NCBI RefSeq assembly: GCF_003097535.1
Contig: NZ_CP029187.1
Span: 62,001 to 126,000, forward strand
Reading direction: 5' to 3'
Length of the DNA: 64,000 nt
From: Flavobacterium pallidum
Lineage (GTDB): Bacteria > Bacteroidota > Bacteroidia > Flavobacteriales > Flavobacteriaceae
A program made the translations under genes and the position numbers. Position 1 is the stretch's first letter. Every line of letters starts with the position of its first letter. The notes under the pieces are model-generated. The model saw only the letters and a list, made by a program, of their open reading frames with translations, made no database searches and was not told the origin of the DNA. Shown one piece after another: positions 1 to 64,000 of the stretch.

Positions 1-18374
<18,374 letters not shown>

Positions 18375-18488
18375 AAAGAATATATTTTGTAAGGAAATAT
18401 AACTACGTAACTGAATAAACTTTTAATAAAATATTACAGAAAGACGACAAGCCTCCCTGCATTAAAAATGCTTTAACAAATTTTGATT

Positions 18489-18496
18489 CAAAGATA
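18489..18496 (-). promoter_or_regulatory. Candidate -7 element for the giant gene
   Basis: The minus strand reads TATCTTTG, a full match to the Bacteroidota -7 consensus TAnnTTTG, about 115 bases upstream of the ATG at 18374. The nearest TTG is only 15 bases further upstream, closer than the usual 17-23, so the -33 element is weak or absent. Confidence 0.45.
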
Positions 18497-18621
18497 AAGT
18501 TCGTATGCAACCAAAAAAGTGATGGCCGAAAAGTTAAATATAACTTAACACCACAATATTTTTTTTACATACGAAATAGCTCCATTCTTGGATTTTACCT
18601 TTGTGAATCTGCCTTCGTATC

Positions 18622-18657
18622 ATTGACATTTATTTTTTTCCACAAATAAATGTTAAT
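18622..18657. repeat. AT-rich inverted repeat, 14-base arms with one G-T mismatch
   Basis: Arms 18622-18635 and 18644-18657 are complementary apart from one G-T pair and surround an 8-base loop, ttttccac. It is not followed by a T run on either strand, so it does not look like a terminator. It could be a protein-binding site or an RNA hairpin. Confidence 0.4.
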
Positions 18658-19265
18658 AATAAGCAAAGGTCCATAAAATAATTCACCTTAAAAAAATTGA
18701 TTTGTAGAATTATTACTACGCCGTAAAGGTCCAACGAATGTGCGGTTTACACAAAAAAAAGAGGTGAAATGCCTACCCAATGAGGAGTAAAGGGAACTAA
18801 TAAATTTTAACAATAGATTATGGTAATTGCTTTTTTAACAAACGAATCTTAATTTTCTGTCAAAAAAATATTTAATAAGTAATATCTTATAATTTAAATC
18901 AAAAATCGCGCTATATATGAAATCAATCCTTATCAAAATGAAATTCAACAGGTGCATCGATTAAAAAGTGCAACGAATAAATATAAATGCAAAGCGCTAA
19001 AAAAAATCATCTTCATGGTCTTTCGGCATCATAGTCGAAAGGTTTATATGCTATAAAAAGTTTATTTCCAATAACATACATTGCAATACGTTTTGTATTT
19101 CAATTTTTTCAACAATTTGTTGTTAATTGATTTCAAAACATTTCCAGATATTTACAATCATATCAGCATTTCCAAAAGCGGATTGCCTTTTTCACTCATA
19201 TAAATACCCAGCATTACAGGACTGATTTTTTTTAGCTACATTGCATCTCGCAAAAAATTGTCCGC

Positions 19266-22200
19266 ATGGCATCATTGGCAAAATCTTTTACCTTATTTAT
19301 CCTGTTGTTTTTTGCGTCGGCGGTATGGCCTCAGTCCGGCAGCCAGATCAGTTGGAGCACTGACAGCGAATCATTACCCCAGAACAGTATAAAATCCATA
19401 GCGCCCGATAAATATGGTTTTATATGGATGACAACCGAAAATGGGCTGGTACGATACGACGGCAGGGATTTTAAAATTTTCGATAGCGGCAATACCGGAA
19501 TAAAGAATAACCGGATCACTTACCTGCGCGGCAGCTTAAAAAAAGATTCCATTTACACTTCAACAGAAAATACGGAAGACATAATTTTGATCAACCACCG
19601 AAGAGCGCTCAAGGTAGATCCAAAAAAACATAAAGCGCCATGGTTTGATGATCCTGGCAAAAACAATCTTTTAATCTGCGAAGGCATTCCAAGCTATTTT
19701 TTCGGGTTACCAAAAAGGCCTTACAAAATTCCGCTGCCCGGCGGAGATTATTATTCTATCGCAAATGATTCCGTTGCCCATTATGACAACAAAAAAAACC
19801 TGCTGTACAAAATCAAATTCCATTATGAAGCCAATAAGTACTTTTTCGTCCTTGGGCAAAAACTATTTTACCTTGCACCTGACGGAAAATATGCTGCTAT
19901 CACGGAGCGCACAGTTTCCAGTAGCCAGCTAAAGATCAAGCCGGGAAATGATTTCCAGATCTACTGGAACATCGTGTCTGAACAGGTTTTCCTGTATAGC
20001 AATGAAAACCTGTACCAGCTTCATGCAGATTCCGGAAAACTTTCAGAAGGACTCCTTATCGAAAAGCAGGACCTGAAATCGGCTAATGTCTGGACAATTT
20101 ATTTTGACTCAGGCAGTGGCATCATTTATCTTGGCAGCATAAAAAAAGGCCTCGGGATTTATAAAATAAAATCCTTCAAAACGATTACTCCGGATAAGAA
20201 CCATCATCCTGAATTGTTCGAAATATTTTACGCGATACATCCTTATAATGATTCCACGGCCATTTCTTCTTCCGGCATTTTTATGGATGGTAACGAAATC
20301 ATCCGAAATCTGGAATTTTACACCGATAAATATGACGTGGCGATAGATCAAAATGGCGATATATGGACCAGTTACTTCTCGCTGCTTCACCGTTACAAAA
20401 AATCAGACGGTTTTAAAAAAATGGAGGAATGGGATTTTATCGATGACATTTCTACTATTTATGTTGCCAAAAACGGAACGATATGGATGGATCTTGCCAA
20501 ACGCCGGAAAAATTTTGGAAAGCTGTATCATTTCAAACCGGACCAAAAACCTGAATTCATAAAACAGGCCGATCTTAACACCAAAATCAACTGCATTACC
20601 GAAGATGCAAACGGAAAAATATGGCTGGGGACGAAAAACGGGTTGTATTTTATGGACAGCGTTTCCGGAAAACCCATTGCAGTAGCCGGTTCCGGCAATA
20701 TAAAAGTAAGGAGCATTTACTTTGACAGCGATCAAAACTTATGGTTCACCTCTTATGAAAAAGGCTTCCTTCTTTACCGCAATAACAAAATCTACAGGTT
20801 CCCTACCGACAAAAATGGCTACCTGAATGCTTCGCATTGCATCCTGGAAGATCATAAGGGCTTTTTCTGGATCTCTACAAACAAAGGGCTCTTCCAGGTG
20901 AAAAGGAAAAGTTTACTGGACTACGCTTCCTCAAAAATGCACGCTGTTTATTACCAGTACTATGATAAAAGTTTCGGTTTCCTGACCAACGAATTTAATG
21001 GTGGCTGCCAGCCGTGTGGCACAAGGCTTGCCAATGGAAATTTCCTGTTCCCTTCCCTGAACGGCGTAGTTGTTTTTAATCCTGACAAGATTTCCCCTAT
21101 CCTTCCCAACAAAAATATATTCATAGATGAGATTATCGTCGATGAAAAAAATATTACTACTGGCAAAAGCATTGAACTGAATCGCAATTTTGAAAGGATT
21201 ACTTTTGTGGTATCCAGCCCTTATTTTGGCAACCAGTCGAACCTGAATTTTGAAGCCAGGCTCGAGGGGCCTGACAACCAGGACTGGATGGCAATAAAGG
21301 ACCACCGTAGCATTACGTTTACAAAACTGCGTCCGGGAACCTATACCCTTACCATACGCAAGCTGAACGGTTTTGATTCCCGGTATGATTATACTAAAAT
21401 AAAAATCATAGTGCCAGAGGCATTCTGGCAGACAGCCTGGTTCCAGTTCCTGATGATCACCCTTATCGTTTTATTGATATATGCAGGATATAATTTTCGC
21501 CTTAAATTTATCCGGAAGCGAAATATCCTTCTCGAAAAAACCATCAATGACCAGACCCATGACCTCAAAAACACCATCAGTACTTTGAGGGCCACTAAAG
21601 ACAGTTTGCACGAGCAGGCAGAAAAAACAACAAAGCTTATGCAATACATCACGCATGATATCAAGACACCGTTGAAATTTATGTCCATGGCCAGCCAAAT
21701 GATGTATGAGTCGGATAATTCCAATCCCGAAGAATTAAAAGAGAATCTTAAATCGATTTTTACCTCTTCTACCCAAATGTACAACTTCATTGACAACCTG
21801 CTCGAATACACAAAAGCGTATACCAATAATGAGGTGGACACCGAGGAATTCAGCTTGTACAGGATTGTTGAGGAAAAGATTGCACTCTTTCAGGGTATCG
21901 CCCAATCACAAAAAACAAGCATCAGGAACCTGATCATGAAAGATACTGCATTGGTTACAAACCGGCAGCTTTTTTCTATCATTATCCATAACATCCTTGA
22001 CAATGCCGTAAAATATACCGGCAACGGATCAATCATTATCAGCGCTGTTTCCAGTCCGGAAAAATTGGAAATTGTGGTCAAAGATACAGGCGTAGGAATG
22101 AGCGAGAAAACCAAAAGACATTACACCGCATTGATGGAAAATTACGAAAATAACGAATCGAAGAAGAGTGCCAAACTTGGCCTGTATATCGTCATAGAAT

Positions 22201-22292
22201 CGCTGCTGATCCTCAACGGAACGATAGAATTCACAAGCAAGGAAAACAGGGGAACTACGATAAGGATGAGTTTCAGGAAAATTAAGCCGTAA
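19266..22292 (+). CDS. Membrane sensor histidine kinase with Reg_prop propeller and Y_Y_Y domain
   Basis: 1008 residues. A signal peptide (about 1-22) is followed by repeated propeller blades with Reg_prop signatures such as GFIWMTTENGLVRYDG (about residues 50-65) and KIWLGTKNGLYF. A Y_Y_Y-like domain precedes a single membrane helix at about 725-745. The cytoplasmic part has a short coiled coil, an H-box THDIKTPL with His797, and a HATPase_c domain with an HNILDNAVKYT N-box (about 907-920) and DTGVGM G-box. There is no receiver or AraC domain, so it is not the one-piece hybrid kinase common in Bacteroides. The periplasmic propeller presumably senses a ligand that the sequence does not reveal. 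Its likely partner is the response regulator that converges on it at 22282. Confidence 0.9.
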   Translation: MASLAKSFTLFILLFFASAVWPQSGSQISWSTDSESLPQNSIKSIAPDKYGFIWMTTENGLVRYDGRDFKIFDSGNTGIKNNRITYLRGSLKKDSIYTSTENTEDIILINHRRALKVDPKKHKAPWFDDPGKNNLLICEGIPSYFFGLPKRPYKIPLPGGDYYSIANDSVAHYDNKKNLLYKIKFHYEANKYFFVLGQKLFYLAPDGKYAAITERTVSSSQLKIKPGNDFQIYWNIVSEQVFLYSNENLYQLHADSGKLSEGLLIEKQDLKSANVWTIYFDSGSGIIYLGSIKKGLGIYKIKSFKTITPDKNHHPELFEIFYAIHPYNDSTAISSSGIFMDGNEIIRNLEFYTDKYDVAIDQNGDIWTSYFSLLHRYKKSDGFKKMEEWDFIDDISTIYVAKNGTIWMDLAKRRKNFGKLYHFKPDQKPEFIKQADLNTKINCITEDANGKIWLGTKNGLYFMDSVSGKPIAVAGSGNIKVRSIYFDSDQNLWFTSYEKGFLLYRNNKIYRFPTDKNGYLNASHCILEDHKGFFWISTNKGLFQVKRKSLLDYASSKMHAVYYQYYDKSFGFLTNEFNGGCQPCGTRLANGNFLFPSLNGVVVFNPDKISPILPNKNIFIDEIIVDEKNITTGKSIELNRNFERITFVVSSPYFGNQSNLNFEARLEGPDNQDWMAIKDHRSITFTKLRPGTYTLTIRKLNGFDSRYDYTKIKIIVPEAFWQTAWFQFLMITLIVLLIYAGYNFRLKFIRKRNILLEKTINDQTHDLKNTISTLRATKDSLHEQAEKTTKLMQYITHDIKTPLKFMSMASQMMYESDNSNPEELKENLKSIFTSSTQMYNFIDNLLEYTKAYTNNEVDTEEFSLYRIVEEKIALFQGIAQSQKTSIRNLIMKDTALVTNRQLFSIIIHNILDNAVKYTGNGSIIISAVSSPEKLEIVVKDTGVGMSEKTKRHYTALMENYENNESKKSAKLGLYIVIESLLILNGTIEFTSKENRGTTIRMSFRKIKP

Positions 22293-22923
22293 GATCGTAA
22301 GCTTTAAAAACGCTGATAAGCCCTACCACACTATTTACGGACAATTTTTCAAAAATCCTTGTTTTGTAGGTACTTACAGTGCTATTCTGCAATTTGAGTT
22401 TGTTGCCGATTTCAAGGTTTCCATCGCCGTTTACCAGCAACCTTGCAATTTCAAACTCACGGTTTGAAAGCATCTCTATCGGGTTATTGGTTTGTTTTTT
22501 ATTATGTTGTTCCGCAAGTTTAGCCTTGATGTTGTCACTGGCATACCCTTCATTGTTGATCATTGCCAAAAAGGCAAGCTTGAACTCATCCTCAGAACTC
22601 AGTTTATTAAGGTAACCATTGGCACCGGCTTTGAGGTAGCGCATCGCGTAAATTTCTTCCTCATAAGCTGAAAAAATCAGGATTTTCACGTCCGGCTGTA
22701 TGGCGCGTATCAGCTCAATCATTTTTACCCCCGAGCCTTCAGGTATCGCAATATCGAGTACAATAAAATGAAAGGTTTGTGTCCGGAGGTGCTCGAGCAC
22801 TTTTGAAAAAATTTCGGCATGCACGACATTCACATTTTCAAATGCCTGCTTTAAAATCATTGAAGCGCCTTGCCGAACGACACTGTGGTCGTCAGCAATG
22901 AGAATGTTCGAAGGGTTCTGCAT
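22282..22923 (-). CDS. NarL/LuxR-family response regulator
   Basis: 213 residues. The N-terminal receiver domain has acidic pocket D11-D12, phospho-acceptor D57 in VLDIAIPEGSG, and a conserved lysine in GYLNK. The C-terminal LuxR-type helix-turn-helix includes LSNREFEIARLL and the recognition region NSTVSTYKTRIFEKL. Its stop codon overlaps the end of the convergent kinase gene by 11 bp. The two are probably a cognate pair although they sit on opposite strands. The target genes are unknown; the nearest large candidates are the giant surface protein and the glycan locus. Confidence 0.9.
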   Translation of the reverse strand: MQNPSNILIADDHSVVRQGASMILKQAFENVNVVHAEIFSKVLEHLRTQTFHFIVLDIAIPEGSGVKMIELIRAIQPDVKILIFSAYEEEIYAMRYLKAGANGYLNKLSSEDEFKLAFLAMINNEGYASDNIKAKLAEQHNKKQTNNPIEMLSNREFEIARLLVNGDGNLEIGNKLKLQNSTVSTYKTRIFEKLSVNSVVGLISVFKAYDLTA

Positions 22924-22948
22924 AAATGCTTAAGAATAACAGATTCTC

Positions 22949-22956
22949 CAAATATA
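22949..22956 (-). promoter_or_regulatory. Candidate -7 element for the response regulator
   Basis: The minus strand reads TATATTTG, an exact TAnnTTTG match, 26 bases upstream of the ATG at 22923. No TTG was found 17-23 bases further upstream. Confidence 0.45.
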
Positions 22957-23047
22957 GCAGAAATGTTTCGTAAATTTTAAAAAAAACAAATAAAATAAAT
23001 CGGCTGTTATACGAATTCAAAACTATTTTAATTACCGAATAAACCTT

Positions 23048-23055
23048 ACTTTTGC
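23048..23055 (+). promoter_or_regulatory. Candidate -7 element for prfC
   Basis: TACTTTTG matches TAnnTTTG and lies 16 bases upstream of the prfC ATG at 23072, giving a very short leader. No TTG was seen at the -33 position. Confidence 0.45.
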
Positions 23056-23071
23056 AGCCAATTTTAAGAGT

Positions 23072-24661
23072 ATGAGTTTCACAGAAGAAATCAAAAGGAG
23101 GCGTACATTCGGGATCATTTCACACCCTGATGCCGGAAAAACCACATTAACTGAAAAGCTGCTATTATTTGGAGGCGCCATACAGGAAGCTGGTGCCGTA
23201 AAAAATAACAAAATAAAGAAAGCCGCCACTTCGGATTTTATGGAAATCGAACGCCAAAGGGGAATCTCGGTTTCCACTTCGGTACTGGCTTTCAACTACA
23301 AAGACAAAAAAATCAACATCCTTGACACGCCAGGACACAAGGATTTCGCAGAGGATACTTTCAGGACACTCACCGCCGTCGATAGCGTTATCGTAGTGAT
23401 CGACGTGGCCAAAGGGGTTGAGGAGCAAACTGAAAAACTCGTAGCCGTGTGCAGGCTCAGGAACATCCCGATAATCGTTTTCATCAATAAACTGGACCGC
23501 GAGGGAAAAGACGCTTTCGACCTGATGGACGAAGTGGAACAAAAACTGGGGCTTACCGTAACGCCTTTGAGTTTCCCTATCGGAATGGGCTACGACTTCC
23601 AGGGGATTTACAATCTTTGGGAACAAAACATCAATTTATTCAGCGGTGACAGCCGTAAAAATATTGAAGAAACCATTGCTTTCAGTGATGTCCAAAATCC
23701 GGAACTGGATAAGATCATCGGCGAAAAACCGGCATCTAAGTTGCGGGAAGAACTCGAATTGATTGATGAAGTTTACCCAAAATTTGACAGGGATACCTAC
23801 CTTGACGGAAAACTGCAGCCGGTGTTTTTTGGATCGGCTTTGAACAATTTCGGTGTGCGCGAATTGCTGGATTGTTTTATCCAAATCGCCCCTTCCCCAC
23901 TCGCTAAGGAATCTGAAACACGGTTGGTAAAACCAGAAGAAAGTAAGATGTCCGGATTTGTTTTCAAGATTCATGCAAACATGGATCCGAAACACCGGGA
24001 CCGTTTGGCATTTGTTAAAATTGTGTCCGGTGTTTTTGAAAGGAATAAGCCCTATTTGCATGTAAGGCAAAATAAAAACCTAAAATTTTCAAGTCCGAAT
24101 GCGTTTTTTGCAGAGAAAAAAGAAATCGTGGATATTTCCTACCCAGGAGATATTGTCGGGCTGCATGACACCGGAAATTTCAAGATAGGCGACACGCTTA
24201 CTGAAGGTGAAATTATGAGTTTTAAGGGAATCCCGAGTTTTTCACCGGAACATTTCCGATACATCAACAATGCCGATCCACTAAAAGCAAAGCAACTTGA
24301 CAAAGGCATCGATCAGTTGATGGATGAAGGTGTGGCGCAGCTTTTTACGTTGGAAATGAATAACAGGAAAGTCATAGGAACCGTAGGTGCACTGCAGTAC
24401 GAGGTGATACAATACAGGCTTGAGCACGAATATGGAGCCAAATGTGCCTATGAAAATTTCCCCGTACATAAAGCGTGCTGGGTAAAGCCGGACGATCCTA
24501 AAAATGAGGAATTCAAGGAATTTAAACGCATCAAACAGAAGTTCCTTGCGATGGACAAATACCAGCAATTGGTGTTCCTCGCCGATTCAGATTTTACGAT
24601 TCAAATGACGCAAAGCAAATATCCTTCTGTGAAGCTATTTTTCACTTCTGAATTTGATTAA
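23072..24661 (+). CDS. prfC: Peptide chain release factor 3
   Basis: 529 residues, the usual length for RF3. This GTPase removes RF1 or RF2 from the ribosome after termination. The G1 loop HPDAGKTT is at about residues 18-25, the G3 motif DTPGHKDF at about 88-95 and the G4 motif NKLD near 142. The RF3-specific C-terminal domain follows, including the segment around FKRIKQKFLAMDKYQQ. It appears to be a single-gene unit with its own promoter, flanked by the response regulator gene upstream (divergent) and a 210-bp gap downstream. Nothing unusual is seen. Confidence 0.95.
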   Translation: MSFTEEIKRRRTFGIISHPDAGKTTLTEKLLLFGGAIQEAGAVKNNKIKKAATSDFMEIERQRGISVSTSVLAFNYKDKKINILDTPGHKDFAEDTFRTLTAVDSVIVVIDVAKGVEEQTEKLVAVCRLRNIPIIVFINKLDREGKDAFDLMDEVEQKLGLTVTPLSFPIGMGYDFQGIYNLWEQNINLFSGDSRKNIEETIAFSDVQNPELDKIIGEKPASKLREELELIDEVYPKFDRDTYLDGKLQPVFFGSALNNFGVRELLDCFIQIAPSPLAKESETRLVKPEESKMSGFVFKIHANMDPKHRDRLAFVKIVSGVFERNKPYLHVRQNKNLKFSSPNAFFAEKKEIVDISYPGDIVGLHDTGNFKIGDTLTEGEIMSFKGIPSFSPEHFRYINNADPLKAKQLDKGIDQLMDEGVAQLFTLEMNNRKVIGTVGALQYEVIQYRLEHEYGAKCAYENFPVHKACWVKPDDPKNEEFKEFKRIKQKFLAMDKYQQLVFLADSDFTIQMTQSKYPSVKLFFTSEFD

Positions 24662-24808
24662 TCGCGGTTAAAGTGCTGAAAAACACATTTTTTTTAATTT
24701 TTATTTATCAAAAAACGATTTCGTTTAAATTTTTATTTTAATTTTGCCAAAGATTAAGAGTTTTTAACACAGGTTTACATCTGGTTTTTTAAAAAATGCG
24801 CTTCTGCG

Positions 24809-24838
24809 TTGGTTTTATAAAAAAAAATGTTATATTTA
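24809..24838 (+). promoter_or_regulatory. Candidate promoter for the small exported protein
   Basis: TTG at 24809-24811, a 19-base spacer, then TATATTTA at 24831-24838. This is a TTG-N19-TAnnTTTG arrangement with one mismatch in the last base. A perfect TAATTTTG at 24739-24746 lies further upstream but lacks a TTG. Confidence 0.45.
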
Positions 24839-24871
24839 CAAAAAAGTTTAAAATCTAAAATCGATATTATT

Positions 24872-25084
24872 ATGAAATTTCATTACAAAAAATTCTTGCT
24901 TTCGATAGTCATGTTGACTGCAAGTTTCGCGACTTTTGCACAAATTCCGGATCCGGATGAGGATCCAGGATCAGGAGGAGATGACCCAACACCGATAAAT
25001 ACTAAACTTATCTGGCTTGCTATATTAGGCGTTGCCTTCGCTTTTTACCAGTTCAAAGTATACAGAAAAAGGCAAGAAGCATAA
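24872..25084 (+). CDS. Small exported protein with acidic linker and C-terminal membrane helix
   Basis: 70 residues. The preferred start is ATG 24872, because the reading frame then begins directly with a signal peptide (MKFHYKKFLLSIVML, cleaved near FAQ at about 23). An earlier in-frame codon at 24827 would add 15 residues ahead of it and lies inside the candidate promoter. The mature part is an Asp/Pro/Gly-rich linker, then TPIN, a hydrophobic helix (about 47-60) and a basic tail (VYRKRQ). This resembles the short PID-CTERM-like sorting proteins common in Flavobacteriia. The role is unknown. A terminator follows closely, so it is probably monocistronic. Confidence 0.7.
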   Translation: MKFHYKKFLLSIVMLTASFATFAQIPDPDEDPGSGGDDPTPINTKLIWLAILGVAFAFYQFKVYRKRQEA

Positions 25085-25109
25085 TATCAGTGATATTAAA
25101 GCAAAATTC

Positions 25110-25135
25110 GCACCAATATAGTTGGTGCTTTTTTT
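25110..25135 (+). terminator. Rho-independent terminator after the small exported protein
   Basis: Perfect 7-bp stem gcaccaa/ttggtgc around loop tatag, followed by seven T residues. Confidence 0.85.
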
Positions 25136-25170
25136 GTTTCTATACACTTCACTAAAAAAATTCAAAGAAT

Positions 25171-25905
25171 TTGTTCTTTTTCAAAAAACCAAAACCATTT
25201 TTAAGAGATCTTTTAGGCGCCGACTATGTCGATATCCATTCCCATATATTGTTTGGGATTGATGATGGCGCTGCCACTTTTGAAGATTCAAAATTCCTGG
25301 TTGAAAGCATGATGGAATTCGGGACAACCGCATTCATCACTACACCGCACACTATTTTCAGCGTTTGGGATAATAGCAGGGAGGACATCCTTTCAAAAGA
25401 GGATGACACAAAGAAGTTATTGACCCAAAACGGCATCATTGTTCCATTTCGCACCGCTTCGGAATACCTGATGGACAATAATTTTGTAAAGCAGTTCCAA
25501 TCTGAGCCTTTATTGACTTTAAAGGACAATTATGTGCTTGTGGAAATGTCTTATATCAACGCACCAATCCAACTCTACAACATCCTTTTTGATTTGCAGG
25601 TCGCAGGCTACACACCTCTCCTGGCACATCCTGAGCGGTATCTTTTTTACCACGGCAACTTTGATGAATACCGAAAATTAAAGAAGGCAGGCTGCGAATT
25701 CCAAATCAATCTATTGTCTGTTACGGGTTACTACGGTGAAGCCGTTTTCCAAACCGCAAAAAGACTTCTTGAGGCTGGAATGATTGATTTTGCAGGCTCT
25801 GACGCACACCATAAAAACCATATCAGGGCATTCAGCAATAAAGTCGGAATCAAGGACACAGAAGCTTTAAAAGCCGCTATTGCACACAACAAACTGTTTT
25901 TGTAA
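25171..25905 (+). CDS. CpsB/CapC-type PHP-domain tyrosine phosphatase
   Basis: 244 residues. PHP-domain metal ligands are visible: DIHSHI with H23 and H25, the HPERY motif near 154, and GSDAHH near 211. In capsule systems this family removes phosphate from the tyrosine-rich tail of the Wzc kinase, and that kinase is encoded convergently next door. The start is TTG at 25171: no ATG occurs until well inside the catalytic domain (near residue 48), and the N-terminus begins about 20 residues before the first metal-binding motif, as in relatives. It shares a bidirectional terminator with wzc. Confidence 0.88.
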   Translation: MFFFKKPKPFLRDLLGADYVDIHSHILFGIDDGAATFEDSKFLVESMMEFGTTAFITTPHTIFSVWDNSREDILSKEDDTKKLLTQNGIIVPFRTASEYLMDNNFVKQFQSEPLLTLKDNYVLVEMSYINAPIQLYNILFDLQVAGYTPLLAHPERYLFYHGNFDEYRKLKKAGCEFQINLLSVTGYYGEAVFQTAKRLLEAGMIDFAGSDAHHKNHIRAFSNKVGIKDTEALKAAIAHNKLFL

Positions 25906-25912
25906 TAAGCAT

Positions 25913-25949
25913 AAATTAAAAAGGAAGCCTAAGGCTTCCTTTTTAATTT
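25913..25949. terminator. Bidirectional terminator between cpsB-like gene and wzc, embedded in the wzc 3' end
   Basis: 17-bp perfect stem with a 3-base loop (taa, 25930-25932), T-rich on both exits. The arm at 25933-25949 encodes the last codons of Wzc, and the stop codon (25929-25931) lies across the end of the other arm and the loop. Confidence 0.85.
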
Positions 25950-28349
25950 ATTCATGAGGGTAACGTACCATGGATCCTTTTTGACTTCCACCCCGTAGCC
26001 ATAGCCATAACCATAGCCGTAACCATATCCATAACCGTAGCCGTAGCCATAACCGTAGCCGTAGCCTTTCTTACTGTAGGTATCATTAAGAAGGATTGAC
26101 ATGTTCGGTAATTTCTTGTCTTCGTAAAGCGTTTGTGGGATCTTAAGCATACGCTTGTCAAGGAAATTCGCCCTGACCACATAGATGACAGAATCCGCAT
26201 ATTTAGCAATAAGCAAGGTATCAGTTACAAGGCTTACCGGTGCAGTATCTACAATAATATAATCGTACTCTTTCTTAATTTTTTCAAATAAAGTGCCCAC
26301 TTTATCACTCAAAAGCAATTCTGCCGGGTTTGGCGGTATGACACCCGCAGGCAATACGTAGAAATTATCATAACCATCCAGCTTAATAATCAGGTCGTCT
26401 ACGTTAACATCCTTAGAGGATAAATAAGTTGTGATCCCACGGTTCGGGAGCGTCATATATTCATCCAGCTTAGGGTTCCTGATATCAAGCCCTACGAGCA
26501 ACACTTTTTTCCCTGACAACGCGAAAGTACCCGCAAGGTTTACCGATATAAAGGTCTTACCTTCTTTAGGGAAAGTAGAGGTCATGAATATGGTCTTTGC
26601 GATACCATCCTGTGTATCGGTAACAATAAAATCAAGATTTGTCCTGATGATACGCATCGCTTCCGCAGAACTTGAGCGGCTGTTCACCCTGATCAATTCA
26701 TCATGCGTTTCTGATTTCGGGACATCTCCTATAAACGGAATGGTAACGCGGCTTTCCACATCAAACCTGTTGATAATTTTGCTGTTCAGCAGATCGCGGA
26801 TATAAATAATCAGGAATGGGATTAAAAGTCCCAGGAACATTCCCAATAAGTAAATGAATTCCCTTTTTGGAGAAATAGCCGTTGGGTTAGGGTAAGCGGC
26901 ATCAATGATCTTGGAATTTGCAGCAGTAGCAGCCAATGAAATGGCATTTTCCTCCCTCTTTTGCAACAGGTAAAGATACAATGTTTCCTTGATTCCCTGA
27001 TTTCTTGAAATGCCCCTGGCAATTTTTTCCTGCTCCGGGATCTGTCCGATTTTACCCGAAACGATTTTTTCCTGCGCTTCAAGATCGCGTTTCTTAATTA
27101 GCAAGGTAGACTTAAGATTTCTTAGTGTCTTAAGCAAGCTTGTTTTCAAATCCCCAATTTCGTTTTTGAGGTTAATTATATAATCGTTTTCTTCGGTTCC
27201 TCCGGGTGTCACCCTGGCAAGGCGCGTAACTTTCGTATTGTAAGTAAATATCAATTCCGAAGCATCGCCATCCTGGACGAGGTTAGCAGGTATCACTTCA
27301 TTGTTGGCATTTTTGTTAAGAAAATCGATGAGAAAATCCACCACATTAATATTAGATGATATTTCTATTATCTGTTTTTCGAAAGCATTTGAAGTCTCTA
27401 CAAAAATACTGGCATCGGTAGCGAGATCGGTAATCTTGTTTTCCTTTTTAAATTTTTGCATCCCACCTTCAACACTGTCCAGTTCCTTGGTGATATTTAC
27501 CAGTCGGCGGTTGATGAAATCCCTGGTTTTGCTCGACACATCATTCTTATCCTTGATGGCATCTTCATTATACTTGTAAATGAGCATATTCAGGAAATCG
27601 GCACCAATTTCCTTAACGGGATCGGTAACGGTAAGATTCAGCACACTTGTGGTCATTTTATTGGCAGGTTCCACCTTCAGCCTGGCCTGATAGGAATTCA
27701 CCACTTTATTAATGGAAATCAGTTTCACCATCGTTTTGCCAACTTTTGGCGACTGGCCGTTTTCCAACACATTCCGTGTAATTACAATATCACCGAATTT
27801 GCATTTGATGGTTTCCCCGTAAGAATATCTGCCTTTCTTTTTCAGTAATTCATCCGCGAGCTCATATTGGGTTGGAGAGACTGCAGTAATTGTAAATGTG
27901 GTATCGGTATCATAAAAATTCGGGGCCTTATTGATGAAATTCACTTTAATCCCGGAGTTCTTATAGGCCTGAGAAGTTTTAAACCTACCTTCATTAAAGT
28001 AAGCCACATTCAGGTTTAATTCCAATATGGTATTTTTAACCAAAGTCCTTGAACGCAAGACCTCAATCTCATTATCGACGTTGCTTTTTACACCACCGAG
28101 AAGACCCAAATCACCGAATGACGTAAGCTCTGACGCAACACCTCCCTTTTTGTCATCCTTAATTAATATACTGGCTTCAATCTTATAAATTGGCGTAGCA
28201 TAACGAAGGTAAAAATAGCAGGCAAACGTACAAAGCAGGCAAGAAAGCACAAACCATTTCCAATGGAAAATATACTTACCGATCTGCTCTTTGATATTAT
28301 ACTGACTTTGCGAAAAGTCTTCAGTAATAGAGGGTTTATTGCTTTGCAT
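25929..28349 (-). CDS. wzc: Wzc-type polysaccharide co-polymerase and bacterial tyrosine kinase
   Basis: 806 residues. A Wzz-type N-terminal region with membrane helices (near 33-50 and 500-520) encloses a long periplasmic coiled-coil part. The cytoplasmic BY-kinase domain has Walker A STFPKEGKT (about 588-596), Walker A' region LLVGLDIRNP (about 613-622), where the usual first Asp is Gly, and Walker B IIVDTAP (about 700). The C-terminus carries twelve alternating Gly-Tyr pairs, the autophosphorylation cluster. It controls polymer length and export together with Wza, whose gene ends 2 bp upstream. The convergent PHP phosphatase probably reverses the phosphorylation. The Gly substitution in A' is a reading from sequence; its effect is not known. 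Confidence 0.93.
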   Translation of the reverse strand: MQSNKPSITEDFSQSQYNIKEQIGKYIFHWKWFVLSCLLCTFACYFYLRYATPIYKIEASILIKDDKKGGVASELTSFGDLGLLGGVKSNVDNEIEVLRSRTLVKNTILELNLNVAYFNEGRFKTSQAYKNSGIKVNFINKAPNFYDTDTTFTITAVSPTQYELADELLKKKGRYSYGETIKCKFGDIVITRNVLENGQSPKVGKTMVKLISINKVVNSYQARLKVEPANKMTTSVLNLTVTDPVKEIGADFLNMLIYKYNEDAIKDKNDVSSKTRDFINRRLVNITKELDSVEGGMQKFKKENKITDLATDASIFVETSNAFEKQIIEISSNINVVDFLIDFLNKNANNEVIPANLVQDGDASELIFTYNTKVTRLARVTPGGTEENDYIINLKNEIGDLKTSLLKTLRNLKSTLLIKKRDLEAQEKIVSGKIGQIPEQEKIARGISRNQGIKETLYLYLLQKREENAISLAATAANSKIIDAAYPNPTAISPKREFIYLLGMFLGLLIPFLIIYIRDLLNSKIINRFDVESRVTIPFIGDVPKSETHDELIRVNSRSSSAEAMRIIRTNLDFIVTDTQDGIAKTIFMTSTFPKEGKTFISVNLAGTFALSGKKVLLVGLDIRNPKLDEYMTLPNRGITTYLSSKDVNVDDLIIKLDGYDNFYVLPAGVIPPNPAELLLSDKVGTLFEKIKKEYDYIIVDTAPVSLVTDTLLIAKYADSVIYVVRANFLDKRMLKIPQTLYEDKKLPNMSILLNDTYSKKGYGYGYGYGYGYGYGYGYGYGYGYGVEVKKDPWYVTLMNKLKRKP
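25992..26066 (-). repeat. Gly-Tyr dipeptide tract, 25 codons, in the Wzc tail
   Basis: Thirteen Gly and twelve Tyr codons alternate without interruption. The DNA is a degenerate 6-bp tandem repeat that mixes gcc/acc/tcc/ccc with gta/ata on the plus strand, so it can change length by slippage without leaving frame. Confidence 0.95.
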
Positions 28350-28351
28350 AA

Positions 28352-29125
28352 TTATCTCGCAATCAATGCGATTATGGTGATTAATAAAGAAATTGCAGAT
28401 ATACCAACCGTTACATTGGGTCCGACAACTGATGAATTGACCTTGGTTTGATTTGGTTTCACATAAACCACGTCATTCTGATCGAGATAATAAAAAGGGG
28501 AATTGATAAAATCCGCAGAAGTGATATCTACAAAATGATGCGTCTTTACACCATCAACATCCCTGATGATCAGGATTTCTTTACGGTCTCCGTAAATGGT
28601 GAGGTCACCCGCCTGGCTCAAAGCTTCCGGCAAGGTAATCCTCTCCGTCTGTACCGTATAAAGCCCCGGACGCACTACTTCACCCATCACTGAAATTTTA
28701 TAATTTACGATCCGGAGGTTGACGATTGGTGACGTAATGTATTTCTTAAGTGCTGTTTTAATTTTATCGACCGCCTGGCTTTTTGTAAGTCCGCCCACTT
28801 TAATCTGCCCCAAAATCGGGAATTCGATGTTGCCATCCTTGTCTATAAGATAAGTCTGATACCTTACGCCAGAGCCGCCGCTCCTGTCCTGGTCTTCAAG
28901 GCTGGAGGCAGAATAAGTAATCAGGTTGTATGGGACTGCAGCCTCAGGAACAGGCGATGAAATGATGATCAGCAGTAAGTCATCTGATTGTAACAGCGGC
29001 TCAAAATCAACTTTTTCACCCCCTTTAACATTCTCAATACCCTGAAAATAAACCAACTTTTTCTTCGATTGGCATGAAAACAGAAAAACCGCGAGACACA
29101 ACAGACAAAATATCCTCTTTATCAT
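28352..29125 (-). CDS. wza: Wza-type polysaccharide export outer-membrane lipoprotein
   Basis: 257 residues. The lipoprotein signal ends FLFSC with lipidated Cys18. A Poly_export domain (about 45-140, containing DLLLIIISSP and the GNIEFPILGQIKVGGLT region) is followed by an SLBB domain (MGEVVRPGLYTV) and a C-terminal hydrophobic helix (about 236-255). It forms the outer-membrane exit channel and works with Wzc, which starts 2 bp downstream. It is shorter than enterobacterial Wza (about 380 residues), as is usual in Bacteroidota. Confidence 0.93.
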   Translation of the reverse strand: MIKRIFCLLCLAVFLFSCQSKKKLVYFQGIENVKGGEKVDFEPLLQSDDLLLIIISSPVPEAAVPYNLITYSASSLEDQDRSGGSGVRYQTYLIDKDGNIEFPILGQIKVGGLTKSQAVDKIKTALKKYITSPIVNLRIVNYKISVMGEVVRPGLYTVQTERITLPEALSQAGDLTIYGDRKEILIIRDVDGVKTHHFVDITSADFINSPFYYLDQNDVVYVKPNQTKVNSSVVGPNVTVGISAISLLITIIALIAR

Positions 29126-29163
29126 AAATAATTTATTACATTTTCAGGCAGAAAATTCTTTTC

Positions 29164-29209
29164 AAAAAGCTTTTTAAAACGTTGCAAATATAGTCATTTA
29201 AGCTTAAAT
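29164..29209. promoter_or_regulatory. Two AAGCTT-centred palindromes flanking the wza -7 element
   Basis: AAAAAGCTTTTT at 29164-29175 and ATTTAAGCTTAAAT at 29196-29209 are perfect palindromes with centres 33 bp apart, about three helical turns. One sits near the predicted transcription start and the other in the -7/-33 spacer, as expected of an operator pair. AT-rich palindromes arise by chance, so this is only a candidate. Confidence 0.35.
29185..29192 (-). promoter_or_regulatory. Candidate -7 element for wza-wzc
   Basis: The minus strand reads TATATTTG, a full TAnnTTTG match, about 60 bases upstream of the wza ATG. No TTG is found at -33, which suggests a regulated or weak promoter. Confidence 0.45.
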
Positions 29210-29232
29210 TCCCTGATATACTTTCATTTTGG

Positions 29233-31209
29233 TCAGTTGACTTTATCCAAAGAGGCAAAATCAGAATTCATACTTTTGAACTCAGGCACAATCATTTTCA
29301 TTTTTGTAACTATTTTCTCATTTTCGCAATGATCATGGGCAATGGCAATCAAATCATGGATTTGTGCAGGAGTAATATCCGAATCATCATAAGCTTCCTG
29401 CGCGATCATGATTTTTTCATGGTGCGTCGGCAGGGTTTTCGCTGAATCATTCAACAATTCCTCGTATAATTTTTCCCCCGGCCTCAACCCGACAATCTGG
29501 ATCTTGATTTCCTTGTCTGGTGTAAAACCGGCAAGACGTATCATTTTATTGGCCAGGTCTATAATTTTCACAGGTTTGCCCATATCGAAGATGTAAATCT
29601 CTCCTCCCCTTCCCATAGCTCCCGCTTCCAAAACCAACTGGCAGGCTTCAGGAATGGTCATGAAATAACGGATGATTTCCGGATGTGTAATCGTGACCGG
29701 CCCGCCTTTTGCGATTTGTTCCGTAAACAACGGCACTACAGAGCCATTGGACCCCAATACATTACCAAACCGCGTCGTAATGAATTTTGTCCTGCACTCG
29801 CCCGTATTTTTGAGCAGCCTGCAATGCAGCGACTGCACGTATTTTTCGGCGATGCGCTTGCTTGCGCCCATCACATTGCTCGGATTTACAGCTTTATCTG
29901 TTGAAACCATCACAAAACTTTCCACATTGTATTCACACGAAAGATCGGTAATGTTTTTTGTTCCCATAACATTCACAAAAACGGCCTGTGAAGGGTTTTC
30001 TTCCATTAAAGGAACATGCTTGTATGCCGCTGCGTGGTAAACGACATCGGGCTTAAATTTCGAAAAGACCTTTTCCATCGATTGCCTGTTCCTGATATCA
30101 CCAATAATACTGGTGGTATGGGCCTCAGGAAAAAGTTTGCTGATTTCAAGTGTCAGGTGGTGTAAAGGCGTTTCGGCCTGATCGAGCATAATGACCCTTT
30201 TCGGACTGAAATTAATGACCTGCCTGGTAATTTCACTCCCGATAGAACCCGCAGCACCGGTAATCAAAACGGTCTTGTTGTGAATTTGTGCCGAAATCGA
30301 CTTGTTGTCCAAAACGATCGGCTTTCTTTCAAGAAGATCCTGTATCTGAAAATTCTTCACCTTCTGCGAGATCTCCTTACGGTCTTCCCAATCAGAAATC
30401 AGCGGGACCGTATAGACTTTATAATTGTATTCGAGGCATTCATCCACTAAAGTCAGTTTTTCGTCCTTAGTGAGGCTTTTATCAGCAATAATCAATGCCT
30501 CGGCTTCAATAGAACGCATGATAACCGGAATCCTTTTTGACAGGTTCAAAATGGGAAGATTCAGGATCCTTTTAGAAGAATTCTGGTGCTGCTTATCCAC
30601 AAAACCTACAATCCTGAAACGGGCAGGTTTTTCAGATTTCAGGGCATTGGCCACCGAAATCGCATTGGCATCCGAACCATAAATCAAGGCACGGATCAGG
30701 TCATTGGTCTGTCTTCCGGAAAAATAAATTTCGAAAGTCTGCTTTACCACAATCCGATACAGGAACAGCCCGCAAAACGAAAATATAAAGTTGATAAAAA
30801 GCCCTGCATTCATGAACAATTTATGCCCGTTAAGGAATAAGCAGCCATAATTGGTCAATACAAGGAAAAGCAATGTCAGGAATAATGCAATGAAAATCTT
30901 GACTGCGTCAATAAACGACGAGTGCCTGATAATCCCGGAGTACGTCCTGAAAAGCCAGAAGAAAAACAGGTTAAAAAGCAGGTAAGCCCCAACTATAAAA
31001 GGGATAAGTCCTTTATGGATAAAATTCTTATCCATTTCTGCCAGCATCTTGAAAGTCATAAACGCACAAAAAGAAACCACAAGCATATCGAGCGTCAGGA
31101 TGATCCAACGCGGCAGATAACTCATGTTCCTTACGTCACCAATGCCTTTGAGCCTGTCGACAACAAGCTTTGTAAATGATACCAGGTTCCTTTTTCTAAT
31201 CGCAGCCAA
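29233..31209 (-). CDS. Membrane-bound NDP-sugar 4,6-dehydratase, PglF/WbpM/CapD type
   Basis: 658 residues. Four membrane helices occupy the first 150 residues, followed by a CoA-binding-like domain and an extended SDR domain with TGAAGSIGSE (about 316) and STDKAVNPSNVMGASKR (about 433-450). In the latter, Met replaces the usual catalytic Tyr, as in long-form dehydratases. It probably makes UDP-2-acetamido-2,6-dideoxy-4-keto-glucose for the aminotransferase encoded upstream. The start is taken as TTG 31209 because RNMSYLPRWIIL at about residue 29 is usually preceded by an N-terminal extension in relatives. ATG 31125 is the alternative. Confidence 0.88.
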   Translation of the reverse strand: MAAIRKRNLVSFTKLVVDRLKGIGDVRNMSYLPRWIILTLDMLVVSFCAFMTFKMLAEMDKNFIHKGLIPFIVGAYLLFNLFFFWLFRTYSGIIRHSSFIDAVKIFIALFLTLLFLVLTNYGCLFLNGHKLFMNAGLFINFIFSFCGLFLYRIVVKQTFEIYFSGRQTNDLIRALIYGSDANAISVANALKSEKPARFRIVGFVDKQHQNSSKRILNLPILNLSKRIPVIMRSIEAEALIIADKSLTKDEKLTLVDECLEYNYKVYTVPLISDWEDRKEISQKVKNFQIQDLLERKPIVLDNKSISAQIHNKTVLITGAAGSIGSEITRQVINFSPKRVIMLDQAETPLHHLTLEISKLFPEAHTTSIIGDIRNRQSMEKVFSKFKPDVVYHAAAYKHVPLMEENPSQAVFVNVMGTKNITDLSCEYNVESFVMVSTDKAVNPSNVMGASKRIAEKYVQSLHCRLLKNTGECRTKFITTRFGNVLGSNGSVVPLFTEQIAKGGPVTITHPEIIRYFMTIPEACQLVLEAGAMGRGGEIYIFDMGKPVKIIDLANKMIRLAGFTPDKEIKIQIVGLRPGEKLYEELLNDSAKTLPTHHEKIMIAQEAYDDSDITPAQIHDLIAIAHDHCENEKIVTKMKMIVPEFKSMNSDFASLDKVN

Positions 31210-31247
31210 TGATTCTAAATCTTTTAGTAAGGTCAGAATTTATTTAG

Positions 31248-31255
31248 CAAAAATA
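31248..31255 (-). promoter_or_regulatory. Candidate internal -7 element upstream of the dehydratase
   Basis: The minus strand reads TATTTTTG, matching TAnnTTTG, about 39 bases upstream of the TTG start at 31209, in the 101-bp gap after the aminotransferase. No TTG at -33. It could allow separate expression of the dehydratase. Confidence 0.35.
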
Positions 31256-31310
31256 ACTTAAAAAGTAGGTTTTACTATTAATAATTCCAAATATGATTAT
31301 TTTTCTGAGT

Positions 31311-32453
31311 TTAACCAAAAAAAACTTTAATTGCCTCTAACATTCTGTCTTTGTCGTTTTGGGTCATGTTTGAGCCGGAAGGAAGGCACAATCCGTCATC
31401 GAATAATGTCTCGCTTACGTTCGTTCCATAATATGGATATACGGAAAAAATCGGCTGAAGGTGCATGGGTTTCCACAACGGGCGGCTTTCGATGTTGAGG
31501 GTTTCCATAAAAATCCTGAAATCTTCACGCGTTTTTCCGCCTTTCGTTTTTGCAGGATTGATAACAATGGATGTCAGCCAGAAATTCGGGAAATAATCAC
31601 CATTCGGTACATCAAAAACGGTCACTCCATCAATATTTTCAAAAGCTTTCACATAAAAATCATGCATGTCCCTCCTTGCCTGTACATGCTTATCCAAAAC
31701 CTCCATCTGCCCGCGGCCGATTCCTGCACAAATGTTGCTCATCCGGTAATTATAACCGATTTCGCTATGCTGGTAATGCGGGGCATTGTCACGGGATTGC
31801 GTGGAGAAAAATACGGCACGGTTTTTCAATTCCTTTGTTTTGGTGACGATAGCACCGCCTCCGGAAGTGGTGATGATTTTATTCCCGTTGAAAGACAACA
31901 CACTGACATCGCCAAAAGTACCGCATTTACGGCCTTTGTAGGAGCTTCCCAAAGCTTCAGCGCTGTCTTCAAGGATTGGGATATTATATTGATCTGCCAC
32001 TTTCCTGATGTCATCAATCTTATACGGAACGCCGTATAAATGTACCGGAATGATCGCTTTTGGCTTTTTGCCTTTTGAAATCCTGTCTTTAATAGCTTCT
32101 TCCAATGCTACCGGACACATATTCCAGGTATCTGCTTCGCTATCGATAAAAACCGGAATGGCACCCTGATACAATATCGGATTTGCCGATGCCGAAAAAG
32201 TCATGCTTTGGCAAATCACCTCATCACCCGCCTTAACACCAAGTAAAATCAACCCCAGATGGATTGCGGCAGTGCCTGAACTCAATGCACCTACATGCAC
32301 TTCTTCTCCCAGGTATTTTTCCAGATCCTGCTCTAAACCTGAAACATTAGGCCCAAGCGGAGCCACCCAATTCGTATCAAAAGCCTGCTGAACAAATGCC
32401 TGTTCGTTGCCTCCCATATGTGGCGATGAAAGCCAAATTTTGTCGTTATTCAT
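31311..32453 (-). CDS. DegT/DnrJ/EryC1-family sugar aminotransferase, PglE-like
   Basis: 380 residues, fold type I PLP enzyme. PLP-binding features include SSGTAAIHLGL, EDSAEALGSSYKG and SFNGNKIITTSGGG with the Schiff-base Lys near residue 193. It most likely aminates the 4-keto sugar made by the dehydratase encoded next (29233-31209), giving a 4-amino-4,6-dideoxy-GlcNAc donor as in bacillosamine synthesis. The product is loaded onto lipid by the PglC-like transferase encoded just upstream. A PglD-type acetyltransferase is not adjacent; the hexapeptide protein at 37961 is a possible substitute. Confidence 0.88.
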   Translation of the reverse strand: MNNDKIWLSSPHMGGNEQAFVQQAFDTNWVAPLGPNVSGLEQDLEKYLGEEVHVGALSSGTAAIHLGLILLGVKAGDEVICQSMTFSASANPILYQGAIPVFIDSEADTWNMCPVALEEAIKDRISKGKKPKAIIPVHLYGVPYKIDDIRKVADQYNIPILEDSAEALGSSYKGRKCGTFGDVSVLSFNGNKIITTSGGGAIVTKTKELKNRAVFFSTQSRDNAPHYQHSEIGYNYRMSNICAGIGRGQMEVLDKHVQARRDMHDFYVKAFENIDGVTVFDVPNGDYFPNFWLTSIVINPAKTKGGKTREDFRIFMETLNIESRPLWKPMHLQPIFSVYPYYGTNVSETLFDDGLCLPSGSNMTQNDKDRMLEAIKVFFG

Positions 32454-32525
32454 TTTGTATTTTATGTTGTGAATTTAAAAAAAGTCGCGTCAACTCCAAA
32501 TAAGGCAAATGACGTATTGTGAAAA

Positions 32526-33122
32526 CTATGCCCTAAATATAATCTTTTTGAAATAGGAGAACAGTACCGTGAAGTACTTTTTAAGGTCAAACCCGGTGAC
32601 CAGATCGATATCCATTTCACACTTTACAGGCACGAGGGTTTCTTCGTAATATTTCACCGGATCATCAACCTTATCAAGCAATTCTTCCTCATTGCTGAAT
32701 TTAATGGCCGATGGACTCAGGAGCCCTGGTTTAAGGATCAGGATCTTTTGGTAATAATTCCGGAATTTCTCGGCGTAAAAAGGAACCTGCGGCCTTGAAC
32801 CCACCACCGACATCTGCCCCAGGATGATATTAAATAGCTGTGGCAGTTCGTCGATCTTATATTTCCTGAGTATAAAACCTATAGCCGTGATGCGTTCGTC
32901 ATGGAGCCCTTTGGTAAGCCCTAGTTCATCTTCGCTGGATTTTTTCATCGTCCGGAGTTTATAAATACGGAACGGCCTGAAATCCTTCCCGCTTCGCACC
33001 TGTGAAAAAACAACCGGAAACCCCTGCCCTGCAATCATGATTATTGCTAAAATCAGCAAAAAGGGCAACAATATTATTGCGGCCACAGTTGAAATTACAA
33101 TATCGAAAAAGCGTATCAGCAT
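32526..33122 (-). CDS. Initiating sugar-phosphate transferase, PglC-like
   Basis: 198 residues. An N-terminal hydrophobic segment (about 3-30) is followed by the bacterial sugar transferase domain: YKLRTMKKS, KYKIDELPQLFNIILGQMSVVGSRPQ and the LLSPSA region. It transfers a UDP-sugar phosphate to undecaprenyl phosphate to start a glycan. The short, single-membrane-segment form is like PglC. The adjacent PglE/PglF-like genes suggest a diNAc-bacillosamine-type substrate. A second enzyme of this class is encoded at 36227, so the locus may start two glycans. Confidence 0.92.
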   Translation of the reverse strand: MLIRFFDIVISTVAAIILLPFLLILAIIMIAGQGFPVVFSQVRSGKDFRPFRIYKLRTMKKSSEDELGLTKGLHDERITAIGFILRKYKIDELPQLFNIILGQMSVVGSRPQVPFYAEKFRNYYQKILILKPGLLSPSAIKFSNEEELLDKVDDPVKYYEETLVPVKCEMDIDLVTGFDLKKYFTVLFSYFKKIIFRA

Positions 33123-33125
33123 GGT

Positions 33126-33866
33126 TTAATTTTTGAACAACCTGTAATACCACATCCCGAAATATTCGTGTAAAGCCCGTTCACTCAATTGCATTTTTGA
33201 CCAGGAAGGATTCCATGAATAAATGGATTTATCGGGATCTTTTTTTACCATGAAACCCGTCGGAACAGCCATCGGGTGTAATCCCGTCCTTCTGAAAGTT
33301 TCCATAGCGCGAGGCATGTGTATGGCGCTTGTCACTAAAAAAAAACTACCCTTATCTCCGAAACGCGCCTTAAAATCCCTGGCTTCTTCCCAGGTTGATG
33401 ATGGTTTTACAAGCAGCAACGTGTCTTTAGGATTCACCCCCAACCCTACTGCTGTATTTGCCAAAACAGTTGCGTTCGGCATCCTGCCCGTGACCGAAAA
33501 TCCGGAACAGATCAGTTTCCTGCCCGGTTTTTGCCGGTAAAGCATCACACCCTGTACCAAACGTCCCAAAGCACTTTCATTGAGCTGCCCGAAAGGTGGC
33601 AACGCGGCATCATTTACATGCCCGCCGCCCAAAACCATTATAGGAATGTCCAGATTCGCATTGGCATCTGAGTAATTTGAGGCATATTGGCTTTCAAGAT
33701 GATGCACCAGCACAATCGGAAGCGGCGTGGCGGTGAACAGATACAATTCGGCTACCGCGAAAATGATCAGTCCTTTGCATGTTTTATAAAACCGGAATTT
33801 GTGAAATATCCCGGCAAGGATCAATAAAATCCAGAAAATCAACAACGGATTTAAAATTGATCCCAC
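33126..33866 (-). CDS. YdcF/ElyC-family (DUF218) membrane protein
   Basis: 246 residues. Two N-terminal hydrophobic segments (about 5-22 and 33-50) precede a DUF218 domain with IMVLGGGHVND, a GRKLICSGF strand and SSTWEEARDF. These match the ElyC/SanA/YdcF family, linked in other bacteria to envelope polysaccharide assembly and undecaprenyl phosphate use. Spacing of 3-4 bp to the neighbouring genes places it in the operon. The exact reaction is unknown. Confidence 0.85.
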   Translation of the reverse strand: MGSILNPLLIFWILLILAGIFHKFRFYKTCKGLIIFAVAELYLFTATPLPIVLVHHLESQYASNYSDANANLDIPIMVLGGGHVNDAALPPFGQLNESALGRLVQGVMLYRQKPGRKLICSGFSVTGRMPNATVLANTAVGLGVNPKDTLLLVKPSSTWEEARDFKARFGDKGSFFLVTSAIHMPRAMETFRRTGLHPMAVPTGFMVKKDPDKSIYSWNPSWSKMQLSERALHEYFGMWYYRLFKN

Positions 33867-33870
33867 TATC

Positions 33871-34932
33871 TTATTTGCCTAAAAGTTGGTGTTCTTTCAT
33901 CAGGATGGGCAATGAATCCACATCCCTCAGGAAAATCAGGTCTTTCTCAAACTCATACATTTTGTAACCATGGTCGAAATCAGCATCATTGTCCAAAAGC
34001 CTTACGGTATCTGAGGCAAAATTTGCCCCGCCGGCAGCAAAGCACTGCGTAAAAGCTACGTGGCGCACATTGACTTCGGTGATATAAGGCTTTCCGTTTT
34101 CATCTTCCTTAAAATCCACCGTAAAGAATCCGTGCTGTGCAGCGCCAGTATGTGCGAAAAGATGGTCCATCGCGCGTTTGGCTTCCTTCACAAGTTCAGG
34201 TTCATTGAGCAGTCGCCCGAAAGACGTATTTCCTGTGATTCCGGATGGTGCTACTTTAGCCATAATATAATTGACCCTTTCAGCACACGCAGTACGGAGT
34301 AGTTTCCCATTAAAATAAAGCATCTTACAGGCCAGATTCCGTCCCGGAAGGAATTTACTGGCGATAAACTGCGTCACATTCGGGTTGATCTGGATCCAGT
34401 TCTTCAACGAATCTTCGCTATCGACTTTAAGAGAACCCAGTCCGCTCGTACCGCTTGTGCTGCGCACCCAGAAATTTCCTTTCAGCGTATCAAATACTTC
34501 CTTAAGGCTTGCAATATCCCTCGAAAAACTCACCGATGGCGGCACCATATCGAGGTCTTTGAGTATTTCGGTCATTTTGGATTTATCGACAAGCAATTCT
34601 GCCATGGAATGATCCGGAATCAATGCTTTGCAAGGAAGTTCAGCAGTCATTTTCCTTTTGCTCCATTCCATCACTTCCATTTCCGGAAGGATTACGGCCG
34701 CATCGATATTTTGCTCCTTAATGATTTTTTCAATCGCAGTCCAGTAATCGGGACTTGACGCAGGCGGAATGACATAAGTCTTATTGAAAAGATCGTTTTG
34801 GTACAAACCGATGGCCAATGGATTGATGTCTGTCCCGAATAATTCAAACCGCTTGTAAAAACTGTATTTTTTTAATGCGATGGCAAAACTTCTTGGCGTC
34901 GGGCCGCCTACTCCTGTGATTAATATTCTCAT
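33871..34932 (-). CDS. ATP-grasp ligase (carbamoyl-phosphate synthase-like)
   Basis: 353 residues. It begins with a Rossmann-like part (MRILITGVGG, then FGTDINPLAIG). The ATP-grasp region contains LVDKSKMTEIL, FWVRSTSGTSGLGSLKV and a metal-binding end with DFKEDENGKPYITEVNVRH. Such enzymes form amide or similar bonds by way of an acyl phosphate. It lies between the DUF218 gene (4 bp) and a PaaK-like gene (6 bp), so the two ligases may jointly attach an acyl or amino-acid group to the glycan. The substrate is not recognisable. Confidence 0.8.
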   Translation of the reverse strand: MRILITGVGGPTPRSFAIALKKYSFYKRFELFGTDINPLAIGLYQNDLFNKTYVIPPASSPDYWTAIEKIIKEQNIDAAVILPEMEVMEWSKRKMTAELPCKALIPDHSMAELLVDKSKMTEILKDLDMVPPSVSFSRDIASLKEVFDTLKGNFWVRSTSGTSGLGSLKVDSEDSLKNWIQINPNVTQFIASKFLPGRNLACKMLYFNGKLLRTACAERVNYIMAKVAPSGITGNTSFGRLLNEPELVKEAKRAMDHLFAHTGAAQHGFFTVDFKEDENGKPYITEVNVRHVAFTQCFAAGGANFASDTVRLLDNDADFDHGYKMYEFEKDLIFLRDVDSLPILMKEHQLLGK

Positions 34933-34938
34933 TGTCGG

Positions 34939-36225
34939 CTATTTATTGTGATAGGTGTTCATGATTTTTTTTCTTTTTCCTGAGGATAAAAGAGGAATCT
35001 CGTCTACATATTCCACTTTGAAATTGGCATCTTTGCCAAGGTATTGCTTAAACTCCGCCACCAGTTTTTCTTCTTTGCCGAAAGCGCTGTCCGAATTGAC
35101 CTTAAACAGGTAATCCTTCGGGCCATATTGCACAAACTGGTATTGGTTGATTTCAACATACTGCCACATGTTTTTGTAGACGATGTACGAAGAAATCAAA
35201 TCGCCTTTGGTATCGTAGATCAGGTCCAGTTTCCTGCCTTCGATGGTTTGCAGGTAATTGTCGTCTTCTGTTGAAAGACAGCCGATATCACCGGTATCAT
35301 AACGGATCATCGGCATCGCATAATTGTAAAAATCGGTGACGACGATGCGGCCCAATTTTCCTTTTTTCACCGGTATATCCGAATCCATGCCGAGGATTTC
35401 GATATGGTAACTCGCGGTATTGATCCGGAAACGCAATAATCCGTCCGTTTCCTGTTGTGCGATAATCCCGTTTTCAATATTGGAATACCGGGAAACGGCC
35501 TGTGTCCCGAAGAATTTTGTTAAAGTGTTTTTAGTGTATTCGTTAAGCCCTTCAGACATGGAAATGATCGAATTTACTTTCGCTTTTACGGGTCCGTGAT
35601 AGGTCTTGTCAAGATAACGCGCTACGAGTTCCAATGCTGACGAATATCCTAAAAACCCCATATCTGATCCGTCATTCTCGATTTCTTTTATCAATTTCTC
35701 AATCTGATTATCATCAAGGTGGATTACATCCACAGGCGTGATGTTCTGCATATAGCGCAAAGAAAAACTCTTGTGGTTCAAAGCGCTCCAGATCTTGAAA
35801 TAATACAGTTTTTCACCGACAGAAAATCCGGCCCTCGATGCAAAATAAATCGTATCGGCGCTGTTCCTGCTTTTCTTATTGCGGTCGTGGAAAACCTTAA
35901 ACGGCGTTCCTGTCGATCCGCTTGTTACTGCAGCAATGCGTTGGTGTTCCTCAAAAGCCGATGACAGGAAAGAAGCGCTGTTCTCGCGGATGAAATTCTT
36001 GTCCATCACCCTGAAGTTTTCAATGCTTTCGGGCGAAATGCCTTTATAAATAGGCACTGTATTTACCGCGTGCTGCAATATTTTCTGCAGTTTTTCTGCA
36101 CGTTCGGGACTTCCTTTTGCAATACTTGTGGCAATTTCATCGACATGTTTTTGGATGTGCCCGCCTTTAAGGGCATCTACAGTGCCGAAAGCCATTTTCC
36201 GTAGTTTTTCGGTGAATTTCGCCAT
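34939..36225 (-). CDS. PaaK/CapK-like adenylate-forming enzyme
   Basis: About 428 residues from ATG 36225 (MAKFTEKLRK). This start leaves 1 bp after the upstream gene; an earlier in-frame start at 36264 would overlap it by 38 bp. The adenylate-forming P-loop is AVTSGSTGTPFKVF (about 107-118), with YDTGDIGCLS (about 320) and a C-terminal SSGKRKKI lysine motif. The family resembles phenylacetate-CoA ligase and CapK of capsule loci. It probably activates an acid for transfer to sugar; the acid is unknown. Confidence 0.82.
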   Translation of the reverse strand: MAKFTEKLRKMAFGTVDALKGGHIQKHVDEIATSIAKGSPERAEKLQKILQHAVNTVPIYKGISPESIENFRVMDKNFIRENSASFLSSAFEEHQRIAAVTSGSTGTPFKVFHDRNKKSRNSADTIYFASRAGFSVGEKLYYFKIWSALNHKSFSLRYMQNITPVDVIHLDDNQIEKLIKEIENDGSDMGFLGYSSALELVARYLDKTYHGPVKAKVNSIISMSEGLNEYTKNTLTKFFGTQAVSRYSNIENGIIAQQETDGLLRFRINTASYHIEILGMDSDIPVKKGKLGRIVVTDFYNYAMPMIRYDTGDIGCLSTEDDNYLQTIEGRKLDLIYDTKGDLISSYIVYKNMWQYVEINQYQFVQYGPKDYLFKVNSDSAFGKEEKLVAEFKQYLGKDANFKVEYVDEIPLLSSGKRKKIMNTYHNK

Positions 36226-36226
36226 C

Positions 36227-36829
36227 TTAATTGCTTCCGTTAAAAGGTTCCATCGGACGGTCATCGCTTTGGTTTACGCCTTCTTTCTTGAAGATTTTCA
36301 TAAACGACATGAAGAAGATTTTGATGTCCAGCCACAGCGTCACATTCTCAACATAATACACATCCATCTCAAATTTTTCCGCCCAGCTAATCGAATTACG
36401 CCCGTTAATCTGCGCCCAGCCTGTCATTCCGGGACGCACTTCATGGCGGCGTAGCTGACGGTCATTGTACAGCGGAATGTATTTGAAAAGCAGCGGACGC
36501 GGCCCGATGATTCCCATGTCCCACTTCAGGACATTGAACAACTGTGGGATCTCATCAATCGAGGTTTTCCTGACGAAGGCGCCTACAGCAGTAATCCTTT
36601 GATTGTCGGGCAACAAATTCCCATCCGCGTCTTTGGCATCGGTCATAGATTTGAATTTGATGATGTCGAAGGGCTTTTGGTCTTTGCCCGGACGTCTCTG
36701 GTAGAAAAAAGGTTTTCCATTATTCTGGATGTAAAGCAGGATGGTCACGATGATGATAATCGGCGAAAAAACAACCAATGCCACCAATGCAGCAAAAGAT
36801 TCAAGGAATGGTTTTAAAAATTTATACAT
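36227..36829 (-). CDS. Second initiating sugar-phosphate transferase
   Basis: 200 residues. An N-terminal hydrophobic region (about 10-33) precedes a bacterial sugar transferase domain with FDIIKFKSM, RKTSIDEIPQLFNVLKWDMG, GPRPLLFKY and RPGMTGWAQINGRN. The last motif is the classic phosphoglycosyl transferase signature and is better conserved here than in the copy at 32526. It starts a lipid-linked repeat unit. The neighbours are a deacetylase-like gene (3 bp upstream) and the PaaK-like gene (1 bp downstream). Confidence 0.93.
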   Translation of the reverse strand: MYKFLKPFLESFAALVALVVFSPIIIIVTILLYIQNNGKPFFYQRRPGKDQKPFDIIKFKSMTDAKDADGNLLPDNQRITAVGAFVRKTSIDEIPQLFNVLKWDMGIIGPRPLLFKYIPLYNDRQLRRHEVRPGMTGWAQINGRNSISWAEKFEMDVYYVENVTLWLDIKIFFMSFMKIFKKEGVNQSDDRPMEPFNGSN

Positions 36830-36832
36830 AAT

Positions 36833-37954
36833 TTATTTTTTTTCAGAAGCAATTAATGCTGCCAGTTCATTTGCCGACATAAATTCGACTTCAGGCCATC
36901 TTTTTGTAATTTCCGAAAGTATGGTCTTCAATCCGCTAAGTCCCTTCTCACGATTTTTTGGATCGACAAGACCGGCATAATTGACGCGGTGCGAGCTGAT
37001 CACTGCCGGCTTATTCCAGCGGAAAGCGCTTTCAACCTGTTTCAATGCATGCTGTACCGGATCATAACCGCGTTTCATGATCGGTTCGAAAGCCACATTG
37101 CGTACCATAAAGGTTTGCCCGAATTCATTTTGTTTCCCGGTATAATTGAAGATCCTCTTGAATTTTCCGCCACCAAGGTGTTCCTTTTTGTCGAACGGCG
37201 TATCGATGTAGAGGATTCCGTTTTCCTTCAGCGTTTTGTGGAGCACCGCATTTTCGCGCCCGCCGGGAGCGTTGAAGTGTGTGGCACGGAAACCGAATAC
37301 GTTTTCAAAAGCGTTCAAACCATCCACCACAATTTCGTCATGGGCGGCACATTCACTGAAATCACTGAAATCGAACGCGGCTGTGTATGACGGGTAATTT
37401 TTTAATGATATCGAAGTGTAGCAACGGTTTTTAAGTGCCACCAATGTGTTTTTATCCTGCCTTTGCAAAGCGTCGTTCAGGATTTTTACGTTTAAATGTT
37501 CGCGCCCGTGGAATTGCGGCACGATCAGTTTTTTTCGCATGCCTTCCTGCCATAGATTCCAGACGTTCTCATAACCTTTCCGTTTGCCAAAAGTTTCGGG
37601 CAGCAGTTCGTATTCGTATTTTTCATAATTGTTGGCCTTCATCTTGTCAAAATCGATGTTCGCCGGCAGTGCAAAAGCGGTGAAAACGGCATGGTTCCCA
37701 TTGCGGTCCTTTACGCTTGACAACACTTCGAAAAGCTGTAGCAAATCTTCTTCGGTTTCTAAAGTGTCGTGGATGTCGAAGTGCGACAAAGGCTTTACAC
37801 CTTCCTTTTCCATCTGCGCGATGGCTTCTGCAGAATCCACTTTTACATTTCCATAATCATCGACTGAAATCACGACAATTTTCCTGTCGGTTTTCCAGCC
37901 ACGGATGTTTTTCATGTTATTGGCGACTGCCTGTTTTATATTTTTTAAGCTCAT
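36833..37954 (-). CDS. Polysaccharide deacetylase-like protein, copy 1
   Basis: 373 residues. It has the pattern of NodB-type barrel proteins: VISVDDYGN (about 27-35), PQFHGREHLNV (about 150), GFRATHFNAPGG (about 225-236) and SSHRVNYAG near the C-terminus. The Asp pair and His residues could bind a metal. It is clearly paralogous to the protein at 42968-44086, which shares the same order of motifs. The likely substrate is an N-acetyl sugar in the polymer or a lipid-linked intermediate. No signal peptide is visible, so it should act in the cytoplasm, unlike most NodB proteins. Confidence 0.65.
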   Translation of the reverse strand: MSLKNIKQAVANNMKNIRGWKTDRKIVVISVDDYGNVKVDSAEAIAQMEKEGVKPLSHFDIHDTLETEEDLLQLFEVLSSVKDRNGNHAVFTAFALPANIDFDKMKANNYEKYEYELLPETFGKRKGYENVWNLWQEGMRKKLIVPQFHGREHLNVKILNDALQRQDKNTLVALKNRCYTSISLKNYPSYTAAFDFSDFSECAAHDEIVVDGLNAFENVFGFRATHFNAPGGRENAVLHKTLKENGILYIDTPFDKKEHLGGGKFKRIFNYTGKQNEFGQTFMVRNVAFEPIMKRGYDPVQHALKQVESAFRWNKPAVISSHRVNYAGLVDPKNREKGLSGLKTILSEITKRWPEVEFMSANELAALIASEKK

Positions 37955-37960
37955 ATCAAT

Positions 37961-38476
37961 TTATTTCTGCAAAAATTTCGAATCATCCTGAGACAGCAGG
38001 AATGCCATTTTTTCTTTACGGCTCATTTTCTTGCAATTCAGGTTATAATCCATAATCCGTTCCTCAAGATCACTGATACTGCCGATCACTTTTGCCGGGT
38101 TTCCGCCTGCAATCGAATTGTCGGGGATGCTTTTCGTCACCACAGAACCGGCAGCGATCAGCACATTGCTGCCAATCGTAACGCCGGGCAGAATGATGGA
38201 ACCATAACCGATGTAGACGTTGCTTCCCACTTTAATCTTACCGAAAAAGTCAAAATCCGGATGCTTTTCACGGAACATCCAGCTGGCTCCATGTGTAAAA
38301 AAATGCACATCAAGCCCCACCTGTACCCTGTCGCCAAGCTCAATCAGGTAAGGTTCACTGCCGAAGTTCCTACTGTAAATCGAGCAGCCTTTGCCCATTC
38401 TGACACCCATATCTTTTGCATGCCTTACACCGTCCCAGTAATTGAGTTTGTAATAATGTGCTAACTTTTTAAACAT
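37961..38476 (-). CDS. Hexapeptide-repeat acyltransferase, WbbJ/MAT-like
   Basis: 171 residues. Left-handed beta-helix hexapeptides include VYIGYGSIILPGVTIGSNVLIAAGSVV and end in a SIAGGNPAKVIG motif, as in O-acetyltransferases and maltose/galactoside acetyltransferases. It probably adds an acetyl group to a sugar of the repeat unit. N-acetylation of a 4-amino sugar (PglD role) is an alternative, but the PglD N-terminal nucleotide-binding domain is absent. Confidence 0.88.
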   Translation of the reverse strand: MFKKLAHYYKLNYWDGVRHAKDMGVRMGKGCSIYSRNFGSEPYLIELGDRVQVGLDVHFFTHGASWMFREKHPDFDFFGKIKVGSNVYIGYGSIILPGVTIGSNVLIAAGSVVTKSIPDNSIAGGNPAKVIGSISDLEERIMDYNLNCKKMSRKEKMAFLLSQDDSKFLQK

Positions 38477-38511
38477 AACCTATAATTTAAAAATTTTACA
38501 AAAAATGCTTT

Positions 38512-39657
38512 CTATTTTACGGTGGAATAAATCTCATCCATGCCTTCCCAAATGATTTCGGGCCTGAAATTTTTTGCCCATTCGATGCCGTTGATACCCA
38601 TTTGCTTTATTTCAGGCTGATGCTGGTAAAAATACCGCAGCATATTGACGAGTTCCCCTTCAGAATAGGGGTTGATCAGCCTGCCGTTGAAACCGTCCGA
38701 AACAGCGTCCATGCAGCCTGTGGCCTTCGTGCTGATAATAGGGACTCCCATCGCGGCGGCCTGTATCAGTACGTTCCCGAAACCTTCCCACCACGCGGGC
38801 AGTACGAAAACATCCATCAGTGACAAATATAATGGCACTTCGGGTTGTGGTTTCATGCCGGCCATGACAATCCCGGGATGGTTGTTGTAATCCTCGATCA
38901 ACTGGGGGTCGGCTATCTGGTCCCAGAACGGCCTGCCGATCATCAGCAGGCGCGCTTTGTCGTTTTCTTTATAGTATTTATCGAAAGCGTGGTACAATTC
39001 CTTAATGCCTTTACGGTCGACGATGCGGCCGACATATCCGAAAACGAAACAACCTTCAAGCTGGTACTCTTGCTTTGCTGCTGCTGCTTTTTCTCTATCA
39101 ATAGCATTTGGGTCAAACAATGTCAGGTTGATGCCGTTGCTGCTGCCTTTGGCGATGTGCACCGTTTTTTCATCAGGAAAAATACCTTCCTTCATTCCGA
39201 GGTCTTTCACCGAATTGCTGATGCAGATGACCTTGTGGGAACAAGAGGCAATAATTTTTTCAAGGAATATCAAAAATGATTTCATCTTTCCCTTTTCATG
39301 CTCAAAACGGAAGCCACGGCAGGTATAAATCCGAAGTGGAACGCCAGTGATTTTGGCTGCCATCATCCCTACGAGGCTCACCTTAGGCGTACCAAGATTG
39401 ACAATGTCCGGTTTGATTTTCCTGAAAATCCCAATGATCTGGAACAATGATTTCAGGTCTTTCCACGGGCTGATGGTACGCTCAATCTTTATCGGCAGCA
39501 ACGGCGCGTTTTCTTCGGCGCAGAATTTCGTCACGCGCGGCGCATCGGGAGCCATCAGGTACACTTCGTAGCCTTTCTTGATAAAATAATCGAGTTGGCC
39601 GTTCAGCAGGTCGACGCTTGGTTCGGCGGTGATGCCTATGATTAATTTCTTTTTCAT
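38512..39657 (-). CDS. Glycosyltransferase family 4
   Basis: About 381 residues from ATG 39657 (MKKKLIIGITAEP), which leaves 7 bp after the upstream gene; an earlier in-frame codon at 39687 would overlap it. GT-B fold with donor-site motif WEGFGNVLIQAAAMGVP, in which the second Glu of the usual E-x7-E pair is Gln. The region GYVGRIVDRKGI begins the C-terminal Rossmann domain. It transfers a sugar from a nucleotide donor, probably with retention. Donor and acceptor are unknown. Confidence 0.9.
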   Translation of the reverse strand: MKKKLIIGITAEPSVDLLNGQLDYFIKKGYEVYLMAPDAPRVTKFCAEENAPLLPIKIERTISPWKDLKSLFQIIGIFRKIKPDIVNLGTPKVSLVGMMAAKITGVPLRIYTCRGFRFEHEKGKMKSFLIFLEKIIASCSHKVICISNSVKDLGMKEGIFPDEKTVHIAKGSSNGINLTLFDPNAIDREKAAAAKQEYQLEGCFVFGYVGRIVDRKGIKELYHAFDKYYKENDKARLLMIGRPFWDQIADPQLIEDYNNHPGIVMAGMKPQPEVPLYLSLMDVFVLPAWWEGFGNVLIQAAAMGVPIISTKATGCMDAVSDGFNGRLINPYSEGELVNMLRYFYQHQPEIKQMGINGIEWAKNFRPEIIWEGMDEIYSTVK

Positions 39658-39664
39658 TTCAGGA

Positions 39665-40852
39665 TTAAGGTTTTGCGGCATTCGCATGCACGGCTTCTTT
39701 CAGGAAAAGATTGTAAAAATCTTTCCGGCGGTTGAACAGGATGTCTTTTTGGTATTCTTTGGCAGTGGTAAAATTCTTTTGGGCTTCGGCTTTCATTTCC
39801 TGCTGCCCGAAATTTTTAATCAGGGATGCGATCTGACCTGCATCACCAGGCCGGAAAATCTTTTCCGGTGACAACAATTCAGGAATTCCCGCGGTCCGGG
39901 CACCCAAAGCCGGGCAACCCACACTCATCGCTTCGATCAGCGCGCGCGGCAAACCTTCCTGCTTGCTCGGCTGGATGTACAAATCGATTTTTTCAAGGAA
40001 TTCAAAAACCTGTTCGTGCGGCAATGCCCCGATGATTTCGACCTGGTTTGTTACTCCGTGTTTTTCGGCAATACTTTTTAAATAATCGGGTTTGCCCTGT
40101 CCGATCACATGATATTTTACAGTTACTCCTTGTTTCTTCAGGATGGAAATCGCCTTGATCACATCATCCTGGCCTTTGTACGGTACGTCTATTGCCGCAA
40201 CCGTAGCCAGTGACATCGTTTCAGGAACGCCTGCGGCAATCTTTTCAAGCCTTTTATTTAATTTTTCTTCAGAAAGGTCTTTCAGCTCCACATTGGAACA
40301 ATTGATGCTTTTACCTGTTGTAGGATACCTGTTTTGCAGGAATTCTTTGGTCACATAAATGACGTAAGGGCAATCCTTTATAATCTGCTGCTGTTCACGC
40401 AATTTATAATGCGCAATCATTTTGCCTTTCCAGTTGTAGTTCCAATAAGCGTCGAAAGTACAGGCTACAAACTCCACCAGATAAGGCTTCCCGAGTTTTC
40501 GCGCGGCTTTCACCGCAATCGTTCCTGAAGCGCTCGGCATACGCGCGACAACGACATCGTGTGAAGCGACTGCCTCTTCAATCGTTTTCACGGCTTTGGC
40601 TTTGTTCGGAAAATAATTCCTGATGCTTTTAAAATTCGGGAATTCGATAAAGCGGAAATGATCTGAAGATATGGGGCTGAACTTGCTGCTGTTGCCATCC
40701 TCAATCGTCCTGAGGCGCATGCAAAATGTCAGTTCGTCTCCCAGCATCAGGTACCTTGCCTTGATTTTATCGTTATAATGGATTCCGAAGAAATCGCCGC
40801 TTTTATTCTGGTAAAGAGGCCCGTCGTGCACAAAAAGGACTTTTGTTGCCAT
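39665..40852 (-). CDS. Glycosyltransferase family 4
   Basis: 395 residues. GT-B fold with DVVVARMPSASG in the N-terminal half and donor site SKQEGLPRALIEAMSVGCP with an intact E-x7-E. VEIIGALPHEQVFEFLEKIDLYIQ precedes it. Gaps of 2 and 7 bp to its neighbours place it in the operon. It adds one sugar to the growing repeat unit. Confidence 0.9.
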   Translation of the reverse strand: MATKVLFVHDGPLYQNKSGDFFGIHYNDKIKARYLMLGDELTFCMRLRTIEDGNSSKFSPISSDHFRFIEFPNFKSIRNYFPNKAKAVKTIEEAVASHDVVVARMPSASGTIAVKAARKLGKPYLVEFVACTFDAYWNYNWKGKMIAHYKLREQQQIIKDCPYVIYVTKEFLQNRYPTTGKSINCSNVELKDLSEEKLNKRLEKIAAGVPETMSLATVAAIDVPYKGQDDVIKAISILKKQGVTVKYHVIGQGKPDYLKSIAEKHGVTNQVEIIGALPHEQVFEFLEKIDLYIQPSKQEGLPRALIEAMSVGCPALGARTAGIPELLSPEKIFRPGDAGQIASLIKNFGQQEMKAEAQKNFTTAKEYQKDILFNRRKDFYNLFLKEAVHANAAKP

Positions 40853-40854
40853 AT

Positions 40855-41955
40855 TTATAAAAGGTCTTTGAAAAGGGTCAGGTTTTTATCGAGGTCGAAT
40901 TTTACCTTCGCCCAATCTTTGCATTTAAATTCATTTTCGTTGATTCGCTGCGTTGAAAAACCGATCAGTAAATCCGCTACCGACCTTATTTCCAATGGAT
41001 TAAAAACCATATGCTGGTGGTTTTCAGGCAATGCTTCACTTATTGAAGCGATATCGGCTGTGATTACCGGAAGCCCGCTCAGCATCGCTTCAATTAAGGC
41101 ATTCGGCTGGCCTTCAGTGACTGAAGGGAAATAAAACACATTCATCGCCCTGTAAACCACCTCTAAATCATTCCTGAGGCCTAAGGTGATGCCGTTGTTG
41201 CTGATGCCGTTTTCAGCAAGCCTGGCTTTAAAATTATCGCTGTCGGTATCTTTCCCGCAAAAAAGAAAAAATACTTCCGGGTTTTCTGCAATCACTTTGG
41301 CAGCCACTTTGAAAATGGTATTGTGGTTTTTAGCCGGGTCAAAACGGCCGACATGCCCAATGACATAGGCATTTTCGTTTATCCCGAGTTTTTTCGCAGC
41401 GTCTTTCCTTGAGAGGGCAATATCAAATTTCGCAGCATCGGAACCATTTGGGATGACTTTATACCGCGGGTCTGTTTTATGGTATTTCTTATGGAAATTC
41501 TCAAAAGCGGCACGGCTGTTTGACAGGATTCCGGTGGCGTTTTTCCTGATCAGGAAATTCGCAAAATCATTATATTTCTTTTTGAAGAAATTATTCCCGA
41601 AAGCGTTCGTAGACCTTCTGTAGAAAGCCATCCGGTTTTTGATTCCGGCTTTTTTTGCAATCGCGATCGGGAGCCCGCCGAAATTTCCGTTGAAGGTACA
41701 AATCGTATCAAAACCTTCCGATTTCAGGAAATCATAAAATGCTTTTGCTTTTTTGATGTCGAGATATCCGATGGACCTGTAAAAGATTTTTGCACCGGCT
41801 TTAGCAAAATCATCATGCAGGTCTCCTTTCCTCAGTTTTACGGACAGCACACTGAAATCAAATTCCTCTTTGTAATGATTGATTACGCGGAGTGCATAAT
41901 TCTCGGCACCACCGGCATCGAGCGTAGGCAATAAAAAAAGTATTTTCTTTTTCAA
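40855..41955 (-). CDS. Glycosyltransferase family 4
   Basis: 366 residues. The N-terminal acceptor-side motif LPTLDAGGAENYAL is typical of GT4 enzymes. The C-terminal half has VGRFDPAKNHNTIFK and the donor site VTEGQPNALIEAMLSG with E-x7-E intact. The start codon overlaps the stop of the epimerase gene by 4 bp (ATGA), indicating translational coupling. Confidence 0.92.
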   Translation of the reverse strand: MKKKILFLLPTLDAGGAENYALRVINHYKEEFDFSVLSVKLRKGDLHDDFAKAGAKIFYRSIGYLDIKKAKAFYDFLKSEGFDTICTFNGNFGGLPIAIAKKAGIKNRMAFYRRSTNAFGNNFFKKKYNDFANFLIRKNATGILSNSRAAFENFHKKYHKTDPRYKVIPNGSDAAKFDIALSRKDAAKKLGINENAYVIGHVGRFDPAKNHNTIFKVAAKVIAENPEVFFLFCGKDTDSDNFKARLAENGISNNGITLGLRNDLEVVYRAMNVFYFPSVTEGQPNALIEAMLSGLPVITADIASISEALPENHQHMVFNPLEIRSVADLLIGFSTQRINENEFKCKDWAKVKFDLDKNLTLFKDLL

Positions 41956-42971
41956 CTTACTTTATAATATTCTTTATACCAATGTACAAATTGCTGAAGG
42001 CCTTCTTTAAGTGAGGTTTGTGGCTTATATCCGGAATATTGCTGCAATTGGTCGATGTCCGCATACGTCTGGAACACATCGCCGGCCTGCATTGGCAGGA
42101 AATCAAGTTTGGCTTCCTTTCCTGAAGATTCCTGGATGAATTTTATAAAATCCATCAATTTCTCAGGATTGTTATTGCCGATATTGAAAACGCGGTAGTC
42201 CGATTGTGACACTTCCTTGTCGATGATTCCGGTTACGCCCTGGATGATGTCGTCGATGTAAGTGAAGTCACGCCTTAAATCGCCATTGTTAAACACCTTG
42301 ATCGGTTTGCCTTCAAACAATGCTTTGGTGAAAAGGAACGGTGCCATATCCGGCCTTCCCCAAGGTCCGTACACGGTAAAAAAACGCAAGCCTGTTGTAG
42401 GCAATCCGTAAAGATGTGAATATACATGCGCCATGAGCTCGTTGCTTTTTTTGGTTGCTGCATAAAGGCTTACCGGATGATCGACGCGGTCATTTTCAGA
42501 GAAAGGAACTTCATCGCGGTTGCCGTATACCGAGGAACTTGAAGCATAAACCAAATGCTTGATATTATTCTGGCGGCAGGCTTCCAGGATGTTGATGAAC
42601 CCAACGACGTTCGATTGCACGTATACTTTCGGGTTGTCGATAGAATAACGCACTCCGGCCTGCGCAGCAAGATTGGCTACCACATCAAACTGCTCTTTTT
42701 CAAAAAGTACATCGAGGCGATGCTCATCGGTCAGGTCGAGCTGGAGGAATTTGAAATGGCTATGAGTGTTGCTACCCACTTCCTTTTGCCTGAGGAAATT
42801 CTCTTCCTGTACATCAATGCCAAGTTGCCTGAGGCGGTCAAGTTTCAGCCTTACATCATAATAAGCGTTCAGGTTATCGATGCCATAGACGTCGTGCCCG
42901 GTTTCGAGCAATCTTTTGACAAGATGGAATCCTATGAAACCTGCGGCTCCTGTAACAAGTATTTTTTTCAT
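41952..42971 (-). CDS. UDP-glucuronate 4-epimerase-like NAD-dependent epimerase
   Basis: 339 residues. NAD-binding TGAAGFIGFHL is at about residues 7-17, the catalytic YAATK near 169 and an SSSVYG motif precedes it. The segment YGIDNLNAYYDVRLK and the overall length match UDP-GlcA 4-epimerases (CapI/LspL). It would convert UDP-glucuronate, made by the Ugd encoded at the right edge, to UDP-galacturonate. It overlaps its neighbours on both sides by 4 bp. Confidence 0.87.
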   Translation of the reverse strand: MKKILVTGAAGFIGFHLVKRLLETGHDVYGIDNLNAYYDVRLKLDRLRQLGIDVQEENFLRQKEVGSNTHSHFKFLQLDLTDEHRLDVLFEKEQFDVVANLAAQAGVRYSIDNPKVYVQSNVVGFINILEACRQNNIKHLVYASSSSVYGNRDEVPFSENDRVDHPVSLYAATKKSNELMAHVYSHLYGLPTTGLRFFTVYGPWGRPDMAPFLFTKALFEGKPIKVFNNGDLRRDFTYIDDIIQGVTGIIDKEVSQSDYRVFNIGNNNPEKLMDFIKFIQESSGKEAKLDFLPMQAGDVFQTYADIDQLQQYSGYKPQTSLKEGLQQFVHWYKEYYKVS

Positions 42972-44086
42972 CTAAGCTTTTTTGATGATTTGATTAGATT
43001 GGCCAATTCGATTGTGGTCATGAATTCGGTTTGGGGCCATTTTTTGCAAATGGTATGCAGTAACTGCCCAAGTTGCTGAAACCCTTTTTCGCGGTTCGAT
43101 GCGTCGAGCGTTCCCATAAAATTGTGCCTGTGGCTGCAGATTACCGCTGGTTTTCCCCAGCGGAAAGCAATTTCGATTTCTTTTAATGCTTTATCAACCT
43201 GTGATGTCTTATGAGAACCCGGTTCAAAAGTGACGTTGCGTACGATATCAAGCTGTCCTGCTTCATTTACCGATCCCATAAACCTTTTTACGGTTGGTTT
43301 TTCATTTGCATGTAAAGGCTGTTGCTTCCTGACGCGCGCGCCCTGAATGACATCGACGCCATTTTCTTTAAGGAAAGGCAGCAACTTCGGGTGCATGGTA
43401 TTTTGCGGAGCGATTACCGACCTGGATGTAAACCCAAAGATTTTTTCGAAATGCTGAAGCCCTTCGCGTATTGTTTTTTTTACGTTTTCCAATTCCGTTT
43501 CGGAAGCAGCGTTGAACGAAGAAAGATATCCTTTAGCATTAATTTCATTACGCCCAAAACCAAAGAAACCATGTTCAAACCCGATCAAGGTTTCGCGTTT
43601 TGCTTCCATTAGGTCTCTCATCCAATATTCCACCTGAACGTGTTCCCGACCGTGAAATTGCGGATAAAAAATACCTGCATTGATTCCGTGTTGCACTTTT
43701 TCAAAGGCATTTCCACAATCATACCGCTCATATGAATTCCTGAAATCCTCATAAAAATATTGCTCAAAACGCGAAGCTTTTATTTTTTCAAAATCAGGAT
43801 TGGCGGTGAGGAAATTGGCGGTGATTTTGGCGTGGTTTCCATTTTTATCTTTTACAGCATTAAGGCATTCATAAAGCATGTCCATATCACTTTCAGTTTC
43901 GAGCGAATCCACACGATTGAAAGGATTGTCCTTAAGCGCAAACTGCTGCGACATGGCCGCGAAAGCATTCGCAGACTGCATCCTGATGCTTCCCCAGTCG
44001 TCGCTTTCAATGACCACAATTTTCCGTGGCGTGGACCAGCCGGAAATGCTGTAAAGGTTATTTTTAATTAAATCTTTAAGGCTCAC
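42968..44086 (-). CDS. Polysaccharide deacetylase-like protein, copy 2
   Basis: 372 residues. It parallels the protein at 36833-37954: VVIESDDWGSI (about 26-36), YPQFHGREHVQV (about 150), GFTSRSVIAPQNT (about 225-237) and CSHRHNFMG near the C-terminus. Both proteins start with a similar SLKxxI segment and have almost the same length, so one arose by duplication. It overlaps the epimerase gene by 4 bp. Function as a sugar deacetylase is inferred from the Asp-Asp and His pattern. Confidence 0.65.
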   Translation of the reverse strand: MSLKDLIKNNLYSISGWSTPRKIVVIESDDWGSIRMQSANAFAAMSQQFALKDNPFNRVDSLETESDMDMLYECLNAVKDKNGNHAKITANFLTANPDFEKIKASRFEQYFYEDFRNSYERYDCGNAFEKVQHGINAGIFYPQFHGREHVQVEYWMRDLMEAKRETLIGFEHGFFGFGRNEINAKGYLSSFNAASETELENVKKTIREGLQHFEKIFGFTSRSVIAPQNTMHPKLLPFLKENGVDVIQGARVRKQQPLHANEKPTVKRFMGSVNEAGQLDIVRNVTFEPGSHKTSQVDKALKEIEIAFRWGKPAVICSHRHNFMGTLDASNREKGFQQLGQLLHTICKKWPQTEFMTTIELANLIKSSKKLR

Positions 44087-44087
44087 T

Positions 44088-45341
44088 TTACTTGATAAAA
44101 TTAATCACGCAGATGTAGGTCTGCGAAATGAATGCCACAATTGGGTTGGAGATAAAGGTATCGACCGTAGCGGTGTCAAACCAGATACGGATTTCCACGA
44201 TGATGTAAAACACGGTGGCAAAAACCTGCAATGGATAAAATTTCTTATACCATTGCTCGTCACCATTAACCATAAATAAAAACAGGAAGGCGTAGAACAT
44301 CAGCAGTGAAGTACGGAAATAACGGAAAAACGTTGGCACTTCCCCCATAATTGCATAGGACAACGACATCAGTAAAAGCGAAAAACACAGCAATGAGAGG
44401 TATTTGCTTTCCAGAAGTTCCTTTCTTTTCCTGAAATATAAAAATGCGATAAGCAGAAAAGTCGTAAAATTCAGCGGCTTTACCTTGAAAGCTACGTACC
44501 AGTTCAGCTCGGAAGCCACTTCGGCCCTGCCCTCGATATAATCGTCGCTGGTGTAACTGGTGGTTTTTTTGTTGAGTGCGTCCAATGAGGTTTCCGGAAT
44601 GTACGACTGTATGTTCACCACCGGAAAACTGTTGATGACCAACGATGCCAGGAATATCATAAAATAGATGTGAAGCCTGTTCCCCGCCAGCTTATACACC
44701 GCAAAGACGACCAGTGTAAAGAAGAAACCGAAGTGTATGAAGGGCGTCGCAATCAATCCTATTAAATGTCGTTTCTTCTTTAAGACCAGGTAATTGTAGC
44801 CGTAAAACATAAACATCTGCGCCCCAATCCAAAACCTGAACGAGTTGATTTCCCAAGGTCCAATGACGAAAGCTACTGTAAAAAGCACAATGCCAAGGTT
44901 GCGGGTCAGTTTGTCCTTACAATGGTCAACCAGCAGCCAGATATTCCGTGACAGGTAATACCCGAAAAGCAACCCGAGTATCGCGTAAAAAATGCCGACA
45001 TCATCTGTAAAACGGCTTACAACGAACTTAAGCAAGGGCATGAAAACGTCAACATATTTTACATCTTCACTATAGAGCCTGGAAGCAAACTGGTCAAAAG
45101 TGATATCAGTCTGGCTGGCCCACTCGACAAAATCCTCGCGGTGCCGGAAAGAATCCATGGATTCCCTCACCGGATAGAACGTGAGTCCGTAAAATCCGCA
45201 GAAGAGCATCACGATGTTCCTCGAATATCTGGATAAGTAATTCTTAATAGAGAACACCAACGAGAAGAATGGGTTGATCAAAAACAGGATCAGCATCCAT
45301 AACGAGTCGTCTTTCTGCGTATTTTCAGTGGTTTGCTGCAT
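44088..45341 (-). CDS. EpsG-family polysaccharide polymerase-like membrane protein
   Basis: 417 residues with about nine or ten membrane helices. The N-terminal part has YPVRESMDSFRHREDF and a middle periplasmic loop near 225-270, similar to EpsG/Wzy-type proteins that polymerise repeat units at the periplasmic face. It is the only polymerase candidate in the window, in accord with one Wzx-like flippase (50830) and the Wza/Wzc exporter. Polymerases diverge widely, so the call rests on topology and context. Confidence 0.75.
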   Translation of the reverse strand: MQQTTENTQKDDSLWMLILFLINPFFSLVFSIKNYLSRYSRNIVMLFCGFYGLTFYPVRESMDSFRHREDFVEWASQTDITFDQFASRLYSEDVKYVDVFMPLLKFVVSRFTDDVGIFYAILGLLFGYYLSRNIWLLVDHCKDKLTRNLGIVLFTVAFVIGPWEINSFRFWIGAQMFMFYGYNYLVLKKKRHLIGLIATPFIHFGFFFTLVVFAVYKLAGNRLHIYFMIFLASLVINSFPVVNIQSYIPETSLDALNKKTTSYTSDDYIEGRAEVASELNWYVAFKVKPLNFTTFLLIAFLYFRKRKELLESKYLSLLCFSLLLMSLSYAIMGEVPTFFRYFRTSLLMFYAFLFLFMVNGDEQWYKKFYPLQVFATVFYIIVEIRIWFDTATVDTFISNPIVAFISQTYICVINFIK

Positions 45342-45347
45342 CAGCTT

Positions 45348-46400
45348 TTAAAATTGGATGTCGTTAATGTCTTCCACTTCACGGATATGCTTTGTCGGAT
45401 TGACGATGGACCACCAATCCATCAGTTTTTGCTTTTCCAGCAATTTGTGGATCCAGTAAAATTTATTCGACGGATTTCCGATCAGTAATGCAGCCGACCA
45501 AAAACTGAACACGATGCTGTTTTTGAGGTTGATGATAAAAAGTTCGGCAGGAACGGTACTCCTGTTAAGGATAATGCGATCCATTTTCTCAAATTTTTCG
45601 ATCTGGAAAGCGTGCGTATTGGGGTGCAATTTGATATAAATCGTCTTATCCGGAAATTTATCCAGGATCGCCTGAAGCACTTCGAGTTCAAAATCATACA
45701 CCTTAAATTCCACATACCACTGGTTGATGTAAAACAACATTCCTTCGGTTTGCGGCATCTCTTTGGTGATATCGAAATTAAATATTTCGGATGCTTTTTT
45801 TGTTTCACCTTCTGAAGTGTACAATGAAATCGGAACTACTTTTTTATGCGTGACATTCTTGTAACTTTCCGGATGGTTGATCCAGACTTCATCGGTCTGT
45901 TTTAAAAAGCCATTTTTATTGCTCACAATGTATAGCCGGTTTACAGAAAGTCGCTGCGTCTTGAAAAAACGGTAGTTTTTGATCGTCGCCCTGAGCCTTG
46001 AAGGGATTGCCGCTTTCGCAATCGTGATGTATGGCCTGGTCCCTTCCGGCGCAATGCAGATGGTGGTGCCTTTCGGAGACAATTTGTTGATCAGGTATTG
46101 ATTAATCGGAGCCTGTTCCAGAAATAAAATGAGCTTTTCGTAGGGTTTTGAAAGTACATAATCGAGTGCCTGCTTCACTTTAGGATCATAGACTTTGCTG
46201 GTAATATCGATTTCAACAACCACAACCTCAACGCCCAGTGCCTCAAAATTCAACTGGTTCTTAAAGCGGTTTGCCTTTATGTTTACATGCAATAAAACGG
46301 TCACATGGTATTGGCTTTTGTCTGAATACAATTGTTCTATCAGGCTTGTAATAACCAATACATGGTACTCAGTGTTTATGGCAAAAAGGATATTCTTCAT
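45348..46400 (-). CDS. Putative sialyltransferase-like (GT52/polysialyltransferase-type) glycosyltransferase
   Basis: 350 residues. The N-terminus MKNILFAINTEYHVLV and the C-terminal KTIYIKLHPNTH (about 255-266), followed by SIVFSFWSAALLIG, resemble the GT-B enzymes that use CMP-sialic acid or CMP-Kdo, in which a K-x-HP segment contacts CMP. Position next to a KdsB-like gene and the pseudaminic acid genes supports a CMP-sugar donor. No close family is recognised with certainty. It may be the transferase for the pseudaminic acid or for the other predicted keto sugar. Confidence 0.55.
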   Translation of the reverse strand: MKNILFAINTEYHVLVITSLIEQLYSDKSQYHVTVLLHVNIKANRFKNQLNFEALGVEVVVVEIDITSKVYDPKVKQALDYVLSKPYEKLILFLEQAPINQYLINKLSPKGTTICIAPEGTRPYITIAKAAIPSRLRATIKNYRFFKTQRLSVNRLYIVSNKNGFLKQTDEVWINHPESYKNVTHKKVVPISLYTSEGETKKASEIFNFDITKEMPQTEGMLFYINQWYVEFKVYDFELEVLQAILDKFPDKTIYIKLHPNTHAFQIEKFEKMDRIILNRSTVPAELFIINLKNSIVFSFWSAALLIGNPSNKFYWIHKLLEKQKLMDWWSIVNPTKHIREVEDINDIQF

Positions 46401-47039
46401 TTAATTCCTGTTTAATATTTGGGCTACCTTCGTCAGATCAGTAAGGAATAACGGCGCGTCCTTCAGGCTGTGATGGTGGTAGCCGATGAATTTGATTTGG
46501 TTGAATTCAGCCGCTTCGAGGTCATTTACGGCATCACCGATCAGTACGATTTCTGCTGGCGAAAAATCACTGGAGCTGATGATATCGGCCACCAGTTGCT
46601 TTTTCGGCGTGGGCGATCCTGATATGATTTTGAAGTGTTTCGCAATGCCGAGCGTCTGGCAAAGATAGTTCAATTCCTTGCCGTCTGAGCCTGAGGCTAT
46701 GGAATGCACGTATGCACCGCCAATTTCCTTCATCAACTCAATCCATTCCGGATTCAAAAGGTTCACATTAACAAGAGCATCTTTCATAATCACCGAAAAA
46801 TTATCGGCAAGCCGGTTCACTTCTTCTTCTGTAATGGATTGATTCAGGATTTTTTCATAAAAATACCTGATTTTCACATAACGGGACAAGCCTCCGTTTT
46901 TCAGGTGGAATTGCACCAATTGCTCAACCTGATCTTCAGGATGGGTTTCAAAAATTTTCCTGAAACCGTACTCACGCACTGCATCCGACAGTAAAATGAC
47001 ACCGTCGAAATCCCAGATGATTTCTTTTATATTATTCAT
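46401..47039 (-). CDS. HAD-family phosphatase
   Basis: About 212 residues from ATG 47039 (MNNIKEIIWDFDG), which overlaps the upstream gene by 8 bp; an upstream in-frame start at 47126 would overlap it by 95 bp. HAD motifs: DFDGVIL with nucleophile Asp, SIASGSDGKE (motif II), K in TPKKQL, and IGDAVNDLEAA (motif IV). A cap domain sits after motif I. Encoded between a CMP-sugar synthetase and a transferase, it may dephosphorylate a keto-acid sugar phosphate before activation, like KdsC or NeuB-linked phosphatases. Confidence 0.82.
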   Translation of the reverse strand: MNNIKEIIWDFDGVILLSDAVREYGFRKIFETHPEDQVEQLVQFHLKNGGLSRYVKIRYFYEKILNQSITEEEVNRLADNFSVIMKDALVNVNLLNPEWIELMKEIGGAYVHSIASGSDGKELNYLCQTLGIAKHFKIISGSPTPKKQLVADIISSSDFSPAEIVLIGDAVNDLEAAEFNQIKFIGYHHHSLKDAPLFLTDLTKVAQILNRN

Positions 47040-47757
47040 CTTTGAGCCTTTCCAAAACTTTTTCCAGATCTTCGGGATGGTCCACAGGCACTGAATCGTT
47101 TGACAATTCGAGCATCCTGACTTCATAACCCATTTCCAAAAACCTCAGGATTTCGATATCCTCCATATCCTCTAACGGTGTTTTTTCCTTTATGGATGCA
47201 AATTCAGCAAGCGCTTTCTTTGGAAAAGCATAAATGCAGACCTGCCTCCACGATTTTATGAAAGTATGGTTTTTATTCCCCGGAATCGGGCTTCTCGACA
47301 TGTATAACATCCTGCCATCGGGGCGGAAAACCACTTTCGGGACTGAACTACTACGGTATTGTTCGTCTGTATCGATGGCACAATAGCCGTTGATGACTTC
47401 ACCGTTGCATTCTTCGAGTTTTGAAATAATCGTTGTGATGTCTTCGGGGTTAAAAACCGGTTCATCTCCCTGAACATTGATGTAATAATCGGCATCTATC
47501 TGCAAGGCTGCTTCAGCAATCCTGTCGGTTCCCGTAAGGCAATCGTCCGAGGTCAGGATCGCCTGCATGCCATGGGCTTCGCAATGCTCGACGATGCGGT
47601 TGTCTTCTGTGGCAACATAAATTTTTTCTTTCGGGAACGCTTTGGCACATTGCTCAAAAACACGTAAAATCATGCTTTTTCCTTTAATGTCCGTCAGCGG
47701 TTTCCCTGGAAAGCGCGTCGATTTGTAACGCGCCGGTATGATTAAGGCTATTTCCAT
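47032..47757 (-). CDS. KdsB-like CMP-keto-acid sugar cytidylyltransferase
   Basis: 241 residues. It has the CTP-binding IPARYKSTRFPGKPL (about 7-21), NVQGDEPVF (about 94), TPLEDMEDIEILRFLE (about 190-205) and VDHPEDLE near the end. These follow 3-deoxy-manno-octulosonate cytidylyltransferase. Because no kdsA or kdsD is nearby and the gene sits beside an aldolase and a HAD phosphatase, the true substrate may be another 3-deoxy-ulosonic acid. Housekeeping KdsB is normally encoded elsewhere; this cannot be checked here. Confidence 0.85.
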   Translation of the reverse strand: MEIALIIPARYKSTRFPGKPLTDIKGKSMILRVFEQCAKAFPKEKIYVATEDNRIVEHCEAHGMQAILTSDDCLTGTDRIAEAALQIDADYYINVQGDEPVFNPEDITTIISKLEECNGEVINGYCAIDTDEQYRSSSVPKVVFRPDGRMLYMSRSPIPGNKNHTFIKSWRQVCIYAFPKKALAEFASIKEKTPLEDMEDIEILRFLEMGYEVRMLELSNDSVPVDHPEDLEKVLERLKDE

Positions 47758-47760
47758 AAA

Positions 47761-49296
47761 TTATGTCAGGTGTGCGTAAACGGAATCGGTTCCGAGGCCT
47801 TTGTAACGTGTCGGTGTGAGCGAATGCAGCGTGATTCCTTTTTCAGAAACGGCTTTGAAAAGCGCTTCATTTTCCACAAAAAGTTCCTGCTCTTTCGTGC
47901 CGATCTTGTCATCGCTGTAACCATCATATCCGGTGAAAAACAGTTCTTCAACACCAAGCTCCAAAGCCGTCTGCAATGCCAGTACGGTATGTGAATCGTC
48001 CACGATATCGGTAAAAACACTTTCGAGCTCAAAACTGTGGCTGCGGATTTTTTCCGGGATAAAGGTCCCCATTTTCCTCGGGAATGGCGGAAGGACGCAG
48101 GTTCCCCTGAAATTTTCAATTTTGTCGAATACAGCTGAAAGCCTGAAACCTTCGTTGCCGACAAGGCTGAAATACTGGTCCTTATCGGTATCTACAAAAT
48201 AACCTGCATTTTTCGAACTCGCGAAAATCAGGCACAAATCATCTGTCCCTTCAATAAAATTATGCAATGCCGGGCGGTGTTTCAATGATGAGGGCCCGCC
48301 TCCGATGACCAATGCTTTTTTATACTTTTTATCTGAAGCGAATTTTGGCAGGTGCTCATTGTCCTGTTTCTTCTCTTTTTGGTTGTGCAGCGCTCTAATG
48401 ATGCTGTTAAAGGAATAATACCTCTTGCTGACCCATTCCATGACGTCTTTCTGCGGCAGCGAATTGGCTCCGGACACCATATACGGCAGGTTGGTGCCCC
48501 ATTCATGCTCTTTCTGCAGTTGCTCGAAAGCATCGGTGACCTGGCTTAAGGCATTGAAATCAACTTCGAGGTTTTCACGTGCGTTGAGCGCCGTAAGCAA
48601 TAATTCGGTTTTCAGGTTTCCGGCGCCGCGGCCCATTCCGGTGATGGTAGAATCGACGATATCGGCACCACATTCGATCGCTGTAAGTGTATTGATCAAT
48701 CCGAGTTCCATATTATTGTGCCCGTGGAATCCGATCGGTACGTCCACTTTTTCCTTCACAAGGTTATACGTATTCCTGACATCGTCCGGGAAAACGCCTC
48801 CGTAGGAATCCACCATATAGAAAATATCGCAAAGGCCCTGAACATCTTTAAGCTGCGCCAGGAAATCCGGATGCTCACGCCAGTTCGACATGTACATTAC
48901 GTTAAAACCGACTTCGAAGCCCATTTTCCTGACTTCTTCCGCCAGGCCCAAAGCACGCTTGAAACTTTTAGGGTCGATGGCCATCCTGACCATTGTAATG
49001 ATGCCGAGGCACGGCTTGAGAAGTTCCACAACATCTTCTCGCAGAACGTCTTTTTCATCGAGGATGATGACAAGTTTTTTGGTCGAAAGCTGCTTGACCT
49101 TATCGAGTACATAATCCGGGCAGTAAAAAAACTCGCCCAGGTATTTTTTCATGGGTTTTGACCTGTAACCGATTTCGAGGTATTCTACCGGCAGGTGGTT
49201 GAAGGAAGTGAAATAGCGGTTTACGATGTCAGTACTGAAATCCCAGTTGGTGTAATATCCTCCGTCCCTTAGTGTACAATCTAATATTTTTGCCAT
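47761..49296 (-). CDS. HMGL/DmpG-type aldolase fused to a C-terminal Rossmann-like domain
   Basis: 511 residues. The N-terminal barrel (about 1-290) starts with DCTLRDGG (6-13) and has the metal-binding GFHGHNN near 190, as in 4-hydroxy-2-oxovalerate aldolase and HMG-CoA lyase. The barrel's typical partner dehydrogenase is absent. The C-terminal part (about 325-511) begins ALVIGGGPSSL and contains LALQTALELGVEELFFTGYDG, reminiscent of DUF115/MptE-like domains, which also occur in flagellin glycosylation proteins. It probably makes or breaks a pyruvate-derived carbon-carbon bond to form a keto-acid sugar, which the KdsB-like enzyme then activates (the genes are 3 bp apart). The pathway is not one I recognise. 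Confidence 0.7.
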   Translation of the reverse strand: MAKILDCTLRDGGYYTNWDFSTDIVNRYFTSFNHLPVEYLEIGYRSKPMKKYLGEFFYCPDYVLDKVKQLSTKKLVIILDEKDVLREDVVELLKPCLGIITMVRMAIDPKSFKRALGLAEEVRKMGFEVGFNVMYMSNWREHPDFLAQLKDVQGLCDIFYMVDSYGGVFPDDVRNTYNLVKEKVDVPIGFHGHNNMELGLINTLTAIECGADIVDSTITGMGRGAGNLKTELLLTALNARENLEVDFNALSQVTDAFEQLQKEHEWGTNLPYMVSGANSLPQKDVMEWVSKRYYSFNSIIRALHNQKEKKQDNEHLPKFASDKKYKKALVIGGGPSSLKHRPALHNFIEGTDDLCLIFASSKNAGYFVDTDKDQYFSLVGNEGFRLSAVFDKIENFRGTCVLPPFPRKMGTFIPEKIRSHSFELESVFTDIVDDSHTVLALQTALELGVEELFFTGYDGYSDDKIGTKEQELFVENEALFKAVSEKGITLHSLTPTRYKGLGTDSVYAHLT

Positions 49297-49307
49297 AATT
49301 CTTATTG

Positions 49308-50837
49308 CTACATTCCTTTGCGGGGAATCGTTAATTTTTTATTTTTTCTTAATCCTAGGATTGATTTATAAGCGGCCAGTTTCAGTTTGTAAAGTAATGG
49401 GCTGCCTAACACGGTAAGGTGTTTGTGTCCCAGCCCCGTGCTTTTCCCCATGAAACTGATTGGGAAAGGATTGAAGGCATTCGGGCGCATGAATTTCTCA
49501 GCGCCGGACAAATAGTAGCCATATTTGATGGCATCCAGTTTGGATCCCGGGCTCAGGTCCTGCTCCAGCAAAGCCACTACTTCATCAACATTTTTGGGTT
49601 TGTAGCCAATGTCCAGATGATAATACCAGCAGGCAGCCAGAATGATAGAAGGCTTTCTCCAATAAGCCGCTTCTGCACCCACAGTAGAGCCAAAGGCCAA
49701 TGTCACATCCGAATAGTCGATCAATGCATACGTGCTGATCCTCGATTTGGGATCAATCACGGTCACATTATCATACATCCCCTGAAAATCCTGCAGCCTG
49801 GTCACATACGAATACTTTACCGCTTTGAGGTTCGGATGCACCCTGATGTAGAAATGGTAGCCCTCACGATTACCCATCTGCTGCAATATGGCATGGATGC
49901 CTTCTTCCTGTGTCCGGAATACGGCCAGCTTGTCAAAAATATCTCCGATCGCCGCAAATTCATCTTCCGAAGAAATGAAAATGCCAATATTCTTTTTGGA
50001 GGCATCCCAGTTTTCCGGCAGCAATTCCTTGTCCTGGCCTGCAACGTAATTTCTTTTTTCAGAATCGGCGATGCCGTTTTTCCGTTTTTCGTAAAAATCG
50101 CTCCCGAATCTTATCCTTTCCTCTACCGATTCCGGAGCGTTTTCCCAAACACTTAAAACCCGCTGATGATTGAAATCGATATCGTGAGGCAGACAATTGA
50201 AAAACTCGTTTATGAAGAATTCCTGGTCGTTTTTCTTGGCAAATTCCAAAGACACAAACGGGATTTCCCTTGTCTTGCAAATGTCATACAATGGCCTGGT
50301 ATCTGCGGTGCGGCCATTGAAAAAGTAAGCGCTTCCGATTTCCTTTTGCTCGATAATATCCAAAACCACATCGGTTAGCATGACCTGGCTGGCGAGCATT
50401 TTGTCAAAATATTCCCGGAACTCAGAATCCATTATCGGCTCGAGGTTCCTCGTTGCAGAGATATAGGTTGAAAAAGCGCCATAGCCAATCTGCACGTCCT
50501 TGTATCGTAGTTTTTTAATATCCGGCACGGAATTGTATTCAAATGTCGGAACACTATACTGCCTGTTGTAATCCGAAATCTTCAATACCTCGACCTGGCC
50601 TTTATATTTGCTTAAAGCGGTATCATTGTTAAACTGGCATAAAGTACATTTTGCCGGATCGCCTTCACGATTGGTATGGCAGGGCTTCAACACGCCGTCA
50701 CAGCTTAAGAAATAGATTTTCCCTTCGCCTTTATTTTGTGCGATGACGCGCTCGAGCTGCTCAATCACCACCCCGAAATGCACGGGATTCAATTGCCAGG
50801 CAAAATAAAATAATATGTTTTTCGGATGATCAGGCAT
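49308..50837 (-). CDS. Capsule-synthesis-type GT-B protein with N-terminal Cys cluster
   Basis: 509 residues. The C-terminal half has YFIRVHPNLK-like and TLAFGSTVGAEAAYWRKPSI segments (about 325-415), typical of GT-B proteins of the capsule polysaccharide (Kdo/phosphate transferase) group. The N-terminal half carries four cysteines spaced C-x6-C-x10-C-x2-C (about 46-67), which could bind zinc or an iron-sulfur cluster; this is unusual for a glycosyltransferase. It lies 11 bp upstream of the aldolase gene and overlaps the flippase gene by 8 bp. It may transfer the keto sugar. Substrate unknown. Confidence 0.6.
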   Translation of the reverse strand: MPDHPKNILFYFAWQLNPVHFGVVIEQLERVIAQNKGEGKIYFLSCDGVLKPCHTNREGDPAKCTLCQFNNDTALSKYKGQVEVLKISDYNRQYSVPTFEYNSVPDIKKLRYKDVQIGYGAFSTYISATRNLEPIMDSEFREYFDKMLASQVMLTDVVLDIIEQKEIGSAYFFNGRTADTRPLYDICKTREIPFVSLEFAKKNDQEFFINEFFNCLPHDIDFNHQRVLSVWENAPESVEERIRFGSDFYEKRKNGIADSEKRNYVAGQDKELLPENWDASKKNIGIFISSEDEFAAIGDIFDKLAVFRTQEEGIHAILQQMGNREGYHFYIRVHPNLKAVKYSYVTRLQDFQGMYDNVTVIDPKSRISTYALIDYSDVTLAFGSTVGAEAAYWRKPSIILAACWYYHLDIGYKPKNVDEVVALLEQDLSPGSKLDAIKYGYYLSGAEKFMRPNAFNPFPISFMGKSTGLGHKHLTVLGSPLLYKLKLAAYKSILGLRKNKKLTIPRKGM

Positions 50838-52134
50838 ATGATTTTGAATTTGAAAGCCACGGCATTGGATATACTTTCTGGCTGTAAATGATGATGATAA
50901 ATGCTTTAAGGAAACTGCCTACCAAAAGCGAATAGGCGGCACCCATGGTCCCGAACCAGTTGACGAGCGGAATCACGCTGGCCGCCTGTACAATGGCGAT
51001 GGTCATGGTGAATATCCCTAAGAATTTGGTCTTTTTACTGTAAAAAACAAACATCGACACGATGTTGTATATGAACCCGAAAAAGATGCTTACAAAAAAG
51101 AACGGCATGTAAAGGATCGCATCTTTGTATGACGAATCAAAGCAGAGTTGTATGAACAGCGCCAGCAAAATATAGGAAACCACCAACAAAACCCCGAAAA
51201 TTAAAGTCGCCAGATAGCACGTTTTCACGATTTTCTTTTTGATGCCGAAATCCTTCTCTATTTCATCTTCCCCAATTTTAAGCTGTTTATACACATAAGG
51301 CGTGAACGCTGCGGAAAAAGAATTTACGAAAAGCGTCACCGCATTGGAAATATTCGATCCGAAGGAATAAATACCTGTCGCATTAATGCCCTGTTTTTTA
51401 GTAATGACGAGACGATCGAAACCGCTGCGTATCCAGGTGGAAAGCCGGTGTGGAAGCAACGGTATGCCAAATTTCAGCGCATCTTTCACCATCGCTTTGT
51501 CATACTTGAATTTCAACAGGTCTTTTTTTGCGAAAGCGATCGCGGCGATAATAAAAAGAATCAGGTTGCTGAGGAATAATGCATATACGCGCCCTTCCCA
51601 TGACATCAGGAATACCGTAATGAAAACAAGGCTCAGCAGCGCCGACGACAACGAGGTCATCAACTGGAAACGGCTGTATTGCTTCAGTTTTTCCTCCATC
51701 CTGAGGTAGATTACAAACAAATCCGTGAAGGCTGAGAAGAACATCATCAGGCTTCCAAGCAACTGGAATTCCAATCCGATCACAAAAAAGTTCTTGATAT
51801 AGCCACTTGTCAGTAAAATCACAATACTTGCTATGAGCATGATGACAAGATTAATGGCAACGAGATTGGTGAGTAATTTTGCCCGGTTTTTAATATCCGT
51901 ACGGTAATAATCTACCGAAAAATATGACTGCGTCCCAAGCCCGATAAAAGCACCCACCATATTCGTATACACCATGTAATTACTGGCAATACCGAATTCA
52001 GCCGGTTTGAGGTATAATGCAATAATGGGCATGATCAGGAAAGGAACCGCCTTGCTAAGCCCGTCCGTGAGTGCATACACCATCATCCGTTTTACAACGG
52101 GTTGCGACAGTCCTTTTTTTATCTTACCGATCAT
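50830..52134 (-). CDS. Wzx-type lipid-linked oligosaccharide flippase
   Basis: 434 residues with about twelve membrane helices in the MATE/MVF pattern: N-terminal LTDGLSKAVPFLIMPIIALYL, a KFGIPLLPHRLSTWI helix in the middle and the paired C-terminal helices. It moves completed lipid-linked repeat units across the inner membrane, for the EpsG-like polymerase. It lies 12 bp downstream of pseI and overlaps the next gene by 8 bp. Confidence 0.9.
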   Translation of the reverse strand: MIGKIKKGLSQPVVKRMMVYALTDGLSKAVPFLIMPIIALYLKPAEFGIASNYMVYTNMVGAFIGLGTQSYFSVDYYRTDIKNRAKLLTNLVAINLVIMLIASIVILLTSGYIKNFFVIGLEFQLLGSLMMFFSAFTDLFVIYLRMEEKLKQYSRFQLMTSLSSALLSLVFITVFLMSWEGRVYALFLSNLILFIIAAIAFAKKDLLKFKYDKAMVKDALKFGIPLLPHRLSTWIRSGFDRLVITKKQGINATGIYSFGSNISNAVTLFVNSFSAAFTPYVYKQLKIGEDEIEKDFGIKKKIVKTCYLATLIFGVLLVVSYILLALFIQLCFDSSYKDAILYMPFFFVSIFFGFIYNIVSMFVFYSKKTKFLGIFTMTIAIVQAASVIPLVNWFGTMGAAYSLLVGSFLKAFIIIIYSQKVYPMPWLSNSKSYA

Positions 52135-52146
52135 GGTTGGAGGTGA

Positions 52147-53190
52147 TTATGCTTCAATAAAATCAAGGCTGAAAGCGATGCCTTTTTCGATATCGCGATT
52201 TACTTTTTTGCCTAAGATTTCCCTGTAATGTTTTGGATGCAAACCATAACCCGGCCTGATGGAACGCACGTTTTCGGGCGTGATGGTGTCGCCGGATTTC
52301 ATATCGCCGACAACGTATAGCGAACGTGAAAATTCGCGGCCGCTTTTCTGTTTATCGGTTAATTTATAGTCTACCGTTCCAATCGCCGACTCGGCTTCGC
52401 GGACCGCTTTCACCATGGCGGTAAATTCTGCTTCATCCATAGAGAAAGACGCATCTGGCCCACCGATGGAATGGTCGAGTATGAAATGCTTTTCTATAAT
52501 TTTCGCACCCATGACCGTCGCTACGATTGGCACTGTGCTGCCCATAGTATGATCGGACAAACCGCTGATGACACCATATCTTTCCGCGAGGTCCTTTACC
52601 ATAATCATATTGGCTTCTCCAATAGGTGCGGGATAACTTGACGTACATTTCAACAAGGCGATATTGTCATTGCCCATCCTTTTGCACGCTTTCACAGCAA
52701 GATCGATATCCTCAAGTTCTGCAATTCCGGTAGAGATGATGATCGGTTTTCCTTTTGAAGCTGTCAATTCAATCAGAGGGATATCAGTAATTTCAAAAGA
52801 AGCGATCTTGTAAGCCGGCGCATCCAGGTCTTCAAGAAATTCGACCGCCGTCGGATCAAAAGGCGATGAAAAACAAACCAACCCCGCTTTCTTCGCTTCA
52901 TCAAAAAGCTGCTTGTGCCATTCCCATGGCGTATAAGCTTCCTGATACAAATTATAAAATGTCTTGCCATCCCAGATCGTACCCTGCTTCAGCCTGAAAT
53001 CATCCTTATCAGAATCGATGGTGATGGTATCGGCAGTATAAGTCTGCAATTTTATGGCATCAGCCCCTGCCCTTTTAGCCGCTTTGATGGTTTCAATGGC
53101 CACTTCAATGCTGCCGTTATGGTTCGCGGAAAGTTCAGCTATGATAAAAACGGGGCTGTCCTTACTGATTTCAAAGTTGTCGATCTTCAT
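52147..53190 (-). CDS. pseI: Pseudaminic acid synthase
   Basis: 347 residues. NeuB-type barrel: AELSANHNGS (18-27), KLQTYTADT (about 47-55), LLKCTSSYPAP, GLSDHT, and EKHFILDHSIGGPDASFSM. A C-terminal SAF domain (about 285-347) follows, with SLYVVGDMKSGD. The TSSYPAP and GGPDASFS signatures are those of PseI rather than NeuB or LegI. It condenses the 6-deoxy diamino-altrose from PseG with phosphoenolpyruvate. Its start codon and the stop of the formyltransferase gene share one base. Confidence 0.93.
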   Translation of the reverse strand: MKIDNFEISKDSPVFIIAELSANHNGSIEVAIETIKAAKRAGADAIKLQTYTADTITIDSDKDDFRLKQGTIWDGKTFYNLYQEAYTPWEWHKQLFDEAKKAGLVCFSSPFDPTAVEFLEDLDAPAYKIASFEITDIPLIELTASKGKPIIISTGIAELEDIDLAVKACKRMGNDNIALLKCTSSYPAPIGEANMIMVKDLAERYGVISGLSDHTMGSTVPIVATVMGAKIIEKHFILDHSIGGPDASFSMDEAEFTAMVKAVREAESAIGTVDYKLTDKQKSGREFSRSLYVVGDMKSGDTITPENVRSIRPGYGLHPKHYREILGKKVNRDIEKGIAFSLDFIEA

Positions 53191-54056
53191 TATCGTAAAA
53201 TTTTATCTTGTTTTAAAAAATCTTTGTTTTCGCGTATTTGTGTCAGTTCAATCACGCCATTTTGTGTCTTAACAAGAACGGCGGGATCTGTCTGTAGAAT
53301 TGTTCCGTTTTCCATGGAAGAATCAAACCCGAAATCAGAAAACGTAACCTTGTCAATCGTGATTTTTTGTCCATCAAGGAATGTAAAAGCACCCGGATAC
53401 GGATGTGCCTGTGCACGCACCCAGTTTTTGATCCGTTCTTTCTGCCAATTCCAGTCAATCTGTCCATCTTCAGGGGTTCTTTTACCAAAATAGGTCGCTT
53501 TGCTATGATCCTGAACAGTAACCGAAAGGCTTCCGTTTTGTATTTTTTCATAAATCTCCCGAATCATAATCGGGTAATAAGTTTCATATTGCGCCAGCAC
53601 TTCGGCACCTGTCATTTCAGGTCCGATCATGATTTGTTTCTGCAATACGATATTACCGGTATCACATTGGTCATCGATGAAATGTGCCGTAATTCCTGTA
53701 ACGGATTCATTATTGATGATGGCCCAGACGTGCGGTGTCCGTCCCCGGTATTTAGGCAATAAACTACCATGAAAATTGATGCAGGAAGGTATCGCATCTA
53801 AAATATCCTGCTCGATCAGGAACAGGTAATTTATGGAGAACAGTAAGTCACAGCTCAGGGAATTTTCGTTTAAAAATGACAGGAGCCGTCCGTTTCTGGG
53901 ATTTCCGGTAAATAGCGGAATCTGCTTTTCTTTAGCAAAATCGATAATACCATCTGACTTCGAATCGGCGGCAATAAAAACAGGATCCAGCAGGTCGCTG
54001 CATTGCTGCAAAACCTTTAATCCGAGTCCGCCCGAAGCTAAAATCCCTATTTTCAT
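53190..54056 (-). CDS. Sugar N-formyltransferase, in the place of PseH
   Basis: 288 residues. It is related to methionyl-tRNA formyltransferase, with the catalytic triad Asn94, His96 and Asp132 visible in INFHGSLLPKYRG and DDQCDTGNIV. The substrate-channel RTPHVWAI segment follows the first motif. Flanked by pseG and pseI with essentially no gaps, it most likely formylates the 4-amino group of the PseC product using N10-formyl-tetrahydrofolate. This would give a 7-formamido pseudaminic acid, and no PseH acetyltransferase is present. The chemistry of the family is known; the substrate is inferred from context. Confidence 0.85.
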   Translation of the reverse strand: MKIGILASGGLGLKVLQQCSDLLDPVFIAADSKSDGIIDFAKEKQIPLFTGNPRNGRLLSFLNENSLSCDLLFSINYLFLIEQDILDAIPSCINFHGSLLPKYRGRTPHVWAIINNESVTGITAHFIDDQCDTGNIVLQKQIMIGPEMTGAEVLAQYETYYPIMIREIYEKIQNGSLSVTVQDHSKATYFGKRTPEDGQIDWNWQKERIKNWVRAQAHPYPGAFTFLDGQKITIDKVTFSDFGFDSSMENGTILQTDPAVLVKTQNGVIELTQIRENKDFLKQDKILR

Positions 54057-55016
54057 TTACAATTCACTGATTAATTGAAGCAGGCGTTTTCCTGACAAAC
54101 CGTCGATAACCTGCCTGGTTTCTATATTTTCAATATTCAGGAACAATTCCTCTGAAATATCTTCAAAACTTTCGAGAGGTATTATGGCCTGCAAGTCACG
54201 GAAACCGTCAAATATTTCACGTTGATTATCTACATACCAAGAACTCATCACTTTGCATCCTGCGGCAAGCGCTTCAAAAACGATGCCGCTGGAAGGTACA
54301 ATCGCAAGGTCTGATTTTTTCATCAGGTCGAGCATTTGCTTTTCGGGTATCGCACTGAAATGTGTGATTTCAGGATAAGCAGCGCAATAAGCCGATAATT
54401 CCTCTGTAAAGGCATAGGCCGCACCGGTAATCACAAAAACCTGATAGTCATTTCTTAAACCTGCAACAAACGCCGTGATTTTCTGTGTCAGGTTTAAATA
54501 ATCACTTCCGCCGAAACAAATCAGGACGGTTTTTATTTTATTTTTCTTTTCAGAGGTCTTCGCCGCCTCAAGGAAAGCCGGACGCAACAATGCATAATCC
54601 GGTCCAAGGGCAAATTTTGTATCCGGCAGCGCTTTATAATCGTCCTCAGAAATTCCGGGGGCATGGTTTATAATCACGTGGGCATGGAATTCCTTTTCGT
54701 GAAGGTCATCAATACATATCACTTTACAATCCTTTGCAATTATGGCTTTGTGGAAATCCACGTTCAGGCCATAGTGATCGATGATGACAATGGCATCGGT
54801 TGGAAGTGAGTTGATGAAATCATTTTCGGAAGCAATTTCCCGTACTGAAAAATCTTTGGTAATGATATCCTGCTTTATGATATCAGGAATTTCCATGCAG
54901 ACAAATTCAATGTCAAAGTCGTCCTGAAGCATTTGTGCCAATGCGAGGCATCGCACCAAATGACCAAGTCCGGTTTGTGCACTTCCGTCTGCCCTGAAAA
55001 AGACCTGTTTTTTCAA
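54057..55016 (-). CDS. pseG: UDP-2,4-diacetamido-2,4,6-trideoxy-beta-L-altropyranose hydrolase
   Basis: 319 residues. The N-terminal FRADGSAQTGLGHLVRCLALA (about 7-27) is the PseG signature, with the catalytic His in GLGH. A second conserved part, CFGGSDYLNLT, and VPSSGIVFEALAAG lie in the C-terminal Rossmann half. It releases UDP from the amino sugar before condensation by PseI. Here the substrate would carry a formyl group in place of one acetyl if the adjacent formyltransferase acts first. Confidence 0.92.
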   Translation of the reverse strand: MKKQVFFRADGSAQTGLGHLVRCLALAQMLQDDFDIEFVCMEIPDIIKQDIITKDFSVREIASENDFINSLPTDAIVIIDHYGLNVDFHKAIIAKDCKVICIDDLHEKEFHAHVIINHAPGISEDDYKALPDTKFALGPDYALLRPAFLEAAKTSEKKNKIKTVLICFGGSDYLNLTQKITAFVAGLRNDYQVFVITGAAYAFTEELSAYCAAYPEITHFSAIPEKQMLDLMKKSDLAIVPSSGIVFEALAAGCKVMSSWYVDNQREIFDGFRDLQAIIPLESFEDISEELFLNIENIETRQVIDGLSGKRLLQLISEL

Positions 55017-55018
55017 AC

Positions 55019-55465
55019 TTAAGCGTTAAATTTTACTACAATCTTTTTCACATCCTGATGGCCTGCATACAATGCCATGTGCGCAAACTGGTTCGGGATA
55101 ATGCAGAAATATCCGGCGGGAACGGTAATGGTTTTAATATTATCGGAATGGGCCAGCAAATAATCACCATCCTTATCATACTCCTTAAAAATGGCGCTCT
55201 CTTTATCCAAATCTGCGTAAGCGACCACATCGACACCCGAAAGCGTAATGTGGATGTCCATTTGTACCTTATGCGCTTCCAGTACGCGCGGATCGAAATT
55301 GTCACCCGGCTTTTCGCTTTTCAGCGGAATCAAAGTAATGGTCTCCAAAGCGGTTTTTGTATCCAGATCTGAAAGAGAATGATTTTCCAGATAAGATGCC
55401 AATTCAGAAATTGCAGGATAAATAGCCTGGTACTCTTTAATATTTTCCAATGTTCCGGTAATCAT
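55019..55465 (-). CDS. YhcH/YjgK/YiaL-family (DUF386) cupin-like protein
   Basis: 148 residues. The EAHKVQMDIHITLSGVD and ITVPAGYFCIIPNQFAHM segments, with their His and Glu residues, match DUF386 metal-binding cupins. Family members occur in sialic acid catabolic operons and are proposed to act as sugar anomerases or lyases. In this biosynthetic cluster it may equilibrate the anomers of the free sugar between PseG and PseI. That role is inferred from its position 2 bp upstream of pseG. Confidence 0.85.
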   Translation of the reverse strand: MITGTLENIKEYQAIYPAISELASYLENHSLSDLDTKTALETITLIPLKSEKPGDNFDPRVLEAHKVQMDIHITLSGVDVVAYADLDKESAIFKEYDKDGDYLLAHSDNIKTITVPAGYFCIIPNQFAHMALYAGHQDVKKIVVKFNA

Positions 55466-55470
55466 AGCGG

Positions 55471-57255
55471 TTACAGTTTAATTTTTGTTTTTTCGTTTAA
55501 TGTATCTATCAATTCCTGGTTGATCATATAAGCCGGATTGATGTGGCTGTTGATTTGGGCAAGTTCAGGATTGGCATCCAGTACTGCGATGACATCTTTT
55601 AAGGTATAATCGGGAACACCGGAAAGTTTCTCATGGATCTGGTTGAACAGCTGCAGATCTTCGTCGTAATCCAGTGTAAGCCTGTAATCCCTGACATACA
55701 TTTCAGGAAGGTCTACGAGGTTGATCTTGAAATGCTCCTGATTGTTCATGAAATACCACGTCATGTATTCAGAATAATCGGCATTCGGGAAATGGCTTTT
55801 TACCTTTTCCAAAGCCTGTGCGTTCATGATTTCAATATTGGTGCCCACACTGGCGTTTTTTCCGGCGGTATAATCGGCGCCGCTTTCAAAATGCGATTGG
55901 AGCAAAATCTGGCAAATGTCATTGTCCAGGTATGGGTTGTCAGCGGTCACACGGATTACGACATCGATCTTAAGCTGCCTGATAATGTCGAGGTATCTTT
56001 GAATCACATCCTCAGGGTCGCCGCGGTGGAAAATCACGGCATCACTGTATGTATAATCCTTCAAAGGCGCATCGGTTTCGAGCGTCGATGTGGCCAGAAT
56101 AACATGATTTACATTTGTAAAACGGCAAAGGTTCTTCAGCGAAAATGATACCGATGGAAGATCACCAATATTCAGCAACGCCTTTTGTTTCAGCCTTGAA
56201 GATTTCAACCTGCATGCCGAAATTACCGCAATATTGGCTTTCTTAAAATCGGTGGCCTGCAGTGTATCTCCTGCAGCCTTATTCGTGCTCAGGATGTGGA
56301 AACTGGCAATCCTGTCACTGATTTCCTTCGAATTCAAACCATTAAGTCCTGATCTTTTATAATCAAAATCATGGGCTACGGAAAGCATTTGTCCTTTGAC
56401 CTTATCGGCTTTCAGGATGGGTTTCATAATAGAATTCTTGAGGTAAGTCCGTTCCCTTTCATTGATGAACCCGGCCTGGTCGAGTTCTGAAAAATTGGTA
56501 ATGATTTCAATCATTTCAGTAAACTGTGCAATATCAAGGCTCGAATATTTATCGTATTTGGTCTCCATATTGTCAAGTAGCACGTGCTTTTCGATGATAT
56601 CGGCACCTGAAGCCATGGCCATGGCCGGCATCCATATTGCGTATTTCGATTCCCTGTCAATGTGGTCGGCGAACACGATTTTCTTGCCGAAATGTTCCTT
56701 TACGATCTTGATTTTTGAAATTCCGGAATCCAGCAGTTGCGTCGGGTAACCCTGGAAACCGACTTCGAGTAAAATCTCAGACGGATTTAAATCAGATTCA
56801 AATTTATTGAGGAAGTACTCGATTTCATGCAATTCCAGTGCAGCGATGTTCAGGATCAGTTTCTTGCCCGATAAATTAAGCGTCGAAAGTTCCCTGATGA
56901 CAACAGCATTAAACAACACCGAAACCTGTAACTTGATGCCGTAAACGGAGTCAAAATTTTCTTTCAATATCTGCACCCCATATTCATCAAAAATATCGAG
57001 CCATACGTTTTTGGTTTCATTCGCAAGCGATATCAAACCGCGCCATTCTTCAGAACTGAAAAGTAATTCCTGATAAATCGTATAGGCAGAGAAATTAGGT
57101 GTCGCCAGTTTATCCGGATGCAAAGGCTGGAATTTGATGCTGTAATCCTGAAATTTTTCAAATTGTTTTATCAAAGCCGTGATGTAGCTGATATCGCCAC
57201 CATGCGTATTTGCAATTTCAATGATAACCTGGTTTCCCAATGATGTATTTTCCAT
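55471..57255 (-). CDS. NeuB-like synthase fused to SpsF-like cytidylyltransferase
   Basis: 594 residues from ATG 57255 (MENTSLGNQVIIEIANTHGG). An upstream in-frame start at 57387 would overlap the SDR gene. Residues 1-275 follow the NeuB/SpsE barrel (IIEIANTHGG, SIKFQPL, VGFQGYPT, ADHIDRES, IIEKHVLLD) but diverge from PseI. Residues about 278-337 resemble a SAF domain. Residues about 338-594 are SpsF-like: ISACRLKSSRLKQKAL, ILATSTLETDAPL, HRGDPEDVIQRYLD and VIRVTADNPYLD. SpsE and SpsF are separate proteins in Bacillus. The cytidylyltransferase half is the only PseF candidate in the window. The synthase half may make a second nonulosonic acid. Confidence 0.82.
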   Translation of the reverse strand: MENTSLGNQVIIEIANTHGGDISYITALIKQFEKFQDYSIKFQPLHPDKLATPNFSAYTIYQELLFSSEEWRGLISLANETKNVWLDIFDEYGVQILKENFDSVYGIKLQVSVLFNAVVIRELSTLNLSGKKLILNIAALELHEIEYFLNKFESDLNPSEILLEVGFQGYPTQLLDSGISKIKIVKEHFGKKIVFADHIDRESKYAIWMPAMAMASGADIIEKHVLLDNMETKYDKYSSLDIAQFTEMIEIITNFSELDQAGFINERERTYLKNSIMKPILKADKVKGQMLSVAHDFDYKRSGLNGLNSKEISDRIASFHILSTNKAAGDTLQATDFKKANIAVISACRLKSSRLKQKALLNIGDLPSVSFSLKNLCRFTNVNHVILATSTLETDAPLKDYTYSDAVIFHRGDPEDVIQRYLDIIRQLKIDVVIRVTADNPYLDNDICQILLQSHFESGADYTAGKNASVGTNIEIMNAQALEKVKSHFPNADYSEYMTWYFMNNQEHFKINLVDLPEMYVRDYRLTLDYDEDLQLFNQIHEKLSGVPDYTLKDVIAVLDANPELAQINSHINPAYMINQELIDTLNEKTKIKL

Positions 57256-57277
57256 TATGAAGTCAATTTTGTGTCGA

Positions 57278-58048
57278 TTATTTGCTGGTCCAGCCGCCGT
57301 CCACGACGATGTTCTGACCTGTGATAAAGTTTGATGCACCTGAAGCAAGGAAAACGAAAGCGCCAGCCAGGTCTTCGGGTTTTCCAATCCTGCCCAGGCT
57401 GGTTTTCACTTCGAGCGCTTTGATGAAACCTTCTGTCTCCTGTACCGTTCCAGATGGGAAAGGACCGGGAGTTACGGCATTTACATTGATATTATATTTT
57501 CCGAGATAGTTTGCATAGTAACGCGTCAGCTGCAGGATTCCCGCTTTTGCGGCGCCATAGTGCGGCGGATTTAAAAACTGCGGAAAATCGTCATACACCT
57601 CAAACTGCGGTGCGACCATGCCGTACATTGAGGAAACATTGATGATTTTCCCCGATCCCGACGCTTTGAAATAGGGGATAATTTCCCTGATGCATTTGAA
57701 AACGCTGTTCAAAGTACCGTCTATACCTGTGGCCCAATCTTCATCGGACATGGTTTCAGGGGATTGCCCTTTGCTGAAAAAAGCATTGTTGATCAGGATA
57801 TCGATCGGGCGGACTTTGTTTATTGCTTCAAAAGCCTGCTGGATGCTTGCCGTTTCCGAGACATCGCAGGTTTGAAAAAAAAGATTGTCCTTATCTTCAA
57901 ATGTATTTTCGAAACTTTCCTCATTCCTGCCAAGCACATATACCAATGCGCCGTGAAAACGCAGGCTTTCGGTGATGGCTTTTCCAAGATATCCGTAACC
58001 GCCTGTAATGACGACGGTTTTTCCGGTAAGCGAAAAGGTTTGTATCAT
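57278..58048 (-). CDS. Short-chain dehydrogenase/reductase, PtmA-like
   Basis: 256 residues. Classical SDR with TGGYGYLGKAI (cofactor, about 15-25), NNAFF, SSMYG and catalytic YGAAK (about 163-167), ending VDGGWTSK. Similar reductases (PtmA) sit in nonulosonic acid clusters of Campylobacter. It may modify a precursor of the sugar made by the NeuB-like fusion downstream. Substrate unknown; 1 bp separates it from the aldo/keto reductase gene. Confidence 0.85.
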   Translation of the reverse strand: MIQTFSLTGKTVVITGGYGYLGKAITESLRFHGALVYVLGRNEESFENTFEDKDNLFFQTCDVSETASIQQAFEAINKVRPIDILINNAFFSKGQSPETMSDEDWATGIDGTLNSVFKCIREIIPYFKASGSGKIINVSSMYGMVAPQFEVYDDFPQFLNPPHYGAAKAGILQLTRYYANYLGKYNINVNAVTPGPFPSGTVQETEGFIKALEVKTSLGRIGKPEDLAGAFVFLASGASNFITGQNIVVDGGWTSK

Positions 58049-58049
58049 A

Positions 58050-58889
58050 TTATTTTGGCCAGTTTGAAGGCATTAATAAAGTGTCGGAAATGATATTTTT
58101 ATTTTCGGGCATGAGCAGCGCAGAATCAATACCGGTAATATTATTCTGAAGCTGCTCCAGGTTTTCGACACCCATGATTACCTTGTCGATGTAAGGCAAT
58201 GACAGGGTATATTTCAACAACGCGCCTGATAAATTAGTTCCGAAATCATTTTGGAGCGCATTAATCTGCTCTTTTACACCATCGAAAAAAGCAGGAAGTT
58301 TTGTAGTATCTGCGAAAAAAAGCCCCTGTAAAAACGCAGAGCGTGTATGGATTTCGCAGCCTTTGCTTTTTAATTCCTGCATCAGTGGCGCAAAACGGTT
58401 GTCGAAATAGTTGAACGGCACCTGGATCAGATCCGGAAAACAGCCTTTATCCAGCAATCGTTCCAATTCATTTACGGAATTCAGTGAAAACCCGATTTTT
58501 TGAACTTTTCCCTGTTGTTTTAAACCGAGCAATGTCTCCCACTCTTTCTCATTGTCGAGCAAAGCCAACGGACGATGTGCAAGGTAGCCGTACAACGAAT
58601 TCATTTTCAGGTTTTGCAGCGACTTTGTAAATTGGGCCGAAATCGGCATGTAATTTTCAGCACTCAGGAATTTGGAAACGATTTTGAAACGGTTCAGGTC
58701 ATTCTGTCCTAGCGTTTCTTCAGCGTTTCCATAAGCAGAAGCCGTATCGAGGGTATCAATCCCGTTTGCAGAAGCATACCGGAGAATCCTCGAAACTTCA
58801 TCGGCCGGGGTCTGCCCATTGCTGTTCGTCACGCCGTAAGGAATGCCAAACTGGACCGTCCCGAGTCCGATTTTATTATTCAGCCTCAT
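58050..58889 (-). CDS. Aldo/keto reductase family protein
   Basis: 279 residues. Barrel with GLGTVQFG (about 9-16), DTLDTASAYGNAEE containing the catalytic Asp and Tyr, YGYLAHRP with the conserved His, and IMGVENLEQL near the end. It resembles the aldo/keto reductases found in nonulosonic acid clusters beside SpsF-like enzymes. The pair with the SDR suggests oxidation and reduction of a sugar intermediate. Its start overlaps the end of pseC by 14 bp. Confidence 0.87.
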   Translation of the reverse strand: MRLNNKIGLGTVQFGIPYGVTNSNGQTPADEVSRILRYASANGIDTLDTASAYGNAEETLGQNDLNRFKIVSKFLSAENYMPISAQFTKSLQNLKMNSLYGYLAHRPLALLDNEKEWETLLGLKQQGKVQKIGFSLNSVNELERLLDKGCFPDLIQVPFNYFDNRFAPLMQELKSKGCEIHTRSAFLQGLFFADTTKLPAFFDGVKEQINALQNDFGTNLSGALLKYTLSLPYIDKVIMGVENLEQLQNNITGIDSALLMPENKNIISDTLLMPSNWPK

Positions 58890-60066
58890 AGAATGTATTG
58901 ATCGCCGAAATCACATATTGTTGCTGTGCTTCCGATAATGTCGGGTACATCGGCAGGCTGATGCATAATTTGTAATAGTTTTCAGAAAACGGGCGATCGC
59001 CTTCCTTCCAGCCAAATTGCCTGTAATAAGGCATCAAATGGCATGGGATGTAATGGATCTGCGCGTAAATCCCGTGTTCCCTTAAATAATTGTAAAGCCC
59101 AAGGCGGTTCTCCACTTCAATGATATACAAATGGTAGGCATGCCCTTCCACGACACCGGATTGTCCCTGAATGTAATCTTTGCCGTTGAAAGCATCGAAA
59201 TAGGTTGCGGCAATCTGCCTTCTCCTGTCAATACCTTCATTCGCACGCGAAAGCTGGCTTAAACCAAGCGCTGCCTGGAAATCAGTAAGGCGGTAATTGT
59301 ATCCGAGATCCTGCATTTCCATATACCACAACGGATATTTTTCGTCGCCGCCTGCAAACGCAATGGAATTGGTGTATTGGTCTTCGGACTTTACGATCCC
59401 GTGAGTCCTTAACTTCAATAGTTTTTTGTACAAGGCCTCATCGTTGGTCGTAATCATGCCGCCTTCACCACAGGCAATGTGCTTTACGGGATGAAAAGAG
59501 AAAATGGCGAGTTCGGCAAAATTGCCGTTTCCGCACAGTTGCTGCTGCCCTTTCGAATCGGTGAAATAACCACCCGGAGCGTGGCATGCATCTTCAATAA
59601 TCCACAAATTATATTCATCTGCGAGTTTTTTATACGCTTCCAAATCCACGGCCCTTCCGGCAAAATCAACCGGGATAATGCCCTGATAGGTTCCTTTAGG
59701 GGAAGCTTCCAAAAGTTTCCTTACGGAATTGATATCGAGTAAATACGTTTCCGGATCGATATCTCCAAAAACCACTTCACCTCCGCAATACCTTACACAG
59801 TTTGCAGAAGCGGCAAAAGTAATCGGGGTGGTGATGACTTTCTGACCTTGCTCAACATCCAATGCCATTGCACACAAATGCAACGCAGCGGTTCCATTGG
59901 CGATGGCAACAGCATATTTCGCACCGACGTATTTCGCAAAAGCTTCTTCAAATTCGAGGATTTTCGGGCCCTGGGTCAGGTAGTCCGACTGTAAAGTCTC
60001 GATGACCACTTTGATGTCTTCCTCGGTGATGTTCTGTCGGCCGTAAGGGATATTCATTTTTTCCAT
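58876..60066 (-). CDS. pseC: UDP-4-amino-4,6-dideoxy-N-acetyl-beta-L-altrosamine transaminase
   Basis: 396 residues. PLP aminotransferase with ANGTAALHL, EDACHAPGG and SFHPVKHIACGEGG holding the Schiff-base Lys near 193. The N-terminal IPYGRQNITEEDI is typical of PseC. It aminates the 4-keto product of PseB, whose gene it overlaps as TAATG (stop and start share one base), so translation is coupled. A second possible start is three residues in. Confidence 0.93.
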   Translation of the reverse strand: MEKMNIPYGRQNITEEDIKVVIETLQSDYLTQGPKILEFEEAFAKYVGAKYAVAIANGTAALHLCAMALDVEQGQKVITTPITFAASANCVRYCGGEVVFGDIDPETYLLDINSVRKLLEASPKGTYQGIIPVDFAGRAVDLEAYKKLADEYNLWIIEDACHAPGGYFTDSKGQQQLCGNGNFAELAIFSFHPVKHIACGEGGMITTNDEALYKKLLKLRTHGIVKSEDQYTNSIAFAGGDEKYPLWYMEMQDLGYNYRLTDFQAALGLSQLSRANEGIDRRRQIAATYFDAFNGKDYIQGQSGVVEGHAYHLYIIEVENRLGLYNYLREHGIYAQIHYIPCHLMPYYRQFGWKEGDRPFSENYYKLCISLPMYPTLSEAQQQYVISAINTFYEAE

Positions 60067-61079
60067 TATGCTTCGAAATTTGGATCTACGTGCTCAACAA
60101 TCAATCTTCTTAAATCATCTACAGAATCCCATTCGGTATTGGTTTCAGAATTGTATGCGAAATTTTCAGGCACGCGCACGGCATTAAATTTTTCTATAAA
60201 ATCAGCCAGTTTCCAGCCATGCGTCGAAGGGAGGATGGTATAATACTTCCCTAAATCGTAAGTGTAAAATGAGTCCGAAGGCGTAATCATTTCCTCATGG
60301 ATTTTCTCTCCAGGACGGATTCCGACAACATCCAGCGTACACTCAGGCGCTACTGCTTTCGCTACGTCCGTAATTTTATAGGACGGAATTTTCGGAATGA
60401 ATATCTCGCCGCCCCAGGCATGCTGAATCGCATGCATGACCATGTCTACTCCACCCTGAAGCGAAATATTGAAACGTGTCATGTTTGGGTCTGTAATCGG
60501 GAGTTTGCCTTCCGGCCTTTTCTTCATGAAAAACGGGATGACCGACCCGTTAGATCCCATCACGTTTCCGTATCTGACTACAGAAAATTTGATCGGGTTC
60601 ATCCCTTTAATGTTGTTGGCGGCCACGAATAATTTATCCGAGGTCAGTTTTGTAGCACCATATAAATTGATTGGTGCGCAGGCCTTATCGGTTGACAGTG
60701 CCACGACATTTTCAACATTGGTCTGCAACGCGGCGTGAATGACATTCTGTGCCCCGCCGATGTTGGTTTTAATGCATTCATCAGGATTGTATTCTGCCAA
60801 ATGCACGTGTTTCATTGCTGCAGCGTGGATGACGATGTCAACGCCCTGAAAAGCCCTGATCAATCGCTCCTGGTCCCTGACATCCCCTAAAAAGAAACGG
60901 ATTTGCGGATATTCGCTCAATGGGAATTCCTGTGCCATCTGGAACTGTTTCTGCTCATCCCTGGAAAGGATGATCAGTTTTTTGATTTTCGGATACGTTT
61001 TGAAAATGTGCGCTGTGAGGGCTTTTCCAAGAGATCCCGTCCCGCCGGTAATTAAAATCGATTTATTTTCAAGTGTCAT
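60066..61079 (-). CDS. pseB: UDP-N-acetylglucosamine 4,6-dehydratase (inverting)
   Basis: 337 residues. Short soluble dehydratase with TGGTGSLGKAL (about 11-21), AAAMKHVHLAEYNP, STDKACAPINLYGATK with the Tyr and Lys catalytic pair, and NGSVIPFF. The KHVHLAEYNP segment and the length match PseB/FlaA1. It performs the first step from UDP-GlcNAc to the L-arabino 4-keto sugar. It differs from the long membrane dehydratase at 29233, so two dehydratases of different stereochemistry serve the locus. Confidence 0.93.
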   Translation of the reverse strand: MTLENKSILITGGTGSLGKALTAHIFKTYPKIKKLIILSRDEQKQFQMAQEFPLSEYPQIRFFLGDVRDQERLIRAFQGVDIVIHAAAMKHVHLAEYNPDECIKTNIGGAQNVIHAALQTNVENVVALSTDKACAPINLYGATKLTSDKLFVAANNIKGMNPIKFSVVRYGNVMGSNGSVIPFFMKKRPEGKLPITDPNMTRFNISLQGGVDMVMHAIQHAWGGEIFIPKIPSYKITDVAKAVAPECTLDVVGIRPGEKIHEEMITPSDSFYTYDLGKYYTILPSTHGWKLADFIEKFNAVRVPENFAYNSETNTEWDSVDDLRRLIVEHVDPNFEA

Positions 61080-61111
61080 ACTGCAGATTTTAAGATTAAT
61101 AATTTGGTTTA

Positions 61112-62167
61112 TTAGTGATATTGTTTGTCGTAATAGTTTTTGTAATCACCTGAAGTGACATGGTTCAGCCAATCTTCATTTTGCAGGTACCAGTCAATAG
61201 TCAGCTCCAGGCCTTCTTCAAAAGTCACTGACGGTTTCCAGCCGAGTTCCTTATTGATTTTAGACGCATCAATCGCATACCGCAAATCGTGGCCGGGACG
61301 GTCTTTCACATACGTAATCAACTGCTCTGAAGTCCCTGCCGGCCTATTTAGTTTTGCATCCATTTTTGCGCAAAGCAATTTCACGAGGTCGATATTCTGC
61401 CATTCATTGAAGCCGCCGATATTGTAGGTCTCATGGTTTTTACCTTCATGAAAAACCAGGTCAATGGCCAAAGCATGATCCTTTACAAAAAGCCAATCCC
61501 GGGTGTATTTGCCATCGCCATAAACCGGCAGGGCCTTATTTTGGATGATATTATGAATCAGTAATGGAATAAATTTTTCAGGAAAATGGTTCGGGCCGTA
61601 ATTGTTGGAGCAATTGGTAATGACATAAGGCAATCCGTAAGTCTCACCATAAGCCCTTACAAAATGATCTGAGCCCGCTTTTGACGCGGAGTAAGGCGAA
61701 TTCGGGTCATAAGGTGTCGTTTCAGTAAATAATCCGGTCTGGCCCAGGCTTCCGTAAACCTCATCGGTGCTGATGTGGTAAAAACGCTTTCCTTCGAAAT
61801 GGCCTGCCCATGAAGCCTTTGCGGCATGCAGTAAATTCACCGTCCCGATGACGTTTGTCTTTACGAAAGACATCGGATCTGTAATGGAGCGGTCCACGTG
61901 TGATTCCGCAGCAAGATGGATTACGCCGTCAAAATGATGGTTGGCAAATAAGTCGTTGATAAAATCCGCATCAGTGATATCGCCTTTTACGAAAGTGTAA
62001 TTCGGTTCCTTTTCGATATCGGCGATGTTTTCAAGATTCCCGGCATACGTCAGCGCATCAAGGTTTACGATGCGGTAATCCGGATATTGTTTTACAAACC
62101 TTCTGACGACATGCGAACCGATGAATCCGGCACCTCCTGTAATCAATATTTTCTTTACTGACTTCAT
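61112..62167 (-). CDS. rfbB: dTDP-glucose 4,6-dehydratase
   Basis: 351 residues. TGGAGFIGSHV (about 10-20), HLAAESHVDRSI, STDEVYGSLG with the catalytic Thr-Asp-Glu, SPYSASKAGSDHFVR and NCSNNYGP are all RfbB signatures. It makes dTDP-4-keto-6-deoxyglucose. RfbA, RfbC and RfbD are not in this window, so its partners must be encoded elsewhere if rhamnose or another dTDP-sugar is made. Confidence 0.93.
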   Translation of the reverse strand: MKSVKKILITGGAGFIGSHVVRRFVKQYPDYRIVNLDALTYAGNLENIADIEKEPNYTFVKGDITDADFINDLFANHHFDGVIHLAAESHVDRSITDPMSFVKTNVIGTVNLLHAAKASWAGHFEGKRFYHISTDEVYGSLGQTGLFTETTPYDPNSPYSASKAGSDHFVRAYGETYGLPYVITNCSNNYGPNHFPEKFIPLLIHNIIQNKALPVYGDGKYTRDWLFVKDHALAIDLVFHEGKNHETYNIGGFNEWQNIDLVKLLCAKMDAKLNRPAGTSEQLITYVKDRPGHDLRYAIDASKINKELGWKPSVTFEEGLELTIDWYLQNEDWLNHVTSGDYKNYYDKQYH

Positions 62168-62247
62168 ATTTTTAATACTTTTTTAAATGGCTTCGCCGTG
62201 TCAGTCCCACAATGTGGCCTGACCTGGCAATGATTCTATTTTCAGTT

Positions 62248-62718
62248 TTAAGCGCTTTCGTGCTTAATGAGCGTGATAAGGATCCCCATTTCCTGAAGGA
62301 TAATTTTCACACTGTTTTTATTCACCTGGCTCACCGTTCCCAGTTTTCCCTGAAAAGGACCGTGCGGGATGCTGATCGGGCTGCCTGGTTTCAGGCTTGT
62401 TATTTCTGTCTTAAATACCGCCTCTTTCAGGCTGTCCTTAAGCGCTTCAATTTCTTCGTTCCGTATCACCGCGGGCTTTCCAAGCCAAAAAAGATAACGT
62501 ACGACTCCGGGGACCTGGAATACTTTTTCCCTTTCATTTTCAGTGACATTTACAAAAACGTAAGAACTGATCAGCGGTGTTTCCACTTTTTTCTTCCTGT
62601 CCGACCATTGCCTGATTTGTGTTACCAGCGGGCAATAGACTTCTATTCCGATATTTTCCAGGCGTAAGGCAACTTTTTTTTCATTGCGTGCCTGCGTATA
62701 AATTACAAACCAGGGCAT
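62248..62718 (-). CDS. UpxY/NusG-like transcription antiterminator
   Basis: 156 residues. The NGN domain begins WFVIYTQARNEKKV and continues to VPGVVRYLFW; a KOW segment near the C-terminus has IPHGPFQGKLGTV. NusG paralogues at the head of Bacteroidota polysaccharide loci, such as UpxY, let RNA polymerase read through the long operon. Here it is the second gene of such a locus. Its start overlaps the regulator's stop as TAATG. Confidence 0.9.
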   Translation of the reverse strand: MPWFVIYTQARNEKKVALRLENIGIEVYCPLVTQIRQWSDRKKKVETPLISSYVFVNVTENEREKVFQVPGVVRYLFWLGKPAVIRNEEIEALKDSLKEAVFKTEITSLKPGSPISIPHGPFQGKLGTVSQVNKNSVKIILQEMGILITLIKHESA

Positions 62719-63239
62719 TATACCGTCGGTTTGTGGTTTTCATAAATCACGAGGCCCTTGTCATCGTCATAGTCACTCATTAAAAAGAACTCGACCTTGC
62801 GCTTTATCTCATTTTCAATCTTGGCCCCCAGTTTGTCAATGTAGCTTGCATGCAAATTCTGCCCGACTAAAATCACCTGGATCGTACCGCTGTCATTGCC
62901 ATTGGCATAATCCCCGATGATTACTACCTTTTCCACATCGCCCATACGTTGCAGGATCATTTCGACCATGGCCTCGATCCCGATATGGTGACGCACGATT
63001 TTTTGTATGATGGCAAACAGCGGATGCTTGATATTCGCCTTGTAAATAATTTTATTTTTGCTGGTTTCCTTTTCCAGGAATCCGGCATCCATCAGGTTGT
63101 TGAGCTCTTTTCGGATGGCGTTTGTGGATTCGTTCAACTCTTCTGCCAGGCCACGCAGGTAGCCATTGGTAGCGACATTCATGAAAAATTTCACCAATAT
63201 CCTTAATCTCGTCTTTGAAGTAATAAGTGATTCGAGCAT
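62718..63239 (-). CDS. Winged-helix regulator with C-terminal nucleotidyltransferase-like domain
   Basis: 173 residues. The N-terminal winged helix (about 1-75) has LRILVKFFMN, the recognition region NESTNAIRKELNNL and a wing around KIIYKAN. The C-terminal part (about 100-165) has VVIIGDYANGNDSGTIQVILVG, which looks like a degenerate MNT-type nucleotidyltransferase fold. It is the first gene behind the best promoter in the window and is coupled to the antiterminator, so it probably controls the glycan operon. Confidence 0.8.
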   Translation of the reverse strand: MLESLITSKTRLRILVKFFMNVATNGYLRGLAEELNESTNAIRKELNNLMDAGFLEKETSKNKIIYKANIKHPLFAIIQKIVRHHIGIEAMVEMILQRMGDVEKVVIIGDYANGNDSGTIQVILVGQNLHASYIDKLGAKIENEIKRKVEFFLMSDYDDDKGLVIYENHKPTV

Positions 63240-63259
63240 GAGTTAAACCGAGTGAGTAA

Positions 63260-63291
63260 CAAAAGTACTCTTTTTAACATAAAAAAAACAA
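63260..63291 (-). promoter_or_regulatory. Promoter of the glycan operon
   Basis: The minus strand has TTG at 63291-63289, a 21-base spacer, and TACTTTTG at 63267-63260. This is a full match to the Bacteroidota TTG-N17-23-TAnnTTTG pattern, and the leader to the ATG at 63239 is only about 14 bases. The -33 end overlaps the T run of the ugd terminator. Confidence 0.75.
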
Positions 63292-63315
63292 AAAGCCCTT
63301 AAAATTTTAAGGGCT
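63281..63315 (-). terminator. Rho-independent terminator of ugd
   Basis: Perfect 22-bp palindrome at 63294-63315 (agcccttaaaa and its complement), followed on the minus strand by TTTTT-G-TTTTTTTT. Confidence 0.88.
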
Positions 63316-63340
63316 CATATTATTTGAAAAATAGTATTTA

Positions 63341-64000
63341 CTAATTTGTACTTCCTACCGACTGTACAATGAATCCTATAGCGGTCAGTTTTGGAGTATC
63401 CAAAATGTTCCTGCCATCAAATACGAATGCTGGTTTCTGCATATTATCATAAATTTTCTGCCAGTCGTATTCCCTGAATTCATCCCATTCTGTAAGGATG
63501 GCCACCGCATGGGCACCTTTGCAAACTTCATAAGGATCATCCATCACATTAATACCTTTCTTATTAAGATCTGACGGGCGTGACTGGAGGTAATCCAAAT
63601 CGGCAAGTACCTGTTTTTCTTTTACCTGTGGATCGAAAACGGCGATGTTGGCCTGTTCGTTCAGCAAATAATCCGAAACATAAATTGCTGCGGATTCGCG
63701 CGTATCGTTGGTATCTTTCTTGAATGCCCATCCGAGGAACGCAATTTTCTTCCCGGAAACCGTGTTATATAATGTCTGTACGATGTTTGCAGCAAACCTC
63801 CTTTTCTGGTGGTCGTTCATGATGATGACCTGCACCCAGTAATCGGCCACTTCATGGAGTCCGTAAGACTTGGCAATATAAACCAGGTTCAGGATATCCT
63901 TCTGGAAACAAGACCCGCCGAAACCCACTGATGATTTCAGGAACTTCGGCCCGATACGGCTGTCCATCCCGATGGCGCGCGCCACTTCATTGACATCTGC
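63341..64000 (-). CDS. ugd: UDP-glucose 6-dehydrogenase, C-terminal part, 5' end outside window
   Basis: The last about 219 codons are visible; the frame continues without a stop through position 64000 (ADVNEVARAIG), so the gene starts outside. The conserved GFGGSCFQKDI holds the catalytic Cys, and the C-terminal NDP-binding domain has FLGWAFKKDTNDTRESAA. It oxidises UDP-glucose to UDP-glucuronate, the substrate of the epimerase at 41952. Its terminator separates it from the operon downstream. Confidence 0.93.
   Translation of the reverse strand, partial: ADVNEVARAIGMDSRIGPKFLKSSVGFGGSCFQKDILNLVYIAKSYGLHEVADYWVQVIIMNDHQKRRFAANIVQTLYNTVSGKKIAFLGWAFKKDTNDTRESAAIYVSDYLLNEQANIAVFDPQVKEKQVLADLDYLQSRPSDLNKKGINVMDDPYEVCKGAHAVAILTEWDEFREYDWQKIYDNMQKPAFVFDGRNILDTPKLTAIGFIVQSVGSTN

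Follow-up and report, generated by a model that had tools for sequence, protein, structure and literature searches.

A conserved aldolase, CMP-sugar synthetase and HAD phosphatase cassette in Flavobacterium pallidum with a predicted role in making a CMP-activated keto acid sugar

CMP-activated keto acids, such as sialic acids, Kdo, pseudaminic acid and legionaminic acid, matter in bacterial surface recognition. To our knowledge, the known routes to these compounds begin with a PEP-dependent synthase. In the Kdo pathway, KdsD, KdsA, KdsC and KdsB act before a transferase of the KpsC/WbbB or WaaA type, and the nonulosonic acid pathways are represented by the NeuB, PseI and Neu5Ac-9-P types. When we sought a known keto acid that could be the product of the cassette described below, one review (PMC3210612, in part) offered the Kdo, Kdo8N, pseudaminic and neuraminic types and gave no match to "ulosaric," "hex-2-ulosonic" or "hept-2-ulosonic"; a 3-deoxypentulosonic acid of the Klebsiella K38 capsule is a further candidate. 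Among the papers listed in our literature searches, which covered mostly open-access work, none describes a cassette of aldolase, CMP-sugar synthetase and HAD genes. Here, we describe such a cassette in Flavobacterium pallidum.

A three-gene cassette within a packed gene block

The window (the whole 64,000-nucleotide stretch that was analyzed) carries a block of five open reading frames at positions 45348 to 50837, all on the minus strand. These genes encode a polysialyltransferase-like glycosyltransferase of 350 amino acids (45348-46400), a HAD phosphatase-type protein of 212 amino acids (46401-47039), a KdsB-like CMP-sugar synthetase of 241 amino acids (47032-47757), a two-domain aldolase protein of 511 amino acids (47761-49296), and a GT-B-like glycosyltransferase of 509 amino acids (49308-50837). 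An earlier note on this DNA had described five packed genes, and its positions were right: based on the ORF coordinates, the spacing is 0 bp between the polysialyltransferase-like and HAD genes, 3 bp between the KdsB-like and aldolase genes, and 11 bp between the aldolase and 509-residue glycosyltransferase genes, while the KdsB-like and HAD genes overlap by 8 bp. The families that it had named also hold, with scores above cut-off for the synthetase (PF02348, 143.6 bits against 22.6), the aldolase protein (PF00682, HMGL-like, 81.9 bits against 29) and the HAD protein (HAD_2, 39.9 bits against 23.8, scored on the longer ORF 46401-47126). This longer ORF probably starts too early, and 46401-47039 is the likelier gene.

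The same minus-strand gene run includes a Wzx-type flippase (50830-52134; PF01943, 72.1 bits), whose gene overlaps that of the 509-residue glycosyltransferase by 8 bp, and a putative polymerase (44088-45341), which we regard as a Wzy/EpsG-like membrane protein from an EpsG match (PF14897) of 26.5 bits, below the cut-off of 30.1. Elsewhere in the window, NeuB-type synthases for other sugars are found at 52147-53190 and 55471-57387.

Three of the five genes make up the unit that is conserved across related loci: those for the DCTLRDGG aldolase, which carries a second domain, for the CMP-sugar synthetase and for the HAD phosphatase. Among 80 related loci, kept from 162 and chosen on aldolase similarity alone, a CMP-sugar-synthetase-type gene follows the aldolase within one to three genes in every case (+1 in 66 loci, +2 in 12, +3 in 2). 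PF02348 is above cut-off in all 10 locus synthetases that were scanned, which cover all synthetase groups (including those of L012 and L122). Given that a non-cassette synthetase stands at +1 to +3 of only 9 of the 516 further genes in these loci (136 of 516 if the cassette's own synthetase is counted), the adjacency of aldolase and synthetase exceeds chance. The KdsB-like type recurs beside the aldolase in other genomes, being present at 29 of the 80 loci; at the remaining 51, a NeuA-type synthetase stands in the same place.

Of the 80 loci, 68 have a HAD gene no more than five genes from the aldolase and in its orientation; the other 12 weigh against the pathway proposed below, and 4 of them have a PfkB kinase instead. 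Among the HAD homologues of at least 180 amino acids near aldolases, the window copy included, 68 of 69 carry a DxDG-type motif, and 68 of 69 carry NGG[LI]SRY (NGGLSRY in the window). No KdsC model appears among the profile matches of the window HAD, and its search against the PDB gave no match at E ≤ 0.001. An evenly drawn sample of 395 Bacteroidota genomes contains the full-length aldolase family in 9 genomes (10 copies), and all 10 copies have a synthetase and a HAD gene beside the aldolase; at least three of these loci overlap the 80-locus set. GT29 sialyltransferase-type genes, found in 16 of the 80 loci, count in favor of a CMP-sugar pathway. The lack of any conserved gene for a precursor next to the cassette counts against it.

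The strongest evidence that the aldolase and the KdsB-like enzyme work in one pathway, as the earlier note had also held, comes from viral contigs, on which the two are joined into a single protein in 28 ORFs (14 distinct at 95%). Both PF00682 and PF02348 are above cut-off in the two fusions scanned, and both domains are present in all of the 120 database matches to the fusion that were listed (of 1,167). No record from a named phage covered 80% of the fusion protein. The trio recurs on an alphaproteobacterial plasmid from Leisingera, where the aldolase is only 25% identical, and the three named plasmid records that contain most of the aldolase are all from Leisingera. Some relatives stand alone: by annotation and BLAST, no CMP-sugar synthetase lies within 8 kb of the aldolases on plasmids of Mesorhizobium, Paraburkholderia and Priestia. 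The system thus does not include all relatives of the aldolase, a point against the proposed pathway.

The two glycosyltransferases belong to this locus and lie outside the conserved cassette. Homologues of the 350-residue protein occur in 2 of the 80 loci and those of the 509-residue protein in 9; because both so rarely accompany the cassette, we rejected the five-gene unit of the earlier note. The 350-residue protein reaches the gathering score of the polysialyltransferase family (PF07388, 38.7 bits against 23.3) and has no meaningful match in the PDB. The 509-residue protein appears to be a distant KpsC/WbbB relative: the window copy has no Pfam match of its own at E ≤ 0.001, and, of nine aligned members, all but the window copy match PF05159 (Capsule_synth) at E ≤ 1, the best of them at 6.9e-8 (the alignment holds the window and 8 of 9 loci; L008, one of the ten known copies, was left out). 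Its nine PDB matches at E ≤ 1 (E of 0.015 to 0.39) comprise five KpsC entries and four named N-acetylglucosaminyltransferase; the latter include 5fa0, which is WbbB, and the 8cs entries, which are presumably WbbB as well. The HP motif (H334-P335), which has a role in retaining beta-Kdo transferases of GT99 and GT107 (PMC9587256, in part), is invariant in all nine members. As for the QxxxD nucleophile motif of these transferases, no Gln is found four residues before the invariant D292, and the PDB match spans only the C-terminal part of the protein.

The KdsB-like synthetase and housekeeping KdsB

The earlier note had left room for the KdsB-like enzyme being the sole housekeeping Kdo cytidylyltransferase of its genome, with no aldolase beside it elsewhere. 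Neither is the case. We rejected a housekeeping identity, as the genome has another KdsB at C1:3282747, and KdsB-like genes are found beside the aldolase in other genomes too. No KdsA or KdsD is encoded among the five genes, as that note had observed, and homologues of both are located elsewhere in the genome.

Could the enzyme be a second CMP-Kdo synthetase that serves a capsule, as KpsU does, with the aldolase either unrelated or part of an alternative route to Kdo? Its closest solved sequence, 1gq9, which we take to be E. coli KpsU, speaks for this possibility. So do the NCBI models that give such proteins the name 3-deoxy-manno-octulosonate cytidylyltransferase, among them the wider subfamily model NF009905, whose cut-off of 255 it passes with 299.8 bits, and so does the retention of the general catalytic residues at positions 81, 100, 160, 204, 207 and 210 (R, D, R, E, E and R) in 31 of 31 cassette copies (the gene L047_17642 was left out of this count as non-cassette). 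The enzyme is under the cut-offs of both equivalog models, with 176.9 against 281 for NF003948 and 146.1 against 155.2 for TIGR00466, although the best KdsB matches of 2 of 26 genomes are also under 155.2.

The substrate pocket and the phylogeny point away from Kdo. The window enzyme has Q172, C174 and I203 at positions where Kdo-type enzymes have H, G and mostly Q. In the segment R-H-x-G, the H and G are present in 26 of 26 housekeeping KdsB sequences and in five PDB sequences, 1gq9 included, and are found in none of the 31 cassette copies; Q and C replace them in 27 of these 31 and in 28 of 28 fused copies. The other four (L015, L021, L024 and L033) have Ala and His instead and lie apart in the tree on a long branch, which counts against the proposed pathway. 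In P. aeruginosa KdsB, Arg185 and Gly188 belong to the substrate site according to docking of a Kdo-competing inhibitor (PMC7717453, in part); if matched by motif, these two residues would flank the changed His position. The tree unites the KdsB domains from cassettes (27), viral contigs (14) and an alphaproteobacterium (1) in one group (support 100/98), separate from 25 housekeeping KdsB sequences (support 98/90). Each 95% group of the 28 fusions is represented in this tree by one sequence (14 in all), and two rows are absent from it, HK_L116 for its very long branch and HK_L117 because it duplicates the window protein; an earlier tree took all 60 rows. Given also the aldolase fusion on viral contigs, the NeuA-type synthetase at 51 of 80 loci, and a genome already supplied with KdsA and KdsD homologues, we consider a second CMP-Kdo synthetase unlikely.

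The two-domain aldolase protein

The N-terminal domain (approximately residues 1 to 310) has the DRE-TIM fold with R-D and HxHxN motifs, and its closest functional relatives, by both sequence and fold, are 4-hydroxy-2-oxovalerate aldolases. It scores 89.2 bits with the equivalog model of that enzyme (TIGR03217), below the cut-off of 286. Database searches gave at least 5,274 and at least 4,900 matches to the family in two listings, which may overlap and may include distant relatives; the best 120 of each were examined. Members are named "aldolase catalytic domain-containing protein" or "4-hydroxy 2-oxovalerate aldolase." The NCBI conserved domain database presumably classes the family as one of unknown function, and we know of no activity for any member.

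Tyr14, four residues after the Arg of LRDG, is invariant in 52 aligned sequences (the window and 51 of the 80 loci). The DmpG-type aldolases 4jn6 and 4lrs have His at this position, and, therefore, aldol chemistry with pyruvate may not hold. The genes could still form one pathway in which the HMGL-like domain uses another donor or another DRE-TIM chemistry (Claisen-type or carboxyl transfer), with a product other than a simple 3-deoxy-2-ulosonic acid. Besides Tyr14, the diversity of the DRE-TIM group is compatible with this idea, as is nucleotidyl activation of further products, such as phosphonates (PMC6697681, in part). In addition, 11 of the 80 loci have an HpaI-type second aldolase after the first; it would be redundant if the first aldolase did the same reaction, and we count it against aldol chemistry by the first. 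On the other side stand the relationship to 4-hydroxy-2-oxovalerate aldolases and the use of KdsB- and NeuA-type synthetases to activate 2-keto-3-deoxy acids (PMC2901514, in part). We regard a different chemistry as improbable, but less so than a second CMP-Kdo synthetase.

Searched alone by fold, the C-terminal domain (approximately residues 318 to 511) is most like Maf and GT42 CMP-sugar transferases and has the fold of the Maf central domain. The matches listed in whole-protein fold searches cover the aldolase part, with none to this domain, and a sequence-profile search of the domain against the PDB gave no meaningful match. PF01973 is far below cut-off in the window copy (16.3 against 34.6 bits), is detected at E ≤ 0.1 in 34 of 52 family members, and has no match at E ≤ 0.001 in the window's own genome. 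The segment G456-x-D458-x-Y460 is invariant in the 52-sequence alignment and, in our view, presumably resembles the CstII motif. Two Maf enzymes can use CMP-Neu5Ac as well as CMP-Kdo (PMC11339370, in part). From the fold comparison, the extra domain may itself be a CMP-sugar transferase; that it lacks transferase activity, and acts instead in regulation, as a scaffold or as an MptE-like kinase, is a serious possibility to which we give somewhat less than even weight.

Proposed pathway and comparison with known systems

On balance, we think it likely that the aldolase, the KdsB-like enzyme and the HAD protein work together in a pathway dedicated to a 3-deoxy-2-keto acid sugar that is activated with CMP and differs from Kdo. 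This reading draws on the protein families, the conserved gene order, the fusion, the separate KdsB group and the fold, from which we infer the substrates, aldol direction, step order, product and acceptor. The metal-dependent aldolase domain would join a 2-keto acid (pyruvate, most likely) to an aldehyde, for which a phosphorylated aldose from central metabolism is the likeliest candidate, and would thereby take the role that the PEP-dependent KdsA or NeuB has elsewhere. The HAD protein would then take off the phosphate, and the KdsB-like enzyme would join the keto acid to CMP. Finally, the sugar would pass from CMP into the surface polysaccharide by the action of CMP-sugar-type transferases, of which the Maf/GT42-like domain of the aldolase itself may be one.

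More tentatively, and with slightly less than even confidence, we suggest that the cassette represents a third general entry to CMP-activated ulosonic acids, with an aldolase in place of the PEP-dependent synthase, carried by a mobile three-gene unit of Bacteroidota and Proteobacteria that uses either a KdsB- or a NeuA-type synthetase, fused in large phages, and with a transferase domain on the bacterial aldolase. Under this suggestion, the fusion would enable some phages to make their own CMP-sugar, and the transferase domain would let one protein both start and end the pathway. Judging from the sequences, the cassette would endow bacteria with an acidic sugar for their surface, and probably some phages too; the viral fusions suggest that some phages edit glycans or decorate themselves or their hosts with such sugars. 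If true, the aldolase-based route would account for a large family whose members at present bear only aldolase names, imply that the name Kdo cytidylyltransferase is wrong for some genes, and point to further, undescribed acidic sugars.

Among solved proteins, BVU_2661 of Bacteroides (Phocaeicola) vulgatus (PDB 3dxi) belongs to the same family, with 57% identity over the N-terminal domain; it is represented by a structure only, titled putative aldolase. The P. vulgatus locus in our set (L081, 49%) has a NeuA-type gene and a PfkB kinase after the aldolase. DmpG, BphI and MhpE share with the cassette aldolase the DRE-TIM fold, the RD and HxH motifs and the GMG-GAGN stretch. They differ in having His where the cassette aldolase has Tyr at R+4 and in lacking its fused Maf-like or KdsB-like domain, and no aldehyde dehydrogenase was found among ten cassette neighbours scanned. 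The fold of the C-terminal domain is common to Maf flagellin glycosyltransferases and GT42 sialyltransferases; unlike these, the cassette domain is fused to an aldolase, and the Pfam score of the window copy is far under cut-off. With the nonulosonic acid pathways, the cassette shares a predicted CMP-activated 2-keto-3-deoxy acid and, at the 51 loci, a NeuA-type synthetase, but it has an aldolase where they have a PEP-dependent synthase, and their epimerase and aminotransferase set is absent from some cassettes. With the Kdo pathway, it shares KdsB-fold CMP activation and a CMP-sugar transferase and, presumably, a keto acid phosphate and its phosphatase. In contrast to that pathway, the cassette has an aldolase in place of KdsA, a HAD protein without a KdsC model match, and a KdsB-like enzyme that belongs to another tree group and has an altered pocket.

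Distribution and gene order of the aldolase cassette

The five-gene block on the minus strand (45348..50837) sits within a long minus-strand polysaccharide locus of a closed genome of 3.55 Mb. The earlier note had described five tightly packed genes, and all five were found, with overlaps or gaps of 0 to 11 bp. Three of them form a cassette that consists of a two-domain aldolase (511 aa, HMGL-like plus Maf/GT42-like; 47761..49296), a KdsB-like CMP-sugar synthetase (47032..47757) and a HAD gene.

Related loci were chosen by aldolase similarity only, as the best 80 of 162 relatives, and are not independent, since some share a genus or an assembly. The nearest named locus is that of Flavobacterium salilacus (L005; aldolase identity 78%), which suggests a host in or near this genus. 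A same-strand synthetase-type gene lies downstream of the aldolase in all 80 loci (+1 in 66, +2 in 12 and +3 in 2). The proposed check for KdsB-like genes beside the aldolase bore out the association in 29 of the 80 loci; by BLAST grouping, the synthetase in the remaining 51 is NeuA-like (groups of 40, 6 and 5). The cytidylyltransferase family PF02348 was above cut-off in every synthetase scanned (1/40, 1/6 and 5/5 of the NeuA-like groups, plus one each from two KdsB groups). Of 516 further genes in these loci, taken as a control, 9 have a non-cassette synthetase at +1 to +3, a count that rises to 136 when the cassette's own synthetase is included.

A HAD gene is located at most five genes downstream of the aldolase in 68 of the 80 loci. 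In 4 of the other 12 (L068, L075, L076 and L081), a PfkB-type sugar kinase occupies the usual HAD place, with PF00294 confirmed in the two loci scanned, L068 and L081. Directly after the two-domain aldolase, 11 loci (L009, L011, L018, L019, L023, L025, L045, L054, L059, L060 and L084) carry an HpcH/HpaI-type aldolase, assigned by PF03328 in both loci scanned, and the synthetase of all 11 is NeuA-type. Separately, one locus of genome G136 contains two aldolase cassettes (L154 and L155) separated by about 20 kb, each with an HpaI-type aldolase, a NeuA-type synthetase and a HAD gene; the synthetase groups differ between the two.

In a second sample, an even draw of 395 Bacteroidota genomes, aldolase matches at E ≤ 1e-10 occur in 119 genomes and are mostly distant HMGL relatives. 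The full-length family (at least 51% identity) is present in nine genomes as 10 copies. Because all 10 have a synthetase and a HAD gene nearby, this sample agrees with the 80-locus result, with which it overlaps in the loci of at least three of the nine genomes (G147/L020, G078/L054 and G227/L053), as judged from matching lengths of contig or genes.

Beyond Bacteroidota, a Leisingera plasmid (Alphaproteobacteria) carries aldolase, KdsB-like and HAD genes in the same order as the window, at 25%, 47% and 27% identity, respectively; its aldolase (536 aa) has the same two-part layout. IMG/VR contigs contain 38 loci with relatives, and 28 of these (among L162-L195) encode fusion ORFs of 552-589 aa, with the aldolase N-terminal and a KdsB-like part, 45-52% identical to the window's, C-terminal. 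The 28 fusions represent 14 distinct proteins at 95%, and both Pfam domains are present in the two scanned. A database search gave 1167 matches (E ≤ 1e-30), and all 120 of those listed have PF00682 (HMGL-like) and PF02348. A phage-type clamp loader adjoins the fusion in L165 and L166 (one group), as does a phage exonuclease family in L165; for the other fusion loci, "viral" is the label given by the IMG/VR collection. Within the 7-11 kb fusion loci, BLAST placed a small HAD-like gene near 15 of the 28 fusions (weak Pfam match, 0.008, in one of three scanned), a PF01973-type gene near 8 and a GT29-type gene near 7. A phage-encoded glycan pathway is possible for such contigs.

Residues and phylogeny of the KdsB-like enzyme

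All 26 genomes compared (the window's own and 25 relatives) have a KdsB match, above cut-off in 24, and a second full-length match was seen in the window's genome alone. The window's KdsB-like enzyme is a good PF02348 protein with catalytic residues intact at the positions checked, and it scores under both equivalog cut-offs for Kdo cytidylyltransferase.

Near the Kdo site, we compared 31 cassette KdsB-like copies with 26 housekeeping KdsB proteins. H178 of the housekeeping enzyme is replaced by Q in 27 of the 31 copies and by A in 4, G180 by C in 27 and by H in 4, and F158 by M in 27 and by I in 4. Position 208 is Q in 21 of the 26 housekeeping proteins and I in 25 of the 31 cassette copies. 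At positions 158, 178, 180 and 208, the residues of the alphaproteobacterial copy are M, Q, C and I. All 28 viral fusions have Q178, C180 and I208, and position 158 is variable among them (C in 14, M in 7, A in 3, S in 2 and I in 2). Rose Bengal is a Kdo-competitive inhibitor, and its docking into P. aeruginosa KdsB points to Arg160, Arg185 and Gly188 (PMC7717453). Matched by motif, Arg185 and Gly188 would lie on either side of the changed His.

In an unrooted tree, the main group (support 100/98) comprises 27 sequences from cassettes, 14 from viral contigs and 1 from Alphaproteobacteria, and 25 housekeeping KdsB sequences form another (98/90). Four cassette sequences (L015, L021, L024 and L033) fall outside the main group on a long branch. 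Given the residues near the Kdo site and this phylogeny, the substrate of the cassette enzyme is probably not Kdo.

Glycosyltransferases and neighboring surface-sugar genes

The remaining two genes of the block encode glycosyltransferases. The 350-aa protein is a relative of the PF07388 polysialyltransferase. In the 509-aa family, 8 of 9 aligned members match PF05159 (Capsule_synth; E ≤ 1), the window's copy being the one without, and PDB matches, weak throughout, are to retaining beta-Kdo transferases, namely KpsC and entries of the WbbB type. Both fit the transfer of a CMP-keto acid. One of them may instead serve pseudaminic acid, a sugar that this locus appears to make: a set at 52147-61079, adjoining the block, includes PseB (501 bits; cut-off 407.75), PseC (452.8; 423.5), PseG (203.2; 153.55) and PseI (508.6; 340.25), all above cut-off, and a formyltransferase. 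No PseH was recognized among its genes. The product of the set may be an N-formyl pseudaminic acid, a type reported from Pseudoalteromonas (PMC3210612).

Also adjoining the block are a single ORF that joins a second NeuB-type synthase to PF02348 (55471-57387), a Wzx flippase and a polymerase candidate, whose EpsG score of 26.5 bits falls short of the 30.1 cut-off. Elsewhere in the window, a Wzc-type tyrosine autokinase (25929-28349; TIGR01007 140.1 bits, cut-off 108.05) has a long GY-repeat run close to its C-terminus. Two ORFs (36833-37954 and 42968-44086) look alike by eye, sharing an MSLK start and RKIVVI; one matches glycoside hydrolase 57 weakly (22.4 bits, cut-off 21.2), and the other has no Pfam match at E ≤ 0.01.

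Proposed pathway and relation to known systems

We propose that the aldolase would link an aldehyde, which is probably an aldose phosphate, to a 2-keto acid, most likely pyruvate, and that the HAD protein would remove the phosphate from the product. The synthetase would then make a CMP-sugar, which a CMP-sugar transferase would put onto the repeat unit. No conserved precursor gene was found beside the cassette in related loci; for its aldehyde, the cassette therefore probably draws on a common metabolite. Aldolases related to the cassette enzyme accept small aldehydes; for this reason a product of 5 to 7 carbons seems likelier than one of 9. Beside this scheme stand the extra HpaI-type aldolase (11 loci), the kinase (4 loci) and Tyr14 of the aldolase, where DmpG-type aldolases have His.

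Each enzyme type in the cassette is already known. The literature searched, with partial coverage, yielded no description of the combination of aldolase, synthetase and HAD protein. We place the cassette as a variant within CMP-ulosonate pathways, separate from the Kdo pathway.
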